From contig PLEQ01000232.1 in NCBI GenBank assembly GCA_003136475.1, positions 1-34,271 on the forward strand: DNA of 34,271 nucleotides, given 5' to 3'. The notes beneath the pieces were generated by a model. The model did no database searches, was not told the DNA's origin, and saw only the letters and a program-made list of their open reading frames with translations. The translations under genes were made by a program, and so were the position numbers. The number at the start of each line of letters is the position of its first letter. The first letter of the stretch is position 1. This DNA is from Deltaproteobacteria bacterium (lineage in GTDB: Bacteria > Bdellovibrionota_B > Oligoflexia > Oligoflexales > Bog-1112). Below are positions 1 to 34,271 of this stretch, in pieces.

Positions 1-530
1 TTTGAGATGGAGGGGGCTTTAAGTACAGTGGTGTTGCCAGGTACAGTTGCCCAGCTTTCAGCCGAAGTGCCACCATTTGCTATAAGAACTTGTCCCGAAG
101 TACCATTAGCCAATCTCGTGGGGGTTCCACCAGCGCCAGCGTAAATAAGGTCTCCACCAGTAGTCATAGGGTTAGATAGTCCGTTATTACCAGATGTAGA
201 AACAGACCAAGTTCCGGAAGAGGTTCCATTAGTTTGGAGTTTAACCGTTATCGCCCCTTTAGATACGAGAGTTCCATAAGAAGTACCAGCAGCATCAGTA
301 AAAGCTGCACCGCCATTAAATTGTAAGGTAAGGGAACCAGAGGACTGGTTATAAATTTCAAAAAATTGACCAACCGACATTGTAGTAGCACTTGGAAAAA
401 CTACTGTTTGTGTAGATGAACCAGTAAAAGTTTGAATTTGCTTTGACGTATTGACTAAAGTAGTGGTACCAGCCGCTGTTGCGGTAGTTGCTACCTGAAA
501 AACATTCATCCCATACTGAAAACTTCCCAC
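1..530 (-). CDS. tail fibre-type structural protein, C-terminus beyond the window
   Basis: The frame stays open from a GTG start at 530 to the window edge, so the protein is cut off after about 176 residues. GTG is chosen because AAAGGAG (537-543) lies 6 bases upstream; an in-frame ATG at 509 lacks this spacing. The translation is rich in Thr, Gly, Ser and Ala. It contains the stretch GDLIYAGAGGTPTRLANG followed by GQVLIANGGT, the same kind of low-complexity fibre repeat seen in the 870-residue protein at 3133-5745. It is the last visible gene of the minus-strand fibre cluster and follows a homing endonuclease gene, whose stop codon lies just before its ribosome binding site. The fibre role is inferred from composition, repeat type and context; the receptor-binding end is not visible. 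Confidence 0.8.
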   Translation of the reverse strand, partial: MGSFQYGMNVFQVATTATAAGTTTLVNTSKQIQTFTGSSTQTVVFPSATTMSVGQFFEIYNQSSGSLTLQFNGGAAFTDAAGTSYGTLVSKGAITVKLQTNGTSSGTWSVSTSGNNGLSNPMTTGGDLIYAGAGGTPTRLANGTSGQVLIANGGTSAESWATVPGNTTVLKAPSIS

Positions 531-545
531 AGAAAACTCCTTTGA

Positions 546-1268
546 TTACAAATATTTAAATTGATAACCATTCATTTGTTTTAATTCGCCTCTGGCAACC
601 ATGGCAATACCGCTTCTACTTACTGGCAAGTTAAGAGAAGCAATTTTTACTGAATCGTAAATTTGATTGTTGTTTAAACAAAAAATCTTTTTTCTTTTAG
701 AAAGGCCTAAATTAGGATTCTTTTTACCCTTCTTAGATTTTGAAATTTTCTCACAAGTTTCTTTAGAACTTTTGCGCCCAAAGTTTGGATTATTTTCTCC
801 AATTTTTCCGAACATATGATTCTTTTCACCAATCTGGGCTTCAGAAATTTTTTTATTGTGACTTTCTGAATTTTTCTTGCCTATTCTAGAAGAAATAAAT
901 TTTAAGAGTGTCTCTTTTGACATAGCAGGCTTATTTTTAGCCGATTCTGACATTTTTTTACGAGTTTCTTCGGATGGTGACTTGTTTCCACCGCCTAAAT
1001 TCAAATTATATCCATTAGGCTTTAGGGTATTAAAATATTCTATATAATACTGTTCTAAATCATTAAGGCTGTTTACGTCCTTAGCGATATCTATCTTCTC
1101 AAAAACAAAATTATTGAATCCATATTTGCGAATAGCATTGTACAATGGATAGTTAGTTCCAACACTGGATTCGTATTTGTGTTCGTTAATACGGACAGAT
1201 AGAGTCCTAAGGGTTTGCCCTATGTACTGATTTCCGTTTGTTTTATTTGTAATTCTATAAATAATCAT
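546..1268 (-). CDS. GIY-YIG homing endonuclease with NUMOD3-type repeats
   Basis: The 240-residue protein opens with IIYRITNKTNGNQYIGQT, the GIY-YIG nuclease core, followed by an Arg-containing helix (SVRINEH) and later YNLNLGGGN, which fits the conserved Asn region. Residues 98-185 hold repeated SEETRKKMSES and GKKNPNLG elements, typical of NUMOD3 DNA-binding repeats. The end (KKIFCLNNNQIYDSVKIAS to NGYQFKYL) looks like a NUMOD1/IENR1 helix-turn-helix domain. Such enzymes nick or cut a homing site and spread their own gene. It stands free between two fibre genes on the same strand. CAATCTTAT lies 19 bases before its ATG. It is clearly AT-richer than its neighbours, as expected of a mobile insert. 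A related enzyme is at 6298-6990. Confidence 0.93.
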   Translation of the reverse strand: MIIYRITNKTNGNQYIGQTLRTLSVRINEHKYESSVGTNYPLYNAIRKYGFNNFVFEKIDIAKDVNSLNDLEQYYIEYFNTLKPNGYNLNLGGGNKSPSEETRKKMSESAKNKPAMSKETLLKFISSRIGKKNSESHNKKISEAQIGEKNHMFGKIGENNPNFGRKSSKETCEKISKSKKGKKNPNLGLSKRKKIFCLNNNQIYDSVKIASLNLPVSRSGIAMVARGELKQMNGYQFKYL

Positions 1269-1287
1269 CTTAATCTCTATATATCAT

Positions 1288-1296
1288 ATAAGATTG
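1288..1296 (-). promoter_or_regulatory. CAATCTTAT intergenic motif, copy 1
   Basis: An exact CAATCTTAT on the minus strand, 19 bases before the ATG of the GIY-YIG gene at 1268. It is one of seven exact copies found in gaps between genes; the function (phage promoter or leader element) is inferred from position only. Confidence 0.55.
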
Positions 1297-1300
1297 ATGC

Positions 1301-2158
1301 TTATGCCGTTAGGGATACCGTATAGCAATTAATGGCATAATTGCCCGAAAGAGTGTCCACGTTCCAACTAAAAGTAACGGTTGTATCAGTTTTACCTGTA
1401 ATTACAATAGGTTGAAATTGTGGATTAGCGTCTGTCAGATTTTGCATAGTGGCGATTACCCCATAACCCGTAGTTCCATAATTAATGGGTAAAGTGGCAG
1501 TGGCCGTAAGGGCCCCATTTCCAACGATAGCCTGGGAATTTGCTCCAATAAAATATGGCTGAATATAGTTAACACTAGAAGTAGGCACATTTACGGAAGT
1601 AGTCTCTGCAGTTGTAGACGATGCGGTAATAACTACAGTTTGAAATTGTGGATTAGAATCGACAATGTTTTGCATCCCAGTAACAACGCCGAAACCAGAT
1701 TCTTGGGAGAACGTATAGGTGGTAGTTGAACTAGTAGATGCGTTCCCAAATGACGTTTCGCCTTCCACAAATGGTTTAGGGACAATTATATAAGAAATTA
1801 TGTAATTATTTGTATCTAAAGGAGAATTCCATTCAACGACGAATCCCGTTGTGGTCTTACTGGTAACTTCTGCCATTTGAAATTGAGGATTAGGATCTAC
1901 TAAATTCTCAAACATGGCGAATACTACGTAAGAAATGTCTGGTTGAGAACTAATAGTAGCTGTATATGAGGTAGTCCCCAACCCACTAGTCAAAGATACT
2001 TGTTTGGCAACGTATCCAGCACTGCCGGTAATACCAGAAAGAGCGGCATTGATTAAAGATAGAATGTCGGCCAAATTGTCTCCTGCAGGGGATCCAATAT
2101 TGGAAAGTGCCGCTCTGTTAATTACCTGTCTACTGTCTAATGGTTTATAGCTACTCAT
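1301..2158 (-). CDS. tail fibre/receptor-binding-type protein with three lectin-like repeats
   Basis: This 285-residue protein is mostly three copies of one beta-rich domain at about residues 54-127, 142-205 and 217-283. Each copy has a core of the type ENLVDPNPQFQ (NPQF at 90, 169 and 245), then a V-T-x-K/A-T-T stretch, a hydrophobic strand ending near W-N, and a Y-containing last strand. The same domain closes the neighbouring protein at 2168-3112. The pattern tTGFxxxWN followed by Y and hydrophobic residues resembles H-type lectin domains, which bind sugars; this is a resemblance by eye, not a search result. The short N-terminus (MSSYKPLDSR) may attach it to the virion. No strong Shine-Dalgarno is seen, and the upstream fibre gene ends 9 bases before the start. 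A role in host or glycan binding is inferred. Confidence 0.75.
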   Translation of the reverse strand: MSSYKPLDSRQVINRAALSNIGSPAGDNLADILSLINAALSGITGSAGYVAKQVSLTSGLGTTSYTATISSQPDISYVVFAMFENLVDPNPQFQMAEVTSKTTTGFVVEWNSPLDTNNYIISYIIVPKPFVEGETSFGNASTSSTTTYTFSQESGFGVVTGMQNIVDSNPQFQTVVITASSTTAETTSVNVPTSSVNYIQPYFIGANSQAIVGNGALTATATLPINYGTTGYGVIATMQNLTDANPQFQPIVITGKTDTTVTFSWNVDTLSGNYAINCYTVSLTA

Positions 2159-2167
2159 AAATTCTCA

Positions 2168-3112
2168 TTAATTATTGGCAATAGCCTGCCAGTGCAATAC
2201 GTAGTTGGCAGTAGCAGTTCCAACGTTCCAGGATGCCGTAAAGCCTGTAGTGGCCTGAGCTGTTATTGTAACTGATTGGTATTGTGGGTTGGTATCGGTA
2301 GTGTTTAGTAGATTTGCTACAACTGAATAGTTCGTACTACCAAATGCCGTACTGAACGTAATTGCTTTTGATGTTGCAGCACTGCTAAGAGTGGCAGATC
2401 CTGAAAAAATTCCCAACATTGTTAGGACTTGGGCCGTCGTCAAGTCGCTTGGTGTAGCTGGTGAACCAGTATTGTTCCCTTTTACGGTATTTGCTGCCAT
2501 GCTATTTAGGTTAGCGTTTGTAATAGCAGCAGAACCGGAAAGATTTGTATTTGTAAGCCCAGTAATAGTATTGCTACCAGCAGCAATGGTTTTATTTGTG
2601 AGAGTTTGAGCCAAAGACAAAACTGCTACAGTATCGGTACCAGTTATATTGGGAAAATTTAAATTTTGGGAAGTACTTTGGTTGGCAGATAAGGTAAGTT
2701 GGGTCCCAGTGGTACTTCCACTTGTACTAATTTGCAGTTTCTTAGTCGCATCAGTAACGTCTTCAAATAATGCGAATGTCTGAATTGTTGTTCCAGAACC
2801 ATTAATTGCGGCTCCATTAATGATAGGGGATGTTTGAAAAACAACTTTTCCGGTACCAGTAGTTCCAGTTACGGCAGTACCTGTAATAGCAGCAACAGTG
2901 GTAGATATTGATCCACTACTACCCGTTCCGGTTACATCGGAAGTAAGAGTAATAGTCGGCAAATCACTAGCAGCTAATGACCTAAAAGCTGCTCCGCCAC
3001 TGCCAGTAGCGGCTAGAACCTGAACGGAAGTAGCGGCACCGGACCCAATGTCCGTTCCTTGGACTTGGGTAGCCGTAGGTTTTCCGGTGACTAGTTTTTG
3101 AAAATTACTCAT
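2168..3112 (-). CDS. tail fibre protein with C-terminal lectin-like domain
   Basis: The 314-residue protein is rich in Thr, Ser, Gly and Asn, with short fibre-type units such as LTSDVTGTGSSGSISTTV, LSLAQTLTNKTIAAGSNT and NTVKGNNTGSPATPSDLT, which recur in tail fibres of many phages. Residues 238-311 are one copy of the domain repeated three times in the next gene (NPQYQ at 275-279, then ITAQATTGFTASWN). It therefore looks like a shaft carrying one binding domain, with the downstream gene supplying three more. AAGGCGG lies just before the ATG, and the preceding gene ends 20 bases upstream. Fibre identity is well supported by composition and context; the sugar-binding role is inferred. Confidence 0.8.
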   Translation of the reverse strand: MSNFQKLVTGKPTATQVQGTDIGSGAATSVQVLAATGSGGAAFRSLAASDLPTITLTSDVTGTGSSGSISTTVAAITGTAVTGTTGTGKVVFQTSPIINGAAINGSGTTIQTFALFEDVTDATKKLQISTSGSTTGTQLTLSANQSTSQNLNFPNITGTDTVAVLSLAQTLTNKTIAAGSNTITGLTNTNLSGSAAITNANLNSMAANTVKGNNTGSPATPSDLTTAQVLTMLGIFSGSATLSSAATSKAITFSTAFGSTNYSVVANLLNTTDTNPQYQSVTITAQATTGFTASWNVGTATANYVLHWQAIANN

Positions 3113-3132
3113 ATCCGCCTTATATCATAGAT

Positions 3133-5745
3133 TTACGCAACGCCAACGAATACTGGCCAGACATCGATAACGTTAGAAGTCACAGTTGCACTTCGAGTCT
3201 GAACGATACCAATCCTAGTAACGGCTTGGCCACTCGAAGAAGGAGCGGTTGTAGAAAAGGTTCCGCTTGCAGTCAAGAAAACTGCCAATCCGTCTGTAGT
3301 TGCACCGAATGCGCTATCAGAAGAGCTTAGAGCAAACGATCCCGCAGTCGTTACCGTAATATTTTGACCAGCGGATACTGCCGTACCAGAAGAGGCCATA
3401 CCTATCACGTACATAAGGTCGTGTGAGCTTGTCGTAATGTCCGCAGCATACACTCTGGTTGACGTTTCGCTATTAGCAGTAATGCCCCAACGAACCGCAT
3501 ATGAGGTGTTAGCACTGAATGATTGACCAGCAACTAAGGTCCTCTTCAACGAAGGAGCATTTAAAACCTCAATAGTACTACCAGAACCGTTTTGATCGGT
3601 AGTAATGCCATCCGTTACGGCTCCTAGTTTTGCTGCAGTGACTGCACCAGCTTGAATAGTGGTTGCTCCAGAAGCAACAATCGCCACATCGCCAGACATA
3701 GCAACATCAGCTGCGACATTTGATCCATTACCAACCAAGATGTGATTAGTGGTTAGGGCAATAGAACCTGGAGTTACTGATGGAGCAGCCCAAACAGGAA
3801 CACCACCCGCGACCGTTAATACATTTCCAGTACTACCAATAGCAAGATTTGCATAGGTGTTAGTTCCATTACCATAGATTAATCCGCCGGTAGAAGTAGC
3901 TGGAGCAAGAGCGTTAAAGGCAGTTGCTGCGCTAGTTTGTCCCGTACCACCATGAGCGATATCGATAGCCGTACCATTCCAAACACCAGTAGCAATAGTT
4001 CCAAGGCTAGTTAGGCTAGAATTTACTACGGTGCTGTTTAGGGTAGTTCCTGAAAGGGTTCCCGCAGGAGCAACTACAGCATTACCACTGGCAGCTGTAA
4101 TCAAACCCTTAGCATTTACCGTGAAAGAAGGAATCGACGTAGAAGATCCAAAAGATCCGACGTTTGAGTTAACAGTAGCAAGAGTGGCGGCTGAACTACC
4201 AGGACCAGAGGCAGTTACGTCTCCAGTCAATGCAGTGATATAGCTACCCGCAGGTTGTTTATTTTTAAAGGTATTCCAATCAACTGAACTCAAATAACCA
4301 TCTGTAGAAGTAGTTGATTGAGTAATGCTTACCGTGCGACCGGTTAATACGAGCGGTGCGCTAAAAGTATAAGCAGTAGGACCCGCAAACTCAGTAAATG
4401 TAGCCGTTGGAACTGCTGAATTTGCAACGAATGCGCTATCAGCATAAACTGTACCGTTTAATACTAACCAAGCATCGCCAGCCGCATTTGGTAAGCCATT
4501 AGCGGTCAATACATAAGCGGTACCAATTCCAGTCACGGCATATTCACCATTTTGAGAAGCCGTGGTTTGGTTGCCGAGAATTACTAGATCGCCATTCTGA
4601 ACAGAATAACCATCAATAGTTAGGGTAGCAGCGCCAGTTAGTGGAACATTGGAGTTGGCATACGCCTGAGCTGGACCTTTCCAAGTTAATCCACTAATCG
4701 CGGCTTGCAATTGTCCTAGATTGACTGCATCGCCCGAAGACGTACCGTTAGCAACGTTATTGATCTGATTGCTATTCATATTAACGGTGCTAGAGAACGA
4801 TCCAGCTGCCGCATTTAGAGTTCCAGTGAAAGTTGGAGATGCGCTTAGAGCAACCGTGGAACCAGTACCAGTGGTAGTAGCTGCGATAAGGGCCGTACCA
4901 TTGCCAGCTAGAACTGGTGTATTAAGAGTCGTTTCAATAGTAATAGCAGGAGTGGAAGTAGCAGTTGCAACGGTTCCAGCGAAACCATTTGTAGATACTA
5001 CGGAAACAGAAGTAACCGTTCCACCAGTAGCTGGAGCAGCCCAAACAGGTAGGCCACCAGAAACAGTTAGTACTTGTCCGGTAGAACCGATTGGCAATCT
5101 GTCTGGAGCAGGAGTCGAATTTTCAAAAGTCAAGTCGCCAGCAGTAGTCATTGGAGACATGTTGACTTGGGCAGCAGCTTTAGAGGCAGCGTTTGTACCA
5201 CCATTGGCATAAGGAAGGACGCCAGTTACACCACTAGTTAGTGGTAGACCAGTAGCGTTAGTGAGTACTAACGCAGTAGGAGTTCCCAAAGCCGGGGTAA
5301 CCAAGGTTGGTGATGTAGCTAATACAACCGATCCAGAACCAGTCGTAGAAGCTGCAGAAATAGCTGTACCATTACCTTGTAGAATGCCCGTAATGGTCGT
5401 AGAAAGAGTCAATGCTGGGGTTGTTCCGCCCGATGACGTGCCAGCAAAACCGTTCGTTGAATTAACGGATATTGACGTTACCGCTCCAGTAGAAAGAGGA
5501 ACCCAAGTTAAAACGCCGGTACCGTCATTAGAAAGAGTATAGCTTGAAGAAGCTGCTTGAGCCGCAGGCCAAACAATCGAGTATGTGGAAGTCGTAGCAG
5601 AAGCGGAAATTACGATGTGGCCAGACGTAGAACCGTCCATTTGAAGGCCAGAACCTCCTAATTCCAGTATGTTACCGGCTGTTGAGAGGTTTACACTACG
5701 CTGTGCGCCATTAACTAATGCGCTAAATGTTGAGTAATTGGCCAT
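3133..5745 (-). CDS. large tail fibre protein
   Basis: The 870-residue protein is a repetitive phage fibre. Residues 88-156 and 242-311 are diverged copies of one unit (TSxSVxSTNGFAGT followed by GNGTA, TTGxGS and SPT). VLTVxGGxPVWAAP occurs at about 224-238 and 641-655. Residues 354-455 carry a separate domain (WKGPAQAYANSN, then GDLVILGNQTTASQNGEYAV), a module common in phage fibres that reads like 'known name for a quantity, unless the target is not present' proteins of the NGxY type. The last 165 residues (from about 705) form a distinct C-terminal domain ending NVIDVWPVFVGVA. A role in host contact is likely. It is followed by the 314- and 285-residue fibre genes. A variant of the CAATCTTAT motif lies upstream. 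Confidence 0.85.
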   Translation of the reverse strand: MANYSTFSALVNGAQRSVNLSTAGNILELGGSGLQMDGSTSGHIVISASATTSTYSIVWPAAQAASSSYTLSNDGTGVLTWVPLSTGAVTSISVNSTNGFAGTSSGGTTPALTLSTTITGILQGNGTAISAASTTGSGSVVLATSPTLVTPALGTPTALVLTNATGLPLTSGVTGVLPYANGGTNAASKAAAQVNMSPMTTAGDLTFENSTPAPDRLPIGSTGQVLTVSGGLPVWAAPATGGTVTSVSVVSTNGFAGTVATATSTPAITIETTLNTPVLAGNGTALIAATTTGTGSTVALSASPTFTGTLNAAAGSFSSTVNMNSNQINNVANGTSSGDAVNLGQLQAAISGLTWKGPAQAYANSNVPLTGAATLTIDGYSVQNGDLVILGNQTTASQNGEYAVTGIGTAYVLTANGLPNAAGDAWLVLNGTVYADSAFVANSAVPTATFTEFAGPTAYTFSAPLVLTGRTVSITQSTTSTDGYLSSVDWNTFKNKQPAGSYITALTGDVTASGPGSSAATLATVNSNVGSFGSSTSIPSFTVNAKGLITAASGNAVVAPAGTLSGTTLNSTVVNSSLTSLGTIATGVWNGTAIDIAHGGTGQTSAATAFNALAPATSTGGLIYGNGTNTYANLAIGSTGNVLTVAGGVPVWAAPSVTPGSIALTTNHILVGNGSNVAADVAMSGDVAIVASGATTIQAGAVTAAKLGAVTDGITTDQNGSGSTIEVLNAPSLKRTLVAGQSFSANTSYAVRWGITANSETSTRVYAADITTSSHDLMYVIGMASSGTAVSAGQNITVTTAGSFALSSSDSAFGATTDGLAVFLTASGTFSTTAPSSSGQAVTRIGIVQTRSATVTSNVIDVWPVFVGVA

Positions 5746-5789
5746 TTTAAATTTCCCTTATAAGTATTTCGGAGGACTTGTTATAGAGT

Positions 5790-5797
5790 AAAGATTG
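5790..5797 (-). promoter_or_regulatory. variant of the CAATCTTAT motif (CAATCTTT)
   Basis: In the 96-base gap before the large fibre gene the minus strand reads CAATCTTTAC, a one-base variant of the motif found exactly at seven other gene starts. It lies 44 bases before the ATG at 5745. The same gap also holds an inverted pair GTTTTAA and TTAAAAC around 5810-5840 with a long loop. This might be a weak terminator for the upstream gene, but no T-run follows it. Confidence 0.3.
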
Positions 5798-5841
5798 CTT
5801 TCATTAGTTTTAACCATTCTTTAATCAATTAAAACCATGGG

Positions 5842-6297
5842 TTATAGTACGCCAACAATTTGGGTGAAGAGAGAAATATCGAATTCGGAAGGGTTAGCTT
5901 CATTAGGAACTAAAACGCCCATAAAAATAGCGGCATATCCAGATAGAAACCCATTTACTCCAACAGAGGGAACTATATTAGTTGGATTAGCGTCTATACC
6001 AATATATAGGGGGGTTCCTAAGGGATACGAATTAGTATTTGTGTATAATTTTAATCTACCGTTGGAGATGACTCCGCCCAAAGCTGAGGCCGGAATACGA
6101 AATTGTGCATATCCTACCCAATTATCCCAACTGGCTTGATTTGATACATCTAACGGAACAATTAAGCCTGAGGAATTAACGGAACATGCCATAGCTTGGG
6201 GAATGGCCGTGATGGCAGAGGCATTGGTGTAAGTAGTTAATAGGCCTTCTGAAGTTCCTGTAGATTGTGGATTGAACGATACTGGACTATATGACAT
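5842..6297 (-). CDS. small virion decoration or fibre-associated protein
   Basis: The 151-residue protein has no signal peptide or membrane segment and is rich in Ser, Asn, Gly and aromatic strands. Its second half (NGRLKLYTNTNSYPLGTPLYIG to DISLFTQIVGVL) resembles the closing domain of the 870-residue fibre in ending with a V-G-V pattern after a run of short strands. Its ribosome binding site, GGAG, lies inside the last codons of the upstream homing endonuclease gene, whose stop TAA touches the ATG. It sits between the large appendage protein at 6992-9943 and the large fibre gene, so a part in the fibre or baseplate is likely. I do not recognise a family. Confidence 0.65.
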   Translation of the reverse strand: MSYSPVSFNPQSTGTSEGLLTTYTNASAITAIPQAMACSVNSSGLIVPLDVSNQASWDNWVGYAQFRIPASALGGVISNGRLKLYTNTNSYPLGTPLYIGIDANPTNIVPSVGVNGFLSGYAAIFMGVLVPNEANPSEFDISLFTQIVGVL

Positions 6298-6990
6298 TTA
6301 ATTGTTCTCCACTTTTATGAAAGTATACCCATTTACTTGTTTGTATTTTCCATTAGTTACTGAGGAAATATTACCTTTGCTTATTTTTAATCTTCGAGAG
6401 GCGTCACCTATAGAGTTAAAACTAATACTGAGTTCAGGACAAAATATTTTTATTTTTCTTTTTTCATTACAATTTTTAAATATAGTTTTTGAAGCTTCAG
6501 ATGGGAATTTACCAAAACTATGGTGTTTTTGTCCCTTTACAGATTCTGAATGCTTCGTTCTAGATTCTAAGGATCTTTTTTTGCCCTTATTAGCCATAGA
6601 TATTTTAAGTTTAGATTCCGAAGTGTGTTTTTTACCAAACCAGTAGGATTTTTCTCTTTTTTTAGATTCGGACATCTTCCGTTTTGTCTCTTCGGAAACT
6701 ACGTGATTGTTTCCTCCTGTATGCAAATTATATCCATTAGGAGACAAGGTATTATGGTATTCTATAAAATACTCTTCTGCATTATTGAGATCCTGAATAT
6801 TATTGTAGATACCAATAATCTCTTTATAAAAAGAATTTATGCCATTCTTTTTAATGGCATTATAAATATAAATTGAATGTCTTTTATCTTGGCAATGCTC
6901 TTTCCACCTAATCTCAAAATCTCTTATAGTTTGTCCTATATAGGATTTTCCGCTGATCTTATCGGTTATTTTATAAATAACGCCAAACAT
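6298..6990 (-). CDS. GIY-YIG homing endonuclease with NUMOD3-type repeats
   Basis: The 230-residue protein starts FGVIYKITDKISGKSYIGQT (the GIY-YIG core), then IRDFEIRWKEH with the catalytic Arg region, and YNLHTGGNNH. Residues 95-170 contain SEETKRKMSES and HTSESKLKISMANKGKK units typical of NUMOD3. The end (KIFCPELSISFNSIGDASR to VNGYTFIKV) is a NUMOD1-like helix-turn-helix. It is a diverged relative of the enzyme at 546-1268, with the same domain order. It is packed with one base after the stop of the 983-residue gene and no base before the next ATG, and it supplies that gene's GGAG. This shows insertion without breaking either neighbour. Its own site GGTGGG lies in the end of the upstream gene. 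Confidence 0.93.
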   Translation of the reverse strand: MFGVIYKITDKISGKSYIGQTIRDFEIRWKEHCQDKRHSIYIYNAIKKNGINSFYKEIIGIYNNIQDLNNAEEYFIEYHNTLSPNGYNLHTGGNNHVVSEETKRKMSESKKREKSYWFGKKHTSESKLKISMANKGKKRSLESRTKHSESVKGQKHHSFGKFPSEASKTIFKNCNEKRKIKIFCPELSISFNSIGDASRRLKISKGNISSVTNGKYKQVNGYTFIKVENN

Positions 6991-6991
6991 A

Positions 6992-9943
6992 TTAAAATAC
7001 CCACCAGCCTGAAGATCCGTTAGCTATAAAGGAAGCTGATTGATATTGCACACTTTGAATAAAAGAGCTATTGCCATCTATAGTATCAGATCCTGAAGTT
7101 ATAATAGTTAAAGTGTTGGGGGTACTGTCTATTTTTTTACAGTATATGATTCTTCCAATATTTGGGGAAGACAAAAATAAAGTAAAAGTAATCGGCCCAG
7201 AAGTACAATCTGCTGCCAAGAAACAATCGGTATTTAAAATAGTATAATTACCAGTCTTAATACTAATAGCAACCGGACCCGTTGCACTATTTGCTCCAGG
7301 AGGACCTTGTGGACCAGTTGGGCCAGCTGGACCTGGGGGTCCTTCTCCGCCACCGCCGCCACCGCCACCGCCAGCACCGATTCGGAATTCTACTTCATCT
7401 CCTATAACTAAACCACCGCCGGGAAGGGTAAGGATTTGAATTTGATTGGATGGAGACCCAGTAGCACCAACTTCGGAATACGCTCCGGACTCGATGTCCA
7501 TGAATTGGCCATTTAAATATACCTGTAGGGTTCCTTTTCCTACAGTATATTGAGCTAGAGTATCGCCCTCTCTAGAATTTAGAGGTATGGTTATAATAGT
7601 ACCGTTAGCTACTGGACCATTTAAGGAGGATGGCGGCGTAGCACCGGAGGCAACAATTTCAATTACCTCATCGTAGGTCGGAGAATCCAGAGATGCGAAA
7701 AGATTTCCTAGAGCTTGATCAAGTTCTTTAATAGCGAGAGTTAAATTATCGCCATCCTTAATAACATAATTGCCAACACCAGTTCCAGATTGTGCTGTTG
7801 ATATAGTAAATGGGGCGCCAACATTACCATTAGAAGCATTGTTGCTAGTTCCAGCAGAAGTATTGGTTACAACTACTGTACCTACTCCGGCGACAGCGCT
7901 AAAATCATAAGGAGGAAATGTATTAAAAGCATTTGCTAATTTAGTAGCTACAGCTGTAGCAGTATCTGAGCTTAGAATGTCTACTTCAATAGCGTCATTG
8001 GTATTTGGTACAGTAGGAGCAGTTCCTGAACCACTGACTTTAAACCAGACTATATATTGTCTAGCATCAGCAGATGAATTAATCAAAAAGTATTGACTTG
8101 GACTAATAGTAGAGCCAGAACCGATAGTAATGTCTGTAATTTGAGGTACTGAGCCAGGATCTAAAGCGGAAACATATTTAGGACTAGCTGAAGCCGCAGA
8201 TGGAGATCCAATGTATTGGAGGAGTTCAAGAGAAGTAGTACCAGAAACTTCCACGGATTCGCCGTTATCCAATTCATGAGATAAAAATCTAATGTAAACT
8301 CGTGGTGCGCCACCATTATCTTCGCGCATAAATAACCAGAAAACATTCCCGCCAGCTGGAACAGTCGCTCTAGAAGAAATGTAAATGTCTCTGGTTGTGG
8401 TAGGAGTTGGAACAGCCAGATAGCTGCCAAAGGCGTACTGTGCTGGTGCGCCAACCGCTCCCGTGTTATCCCCAGAAGAAACATTCGAAGTCAATGTTAC
8501 TTGAGAAACTGAATCTACAGTTAAGATCTGATAATATCCAGCAATGGGATCAGAACTAAGCTTAATGTAGTCACCGGCTAGTAAGCCTGGAGTCCAACTA
8601 GCAGAGCCTACTGAAGTTACAGTTGGAGAACCTGCAACAAAAATAAGTTTTGGAATAATTGGTTGATCACGAATCAATGTAATATATGCAACTTGATCAT
8701 CAGAAAGAGTGATGTCTGAAGATGAGGGGTTGGCTGCTAGTACATAGGAAAGTTCAGATCCAACTACACGGATATCGATAGGATCATCCCAGTTAATTTG
8801 GCCAGGAACAGTGATGACGCTTGGACTATAAAAAGTAATTCCAATGCCAGTCCCATTAAGGGTAGCGGTCTGAGACATTGTAATAGTAGAGCCAGAAATA
8901 CTGATGATGGTAGTTTGGCTGGGAATACCGGTGCCAAAAATATAGTCTCCGTTTGATAAGCCCGCAGTTGAGGCTAGAGACGTAAGTTGATTACTTCCCG
9001 ACGTAATGTTTCCAGTAGTAACTAGAAGAGGATCTGAATTAGGCAAAATACCATTTGAGATCTCGCCTGGTCCAGTAATTACAGTGTTGCCAAGATCTTG
9101 GTATAGAGATAATAATGTAGGAAGTGAAGGAGATGGAGGGGTTGGTGTAGGTCCACTAAACCAGAAAGGAGTTCCTTTAATCTCCAGAAGGGTAGACATG
9201 ATAGCATTCATCCAATCCTTCATGGATGCTAGCTGTTTGTCGCCACCTACGAATGGATCTACTGAATTAGAAGTAGTTGTAACTGGAGACTGAGTCCTAC
9301 CTTCGCTCCACGGATACACGAAATTGGGATTAGGGTTCAATCCACCAGTCTCTAAACTGCAGAGCATCCAGCGACAATCGCTTATAGATACTACATTTCC
9401 ATTTCCATCAGTAACGACTTCAGCTATTGGAAGAACGTTTACGGCCCACACACTAGTTGTAATGTATATTTTAAATGTTAGAGTTTGTGCCGCTGGAGCA
9501 ATTACTGGAGTTTCATCATTAGCGGCAGCGTTCCAAATGTATTTAGTTACGTCGGTTGAAGAATCTGCAAACCTTACATAGTCGATTCCAACGTAGTTGG
9601 TGCTATTGGCAGTAAAAGATCCTGAAATATTGGTATTTGTGGCCGCATTGAGGGTTTGATTGGGTGTTCCCTCTGGAACCTGAAAAATCGTACCGGAAAC
9701 ACTGGCATTAATATTTAAAACAGCACCTGGATCTACTTGTAATTGTAGGCCATTTGCTGGGGAACCGATAGCTCCAGACGTAACTATACCAAAACCACGG
9801 ACAATATATCCCTGACTAGTTCCTGTCCAGATACCAGTTACTAACTCGTCGAAATCATTACGAACGCCAGATTCGATGCGCCTTGCATCAGAAATATCGT
9901 ATCTTTGTTCTGACAAAAGGTTAGAAGTAGTTAAAATAGCCAT
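6992..9943 (-). CDS. large baseplate/tail appendage protein with collagen-like stretch
   Basis: The 983-residue protein begins NLLSEQRYDISDARRIESG, an N-terminal region of the kind that attaches large phage baseplate or fibre proteins; I cannot name the family. Middle modules include GDYIKLSSDP and a unit at about residues 610-680 (YIVWFKVSGSG, then IEVDILSSDTATAVA) also found in the proteins at 13626-15566 and 15568-21900. Near residues 860-885 a run of about ten glycines leads into GPPGPAGPTGPQGPPG, a collagen-like triple-helix segment implying a trimer. The last 95 residues form a C-terminal fibre domain ending SSGWWVF. The ATG is preceded by AAGGGG at 8 bases and by CAATCTTAT. It probably links the baseplate to the fibres encoded after it. 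Confidence 0.8.
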   Translation of the reverse strand: MAILTTSNLLSEQRYDISDARRIESGVRNDFDELVTGIWTGTSQGYIVRGFGIVTSGAIGSPANGLQLQVDPGAVLNINASVSGTIFQVPEGTPNQTLNAATNTNISGSFTANSTNYVGIDYVRFADSSTDVTKYIWNAAANDETPVIAPAAQTLTFKIYITTSVWAVNVLPIAEVVTDGNGNVVSISDCRWMLCSLETGGLNPNPNFVYPWSEGRTQSPVTTTSNSVDPFVGGDKQLASMKDWMNAIMSTLLEIKGTPFWFSGPTPTPPSPSLPTLLSLYQDLGNTVITGPGEISNGILPNSDPLLVTTGNITSGSNQLTSLASTAGLSNGDYIFGTGIPSQTTIISISGSTITMSQTATLNGTGIGITFYSPSVITVPGQINWDDPIDIRVVGSELSYVLAANPSSSDITLSDDQVAYITLIRDQPIIPKLIFVAGSPTVTSVGSASWTPGLLAGDYIKLSSDPIAGYYQILTVDSVSQVTLTSNVSSGDNTGAVGAPAQYAFGSYLAVPTPTTTRDIYISSRATVPAGGNVFWLFMREDNGGAPRVYIRFLSHELDNGESVEVSGTTSLELLQYIGSPSAASASPKYVSALDPGSVPQITDITIGSGSTISPSQYFLINSSADARQYIVWFKVSGSGTAPTVPNTNDAIEVDILSSDTATAVATKLANAFNTFPPYDFSAVAGVGTVVVTNTSAGTSNNASNGNVGAPFTISTAQSGTGVGNYVIKDGDNLTLAIKELDQALGNLFASLDSPTYDEVIEIVASGATPPSSLNGPVANGTIITIPLNSREGDTLAQYTVGKGTLQVYLNGQFMDIESGAYSEVGATGSPSNQIQILTLPGGGLVIGDEVEFRIGAGGGGGGGGGEGPPGPAGPTGPQGPPGANSATGPVAISIKTGNYTILNTDCFLAADCTSGPITFTLFLSSPNIGRIIYCKKIDSTPNTLTIITSGSDTIDGNSSFIQSVQYQSASFIANGSSGWWVF

Positions 9944-9962
9944 CGATAAAGCCCCTTACTCA

Positions 9963-9971
9963 ATAAGATTG
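9963..9971 (-). promoter_or_regulatory. CAATCTTAT intergenic motif, copy 2
   Basis: An exact copy reading TGACAATCTTATTG on the minus strand, 19 bases before the ATG at 9943. It lies back to back with the + strand copy at 10010 in the same gap, consistent with divergent promoters. Confidence 0.6.
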
Positions 9972-9991
9972 TCACCTATCCTATATCGTAT

Positions 9992-10021
9992 TTAGCATTT
10001 CATTGGCTTCAATCTTATGAT
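9992..10021 (+). promoter_or_regulatory. possible sigma70-type promoter, + strand
   Basis: TTAGCA (9992-9997) and TATGAT (10016-10021) are separated by 18 bases, a fair match to a bacterial -35/-10 pair. Transcription would start near 10028 and leave a short leader carrying AGGAG (10033-10037) for the GTG at 10044. The -10 overlaps the + strand CAATCTTAT copy, so the two readings of this site may be one signal. Confidence 0.45.
10010..10018 (+). promoter_or_regulatory. CAATCTTAT intergenic motif, copy 3 (only + strand copy)
   Basis: An exact CAATCTTAT on the + strand, 25 bases before the GTG at 10044. It contains the ATG at 10017 that would otherwise be taken as the gene start. Confidence 0.55.
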
Positions 10022-10043
10022 AGGATATCTACAGGAGACTGTT

Positions 10044-10427
10044 GTGGCCAAAAATACCCGTGGAAGCAAAGAATTCACCCGTGAACAACGCCTCATAAAG
10101 GAAAATCGGCAATTAAAACGAGAGCTTGCTCATCTTCGCAAACAAATAACTAGAATAGACGTAGACCGATTTGAAACCATCAAAGAAATGGTTACGGACT
10201 ACCAAGAGGCTGAGAGGCTTCAGGAAAATCTAGGAAATCCCAATTCCAATATAGAGGCCTTGAAGAAACAATGGGAGTGTAGGGATTGTGGTACCGGAAC
10301 ATTGGAAATAAGTCTTTATTCAAAGATGGGGCAAACTTTTTATTATAGGAAGTGCAACAATTGTCCCAAGAGAACCAAAGGTCAGCGTTACGATAGCAAT
10401 TCAGTTAAGGGAATTATTAAGAAATGA
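10044..10427 (+). CDS. coiled-coil protein with C-terminal zinc-ribbon-like motif, function unknown
   Basis: I start this 127-residue protein at GTG 10044 because AGGAG lies 6 bases upstream; the in-frame ATG at 10017 sits inside a promoter-like motif. The first half is strongly charged and helical (QRLIKENRQLKRELAHLRKQ), a likely coiled coil. The second half has CRDC and CNNC about 25 residues apart, a four-cysteine zinc-ribbon pattern like those of transcription and nucleic-acid-binding proteins, followed by a Lys/Arg-rich tail ending in KGIIKK. It is the first gene of a three-gene + strand island and overlaps the next by ATGA. A nucleic-acid or regulatory role is possible, but only the motif supports it. 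Confidence 0.75.
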   Translation: MAKNTRGSKEFTREQRLIKENRQLKRELAHLRKQITRIDVDRFETIKEMVTDYQEAERLQENLGNPNSNIEALKKQWECRDCGTGTLEISLYSKMGQTFYYRKCNNCPKRTKGQRYDSNSVKGIIKK

Positions 10428-10624
10428 TGTTTGAAGAAGGTTCGGTTATTATTTTGGCACACACTCTACAACTCGGCACAATTATTCATATGGGACAAGA
10501 CGTGTGGGTGCTCCTAACTTGTGGAGATATTTGGGTTGGAAATCAAAGAGAAATTCGATTTCCCCAGGATCAAGCCGATTTAGATGCTTGCGTACTTAAC
10601 GTAGATAAGTTTAAAGGACGTTAA
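10424..10624 (+). CDS. small protein of unknown function
   Basis: A 66-residue protein whose ATG overlaps the stop of the previous gene (ATGA), so translation is probably coupled. It starts MMFEEGSVIILAHTLQLGTI and has alternating hydrophobic residues suggesting a small beta-barrel-like fold (WVLLTCGDIWVGNQREIRF), with no membrane segment. The stop codon touches the next ATG at 10625. I recognise no family; it is kept because of the tight operon spacing on both sides. Confidence 0.6.
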   Translation: MMFEEGSVIILAHTLQLGTIIHMGQDVWVLLTCGDIWVGNQREIRFPQDQADLDACVLNVDKFKGR

Positions 10625-10834
10625 ATGGCTATTACAATACATTTTGCTGGGATGATCCTTAAATATCCAAGTGGGAGTGGTCCAAGAACTTGCCAGGGAT
10701 GTGGAGGATCGGCTTATGCGCATTATGGAGAAGATAGGGACGGCGGATTTTTCTATCTAGAAACTTGTTTCGAAGGTTGGAATCCCAAAGAACCCGAAAA
10801 AAGTATTCCGTGTACAAAAGTTTTAGTTAAGTAA
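10625..10834 (+). CDS. small cysteine-containing protein of unknown function
   Basis: A 69-residue protein with AAAGGA 6 bases before its ATG. CQGCGG (residues about 23-28) and two later cysteines (ETCFEGW, IPCTK) suggest zinc binding. There is no signal peptide. It is the last gene of the 10044-10834 island. Its 3' end overlaps the converging minus-strand gene at 10827-11573 by 8 bases, so no terminator separates the two transcripts. Function unknown. Confidence 0.6.
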   Translation: MAITIHFAGMILKYPSGSGPRTCQGCGGSAYAHYGEDRDGGFFYLETCFEGWNPKEPEKSIPCTKVLVK

Positions 10835-11573
10835 TCCAATATTTTTGATAGGGATTGTTGCCATTGGGCTGATAATATAGAGCAGCAACGCCTTGCATCA
10901 GGGTTCCAGGATAGTCTTTAGCCAATCTCTTCATCCAAAAATAGCTGGCAATCCAGCACATCACACTGTTTTTCTTCATGTTGTTCATGAGATGCCAAGA
11001 AAGCCTACGTCCATCCGTGTCTGAAGTTGGATCATTCCAGCAACTAACGAAAATAGAAATAGCCGCACAAAAATAAAAGAAAAAAGCCCAATGCCTCATT
11101 AAGTAGTGGAAGGGATTCCACATGGACGGAAATGAAGCGTTAACCATAGCGGCAATGATTTGGGGTTGACGGGCTAAAAAACTATCTTCAGTGAACTTCC
11201 CAGGATCCGGATTATTCATAAAGCCTAGATATCTGATCATGCCCCATAACAAGTCTCTAGGTAAATCTGTTATTCCAAGCTCTCTACAGGCATTAAGTAC
11301 GCCTAAATAATCGTCCGGACCTTCTAGGCCGTCAGATTGGCCTGCCGGAACACGATTGAGCATATGGCTACTAATACAACAATCAATATGGCCATGAAAA
11401 TAATCTATATCGGCTTGAGTAAGCTCTCCAGATTTCTTAAGTATGGTTATATATTCGCTCAAAAACATCACGCCATTATCAGATGCACTTAATGTGCCAG
11501 GTCCTACGGGACCAGGAGCTAATAGTCCGTTGCCGTCAAAATATCCTTTAAAATCATCACGTATATTGTTCAT
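10827..11573 (-). CDS. unrecognised 248-residue protein, predicted mainly helical
   Basis: The protein starts DDFKGYFDGNGLLAPGPVGP and continues SASDNGVMFLSEYITIL, then GPDDYLGVLNACRELG; later parts are rich in Trp, His and Tyr (WNPFHYLMRHW, LSWHLM, PYQKYWIT). This spread of DN, DD and aromatic residues over a helical protein recalls alpha/alpha-barrel enzymes acting on sugars, but I cannot assign a family. FFFYFCAAISIFVSCW (about residues 168-183) is hydrophobic enough for one membrane helix or a buried core helix. It lies between the baseplate genes and the 983-residue appendage protein, so a virion enzyme is possible. CAATCTTAT lies only 4 bases before the ATG and no Shine-Dalgarno is visible, which is unusual. 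Confidence 0.65.
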   Translation of the reverse strand: MNNIRDDFKGYFDGNGLLAPGPVGPGTLSASDNGVMFLSEYITILKKSGELTQADIDYFHGHIDCCISSHMLNRVPAGQSDGLEGPDDYLGVLNACRELGITDLPRDLLWGMIRYLGFMNNPDPGKFTEDSFLARQPQIIAAMVNASFPSMWNPFHYLMRHWAFFFYFCAAISIFVSCWNDPTSDTDGRRLSWHLMNNMKKNSVMCWIASYFWMKRLAKDYPGTLMQGVAALYYQPNGNNPYQKYWIT

Positions 11574-11577
11574 ATAT

Positions 11578-11586
11578 ATAAGATTG
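11578..11586 (-). promoter_or_regulatory. CAATCTTAT intergenic motif, copy 4
   Basis: An exact copy only 4 bases from the ATG at 11573. Its far end overlaps the -35 hexamer TTGACT of the divergent + strand promoter at 11584-11612, so the two transcription units may compete. Confidence 0.55.
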
Positions 11587-11612
11587 ACTTCGTAATAAAA
11601 TCAGGATATAGT
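11584..11612 (+). promoter_or_regulatory. sigma70-type promoter for the lytic transglycosylase gene
   Basis: TTGACT (11584-11589), a 17-base spacer and TATAGT (11607-11612) closely match a bacterial vegetative promoter. The expected start of transcription is about 11619-11620, which is the first base of the ATG at 11620, so the message may lack a leader. Confidence 0.65.
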
Positions 11613-11619
11613 TAAGAAT

Positions 11620-12051
11620 ATGGATATAGCTTCTATTATTTTAAATGCGGCTAAAGCAGTAAAAGTATCTGGAACTCTTCTTTTGGCAATTTGTAACCAT
11701 GAAAGCAATGGTTTTACTTTAAATTATACTCCTCATGATAAGGGAAGTCCTTCATTTGGATCGTGTCAAATTAAAGAAAGTACTGCAAAAATGTTGGGCT
11801 TTAAAGGTAATGTAAAAAAGCTCAATGATCCTAAAATAAATGCCAAGTATGCAGCACTATATCTACAATATCAAGAACGTCGTTACGGAAAAGATAATTG
11901 GATAGCAATCACCTCCAGTTATAATGCTGGATCTTATGTTTTAAGTAAGAAAAACCCAAAATGTCCTAAAAACATTAAATATGTTAATTTAGTAAGAACA
12001 AAACTTCCTGAATTCTTAAAAAATAAATTAGAATGTCAATTAAATAAATAA
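11620..12051 (+). CDS. lytic transglycosylase (SLT-type), probable endolysin
   Basis: The 143-residue protein is a compact lysozyme-like transglycosylase that would cleave the MurNAc-GlcNAc bond of peptidoglycan. The motifs of the SLT family appear in order: ICNHESNG with the likely catalytic Glu28, SFGSCQIKESTAKMLG (45-60), and AITSSYNAGSY (96-106). The protein is essentially the catalytic domain alone, with no signal peptide and no wall-binding domain, so it would act from the cytoplasm with a holin or as a virion part. It is the first gene of the 11620-13191 island and carries its own sigma70-type promoter. No clear Shine-Dalgarno precedes the ATG, in keeping with a leaderless message. Use as lysis enzyme is likely but not proven; the small two-helix membrane protein at 32069-32254 is a distant holin candidate. 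Confidence 0.88.
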   Translation: MDIASIILNAAKAVKVSGTLLLAICNHESNGFTLNYTPHDKGSPSFGSCQIKESTAKMLGFKGNVKKLNDPKINAKYAALYLQYQERRYGKDNWIAITSSYNAGSYVLSKKNPKCPKNIKYVNLVRTKLPEFLKNKLECQLNK

Positions 12052-12062
12052 AAAAGAATATC

Positions 12063-12782
12063 GTGCACATACAACATAATAATTTAATAGATCAAAAATT
12101 TGGAAAATTAACAGTTATAAAAAAAGATAGTCCAAATAAAGATGGCAAAGCTGTATGGTTGTGTAAATGTGAATGTGGAACCATAAAAAGATTTAGATTA
12201 AGGAGCCTTCTTAGTGGCGACACTAAAAGTTGTTTGCGCGGCTCATGTCGTCCGAATTTTACCGATCTTACGCAAAAACGATTTGGAAAATTAGTTGTAT
12301 TGGCGCTATCTCATAAAAAAGGAGAGGCTACTACTGCCCACTGGGAATGTAAGTGCGATTGTGGGATCTTAGTCACAGTAGCATCTGGTAGTTTAGTTAG
12401 CGGTGGCACTAAATCCTGTGGATGTATGAAAAGAGACAGTCAATATGAAACAATAAAAAATGATGCATATTCAAATCATCGAAAGGGCGCCACGGCACGG
12501 GGCATAGTAACTCATCTATCTAAGAAGGAATATATCGATATAGCTTCAATGAATTGTTATTATTGCGGACGAATAGATATTAAAAAGAACAGACTTACAA
12601 AAGTTACCATTAATTTAAATGGTATTGATAGAAAAAACAATGAATCTTATTATGAAATAGATAATTCCATACCTTGTTGTAAATTATGCAATATGATGAA
12701 AAGAAAAATACCTCATGATGATTTTATCACAATTATAAGATATATATATGGGCATACTGAAAATATAAACTTAGATAAGTGA
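12063..12782 (+). CDS. HNH homing endonuclease with two zinc-finger-like repeats
   Basis: The 239-residue protein starts at GTG 12063; no earlier start is available after the upstream stop, and the Shine-Dalgarno is weak. Residues 8-62 and 70-121 are two copies of a unit beginning FGKLTVI or FGKLVVL and containing WLCKCECGT or WECKCDCGI, then SLLSGDTKSC or SLVSGGTKSC, a Cys-rich DNA-binding repeat known from phage HNH enzymes. The nuclease part has CYYCG, then NLNGIDRKNNESYY and CCKLCNMMKRK, a treble-clef HNH core with its Cys pairs. Such enzymes promote their own spread by cutting DNA. It follows the transglycosylase gene by 11 bases and is AT-rich, so it was probably inserted there. Confidence 0.88.
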   Translation: MHIQHNNLIDQKFGKLTVIKKDSPNKDGKAVWLCKCECGTIKRFRLRSLLSGDTKSCLRGSCRPNFTDLTQKRFGKLVVLALSHKKGEATTAHWECKCDCGILVTVASGSLVSGGTKSCGCMKRDSQYETIKNDAYSNHRKGATARGIVTHLSKKEYIDIASMNCYYCGRIDIKKNRLTKVTINLNGIDRKNNESYYEIDNSIPCCKLCNMMKRKIPHDDFITIIRYIYGHTENINLDK

Positions 12783-12988
12783 ACTTTATGATAACCAAAC
12801 ACTATTTGTGTGGAATAGACTTTCAGCACGAAATGGACGAAGGTCTAGCCGATTTCTATGATTCTGTGGAAGAATTAAAAGAGAAAAAGAAGTGTTGGAA
12901 ACAATGCGGAATCGTAGAAATCTTTCTAGATGAAAGCGCAGAAATGATTAGTTACAAATGGATAGAGAAACAAGCTTTATGGCCATAA
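12779..12988 (+). CDS. small acidic protein of unknown function
   Basis: A 69-residue protein whose GTG start overlaps the stop of the HNH gene (GTGA). An in-frame ATG at 12788 is an equally possible start, preceded by a weak AAGTGA. It is rich in Glu, Asp and Lys (DEGLADFYDSVEELKEKKK) with a Trp-Lys-Gln-Cys turn and the end IEKQALWP. No motif is recognised. It overlaps the next gene. Confidence 0.55.
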   Translation: MNFMITKHYLCGIDFQHEMDEGLADFYDSVEELKEKKKCWKQCGIVEIFLDESAEMISYKWIEKQALWP

Positions 12989-13191
12989 GAAATGTTCGTT
13001 TTTGTTGGTCATGTGGGAAAAAACTTTGGGGAAATCATAAAGAAGAGTTGACTATCGACGGATATTCTAAAATCCTTCACAAAGATTGCGCCAAAAAAAT
13101 AAAGAATGGATATAATTTCAAAAAAGATGAAAGCGGATCTTATCATTCTATGATGTGGACAACAGGGGAGCCTTGGGATGAGGAAGATTAG
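12979..13191 (+). CDS. small zinc-finger-like protein of unknown function
   Basis: A 70-residue protein starting MAIRNVRFCWSCGKKLWG; CWSC and a later HKDC (with His and Cys) could bind one zinc ion. I prefer ATG 12979, which overlaps the previous gene by 10 bases, over ATG 12958, which would overlap by 31 bases and has no ribosome binding site, though neither has a strong one. The stop codon overlaps that of the converging minus gene at 13188 (TTAG), so there is no room for a terminator. Function unknown. Confidence 0.6.
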   Translation: MAIRNVRFCWSCGKKLWGNHKEELTIDGYSKILHKDCAKKIKNGYNFKKDESGSYHSMMWTTGEPWDEED

Positions 13192-13622
13192 CTCAAATCT
13201 AGTGGATAGTAGAGAATCTGTCCGATGAAATCGAAACTAATATTATACAGCCCCTTTTTGGAAACAGTCTCTCTAATATTAGAGATCTGCGCCTTAGGTA
13301 TACTCCAAAGCGTCTCGCCAGTTGAACGATCTTCTAGACGAAGTGCGGTATAGTTCGTAGCACCAAGATTTGAAAATAATTGGACAGCATTTGTGGCTTG
13401 TAATCCACCGGAATTCTTTGTCCTAATTACCCCAGCAGACCCCCTGACAACAGTCTGACCACCAGTAGCTATTTCTTGAGCGTATGGGCTATTAATACCG
13501 TATATCGAATACGCACCAATATCATTGGTAACACTTACATCCTGCGTAACAGCATAAATTTTATTGTTTATGTATAGTCTACATAATGCTGCTGATACTG
13601 TTAGGGTTTGTTGATTTGCCAT
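13188..13622 (-). CDS. small tail-tube-like or baseplate structural protein
   Basis: The 144-residue protein starts QQTLTVSAALCRLYINNKIY and continues with strands around DVSVTNDIGAYSIYGIN, then GQTVVRGSAGVIRTKNSGG and finally IRETVSKKGLYNISFDFIG. Alternating beta-strands, no Cys cluster and the terminal SKKGLYNISFDFIGQ pattern fit the tail-tube fold used by tube proteins and by baseplate tube adaptors. It lies 3 bases after the stop of the J-related wedge protein, as the last gene of that operon. The exact role (tube, tube initiator or adaptor) cannot be told; the main tube gene is often next to the sheath, which is not in this window. Confidence 0.6.
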   Translation of the reverse strand: MANQQTLTVSAALCRLYINNKIYAVTQDVSVTNDIGAYSIYGINSPYAQEIATGGQTVVRGSAGVIRTKNSGGLQATNAVQLFSNLGATNYTALRLEDRSTGETLWSIPKAQISNIRETVSKKGLYNISFDFIGQILYYPLDLS

Positions 13623-13625
13623 ATA

Positions 13626-15566
13626 TTAAGGACCGTAAATATAAGAAATTTCATTAGCGCTAGGTGACGGACTTTGCCATCCGCCTAAACCTATATCATT
13701 AGGATAAAGTATTGTAAAAATTACGGTAACGCCAGCCGCCACGATATCATCAATAAGACCTTGGGCCCACACTCTTCCCGAAGCAGTATCCGTCAAGTAT
13801 GGTTGGTAATAAGACCCATTCGTTGGCAATACGATAGGACTGTTTTGGGTTACTAATAGGACAGATTCTCCAATTGGATGATCTTGTTGTATGAAATATG
13901 CTGGAGAAATAAGAATTGTTCCAGAACTTGGTACCGCAATATATGGAATTGGACCTTCCTGATTTTGAGTTCCGTAACCAAGTACGATAAACCCGGACTC
14001 ATTGGGAAAACCATTTGAGCTAGCTACCGTAATTACCCTGCTAGTTTCTCCATTAACTTCTTCTGTCAAAGTAGTGCTTGTTCCACCGACAACGAATCCC
14101 TGTTGAGTGTCAAAAATATAGGGTCCTAATGTAGTAGGTAAGCTTGGGCCAGCGTCGGTTTCTGTGGATACCGTAACGTTTTCTAAAATAAGTACATTGT
14201 CTACAGTAGACAAAGTCAGCAGTGGATATGCTGCAGCTATAGCGGCCATAGCTTTAGTGGCCACAGTTGCAGCAGAATCGCTACTATTTATAGTTACTTC
14301 AATGCCGGTAAACCCCGCAGGAGCTGGATTCGTATTGCTGCCACCAAAGACATTCAACCAAACATAAAATAAGTAGGAAGTTCCAAGATCATCCATTATA
14401 AAATATGCAGCTTGTCCTGTGGAAGAATACGTACTTCCTTCCGAAAATACGAATTGTGCTACTGGATATTCCGTAACTCCGTGCAAATGTGCAGACCCTA
14501 TTCTAGAACGTTTGATAACTTGGGTAACGGCAGGCATGAATATCTGGAGTATATTTTTTTGAGTTTGATATACTGCAGCATAATATTGTTTACTTAATAT
14601 GGTTTCCCTAATCGGTACATAAAATAATATTGCAGAATCTGTTCCTTGAACCACAATTCCTGGGCTTCCGGTAGGATTATTTATTTCAAAATAGGCAATT
14701 CCAACTGCACCATCTTGTGCTGATACTACCGTAAAAGTGCCTTGATTTGGGGAAGACGTAAATCCTCCTCCATAAATATTTACATATTGCATTGGCTGAA
14801 CATCGCCAATTCCAGGATTCGCCCCACCAGTCCAAGTAAACCTTAAATTACCTCCAGGTTGAAGAGAAATGGTCCATTGAGTAGAAAAGTTACCAGAAGA
14901 CGGTACGGTAGAAGGGAATAGAAAAACGTTCTGGGATCTACCGCCCAAAACTGTTACTGAAGAAGATGCTCCAATAGTACTAGAAAGTAACTGCACATAA
15001 TTTCCATTACCATCATTATTAACTATGGCACTCCCAGAAACACCTAGATTACTTAAACCGATAGAAATAGCGTTGGCAACTTCTTGGGCAGTAGCTGCAG
15101 CTATTGAAGTAAATTGGGATGAAGTAAAAGTGATAGTACTAGTATTTGCGCCATCAAAATTGACGATTAGGGTATCTCCATTTTGGAGAGCATATGGCTC
15201 AAAAGTTTGAGCATTGCTGGTAGCCTTGCAAAACTCATCACCAAAAACCGCATCTAAAATATTGTTGATTAAATCCCTTACCTGTTTACGATTTTTAACC
15301 TGTATTCCTATCGTGCGAAATACGTCATCCGACAAACCAATTCTAGGGTCTCTGGTAATGCCATAATCTGCCAAAAGCAGATCTAAGTAATTTCCTTGAG
15401 CTGTAGTGATATAAAGGCTGTCATTAACCGCTTGGATAGAATTCACCAAATAGGATGAGGATGTGGCAAGAGCGTCTAGAACAGCGTCCACATTCTTACC
15501 TTTAAGATAGGGATTAAGATAGCTTCTAAGTCTAATATATTCTTGCTCTTCAGTTGTTACAGCCAT
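13626..15566 (-). CDS. baseplate wedge protein, J/gp6-related
   Basis: The 646-residue protein starts with a helical part (LRSYLNPYLKGKNVDAVLDA) followed by GNYLDLLLADYGITRDPRIG (59-78), which resembles the N-terminal region of baseplate-J-type proteins. After that come beta modules shared with the giant neighbour at 15568-21900: GDTLIVNFDGANTSTITFTS (130-149), a GGGFTSSPNQGTFTVVSAQD unit (265-284), the IEVTINSSDSAATVA unit (about 388-490) and the GPIPYIAVPSSGT plus HPIGESVLL unit (515-575). It starts 1 base after the giant gene ends, so both are probably made together and sit in the same wedge. Part of its DNA is nearly identical to the giant gene (see the 26-base repeat at 14275-14300). Confidence 0.75.
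   Translation of the reverse strand: MAVTTEEQEYIRLRSYLNPYLKGKNVDAVLDALATSSSYLVNSIQAVNDSLYITTAQGNYLDLLLADYGITRDPRIGLSDDVFRTIGIQVKNRKQVRDLINNILDAVFGDEFCKATSNAQTFEPYALQNGDTLIVNFDGANTSTITFTSSQFTSIAAATAQEVANAISIGLSNLGVSGSAIVNNDGNGNYVQLLSSTIGASSSVTVLGGRSQNVFLFPSTVPSSGNFSTQWTISLQPGGNLRFTWTGGANPGIGDVQPMQYVNIYGGGFTSSPNQGTFTVVSAQDGAVGIAYFEINNPTGSPGIVVQGTDSAILFYVPIRETILSKQYYAAVYQTQKNILQIFMPAVTQVIKRSRIGSAHLHGVTEYPVAQFVFSEGSTYSSTGQAAYFIMDDLGTSYLFYVWLNVFGGSNTNPAPAGFTGIEVTINSSDSAATVATKAMAAIAAAYPLLTLSTVDNVLILENVTVSTETDAGPSLPTTLGPYIFDTQQGFVVGGTSTTLTEEVNGETSRVITVASSNGFPNESGFIVLGYGTQNQEGPIPYIAVPSSGTILISPAYFIQQDHPIGESVLLVTQNSPIVLPTNGSYYQPYLTDTASGRVWAQGLIDDIVAAGVTVIFTILYPNDIGLGGWQSPSPSANEISYIYGP
14275..14300. repeat. 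26-base repeat shared with 16640-16665, copy A
   Basis: This stretch in the 646-residue gene is identical to 16640-16665 in the giant J-like gene, and similarity continues on both sides for more than 80 bases with mostly third-position changes. It encodes the TINSSDSAA part of a module found in both proteins in the same orientation. Confidence 0.85.
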
Positions 15567-15567
15567 G

Positions 15568-18500
15568 TTAAGAGCCTATCAATGAAACAGAAATATCTGT
15601 AGCGGGATTTACTATGAAAGCTTTTTCACCAGTTACTAACACGATTTCATCGTTTGTAACAGAATAAGTAGGGCTTGTAATGACCACACTAGTTATACCA
15701 GGAATTAACCTTACTGTTTCTACTATGCTGCTAAGATCCAAACTTTGACCTAGAGGGTTAGCTTGAACCAGAGCATACACTGAACTTTGAATCTGAGAAG
15801 TAATTTGGGCAAATGAAACGCCAATCGCTGTCCTAATAGCCAATGCAATCTGGATTCTCTTTAGTAATGGCTCTCTGATAAAGATGTCTGTTCCGGCAGC
15901 ATTCACACCAGGATAGGTAACAGGATCTCTTGGATCCCCATATATTACTCTATTAGCCTGTCCAATCAACCCAGTATCGTAATTATAGCTGTCTATGCCA
16001 TTCACAATAGTGGTTGGAAAATTCAACTTTCCTAGAGAGGTCATTGCCACTCCTGCTGACAAATCTATTTTGTCATATTGAGCAGAAGTATTGAATACTA
16101 TATTGTTAAAATTTGCAGTTCCGGATTGTAGGGAAACATATGACACCTGTTTATATCCAGTATATGCCTTACCTTCTTGTACAGATAACGATACGGAATT
16201 GCCGTCCAGATTAGTATTAAATTGAGTAGAAATAACACCAGCAATCACTATTGTCGTAGGGCTTAATACTTGTAGAATATTGTATGTTCCAGCGTTTCCG
16301 GCTCCCAAAACCGTTCCATTAACTAACAACTTGTCTCCTGGAACTGTAGCTTCATATGTGAAGAACTGTATTTGTGGTCGATCTATTGAAAAAGTGACCG
16401 ATGAAATTCCTGATTGTGTTACGGCTGAAGGATTTATCACGCTCAAGAAAGGTCTTTGTCCCGATTGTGTAACAATGAAACTAAAAGCAGCAGGCATTGA
16501 AACATCTACTGGAATGTTGGTTTGGGCCGCAACCGTGGCAGTAACCGTTACTATATTGGTAAGGGCTACATAAGATGCCGTCATGGCCGTCAAATGTCCA
16601 TTAATAGCAGCATATGTTGCAGAAGCAACTGTAGCAGCGGAATCGCTACTATTTATAGTTACTTCGATACCAGTAAATCCTATTGGTGCTGGATCCGTAT
16701 TGCTTCCGCCTAATACGTTGTACCAAATATAGTATTGGTTTGCATTCCCGCCATTGTAAATCTCAAAATATTCTCCAGGACCCGTTGAAGTAAAGGTAGC
16801 TCCTGAAGGTAGGATTAATTGAACAACTTGTTGCTGTGATGGTCCAGAGTTTACCACCATGAAATTGCCTACATTGCCACCAGTAAAGCCGGATCCGAAT
16901 GTAACGATATCTCCTGGAAGAGCTACGCCAAGAGAAGGTGGGGTTCCTGTTCCTGTCCAACTTAATGTTTCAGTCCCACCAGATGTGGTTACATTGAAAA
17001 CGGTAGAAGAATCGTATCCAGTAGAAATGATGTTTGCAATACAAGTTACTTCTTCTTCAACAACATTTGTGTTTTCGTACCAAACGCTATTATTAAACAT
17101 ACGAATAACTCTATATGTTCCCTGATTAAGAGGAGAGAATGGGGAAGATAGGATTAAAGTATCTCCCTCAGATACTGAAATAGTAGAGTTAAATTCACCA
17201 GCAGTAATTGCTGTTCCGGTCTCAGTAGTCGCATTTGAATTTGATACGAAAAATGACAGTCCGTTTGTTCCAATACCTTCTATAAAAAAAGCACCATTAT
17301 TCCCTGGATTGGTCATACCAGAAATGTGTATGAGGTCCCCTATGGAAAGATCGGCAAAATTTGTATTTCCAGAAGCAACAGTATAAGTAGCCGTGGTGTT
17401 GGCCACAGTGACATTTACGGTCCATCCGCCAGAATCGTTTAGATTAGCGACCGTGCTAAAATTTGGAGATGTCCCAACACCATTCCAACTTAAGCAAGCT
17501 AGAGAGCCCTGCTTCTCTATTCTGAATGTATCTCCTTCTACCCTTACAAAATTCTTAGGACTTCCAAAATAAAGTTCCCCAGATTCTTGATTTAGCAAGG
17601 TTACTGTAGATTTTCCAGAAGACGGCGTATTGCTTAATACGGTCACGCTTGTATTGGCGCTTATGCCAGTATCTTTATTTTGAGAAGTTTCTGCTTGTAG
17701 TCTAAACCATTGATCGCTAGCAACTGCTTGACTGGCTACACTATTAGCAGAAACGATCATCTCGTTATTACCGAGTAATTCTCCGGAAGTCAATATCGGA
17801 ACAACGTACTCGTTTCCACTACCGCCAATTATTTGGATAGATCCTATCGATCCAATAGTATTGGTGGCCAATTGAAGTTTGGTACCGCGTTCCACAACTT
17901 CTACGGTTCCGACCGTAGTAAATCCGGTAACAGCTAAAATATTCCAAAAATCTTTAACCTGATCTATAGTAGTTGGAATAAGCATTACGGTTTCTCCACT
18001 TGTGAAGAAACTGTATCCCGGTGCGCTAGGGTATGTTAGAGAATTTTTAAGAGTAAATTGGGGACTTCCGCTAACATTCGAACTGAAAATCCAATTAATG
18101 CCGTCCAATAAATAATATGATGTTATAGTAAAATTACTATTTTCGTAAGTACTAAGAACGATAGTTCCGGATCCATCTCCATTAACTATGGCAGACGTTA
18201 TATATTTATTCAAATTTGCATTGACATACGTATTTACTGCTGAAGCCGTTGTTGGCGTAGCAGTATAAAACTGAATGCCAGTAGGAACTGTGGTGACAAC
18301 ATTTGATTGAGCAACAGCGGTTCCAGTTGGTACTTGTACACTAAAGGAGGTAGCCGTAGGAGTAAATCCTACGGCGGTTGACACCCTAAAGGTTCCGGTA
18401 TTGGCTATATTGAATCCAGTAGATGGGGCTATAGTAACATATGAACCACCAGATACGGAGCCTAGTCCTGGAGCTACGCCTGTACCATTGTAAGTATATG

Positions 18501-21500
18501 TTACTTGATCGACGCCCGCTACAGGAGTATTCGATGTAATTGTTACGTTCCATTGCGTGCTAGAAGTAATGGTCGTAGAAATTGGATTTCCAGAAATCAA
18601 GCTTATCTTGATACTAACATTATTGTTGGGAGTTACGGTTACAACTGAATTGATTGGTTGATTGGCAGAAGTAGGATACGTGTACGATACATTGATAAAC
18701 TCCCCACTTCGACCAAACGGAGTTGATCTATAAAGCAACGATGTATTAGAAGCTGCACTACTAACCACATACTTTGCTTGCATCAATACTTTATAATTTG
18801 CAAAAAAATCTGTGGGCGTAGAAAAATTGGCAGAAAAACTGGCTGTAGTTCCAGCAGCAGTATCGTAAGCGTTGAAACTAAAATTATTGGCTGGATATGT
18901 ACTATTCACTAATGCAGCTCTAAATAGAGGCATTGTATATGTCTCACCAACTGTATTGTTATCCACGATAGCGACTAGAGTATCATTGTATCCAAAATCT
19001 AGCGGATTTGCCACGTAAAAACGATCGTTGACCCTTAATCTCCTGACATCTGGATAAACTGGTAAAATATTAACAGTATTACCACCAGAAATAGCGGACA
19101 TTTGTACAGTTTCTTTAGAAGGCTGCTCATCGTCCAAGAGAGTTCCTGGAACAACGCCGTACGGATTTAAAAACTGTATTAATTCATTTGGATCAAAACC
19201 GGAAATGGTTTGAGTAGAATTAAAAGTGGTCAAAAAAGAATCTGGTGGTTCAGCAAATGAGTCCGAACTGATGGTAGAATGGAAGAATAGGGGAAGTTCT
19301 GCCTGAGAAGCTTGTGTTTCATAATTGGCTATCAAAGCTGGCTGACTAGAACTATTGGTTCCACCAACAAATCCTATGAGCGCTCCCTGTGAATCTGCAG
19401 TAACTACAGTAATTTGACCTGTGGTGGCTTCCGTATTAGTAACTACAGTGATGTTGGTATCATCAAAAACAGCAAAAGTTAGCTCATCTGTTTGAGACTG
19501 TAACTCATCTGCGATTACATTGAGAGTGCTAGTTCCCGACAATACTTCGAATTTTTGTGGTACATTAGGAGTTCTTACAACGACGAACCCCTGAATAAAA
19601 GCAGCATTTACCACGGGCGTTACGGCAGCGGCTTCGGCTGCAGTGACCTTTACACTCAAGGTAGAACCAGTTTGGGCATACACCCTGCCTTCTAGTCTAT
19701 CCGTAGAAGGAATCTCTGTAGACCAAACAATGACATAGTCTCCAGGGATAACATTTGAAAATGAAGATGAGGAATTGCTGGTATAGGTAACAATATTTCC
19801 AGATACTGAAACTGTAAGTGTTGATCCACCAACAATAGTTGGTATAATTATCGCATCGGTGTCAATAGATATCCAAATATACGCATTCGATGTTAGTGTA
19901 ACAGATCCAGAAGACACAGTTCCAGCCTTAATATTTGCTTGAGTAATAAGGGTGCCAGCAGATAGTGAGTCGCCGGCCTTGAGAGCTGTAGCCAATTGAA
20001 TCTGCGCCGTGTTTCTATCCAAAATATATTCGGAAGCAGCACCCGTAGAGCTTAAGTCTGTATTGCTAATAAAACCTTTTGCAATGAGAGAAGTTGGATT
20101 ACCCACGGTATTGACTACTGTTACTTGGGCTCTGTCTATGGCTCCTAAATTGGAAGTCAATTCAATAGTAGATCCAACAATAGAAGCTGTAATTCCAGTA
20201 ACGACATTGTTTAAAACATTAACCCATGATTGAAGACTGTTCGAAGATGATAGGGTTGTGTATGTGCCTTCGGCAATAAAATCCGCATCTGTGAGAGTGT
20301 AAGTAATTGGAGAAGTACCGTCTACCGATAAACTGAGAGTTTCTCCGGAAGCTATTGTGGGAGACCATAAGCTTTGAGGTTGTGTAAATATAGATGCGGT
20401 AGTTCCATCTTCTATTAAGAACACGCCATTTTTATAAAGTCTTAGAGTTTCGGCTTTCTGTGATGGAAATTGCAAAATGGTATTTGCATCTACAACCAGC
20501 GAGCTGGCAGGCGTAGTGATTTGAATAACATTGGTTACTTCGTCTTCAGGACGAATAACCACAAATGTTCCACCACCTGCAGTTACAGCTTCATAATTTA
20601 ATGAAGTGTCTCCATTTAAACTTGCACAAACTTCATATGCAGTGGCAGATCCCGGATTTTGGAAATCCGATGCTTGAAATTCGTGCTCATAAGTTATATC
20701 GCCAACAATAACCGCTAGGAATTCGCCACCCTTTAAATTAAAAGGTTCTGCTTGAACAGTTTGGAGTAAGGCCTTAGTGACTGAAGTCTGTGTTCCACCA
20801 GTTTGGAGCTGAAAAAACTTTTCTCCACCCAAAGCTGAATTTACTATAGTTTCAATTGGTACGCCCTGATGTGTGGCTTCATAACCAGCGCCATTATCAA
20901 CATATACAATAGTATTGGCAGAAGAATTTAAGATATCGGTACTTACGATGGTATCTGAACTATTAGGACTCTGTACGCCCTGCAAAGAAGACTCAATGGC
21001 AGTAACGGTTCCAAGTCCAGTAGAGGCTAGTTTATTTTTAACCCTAATACGAAGTTGATTGTCTGTTTCCGTATCTGAACCAGTAGTCAAAGCTAATGGA
21101 TTAATAACGGAAGAGTTTGGTAGCCCTGGAGGATTACCAGAAAATTGTGATATGGCTCCTGCTGGAACATTTCCAGATGCACCGGGTAGTTGAGCAGTGA
21201 TGGGGATATTAGATACCGTGGTTTCTCCATCTAAAATTACACCCTGTTGAGTAACAGAATATTGTACCGTGGCTGTAGTGCCAATTCCTGGGGAGATGAC
21301 GATCGTGTTGACTGGAATAGTTCGTACTCCACCCTGAGATAGAATTACCGATTCGCCAATATTATGATATTTTGTAGTGGGCGAAGAAAGATTTATGGCG
21401 TAATAAGATCCAACAGGAGTAATGGATGAGTATGGTAGTGGGCCTTCTACGTTTACCGTCCCTCTTCCGATATAGATCGCTCCAGAAGATGGGAAGTTAG

Positions 21501-21900
21501 ACGCATTACTAACATAAATAGTAGTTGATCCGGCAATTGGTGGATTTACGCCTGCATAGATAACGGTAAATATTTTCTGAAAAGAAAGATCGGTCACAGT
21601 AACAAAACCGGTAGCAACTTTGGCTCCCAAAGGAGTAACACCGTCTTGAATGGCTAAATTTTGGAGAGCCGGTCCAGTTGCGCGATCAAGAGAGTAATCA
21701 CGAAGAATCTGAAAAATATCCCCAGAAGATCTGGCCACCATAAGGGCCACGAGCTGAAAGAAGGCAACGTTGGGCGCACCAACATTAAGATCGTCCACAC
21801 CTATTGATGCCGCATAGCTAGAAAGAGCCTGACCTAGTAGCTGTTGGTAGGAAAGTGGCTGTGGTAAACTGCTGCTAGGGGGAGTCGGGGAAGTTGCCAT
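15568..21900 (-). CDS. giant baseplate J-like protein with large central insertion
   Basis: The 2110-residue protein has baseplate-J-type ends and a very long middle. Residues 18-95 (SYQQLLGQALSSYAASIG to ALQNLAIQDGVTPLG) and 266-310 (NPLALTTGSDTETDNQLRIR, then GTVTAIESSLQGV) carry the classic J signature. The last 125 residues (REPLLKRIQIALAIRTAIGV to PGITSVVITSPTYSVTNDEI) match the J end. Ordinary J-type wedge proteins have a few hundred residues; here about 1600 are inserted, made of repeated beta modules such as PGDYVIVWSTE, GNNGAFFIEGIG and IEVTINSSDSAATVA. J forms the wedge that links hub and fibres. GGAG lies 14 bases before the ATG, an unusually long spacing; an in-frame TAA excludes earlier starts. 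Upstream are a hairpin and CAATCTTAT. Confidence 0.85.
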   Translation of the reverse strand: MATSPTPPSSSLPQPLSYQQLLGQALSSYAASIGVDDLNVGAPNVAFFQLVALMVARSSGDIFQILRDYSLDRATGPALQNLAIQDGVTPLGAKVATGFVTVTDLSFQKIFTVIYAGVNPPIAGSTTIYVSNASNFPSSGAIYIGRGTVNVEGPLPYSSITPVGSYYAINLSSPTTKYHNIGESVILSQGGVRTIPVNTIVISPGIGTTATVQYSVTQQGVILDGETTVSNIPITAQLPGASGNVPAGAISQFSGNPPGLPNSSVINPLALTTGSDTETDNQLRIRVKNKLASTGLGTVTAIESSLQGVQSPNSSDTIVSTDILNSSANTIVYVDNGAGYEATHQGVPIETIVNSALGGEKFFQLQTGGTQTSVTKALLQTVQAEPFNLKGGEFLAVIVGDITYEHEFQASDFQNPGSATAYEVCASLNGDTSLNYEAVTAGGGTFVVIRPEDEVTNVIQITTPASSLVVDANTILQFPSQKAETLRLYKNGVFLIEDGTTASIFTQPQSLWSPTIASGETLSLSVDGTSPITYTLTDADFIAEGTYTTLSSSNSLQSWVNVLNNVVTGITASIVGSTIELTSNLGAIDRAQVTVVNTVGNPTSLIAKGFISNTDLSSTGAASEYILDRNTAQIQLATALKAGDSLSAGTLITQANIKAGTVSSGSVTLTSNAYIWISIDTDAIIIPTIVGGSTLTVSVSGNIVTYTSNSSSSFSNVIPGDYVIVWSTEIPSTDRLEGRVYAQTGSTLSVKVTAAEAAAVTPVVNAAFIQGFVVVRTPNVPQKFEVLSGTSTLNVIADELQSQTDELTFAVFDDTNITVVTNTEATTGQITVVTADSQGALIGFVGGTNSSSQPALIANYETQASQAELPLFFHSTISSDSFAEPPDSFLTTFNSTQTISGFDPNELIQFLNPYGVVPGTLLDDEQPSKETVQMSAISGGNTVNILPVYPDVRRLRVNDRFYVANPLDFGYNDTLVAIVDNNTVGETYTMPLFRAALVNSTYPANNFSFNAYDTAAGTTASFSANFSTPTDFFANYKVLMQAKYVVSSAASNTSLLYRSTPFGRSGEFINVSYTYPTSANQPINSVVTVTPNNNVSIKISLISGNPISTTITSSTQWNVTITSNTPVAGVDQVTYTYNGTGVAPGLGSVSGGSYVTIAPSTGFNIANTGTFRVSTAVGFTPTATSFSVQVPTGTAVAQSNVVTTVPTGIQFYTATPTTASAVNTYVNANLNKYITSAIVNGDGSGTIVLSTYENSNFTITSYYLLDGINWIFSSNVSGSPQFTLKNSLTYPSAPGYSFFTSGETVMLIPTTIDQVKDFWNILAVTGFTTVGTVEVVERGTKLQLATNTIGSIGSIQIIGGSGNEYVVPILTSGELLGNNEMIVSANSVASQAVASDQWFRLQAETSQNKDTGISANTSVTVLSNTPSSGKSTVTLLNQESGELYFGSPKNFVRVEGDTFRIEKQGSLACLSWNGVGTSPNFSTVANLNDSGGWTVNVTVANTTATYTVASGNTNFADLSIGDLIHISGMTNPGNNGAFFIEGIGTNGLSFFVSNSNATTETGTAITAGEFNSTISVSEGDTLILSSPFSPLNQGTYRVIRMFNNSVWYENTNVVEEEVTCIANIISTGYDSSTVFNVTTSGGTETLSWTGTGTPPSLGVALPGDIVTFGSGFTGGNVGNFMVVNSGPSQQQVVQLILPSGATFTSTGPGEYFEIYNGGNANQYYIWYNVLGGSNTDPAPIGFTGIEVTINSSDSAATVASATYAAINGHLTAMTASYVALTNIVTVTATVAAQTNIPVDVSMPAAFSFIVTQSGQRPFLSVINPSAVTQSGISSVTFSIDRPQIQFFTYEATVPGDKLLVNGTVLGAGNAGTYNILQVLSPTTIVIAGVISTQFNTNLDGNSVSLSVQEGKAYTGYKQVSYVSLQSGTANFNNIVFNTSAQYDKIDLSAGVAMTSLGKLNFPTTIVNGIDSYNYDTGLIGQANRVIYGDPRDPVTYPGVNAAGTDIFIREPLLKRIQIALAIRTAIGVSFAQITSQIQSSVYALVQANPLGQSLDLSSIVETVRLIPGITSVVITSPTYSVTNDEIVLVTGEKAFIVNPATDISVSLIGS
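16640..16665. repeat. 26-base repeat shared with 14275-14300, copy B
   Basis: The second copy of the identical stretch, at about residues 1745-1754 of the giant J-like protein. It implies recent duplication or gene conversion between neighbouring structural genes. Confidence 0.85.
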
Positions 21901-21921
21901 ACTTTATATTAAATCTCCTAC

Positions 21922-21952
21922 AAATAAGATTGTGGGTTGCCAAATCTTATTT
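21922..21952 (-). other. perfect 10-base-pair hairpin in the leader of the giant J-like gene
   Basis: Arms AAATAAGATT (21922-21931) and AATCTTATTT (21943-21952) are perfect reverse complements around an 11-base loop. One arm contains the CAATCTTAT motif sequence, so in the minus-strand message the motif could be masked by pairing. On the + strand the hairpin is followed by a run of T, but no + strand gene ends there. Confidence 0.6.
21924..21932 (-). promoter_or_regulatory. CAATCTTAT intergenic motif, copy 5
   Basis: An exact copy 23 bases before the ATG at 21900. Here it forms most of one arm of the perfect hairpin at 21922-21952, unlike the other copies. Confidence 0.55.
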
Positions 21953-21993
21953 TTCTAGGTTTTTGTGTACCATAATTGTTATATATCACAGGC

Positions 21994-24630
21994 TTATAGT
22001 TGTGATGTAGGTAATTGGAATGATACCGGAAAAACTCCCTGAATGCCGCTTAGCCCCACCCCTAAATTAATTACTAGACTTGGGGGTGTAATTAGTACTT
22101 GTAATCCGGAAATATTAGAAAAACGAGGATCAGCTGTAATTAAGTTCGTGATTTCATTATATATATCAGAAGCAGATGTGTCAGAAACCATAGTTCCAGG
22201 CTTAGTCCCCAATCCAAAGCTTGGATTGGACAAATCGCTCCCAAGTGGTGTTCCAAATTTAATGGCTAAAGCCTGTATTAGATTAGGAAGTCCGGCAGCC
22301 AATTGAAAGTCTCCGGTATTGTTTACAGCTAAATCGCCTTGTGGAGTCAATAACCAAGATACTTTGGATAATCCTACCAAATCTACATTGGCAACACTGC
22401 TAGGAATTGTAATTTGGTCGTCTGCGGTAGTCTGGAGATCAGAAGGAATCCAAATTACGTTTTGGGAATTTACAGTGCCGGGTAAATAGGCCTGTAAATA
22501 CGCTTGATTAGCGGTCGTAAATGTGTCCAAATTTGGTAGTCCATCCAACGTTATAAGAAAACTAGTTTGTGACAGAGACACTATGTTTATAATAGTACGA
22601 GCAACTGGATTTTGGTTGTTTGCATAGAGATATATGGTTTGGCCAATAAAAAGATCTGTATCGGAGCCTACTACAATATTTCTGCCATCGGCATTAGATA
22701 ATAAAGAATACTGGAATCCATCCGGATCTATATATGGCTCTTGTAAGAAATTTAATGTAGCTATCTCCAACCATCTAGCAGAATCTCCTAAATATCTCTG
22801 CGCAATTTGTTCCATATTCAGTCCTGCTGGAACTGGAACCTGAATTTTGGAGTTAGAAATAGAAAATTCAATTCCAGAAGTTGCGGCTAGAGCATTGACA
22901 TATTCCATATTATTTAAAATTTGATTGTTATCAAGCTGATTGGTTGCAGTCAATATGTCATAACTTTCAACTAATTCATAAAATGATTGTAAGATATAGT
23001 ACTGATCCAGAGTCATGGTATTTTCAGTTGCAATAGGGGGAGGCGTATTGAAAAGTGTGCTATAGTACGAATCACCAGCACCAAAAGAAGTTTCTAATTG
23101 GGTGCATAGTGTAAGAATAACCCCACGCATTGTTTTCAAATTTGCAACCGTAAAATTGCTTACAGTATTTAATTCATTACTAAGAGCTGTTGATTGGGCA
23201 GTATTTAATGTTAAGCTATTTACGGGAACTTGGCTAAAAAGCATTGGATTCTGCAGAGGATTGGCAAATATCGTACTTGATGGGTTTAACGTAGAAGATG
23301 CAATTGCATTAGGTCCCAACTGACCATTTGCTACTGCGGCTGAAGAAAGGCCTTCATTTTTTTGTTGCAAGGCTTGTACGTTAGATAAATTGGTTTGCGT
23401 GGTATTGTCAGTAGCCGCTGGACCAAAGAGATTGTTTGGGTTAACAGTAGATAAAAAATTTGATATAGTGCTTTGAGCATCTTTGGTTAATTGAGCCGGC
23501 AAATCATTAACGGCTAAAGCTACTCCCGCCAATTGTTTTACAAAAATTCCGGTCTGTCGAATGATGTTTAAAATATTGTCAACATCTGACCTAACGGCCC
23601 CGATCAAATTGGTTGCAGCAGCCGCAGTATTTTGTGCAGCTTGAATTATATTTAGTATATTCTGGAGTACGCCAGGACCAAGAGGCGTTACTTGAAGTGG
23701 GACGGCGACTAGGTTATCATTTAAGTTAACCCTGCGCCATGCTTTAAATTGTAGGTTGTAGTCAATTTGCAAGGGCTTATTTGCATTTTCATTCCAAGTA
23801 AATCCTACTGGTGTGACTACGAAACTTTGATTCTGTTTGGGGATATCAAAGACCAAACGCCACCCGGCATTATCGGGATTTCTTTTGGCTTCAGCGTATT
23901 GTTCCAAAAACTGAGTTAGCATGAGAGTCTGATAATAACCAGTACCCAGACCATTTTCGGGATCTTGGGGATCTCCTGGTCTTATAGTAGTAGGTTTAGA
24001 CGCATTAGAGCCATTAGTGACGTTGTTAATAATTGATTGAAATTGAGTGGCAACGTTTTGTGCGGCCCCTATGGTACCACCAAAAACGGACTGAAGTATG
24101 TTGGGCGTTCCTGGAGGATTAACAGTTGAAGGTCTTCCGGGCCATACGCCAAAAGTTCCTTGAATAGAGATATTCTTAAAACGAACTCCGGAATGTTCTT
24201 CTAAGATACCACGTAAAGTAGCGGAAGTATTAATAGAATATGCATCTGTAATAGACAATTGTTGTGGAGTTATAGGCAAAAAGAATTCCCAGGCCGTACT
24301 CAATGGAGTAAAAGCCAAAGTACCGTTGCCAAGTGGGTTGACCGTAACTTTTGAAGGTAGGTTGCCCCCAACTACCTGATTATTGTTGGAAGTGTCTATA
24401 ACAACAAGCCTATAGGGTACTAGCTTATCCCAGAGTTCCCCTTTGGGAGACAAATATTGAAAAAATGTACTGTTTACAATAGGTTGAGCATTAGAATTGG
24501 GCGCAGTAGTAGGACCGGCATTGGGAACTACTGCCCAAGGGAGGTTACCGAACAAGGAACTGCCTCCTGGAGGCGCCGTAAGGCTTCCTAAAGCTGAACT
24601 AAGACCTAAAGAATCAAGTAAGCCTGGCAT
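21994..24630 (-). CDS. baseplate/tail tip fusion: XkdP-like LysM protein plus gp25-like domain
   Basis: The 878-residue protein starts at ATG 24630 with AGGGG 6 bases upstream; a TTG directly before would leave too short a spacing. Residues about 110-175 (FFLPITPQQLSITDAYSIN to GVRFKNISIQGTFGVWPG) resemble the N-terminal domain of XkdP/LysM tail proteins that dock to the tube. Residues about 590-640 contain VPAGLNMEQIAQRYLGDSAR and WLEIATLN, a LysM-like unit. The last 120 residues (LPNLIQALAIKFGTPLGSDL, then DIYNEITNLITADPRFSNI) match the gp25/XkdS baseplate family. In most phages these are separate genes. A Gln/Asn-rich helical linker lies in the middle. It probably connects hub and wedge. 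Upstream is CAATCTTAT; downstream is the J-like gene. Confidence 0.8.
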   Translation of the reverse strand: MPGLLDSLGLSSALGSLTAPPGGSSLFGNLPWAVVPNAGPTTAPNSNAQPIVNSTFFQYLSPKGELWDKLVPYRLVVIDTSNNNQVVGGNLPSKVTVNPLGNGTLAFTPLSTAWEFFLPITPQQLSITDAYSINTSATLRGILEEHSGVRFKNISIQGTFGVWPGRPSTVNPPGTPNILQSVFGGTIGAAQNVATQFQSIINNVTNGSNASKPTTIRPGDPQDPENGLGTGYYQTLMLTQFLEQYAEAKRNPDNAGWRLVFDIPKQNQSFVVTPVGFTWNENANKPLQIDYNLQFKAWRRVNLNDNLVAVPLQVTPLGPGVLQNILNIIQAAQNTAAAATNLIGAVRSDVDNILNIIRQTGIFVKQLAGVALAVNDLPAQLTKDAQSTISNFLSTVNPNNLFGPAATDNTTQTNLSNVQALQQKNEGLSSAAVANGQLGPNAIASSTLNPSSTIFANPLQNPMLFSQVPVNSLTLNTAQSTALSNELNTVSNFTVANLKTMRGVILTLCTQLETSFGAGDSYYSTLFNTPPPIATENTMTLDQYYILQSFYELVESYDILTATNQLDNNQILNNMEYVNALAATSGIEFSISNSKIQVPVPAGLNMEQIAQRYLGDSARWLEIATLNFLQEPYIDPDGFQYSLLSNADGRNIVVGSDTDLFIGQTIYLYANNQNPVARTIINIVSLSQTSFLITLDGLPNLDTFTTANQAYLQAYLPGTVNSQNVIWIPSDLQTTADDQITIPSSVANVDLVGLSKVSWLLTPQGDLAVNNTGDFQLAAGLPNLIQALAIKFGTPLGSDLSNPSFGLGTKPGTMVSDTSASDIYNEITNLITADPRFSNISGLQVLITPPSLVINLGVGLSGIQGVFPVSFQLPTSQL

Positions 24631-24644
24631 CAAATACCCCTACA

Positions 24645-24653
24645 ATAAGATTG
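24645..24653 (-). promoter_or_regulatory. CAATCTTAT intergenic motif, copy 6
   Basis: An exact copy (TGACAATCTTATTG, the same extended form as copy 2), 14 bases before the ATG at 24630. TGATATA lies 19 bases further upstream (24673-24679). Confidence 0.6.
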
Positions 24654-24717
24654 TCAGTTCCTTCATAATCGATATATCAGAGATAAGACCAGGGTATTTC
24701 TATGATATATAAGAAAC

Positions 24718-25257
24718 ATGAGAATTTTAAGATCTATACTAATCGGAACTCTTCTCGGACTATTATTGTCTTGTGCCATGATGTTTAGGGAAGTGAGACC
24801 TGTACCCAATTATAAGGGCGTGGATCAGGAAGCAATCCCATACGTTAATGAATGGCTTGAGCTGGCCAAATTAAATGGGATTACTTTTTACAATACGGTA
24901 ACCGTAGGATTCTCGAACATAGAGAGATCAGAGGTTATTGGCGAATGTAATTATTCTTATTTTTTTAGAGAAATCGATTTAGATCAAACTTATTGGAAAA
25001 CTTTTACTAAAATTCGGAAAACAGCATTATTGTATCACGAACTAACACATTGTTATTGTGGTAGAAAGCATGACTATGCTGTCGGTAAAGAATATGACAA
25101 CAACGAACGTCCTTGGTTTCCGTTAAAACGCGAAGGATTTTTTCTAGATGGATGTCCTCTGAGTCTTATGTATCCATACGTAGTTGAAGATTCTTGTTTT
25201 ATTTCTCACTATGCAGAATATACAAAAGAAATGTATAATCGCTGTGAGCCATTCTAA
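24718..25257 (+). CDS. lipoprotein with HExxH metallopeptidase motif
   Basis: The 179-residue protein starts MRILRSILIGTLLGLLLSCA, a signal peptide with lipobox LLSC (Cys19), so it would be lipid-anchored outside the inner membrane. HELTHCYCGRKHD (107-119) is a zinc peptidase motif: His107, Glu108 and His111, with His118 as a possible third ligand 7 residues after the second. GCPLSLMYPYV (145-155) resembles the Met-turn region after such sites. Further cysteines (77, 112, 114, 146, 160, 176) could form disulfides, fitting a periplasmic protein. Substrate unknown; a role in host envelope change, lysis or exclusion of other phages is speculation. It is a + strand gene inside the minus structural cluster and overlaps the next gene by one base. 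Confidence 0.75.
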   Translation: MRILRSILIGTLLGLLLSCAMMFREVRPVPNYKGVDQEAIPYVNEWLELAKLNGITFYNTVTVGFSNIERSEVIGECNYSYFFREIDLDQTYWKTFTKIRKTALLYHELTHCYCGRKHDYAVGKEYDNNERPWFPLKREGFFLDGCPLSLMYPYVVEDSCFISHYAEYTKEMYNRCEPF

Positions 25258-25604
25258 TGATGACCAAACATGAAACAGATCTAGTCAGATTAGTGTATGC
25301 TCGATTCATGGAATCGGAAGATGATACTTGGGGAGACATAGACTGTAATCTGGAAATGTTTGATTGGCTCTCTGACAAAGAATTAATAGAAGAAACAAGA
25401 ATAAAAATTTTAGAGCATTCAAGGGGAACATTTAGGTGTGCGCAAAATCACGAGCAAGGCATTTGCTTTGCCCCTTTAGTATTAGAAGCCGTAATTGCCA
25501 TAAACAAGTTATATGAAGAGACCGGAAGATTACACGAAAAAAATAGATATATTTTGACCTATTATCTTTCAATGAGTGAATTACGTTTAATATACGTTTT
25601 TTAG
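25257..25604 (+). CDS. protein of unknown function
   Basis: A 115-residue protein whose ATG shares one base with the stop of the metallopeptidase gene (TAATG), so the two are probably translated together. It is acidic and helical (ESEDDTWGDIDCNLEMFDWL), with a helical second half around LVLEAVIAINKLYEETGRLH. No signal peptide, membrane segment or known motif is seen. Its end overlaps the converging gene at 25601-25864 by 4 bases. Confidence 0.65.
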   Translation: MMTKHETDLVRLVYARFMESEDDTWGDIDCNLEMFDWLSDKELIEETRIKILEHSRGTFRCAQNHEQGICFAPLVLEAVIAINKLYEETGRLHEKNRYILTYYLSMSELRLIYVF

Positions 25605-25864
25605 TGAAGACGCATTTGTTGAATAGACATTCCAGCAATTAAGTCTAAGGCGTATTTGCGATCCTTTTCTGTACCATCTTTTACTATTCCAGATAGGTCT
25701 TTCAAAGCATTATTGTACACCTTAATAACTTCTAGTTTAGTGAATAGAAAAAAATTGTCTTCGCACAAAAAATCTCCACCAAATTGCACGCAATAATAAT
25801 TCCTTTCCATTCTTTCTACTTCTTGTTCTGTATATCCAATATATGCTGATTTTTTTTTGCCCAT
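25601..25864 (-). CDS. small protein of unknown function at the end of the tail operon
   Basis: An 87-residue protein with AGGT 5 bases before its ATG, 8 bases after the preceding gene. It starts MGKKKSAYIGYTEQEVERME and is helical and charged, with Cys in YYCVQF and FLCED. No family is recognised. As the last gene of the tape measure-hub-spike operon it may be a chaperone or minor structural part; this is only context. Confidence 0.6.
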   Translation of the reverse strand: MGKKKSAYIGYTEQEVERMERNYYCVQFGGDFLCEDNFFLFTKLEVIKVYNNALKDLSGIVKDGTEKDRKYALDLIAGMSIQQMRLH

Positions 25865-25872
25865 ATTTTACC

Positions 25873-26580
25873 TTATGCCGCCGTTCCAGTACCGGTTCCT
25901 ACTCCTGGTAGATTGCATATCTGTGCCGGACTGGTTACACAGATACCTGTAATCGTAAGAGTTCCTGTAGAATTCTGTTCTATTAATGCAACATATGATT
26001 CAGAAATTGCTTGAGCTAATCTTGGCCAAAATTTCCCCAGAAAGTTAGGGGCACCAGACATTATCTGGGTTTGAATAGTCGGAGCTACCAATCCCGTAAA
26101 ATCGCCATTATTAATGGTTCCACTCCCCGCATAAATCAAAGGATCTACTGATGTTAAAATCCATGCCGTTGGATAATATGACAAAAAAGAATCATTAATT
26201 CCTTCGCACAACGCTTTTAAATATTCTCCAGAATTTCCTGGCTCAGGAGGATATGGATCATGTTTAGTACTACCAAAGTCGGCTATTACATAGTTTCTAG
26301 TTCTTGTGTATAGATCTTCTATAAAAAAAGTTGGATCTGTAACGATACCGACTCCTGCACCCACTCCTGGAATAGGGGGAGCTGCCGTAAAACCAACATC
26401 AGAGGATGTGAATTCTACTGTAGGTGCTCCTAAGGCAATACCTAAGCCGATTGCCTGACACATCTCAATATAAAATGCAGGATTTTCCTGAGCAAGCGGA
26501 TGTCTTCCAGCTATAGCGGCCATTCTAGAATCTACATTCGTTTGAATAAGATTTGCTAAAACAGATCCTACTACTGGCAT
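25873..26580 (-). CDS. probable baseplate/tail structural protein, family not recognised
   Basis: The 235-residue protein begins PVVGSVLANLIQTNVDSRMA and contains PAFYIEMCQAIGLGIALG, then PPIPGVGAGVG and the terminal PAQICNLPGVGTGTGTAA. The Gly/Pro-rich stretches and short strands fit a virion protein; there is no export signal. It follows the spike gene by 1 base and so belongs to the same operon. In other phages small proteins next to the spike cap, load or carry tip effectors, but nothing in the sequence decides among these. Confidence 0.55.
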   Translation of the reverse strand: MPVVGSVLANLIQTNVDSRMAAIAGRHPLAQENPAFYIEMCQAIGLGIALGAPTVEFTSSDVGFTAAPPIPGVGAGVGIVTDPTFFIEDLYTRTRNYVIADFGSTKHDPYPPEPGNSGEYLKALCEGINDSFLSYYPTAWILTSVDPLIYAGSGTINNGDFTGLVAPTIQTQIMSGAPNFLGKFWPRLAQAISESYVALIEQNSTGTLTITGICVTSPAQICNLPGVGTGTGTAA

Positions 26581-26581
26581 G

Positions 26582-27496
26582 TTATTGCCCAGCCATTACT
26601 GTAGGAACACCTATGGTAGGAACGCCTGTTATTAAATCTACAACTGGATCGGTCATATTTGTTAAGACCATTCCGGCTTGTCCATTTAGTTGAATAGTTG
26701 ATCCAGTAACAACGGCATTACCAGTGGCAGTAATATCACAATTACCTCCAGCATTTATTACGGTATCATTGCTAGAAGTTATATTTACAGCACCCGAAGC
26801 GTTAATGTTACAATCAGTTTTTGTGGTAATAGTTAGTGCTCCACTCTTATCTGCCAAAATATCAATAGTAGAGTGGTTAAACTCAAACGATCCATCAGTC
26901 TTGATTTGAAATGTGGTAGTTCCTTGTGAAGAATCGGTTGGTTCTCCTTCACTATCTGTAGCTCCATTGAATGTTAGCGCAGTGCTTCCATCTGTATTGA
27001 CCTTTATATTTACTCCATTATATTCTCCTTCTAAAAAAGGATCTGTGCTAACTAAGTTAGTTTGTCTGTCTGGATGAGTAACAGAACCAATAATTATTGC
27101 TTTCTCGCTCAGGGCATCTAAGCATAGAAGCAAAACTATGGCCCCATTTTGTCCTTTAAAATTCATTAAGCTTTCATTGACATTTAATTTAGTCCTAATT
27201 CTTAAAGCTTTTTCAAAATAATCAGCGATAGATCCCATACCTTCAGAAGCTAAACAATTTTTATAAGTATTTGACGCAACTCCCTTATTTTCGTCTTGTT
27301 GGATAGCGACAACATCGTATTCTGTAGTTAGTTTTGAAATATTGTTTGGATCGTTTACGTCATAGGCGTTAACGACCATACCCACGCGCAAAGGTGTGTT
27401 TTTATACGTCCTATTAAATCCTCTAGAAAAGTCTTCTACATTAGATCCCAAAAGACCATGGGGAAGAACGGTTCCATTCCTTAAAAAGTTGGTCAT
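26582..27496 (-). CDS. baseplate spike protein (gpV/gp45-like)
   Basis: The 304-residue protein has the layout of a contractile-tail spike. Residues about 34-155 (LRVGMVVNAYDVNDPNN to AIIIGSVTHPDRQ) form an OB-fold-like domain that seats on the hub. Residues about 200-280 are short repeated strands (GALTITTKTDCNINASG, AVNITSSNDTVINAGG, NCDITATGNAVVTGS), the intertwined trimeric beta-helix typical of spikes. The end (MTDPVVDLITGVPTIGV) lacks an obvious iron-binding HxH motif, so the tip may differ or be separate. Its ATG overlaps the hub stop (TAATG). It would pierce the outer membrane during injection, consistent with a Gram-negative host. Confidence 0.85.
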   Translation of the reverse strand: MTNFLRNGTVLPHGLLGSNVEDFSRGFNRTYKNTPLRVGMVVNAYDVNDPNNISKLTTEYDVVAIQQDENKGVASNTYKNCLASEGMGSIADYFEKALRIRTKLNVNESLMNFKGQNGAIVLLLCLDALSEKAIIIGSVTHPDRQTNLVSTDPFLEGEYNGVNIKVNTDGSTALTFNGATDSEGEPTDSSQGTTTFQIKTDGSFEFNHSTIDILADKSGALTITTKTDCNINASGAVNITSSNDTVINAGGNCDITATGNAVVTGSTIQLNGQAGMVLTNMTDPVVDLITGVPTIGVPTVMAGQ

Positions 27497-29463
27497 TATT
27501 TTTTCCTACTAGGCTTTATTGGGGGTGTTTTTGTAAGTTTTATTTGAGCTGGTTGAGGAAAAGAAGTATCGGGCTTATCTAAAGGTTTTTTCTGATCTAT
27601 TCCTGGAGAACGCTGAGGAATGTCCTGACTTTCAGAAACACCTGGCAATATTTGATTATTTCTGTAATCTATTTCTCTCTCTTTATATGCATTAGTATGG
27701 TCCATACCAGGATAGATTGTCCCACCATTTTGGTTACTATTGCTTAATATAGAAAGGCCTTGACTAACACTTATAGTAGTTCTAAAGCTTTTTCTTCCAC
27801 TTTCCGTATTTATTTCACCCCTGTGGGTTACTTGTTCTATATGGTATACGATTCCATCATATTCTAAATTGTCCCCAACAGTAATAGGATCTACAATACC
27901 AACACAGTTCAGTGTTCCATTAAACTTGAGGTGTCCACCAATCAAGGCATCTCCGACTATCTTGGCCCAAAAAGGACTATTGAATGATTCTTTTGCTGCT
28001 CCAACAGGAACTACATCAAACATTCCGCTTACTACTATAGGCCTTAATCCACTTCTCTGTATGTCATTTACATCTTGAACATAATTAATTAATTGGGTTT
28101 CTATGGCATAATCATTGCCACTGTTAGTTTGACCAGTCTTACCAAAAATTTGTACGTAATTCACCCTAGCAGCTTCATCTCTGCCCAAATCTTGAGCTAT
28201 AACTATGGAAGGATCTATTTTCCATCTGGGAACCGTTAAAAATCCTGTAGTATTGGGGGCTCCACTCGCTGATTGATTGGCTACTACAAAATCTGGGGTA
28301 GTAAATGGTATTTGTCTGAAAACAACAGTGGGAACAACTCTATCTGCATTAGGTGCTATCCTAAAACAAGAATAAAATTCATTAACTGGCTTATTAACAT
28401 ATTGACTTAATATGTCCCATACTTTTACTTGATCCCAATATTCAATTTTTAGTACCGAAGTACCGGTACAATCTACAGGGGTAAACCAAAACCTAGTTGG
28501 TTTGCCTGAAATTGTATCGGCTACTTGAGATAGCCCAGAAGGATTAAATCCCTCATGAAGAGAGAGATTTGAATTCGTTCTAGTATATGATTGAAGACCA
28601 AATACGAAATTATAGATATCTGCAGCTGTTTTTACGTTAGAATTACCCAATAAATTACCGACTACCAATGGCATAAAAAGAGTTCCATTGGGAGTAGTTT
28701 GAAATAGCGGAGAGGAATTTTGATTAGTGTCTGGAGTACCTACCCCTATAAACGCTGATGCTAACTGCATTATCAATTGTCGTAAAGAAAAAGGATTTTC
28801 CGAGTTAGCCAGTGTCTCCCACCTCTGTAAAATTTGACTTGCGAATGTAAGATATCCAGGATTTTGGAGCGCCACAGCCTGATTAAAATAAATCATGTTG
28901 TTAAATTCAGTGAACGCATATCCCGTAATGCTAATAACTCTAGTGACAGCACCGGTTTGGGCATTTGTAACGGCCAATCGTTCTCTAACAGACTGTACTT
29001 TAAAAAACCCTTTAAATCCATCATCTATTTCATTAATTGGTTCCTTACCATCGTCAGCCCTGCTTGCTACGTCTTCGGCGTCACTTTCCCAATTTAACAT
29101 GTTGACAAAAACGAAGTCTCCTGGGGCTATTTCCGTCAAATAATCTACATTAGTTTGTACCAATATCGCTTCCATGCTGGGGGTATAAGAAGATTTACTG
29201 GAAGTAACAGAAATGCTAATACAATCGTTTCTAACGACCAGAGTTTCTTTTACTGATTTTAGTTGAGATAGTAAAGAAGAATTTGGGTCTCCACCATTAG
29301 TTATGGAATTGCTAATTCTTAAAGTATCTCTGTATTGCCATCTAACAAAAGTCAGCACCCAAGCTGGACTTGATTGATTAACCAAACCATCGTCTATTCC
29401 GCCATCGGATCCATAAGCCGGATCTGGACCAATATCATATGTATAGGCTCTAGAGTCAGACAT
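27496..29463 (-). CDS. baseplate hub protein (gp27/gpD-like)
   Basis: The 655-residue protein lies between tape measure and spike, the standard hub position. Beta-rich segments include ETLVVRNDCISISVTSS, LTEIAPGDFVFVNML and FFKVQSVRERL, which match the two tube-like barrels of hub proteins. The middle holds KIEYWDQVKVWDILSQYVN, and later come DNLEYDGIVYHIEQVTHRG and FRTTISVSQGLSIL, typical of gpD-type hubs. The last 70 residues are Pro/Lys/Asn-rich and disordered (QPAQIKLTKTPPIKPSRKK). It probably forms the trimer on which the spike sits. It starts 2 bases after the tape measure stop. Confidence 0.82.
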   Translation of the reverse strand: MSDSRAYTYDIGPDPAYGSDGGIDDGLVNQSSPAWVLTFVRWQYRDTLRISNSITNGGDPNSSLLSQLKSVKETLVVRNDCISISVTSSKSSYTPSMEAILVQTNVDYLTEIAPGDFVFVNMLNWESDAEDVASRADDGKEPINEIDDGFKGFFKVQSVRERLAVTNAQTGAVTRVISITGYAFTEFNNMIYFNQAVALQNPGYLTFASQILQRWETLANSENPFSLRQLIMQLASAFIGVGTPDTNQNSSPLFQTTPNGTLFMPLVVGNLLGNSNVKTAADIYNFVFGLQSYTRTNSNLSLHEGFNPSGLSQVADTISGKPTRFWFTPVDCTGTSVLKIEYWDQVKVWDILSQYVNKPVNEFYSCFRIAPNADRVVPTVVFRQIPFTTPDFVVANQSASGAPNTTGFLTVPRWKIDPSIVIAQDLGRDEAARVNYVQIFGKTGQTNSGNDYAIETQLINYVQDVNDIQRSGLRPIVVSGMFDVVPVGAAKESFNSPFWAKIVGDALIGGHLKFNGTLNCVGIVDPITVGDNLEYDGIVYHIEQVTHRGEINTESGRKSFRTTISVSQGLSILSNSNQNGGTIYPGMDHTNAYKEREIDYRNNQILPGVSESQDIPQRSPGIDQKKPLDKPDTSFPQPAQIKLTKTPPIKPSRKK

Positions 29464-29465
29464 AG

Positions 29466-31763
29466 TTATTTACCAATCGTAGCCTGTAACTGTAGATCGC
29501 CGTTATTCATAGTCATCGGTCCTGTACCCCTGTCTAATGGATATCCGGACTCAAAATTTCTTTGGGCTGGCATCACTCTTTCATTGTAATATTTTTCAGC
29601 CAATGGGTTATTTTCCGTTTTCATTTTATTGTACGTATTATAAAATTTCTGTAATTCTTCTGAATGGCCAGAGAAAGCGCCGGAAGCTTTGGCGGCATTT
29701 GTAGCTACTGTACCTAATATCTCAGATAGCGTTTTTAATGAAACTCCCGCTTCTCCTGCGGCTGCGCCGACCAACTGATCTAGGCTTCTTCCAGTTCCTT
29801 CTGCTCCAGCCCCAAGTTCTTTAGATGTCTGAGCTTCATAATCTTTTCTTAATTTGGTAGTGCCTGGCATTCCTTCCATCCCTTGTATGGCTTGCCCGAC
29901 AAGAAACTGCTGCATCTTTTGTGGACTAGCACCTTGCATTTGGGGATTAAAAGCGGATGTACTAGCGGCGAGATCTTTATATACACTCATCACTGTAGGA
30001 GAAAGAGTAGGGTTATATCCAGCAGTTGAGCCGCCGTGTTCTCCAGCGTATTTGGCAATATCTTTACCTAGAAGATCTAGTTTGCCTTGTGCCCCCGGTG
30101 CAACTAAACCAGAAGCCTGGGCTCCAGCTTTATTGATCTGACTTTGAAATTGTTCTGCTGTTAATGCGGTTTTTCTTCCTTTATTTGCGGCAAGTAATTG
30201 TGATTGAAACTCTGGACTATTAACGTCCAAATTGCCTCTGGTCTCAATCATTCTTTGAAGGACTAAGGGATTTCCTCCAGAAGCCTTCATAAGATCCGGA
30301 AAGTTTCTCATTATTACAGCCGCGTTAATTGCTCCAGTTCTGCCGGATGTTTCTGTGGTAGTACCCTTATAAGCTTCATATGCAGATCTTGCGTTTTCCA
30401 AACCCTTCATGGTATTGGCACCAGTAGCGAAATTGCCCATCTGATCTGCAATATTTGCAGCACCTGCTCTAGAAGTGACGCCAGATTGACTAACTACTTC
30501 TGCAACATTTTGTATGAATTTGCTATTTTCTGCAGCAAATTTTGATTTGTCCAATCCCATGGCTTGGGCGGTAGAAAAAATATCTATCAAGGCAGCCTTA
30601 CTAGTTTCAGCACTTCCCAAAGTACCGCTCAATGAGCCCAAAACATTTGTCGAGTTATTCAAATTCAGGCTACGCTGAGCTTGCAATGCCAGTACTGAAC
30701 CACGACCCATAGAGGTAGATCCACCGGCCCCCATAATACTGCTTGTAGCTTGCATACCTTGTTCTGGCATAAAACCAGCATTGGTGGACGACTGTAGATA
30801 TCCAAATAGGTCCTTATCATTAAGTCCCAATGTTCTTTGGGCACCTAAATATCCTGTAGCATTTCCTTGAAGTCTTTCGATAGCATCTCTCTTAAATGGA
30901 TCCTGTGCTTTTAGGCCTTCAAGAGCAGTATTTCTATTTTGGGCAAATTCTTGCCCCTGCATGGCATTATATTTTTCTGGATTAAAGGCTAGCGCTCTAC
31001 CCCTTTCGGTTAATAGGCCCACACCTAAAAAATCTTTTATGGTATCTAAGGTTTTAGTTCTATCCTGTTCTGTTTGGGCCATTTCGCCAGCCCTTTTTCT
31101 TTCTCCCCCGAATATGCTTTCGTAAACAAATTGTCCAGATTGCATTTGAGAAAGAGTTTGGCCAGTAGTCCCAGCGATTGCTGCGCCACGCATTTGGGTG
31201 GTTATTATTGGAGATCTAATCGCCTCTCCTACGACTTCCATGACCTTGTTAATCATCATGGCAGCAGAACCGCCAATAACCGCTGACATGGCGCCCTTAC
31301 TTAACATCTCTCCAAAACCACCACCGCCACCAGTTGCAGCTGGCTTAGATGGCATCACGCCTCTAGCCCTATCAAATGCTTTTTGAGACTCCTGTAATCT
31401 AGTTTGAAGAACTTGCTGGGTATTTTGTAAAGACTGGAGATCTCTCTCTGCTTTCAAACGCTTATTGGCTACTTCTAAGCCTTCTTTTTCTAACTTAGTG
31501 ATTCTTGCGATCTGAGCTTCTTTTTTTGCAAGGTCTCTGTTAATCTGTTCTAATCCAGCTTTTTCTTGTTTTATTTTTTGGTCTAAAGCCCTACTGGTCT
31601 GTGAAGCTTCTTTAATAGATTCTATGCTGGGAGCCATCTTCTGAGCAGCGGGTCCTAACTTTAGCTTTTGGGATTCCTTATCGATCTTAGATATGGCATC
31701 CTTAACCGCATTTAAGAGTTCAGTGGCATCACCTGAAATTTTGAGTTTAACGTCATTTGCCAT
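29466..31763 (-). CDS. tail tape measure protein
   Basis: The 765-residue protein opens VKLKISGDATELLNAVKDAI, the standard start of tape measure proteins, followed by a long coiled coil (about residues 60-135, KAGLEQINRDLAKKEAQIAR and on). GGGGGFGEMLSKGAMSAVIG with a hydrophobic helix comes next (about 145-185), which may enter the membrane at infection. The rest is Gln/Ala/Gly-rich and helical. At about 0.15 nm per residue it predicts a tail of roughly 115 nm. A catalytic peptidoglycan domain, sometimes present in this family, was not seen. It is the first gene of its operon; GGGG lies 9 bases before the ATG, with CAATCTTAT further upstream. Confidence 0.85.
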   Translation of the reverse strand: MANDVKLKISGDATELLNAVKDAISKIDKESQKLKLGPAAQKMAPSIESIKEASQTSRALDQKIKQEKAGLEQINRDLAKKEAQIARITKLEKEGLEVANKRLKAERDLQSLQNTQQVLQTRLQESQKAFDRARGVMPSKPAATGGGGGFGEMLSKGAMSAVIGGSAAMMINKVMEVVGEAIRSPIITTQMRGAAIAGTTGQTLSQMQSGQFVYESIFGGERKRAGEMAQTEQDRTKTLDTIKDFLGVGLLTERGRALAFNPEKYNAMQGQEFAQNRNTALEGLKAQDPFKRDAIERLQGNATGYLGAQRTLGLNDKDLFGYLQSSTNAGFMPEQGMQATSSIMGAGGSTSMGRGSVLALQAQRSLNLNNSTNVLGSLSGTLGSAETSKAALIDIFSTAQAMGLDKSKFAAENSKFIQNVAEVVSQSGVTSRAGAANIADQMGNFATGANTMKGLENARSAYEAYKGTTTETSGRTGAINAAVIMRNFPDLMKASGGNPLVLQRMIETRGNLDVNSPEFQSQLLAANKGRKTALTAEQFQSQINKAGAQASGLVAPGAQGKLDLLGKDIAKYAGEHGGSTAGYNPTLSPTVMSVYKDLAASTSAFNPQMQGASPQKMQQFLVGQAIQGMEGMPGTTKLRKDYEAQTSKELGAGAEGTGRSLDQLVGAAAGEAGVSLKTLSEILGTVATNAAKASGAFSGHSEELQKFYNTYNKMKTENNPLAEKYYNERVMPAQRNFESGYPLDRGTGPMTMNNGDLQLQATIGK

Positions 31764-31799
31764 TTAAATTGCCCCAGAACCGTTATAAGATACCATAAG

Positions 31800-31808
31800 A
31801 TAAGATTG
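31800..31808 (-). promoter_or_regulatory. CAATCTTAT intergenic motif, copy 7
   Basis: An exact copy 36 bases before the tape measure ATG at 31763. TGATATA lies 17 bases further upstream (31826-31832), nearly the same pairing as at copy 6. Confidence 0.6.
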
Positions 31809-31845
31809 TCGGTATTCCATATGCCTATATCATCCAAAATAATCA

Positions 31846-31873
31846 TTGACTGAACTGAAATTTATGGTATTCT
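31846..31873 (+). promoter_or_regulatory. sigma70-type promoter for the right-hand + strand operon
   Basis: TTGACT (31846-31851), a 16-base spacer and TATTCT (31868-31873). The start of transcription would fall at about 31880, directly at the ATG at 31881, and no Shine-Dalgarno precedes that ATG. Confidence 0.55.
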
Positions 31874-31880
31874 GCTAAAT

Positions 31881-32072
31881 ATGGCAAAAAGTCTCAAAAA
31901 GAATCATAAAAATAAAACAAAATCAAAGTCTAAGGAGATCCGGTACTTAGAGAAGCTTATCAAATATAGTACGCAATGTATAGATGGTAAATCTCCAGAA
32001 TTAGATTCCCTTTTCAGACAACAAGCTTACCGTCTACAAGAAGAGATTAATAAACTGGTTAAAAATCAATGA
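31881..32072 (+). CDS. small basic protein of unknown function
   Basis: A 63-residue protein, first of the + strand operon. The N-terminus is very Lys-rich (KSLKKNHKNKTKSKSKE), followed by one or two helices (IRYLEKLIKYSTQC; FRQQAYRLQEEINKLVKN). A nucleic-acid- or membrane-binding role is possible from charge alone. It has no visible ribosome binding site and may be read from a leaderless message. Its stop overlaps the next ATG (ATGA). Confidence 0.6.
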   Translation: MAKSLKKNHKNKTKSKSKEIRYLEKLIKYSTQCIDGKSPELDSLFRQQAYRLQEEINKLVKNQ

Positions 32073-32254
32073 GTTATATAAAAGAATATTTAGATTCATT
32101 TTTTATAATTATATCTCGTATATCAATGGTATTATTGGGAATTTCCGCCTATACAGGATCTACCTTAGCCGTATTTGCAATATACTTATCCTGTGTTTTT
32201 GCTATTGCTAGGCCCATTGCTCTTTTTATCAACAAAATGGAGAAAAAATCTTGA
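32069..32254 (+). CDS. small membrane protein with two predicted helices
   Basis: A 61-residue protein with two hydrophobic stretches (SFFIIISRISMVLLGISAY and TLAVFAIYLSCVFAIARPIA) and a charged end (NKMEKKS). Size and layout would fit a class II holin or a small inner-membrane protein, but there is no lysis gene next to it; the transglycosylase is about 20 kb away. Overlapping starts and stops tie it to both neighbours. Confidence 0.6.
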   Translation: MSYIKEYLDSFFIIISRISMVLLGISAYTGSTLAVFAIYLSCVFAIARPIALFINKMEKKS

Positions 32255-32736
32255 AAAAACTCATAGTTCTATTTTTATTTTTATCTAGTTATGCTATCGC
32301 TGATGAAGCCTTTGTTGGTTATGGTCTTGGCATCCTAAGAGGTGCAGATACTTTCTTGGGTCAAACTAAGTATCTAGATTTAGGGTACAGAGAGTTCATG
32401 TGGGATGGTCTTTATTGGCAAACCAAACTCGGTGGCATCGGGGAAGGATCTCCAGATTCTACCAGAAGTGGCGGAGCGTTCCTTTCTACAGGGATGGGAC
32501 TAGAAGTCGATCTTCATCCAATTGAATTGCGTGGAGGAGGTGCCATAGCTGGAATTACCACTCCGGATAGTCAACTAGGTGGATATTTTCAGTTCAATGA
32601 AGATATGTCTCTAGGTCTTCGTGACAAAAAAGGAGATGGTATTGCTCTACAATACAATCATATTAGTTGTGCATCTTTCTGCAATCCCAACTTAGGTCGT
32701 GACTTCGTCATTTTGGAATTAAGCCAGAAATGGTGA
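32251..32736 (+). CDS. PagL-like outer-membrane lipid A deacylase homologue
   Basis: The 161-residue protein starts at TTG with GGAG 8 bases upstream. KKLIVLFLFLSSYAIADEA is a signal peptide cut near Ala17-Asp18. Alternating strands follow and the chain ends in Trp, as in outer-membrane barrels. NHISCASFCNPNLGRD (136-151) lines up with the PagL active region remembered from Pseudomonas (HYSNAGLKQPNDGIE): His137 and Ser139 match the catalytic pair, Pro146, Asn147 and Gly149 match, and Asp151 takes the place of the catalytic Glu. FNEDMSLGLRDKKGDGIALQ upstream also fits. PagL removes the 3-O-acyl chain of lipid A. Activity is uncertain because of the Glu-to-Asp change. Cys140 and Cys144 are extra. 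It overlaps the previous gene. Confidence 0.72.
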   Translation: MKKLIVLFLFLSSYAIADEAFVGYGLGILRGADTFLGQTKYLDLGYREFMWDGLYWQTKLGGIGEGSPDSTRSGGAFLSTGMGLEVDLHPIELRGGGAIAGITTPDSQLGGYFQFNEDMSLGLRDKKGDGIALQYNHISCASFCNPNLGRDFVILELSQKW

Positions 32737-32739
32737 TAT

Positions 32740-33000
32740 ATGAAAGAAAATAAGACTACGGTGGACGAAGAGCGTAAGAAAATTAGAAAAATACTAAAAA
32801 ACACATATCCTGGATGTAAAACCTACATCCGGGCCCAAGACGACAGTATTTGGACTGTCCGTGTTATTCATGAAAAGTTCGCGAACCAGGGTGTACATAC
32901 GAGTATCACCGAATTAGTAGATTTACTTACGCCACATGTAGAAAGTTGTATGGTGGTGGAGCCCATCTGCCAAGCAACTTGGGATAGTAGGAGATGGTAA
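32740..33000 (+). CDS. small protein of unknown function
   Basis: An 86-residue protein with GGTGA 5 bases before the ATG, inside the end of the preceding gene. A charged helix (EERKKIRKILKNTYP) is followed by strands (TYIRAQDDSIWTVRVIHEKF) and the helix ITELVDLLTPHV. The helix-strand-strand-helix order with VRVIHEKF recalls the BolA/KH-like fold, but this is a weak resemblance and no function is assigned. Its stop touches the next ATG. Confidence 0.6.
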   Translation: MKENKTTVDEERKKIRKILKNTYPGCKTYIRAQDDSIWTVRVIHEKFANQGVHTSITELVDLLTPHVESCMVVEPICQATWDSRRW

Positions 33001-33351
33001 ATGTTCATGCCTAATCAACCTCAAGTCAATAAATATTATTATCCGGATGGAACTATATCCCTAAGTGAGCCGTCAGACGGCCAAGTGTTTTTTGTTTGGG
33101 ATATGAATGCAACTCATCCCAAAGAGGTATGGCAATGGGATACCAAAAGTATGCAATGGCTAAATGTCACGGCCTCCAATGGTCCCCCTGCCCCAACTGT
33201 TATTGAACTAGACGATACCTTCAACCTTGCCGAGGAGTTTGAGCGCATGGTTAGAGAAGGTGCTAAGCAAAAGAAATGCGAATGCGGATCAGAATCTGTT
33301 GGATCTAACGTTCATAGTTCATGGTGTCAGAAGTGGAGTTCAGATTCTTAA
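33001..33351 (+). CDS. small protein with C-terminal zinc-binding-like tail
   Basis: A 116-residue protein. The first half is rich in Trp, Tyr and Asp (GQVFFVWDMNATHPKEVWQW), a pattern seen in small phage proteins with a beta-sheet that may hold a tail or virion part. The end CECGSESVGSNVHSSWC has Cys, Cys, His and Cys spaced for one zinc ion; tails of this kind occur at the end of many unrelated phage proteins. There is no signal peptide. It starts directly after the previous stop. Confidence 0.65.
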   Translation: MFMPNQPQVNKYYYPDGTISLSEPSDGQVFFVWDMNATHPKEVWQWDTKSMQWLNVTASNGPPAPTVIELDDTFNLAEEFERMVREGAKQKKCECGSESVGSNVHSSWCQKWSSDS

Positions 33352-33358
33352 GCATTTA

Positions 33359-33604
33359 TTGGGTGCAGTATTAGTAGGTGGAATTGTCTTTGGGCTTATA
33401 CTTATAGCTTACGAAGATGGTCTTCCAGTACTTTTCTTTAAAAGATTGAAGTGTCGTTTCGGATACCATAGCGTTTATGTTCGATTTGGAAAGACTAAAA
33501 TTAATAAATACTACTGTATAGTATGCAAAAAACCAAGAACGCATCCTGGATTGAAAATCGTTGACGGCGGCAATAAAATGGGCAATAATAGGTTTGAGTT
33601 TTAA
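33359..33604 (+). CDS. small membrane protein with zinc-like cysteines
   Basis: The reading frame is open from ATG 33227, but that start would overlap the previous gene by 125 bases and its first 40 residues look like a shadow of it. I place the start at TTG 33359, 8 bases after the previous stop, although no strong ribosome binding site supports it. The protein then has an N-terminal membrane helix (LGAVLVGGIVFGLILIAYE) followed by a basic tail with KCRFGYH and YYCIVCKKPRTHP, a possible zinc site, and the end GNNRFEF. Function unknown. Confidence 0.55.
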   Translation: MGAVLVGGIVFGLILIAYEDGLPVLFFKRLKCRFGYHSVYVRFGKTKINKYYCIVCKKPRTHPGLKIVDGGNKMGNNRFEF

Positions 33605-33613
33605 GGAGATAAA

Positions 33614-34228
33614 ATGAATCCGACAGAATACGAAAAAAATGTTTTAATTACAGAATCTAATGATTTTTCAGCAATTAAAGGACGTATTGATGATCGAATG
33701 ATTCGATTACTACATGCGGGACTGGGATTAAGTTCTGAATTGGCAGAACTTACTGATGCCTATGCTAGTCCAAAAAATGTCAATATCGATTGGGTAAATA
33801 TAGCTGAAGAGAGTGCGGATTTATTGTGGTACTGTGCTGTTGCAATTAACGCTCTGGGATTTAATCATGACGAAGTATCTTCTCTTGAATCTGAAGCAAG
33901 TGAGCCTCTAGTTCAAAAACATTCCACTCTTTGTCTCAAGGCAGCTCTTCTAGCTGCCGTATGTGCTACTGGCGAATACAATGATTTGCTTAAAAAGCAT
34001 TTGTTTTATGGTCGAGAACTAAATGTAGAAAAAATGAAGAGGGTATTACAAGCACTGTGTTTGGCCGTTTCTCGACTATGTTTTATCAGTGGAACAACCA
34101 TCGGTGAGGCCCGGCAAACCAATATAAACAAACTCAAGGCCCGTTATGGAGAAAAATTTACTGAAGCCGCTGCTTTGAATCGGGATCTTGAAACGGAACG
34201 TAAAATTCTAGAGGATGGTGTAAAATGA
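33614..34228 (+). CDS. MazG-like nucleotide pyrophosphohydrolase
   Basis: The 204-residue protein has GGAG 6 bases before its ATG. HAGLGLSSELAEL (34-46) and VNIAEESADLLWYC (61-74) supply the ExxE (Glu42, Glu45) and ExxD (Glu66, Asp69) metal-binding motifs of all-alpha NTP pyrophosphohydrolases. The end (NINKLKARYGEKFTEAAALN) is the tail common to phage MazG-like enzymes. Such enzymes hydrolyse (d)NTPs to monophosphates and may clean the nucleotide pool or lower host alarm nucleotides. The middle (90-165) repeats a similar helical layout and may be a second, degenerate half. The next gene overlaps the stop. Confidence 0.82.
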   Translation: MNPTEYEKNVLITESNDFSAIKGRIDDRMIRLLHAGLGLSSELAELTDAYASPKNVNIDWVNIAEESADLLWYCAVAINALGFNHDEVSSLESEASEPLVQKHSTLCLKAALLAAVCATGEYNDLLKKHLFYGRELNVEKMKRVLQALCLAVSRLCFISGTTIGEARQTNINKLKARYGEKFTEAAALNRDLETERKILEDGVK

Positions 34229-34271
34229 AATATTTAATCGTACTTGTCATTTTTTGTTTTAGTGGATGCGC
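34225..34271 (+). CDS. lipoprotein, start only, cut by the window edge
   Basis: An ATG overlapping the stop of the MazG-like gene (ATGA) opens MKYLIVLVIFCFSGC, a short signal peptide with lipobox FSGC. Only 15 full codons are present. It would be a lipid-anchored protein; an Rz1-type spanin is one possibility, but it cannot be judged here. Confidence 0.6.
   Translation, partial: MKYLIVLVIFCFSGC

Follow-up and report, generated by a model that had tools for sequence, protein, structure and literature searches.

The window analysed here, a stretch of 34,271 nucleotides, corresponds to contig C6 in a bin that is fragmented into 520 contigs. Within its tail-gene cluster lies one open frame (15568–21900, minus strand) that runs from ATG to stop over 2,110 residues, and its product is a true J protein, the baseplate wedge component of a large phage with a contractile tail. 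The cluster comprises:

29466–31763: gene in the tape-measure position, with a coiled N-terminus by eye and no family match
27496–29463: gene in a hub/spike position
26582–27496: gene in a hub/spike position, with a weak baseplate-assembly match
21994–24633, minus strand: upstream gene, an 879-residue baseplate protein in a gp25-like position, with phrog_975 (baseplate protein) at its C-terminus
15568–21900, minus strand: whole gene of the baseplate wedge (J) protein, 2,110 residues, assigned by Pfam, PHROG and reading frame
13626–15566, minus strand: downstream gene, a 646-residue tail protein that directly follows J in related contigs and carries modules in common with the arm
1301–9943: fibre-like genes beyond the downstream gene

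In this gene order, the gene ending in phrog_975 takes the gp25 position upstream of J, and no homology to gpI was detected in the downstream gene. Because the J gene is absent from all 55 related genomes, the contig most likely belongs to a phage whose DNA ended up in a bacterial bin. This absence, together with the three matches that we found in species genomes, all of which lie in metagenome bins of unrelated phyla, speaks against a provirus of the binned bacterium.

Two J-type ends in one reading frame

J ranks with the best-conserved components of contractile injection machines, and its known versions are compact; the ordinary J frames that genomes of the same class carry have 286–398 residues. 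The protein described here owes a size 5–6 times the usual to conserved beta-domains, ~1,640 residues in all, that sit between two parts of an ordinary fold. A frame of this length invites the suspicion that an assembly error joined two genes or that a frame was read through, all the more as the window comes from so fragmented a metagenome bin and another copy in the same bin (C111) contains stops. We regard this explanation as practically negligible and already refuted, as the same single frame recurs in 77 related IMG/VR contigs and in the cultured phage Mx1 (1,925 residues); these intact homologues rule out gene fusion by sequencing error. The first-pass annotation had proposed a J protein of about 2100 residues with an insertion of about 1600, and both figures hold: the frame is intact at 2,110 residues and the insertion covers ~1,635 (342–1976). 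Its parts are as follows (all on the minus strand):

Residues 1–103 (21592–21900): J N-terminal part, 'core bundle' region, with three predicted helices (18–33, 42–68 and 77–85)
Residues 104–190 (21331–21591): small beta insertion in the 'wing' position (position from PMC11329794)
Residues 191–341 (20878–21330): Baseplate_J Pfam region, 'trifurcation' part
Residues 342–1976 (15973–20877): giant insertion (arm), 1,635 residues, beta-rich, most of its length confidently predicted
Residues 857–965 (19006–19332): stretch of poor prediction that may act as a hinge joining the proximal to the distal arm, with an insertion hot spot after 918
Residues 1103–1173 (18382–18594): one copy of the 'GD.V.I..N.G.F.V' beta repeat
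Residues 1516–1684 (16849–17355): three copies of the GD.V.I beta repeat, with insertion hot spots inside at 1561 and 1674 and another immediately ahead at 1509
Residues 1691–1815 (16456–16830): 'YxWYNV' module, found in 39 of 57 J proteins
Residues 1850–1890 (16231–16353): one copy of the GD.V.I beta repeat
Residues 1977–2110 (15568–15972): J C-terminal (dimerisation) domain, beta-alpha-alpha-beta

The first-pass annotation had also seen J-type signatures at both ends of this one frame, and here too our searches agree. At the N-terminal end, Pfam Baseplate_J (PF04865) matches residues 193–294 (E 9.9e-12; 45.1 bits, where the cut-off is 21.1), the phrog_6 baseplate wedge subunit matches the whole protein at E 3.8e-24 and residues 1–367 alone at E 1.9e-28, and a profile of this part matches four solved baseplate J/wedge proteins by sequence. 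An AlphaFold2 model of residues 1–925 (model A; pLDDT 78.7, pTM 0.39) predicts N-terminal helices (18–33, 42–68, 77–85 and 280–294) and a trifurcation fold of J type. In a Foldseek search with this model, all 15 matches at E<=0.001 came from the baseplates or tails of contractile phages, among them phi812, phiCD508, cyanophage A-1(L), P1, Mu and T4; when the N-terminal part was compared with whole J chains, TM-scores were low (0.2–0.4) despite good E-values. The same search returned matches to FliD and to FliC D2-D3, which, at TM <0.4, make flagellin/FliD-like domains in the middle a lead only.

At the C-terminal end, Pfam detected no J signature, profile comparison alone with small J sets was not significant, and the PHROG match was weak (phrog_1608, E 0.003). 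Fold search settles the point, placing a C-terminal dimerisation domain of J in the predicted structure. Foldseek aligned this end with the C-terminal domain of pyocin PA0618 (PDB 5ces_A) over 99 columns, with TM 0.76 by target length, 2.6 A, prob 1.00 and E 9.6e-3. BLASTP further pairs residues 293–342 of the 366-residue J of Thermus phage Riverbug with residues 2029–2078 of the window protein (E 7e-4). Segment structure prediction and Foldseek thus identify both ends as J folds, so that neither of the two outcomes that the first-pass annotation had named as refuting its view, a joining of two genes or ends without J folds, came about.

Because Riverbug J also aligns upstream (its residues 111–252 with 202–341 here, BLASTP E 2e-11), its residues 252 and 293 flank the insertion and place it at about 342–1976. 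Forty residues of a normal J correspond to ~1,690 residues here, and the giant insertion falls precisely at the junction of the 'trifurcation' part of J with its C-terminal dimerisation domain. The small beta insertion at 104–190 sits where the wing domain of J has been placed (PMC11329794) and has a 37% identical module in the downstream ORF 13626–15566 (residues 509–607).

Anatomy of the arm

The distal arm is predicted well, a model of residues 916–2110 reaching a mean pLDDT of 85.9 and a pTM of 0.72. The middle of the protein had been described as rich in Ser, Thr, Val and Gly, a composition that is not special to it (S/T/V/G 0.43 in the middle versus 0.41 and 0.37 in the ends). It had also been described as built of repeated beta modules, which is true in part. 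What repetition could be detected consists of a short beta unit, 'GD.V.I...N.G.F.V', in about five copies, and of a second, weak repeat pair near 389–429 and 516–554. We composed the GD.V.I pattern after the copies were known, so its shuffled control overstates significance; profile comparison of the repeats is free of this post-hoc weakness.

The low-confidence stretch at 857–965 may, judging from the models, be a hinge, and the hot spot after 918 within it is used by PF11999 domains in relatives. It could also be read as a cleavable linker, in which case the protein would be cut after assembly, the insertion would serve as an assembly scaffold or be shed, and the J ends alone would stay in the virion. 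We consider this very improbable: no protease site or precedent was found, and shedding the arm would take two cuts because the chain has to pass out of the J fold and back into it.

Arm modules recur in the downstream ORF 13626–15566 (47% identity over 115 residues, E 8e-22) and in the fibre-like ORF 6992–9943 (33% identity, E 5e-8), and the YxWYNV module is common to the window J and both of these. Such sharing would suit an arm that chiefly holds tail fibres or the downstream kelch/fibre-like proteins on the rim, with the shared modules as assembly interfaces. Each of the 78 loci indeed has a homologue of the downstream gene, at a median distance of -2 bases to the J end (the upstream gene has one in 73 of 78), and over most of its length the arm shows the conservation of structural genes. 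Yet 18 of 57 J proteins lack the YxWYNV module, and it is occupied in only ~43% of downstream proteins, so it cannot be a required interface, and recombination would also explain the common modules. On balance, we think it unlikely that the arm is such a docking platform.

Conservation and exchangeable modules among relatives

A scan of IMG/VR yielded 121 related stretches, of which 80 were kept as loci. With Mx1 included, 78 of 81 loci carry a single J frame of 1,759–2,919 residues, and 56 of the 78 single-frame genes are non-redundant at ~92% identity. The longest related contigs measure 149–176 kb, similar to Mx1. The source phage is related to Myxococcus phage Mx1 and probably has a genome of 150–176 kb like its relatives.

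Across 57 non-redundant proteins, arm columns are occupied in >85% of sequences, and mostly in >90%, except at 1681–1830. Mean pairwise identity is 0.44–0.53 over most of the arm and 0.38–0.40 in its last part, against 0.52–0.56 in the J ends and 0.45–0.52 in the two neighbouring baseplate genes. Being nearly as conserved as the J ends, the arm behaves as a structural element and not as a hypervariable receptor-binding tip.

This scaffold is nevertheless decorated. Relatives carry extra domains after window residues 160 (in the small insertion) and 599, 918, 1120–1137, 1273, 1509, 1561 and 1674 (in the arm), all in or a few residues from stretches predicted as coil or with low confidence. At least five kinds of module occur: PF11999, YxWYNV and three others of ~72 ('...SGTGD...'), ~70 ('SN.I.G..S') and ~91 residues. 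When mapped on a tree made solely from J-core sequences, every site shows 2–6 changes of state; accessory modules have thus been acquired and dropped at roughly eight loop sites of J. The largest arm expansion that we observed is an insert of 663 residues in locus L065, after the position that corresponds to residue 1561 of the window protein, with several YxWYNV-type modules in a row.

The ice-binding-like domain PF11999 (DUF3494) has no Pfam match in the window protein. It is found in proteins of relatives (P0002, P0003 and P0004; E 7e-33 to 5e-57). In close relatives, the inserts in J lie at 1530–1719 (L004), at 1527–1718 (L005) and, in two copies of which the best-scoring spans 938–1125, in L006. 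One such module used as a query against deposited phages gave no match at E<=1e-3. PF11999 genes in viral contigs, with homologues in Synechococcus phage S-SKS1, have been reported (PMC11515562), so the family is not new to phages; its location inside a J gene appears to be. That study lists PF11999 among auxiliary metabolic genes, whereas in the loci L004, L005 and L006 modules of the same family are inserts in a virion baseplate gene. Ice-binding-like domains inside a virion gene offer an alternative to the 'auxiliary metabolic genes' label.

Exchangeable modules on predicted arm loops, PF11999 in close relatives among them, would also fit an arm that is itself the main receptor-binding or host-adhesion device. 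We find this improbable, because the arm core tracks structural genes in conservation instead of being hypervariable, separate fibre-like genes lie downstream (ORFs 1301–9943), and Pfam matched no receptor-binding or sugar-binding family in the window protein.

Proposed position of the arm on the baseplate and known systems

The reading that we favour, and hold to be probable with some room for doubt, is that this is the wedge protein J of an Mx1-related contractile phage with an obligate ~1,640-residue arm, and that 12 arms form a skirt at the rim, made of a scaffold and exchangeable modules. In solved baseplates, the C-terminal domain of J reaches out to the neighbouring wedge (PMC11329794, PMC11915804). 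Because the insertion directly precedes this contact domain, arms or a skirt are the most economical reading. The earlier proposal of arms or a skirt is therefore plausible in that the insertion adjoins the inter-wedge domain; the outward position is one that we infer. Its suggestion of sugar-binding or fibre-docking modules is so far unsupported for this protein: Baseplate_J is the sole Pfam family above cut-off in it, and no sugar-binding or fibre-docking domain was detected.

With two J copies per wedge and six wedges (PMC11915804), there would be 12 arms, adding ~2 MDa of protein. These would leave the iris ring at the rim, where neighbouring wedges shake hands, and form a peripheral skirt around the baseplate. 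The conserved beta-domains would act as a structural scaffold, and the exchangeable loop modules would tune contact with surfaces or cells. Since the dimerisation domains shift on contraction, the arms would move along with them. Such a skirt may stiffen the ring, hold fibres or contact cells. The exit direction of the arm from the core is not fixed by model A because of its low pTM (0.39). The surface role is proposed by analogy with the modules of relatives, as the window protein itself yielded no binding domain. We found no solved structure of such a giant-arm baseplate. A broader proposal, which we put forward as doubtful, is that in this clade of large myophages the wedge ring would be a modular adhesive skirt whose 12 arms offer loops on which surface-binding domains, including ice-binding-like ones, can land, apart from the fibres.

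The closest cultured counterpart is the J protein of Mx1 (OR576727, WNM70274.1, 1,925 residues, 'baseplate protein J-like protein'), which shares the gene, the order of parts and the arm at 34–35% identity. It is shorter than the window J and lacks the YxWYNV module, and the next gene in Mx1 is annotated as a kelch-repeat protein. The genome of Mx1 measures 169.6 kb, and its contractile tail is long (PMC10720576); a word search of the phage's genome paper (PMC10720576) found no mention of a baseplate. As a cultured phage, Mx1 makes the giant-arm reading testable.

By fold (Foldseek), Mu gp47, pyocin PA0618 / R2 TRI-2, diffocin Tri2, phi812, phiCD508 and T4 gp6 share the core bundle, trifurcation and dimerisation domain, but these proteins have ~290–660 residues and lack the 1,640-residue insertion. 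By sequence, the closest normal-sized J proteins (366–429 residues) are those of haloviruses (HRTV-7, -14, -25 and HJTV-2) and of Riverbug, with 29–36% identity over window-protein residues ~200–410 and an hhalign probability of 99.4 over 6–397. They too are without the giant arm, and the window protein aligns collinearly with Riverbug J at either end. Long 'Baseplate protein J-like' proteins of uncultured Caudovirales phages (BFVD A0A6J5L250, A0A6J5KUV1 and A0A6J7WUL1) are further counterparts, the best of which matches the distal arm model at E 1e-59; these entries carry automatic names only, and we saw no functional description of them. Homologues are therefore already in public databases as 'baseplate J-like'. 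In the open-access literature, which leaves out most papers of subscription journals, we found no paper on the insertion, on giant J proteins or on DUF3494 in baseplates. If the favoured reading is true, the wedge ring can serve as a platform for surface decoration, with a conserved arm about four times the size of an ordinary J and module exchange at defined sites.

Several smaller observations concern the contig and its bin. The neighbouring tail-fibre-like proteins 1301–2158 and 2168–3112 have related C-terminal repeats in common. Two GIY-YIG/NUMOD homing-endonuclease genes (546–1268 and 6298–6990) lie among the tail-fibre genes, and a transglycosylase SLT (lysozyme-like) gene (11620–12051) is encoded on the plus strand and so runs against the direction of the tail genes. 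Partial giant-J copies occur on other contigs of the same bin, C316 and C145 being mostly 52–57% identical and C111, whose stops fall in two pieces, 58–78%; these copies probably represent two more related phages that were binned together.
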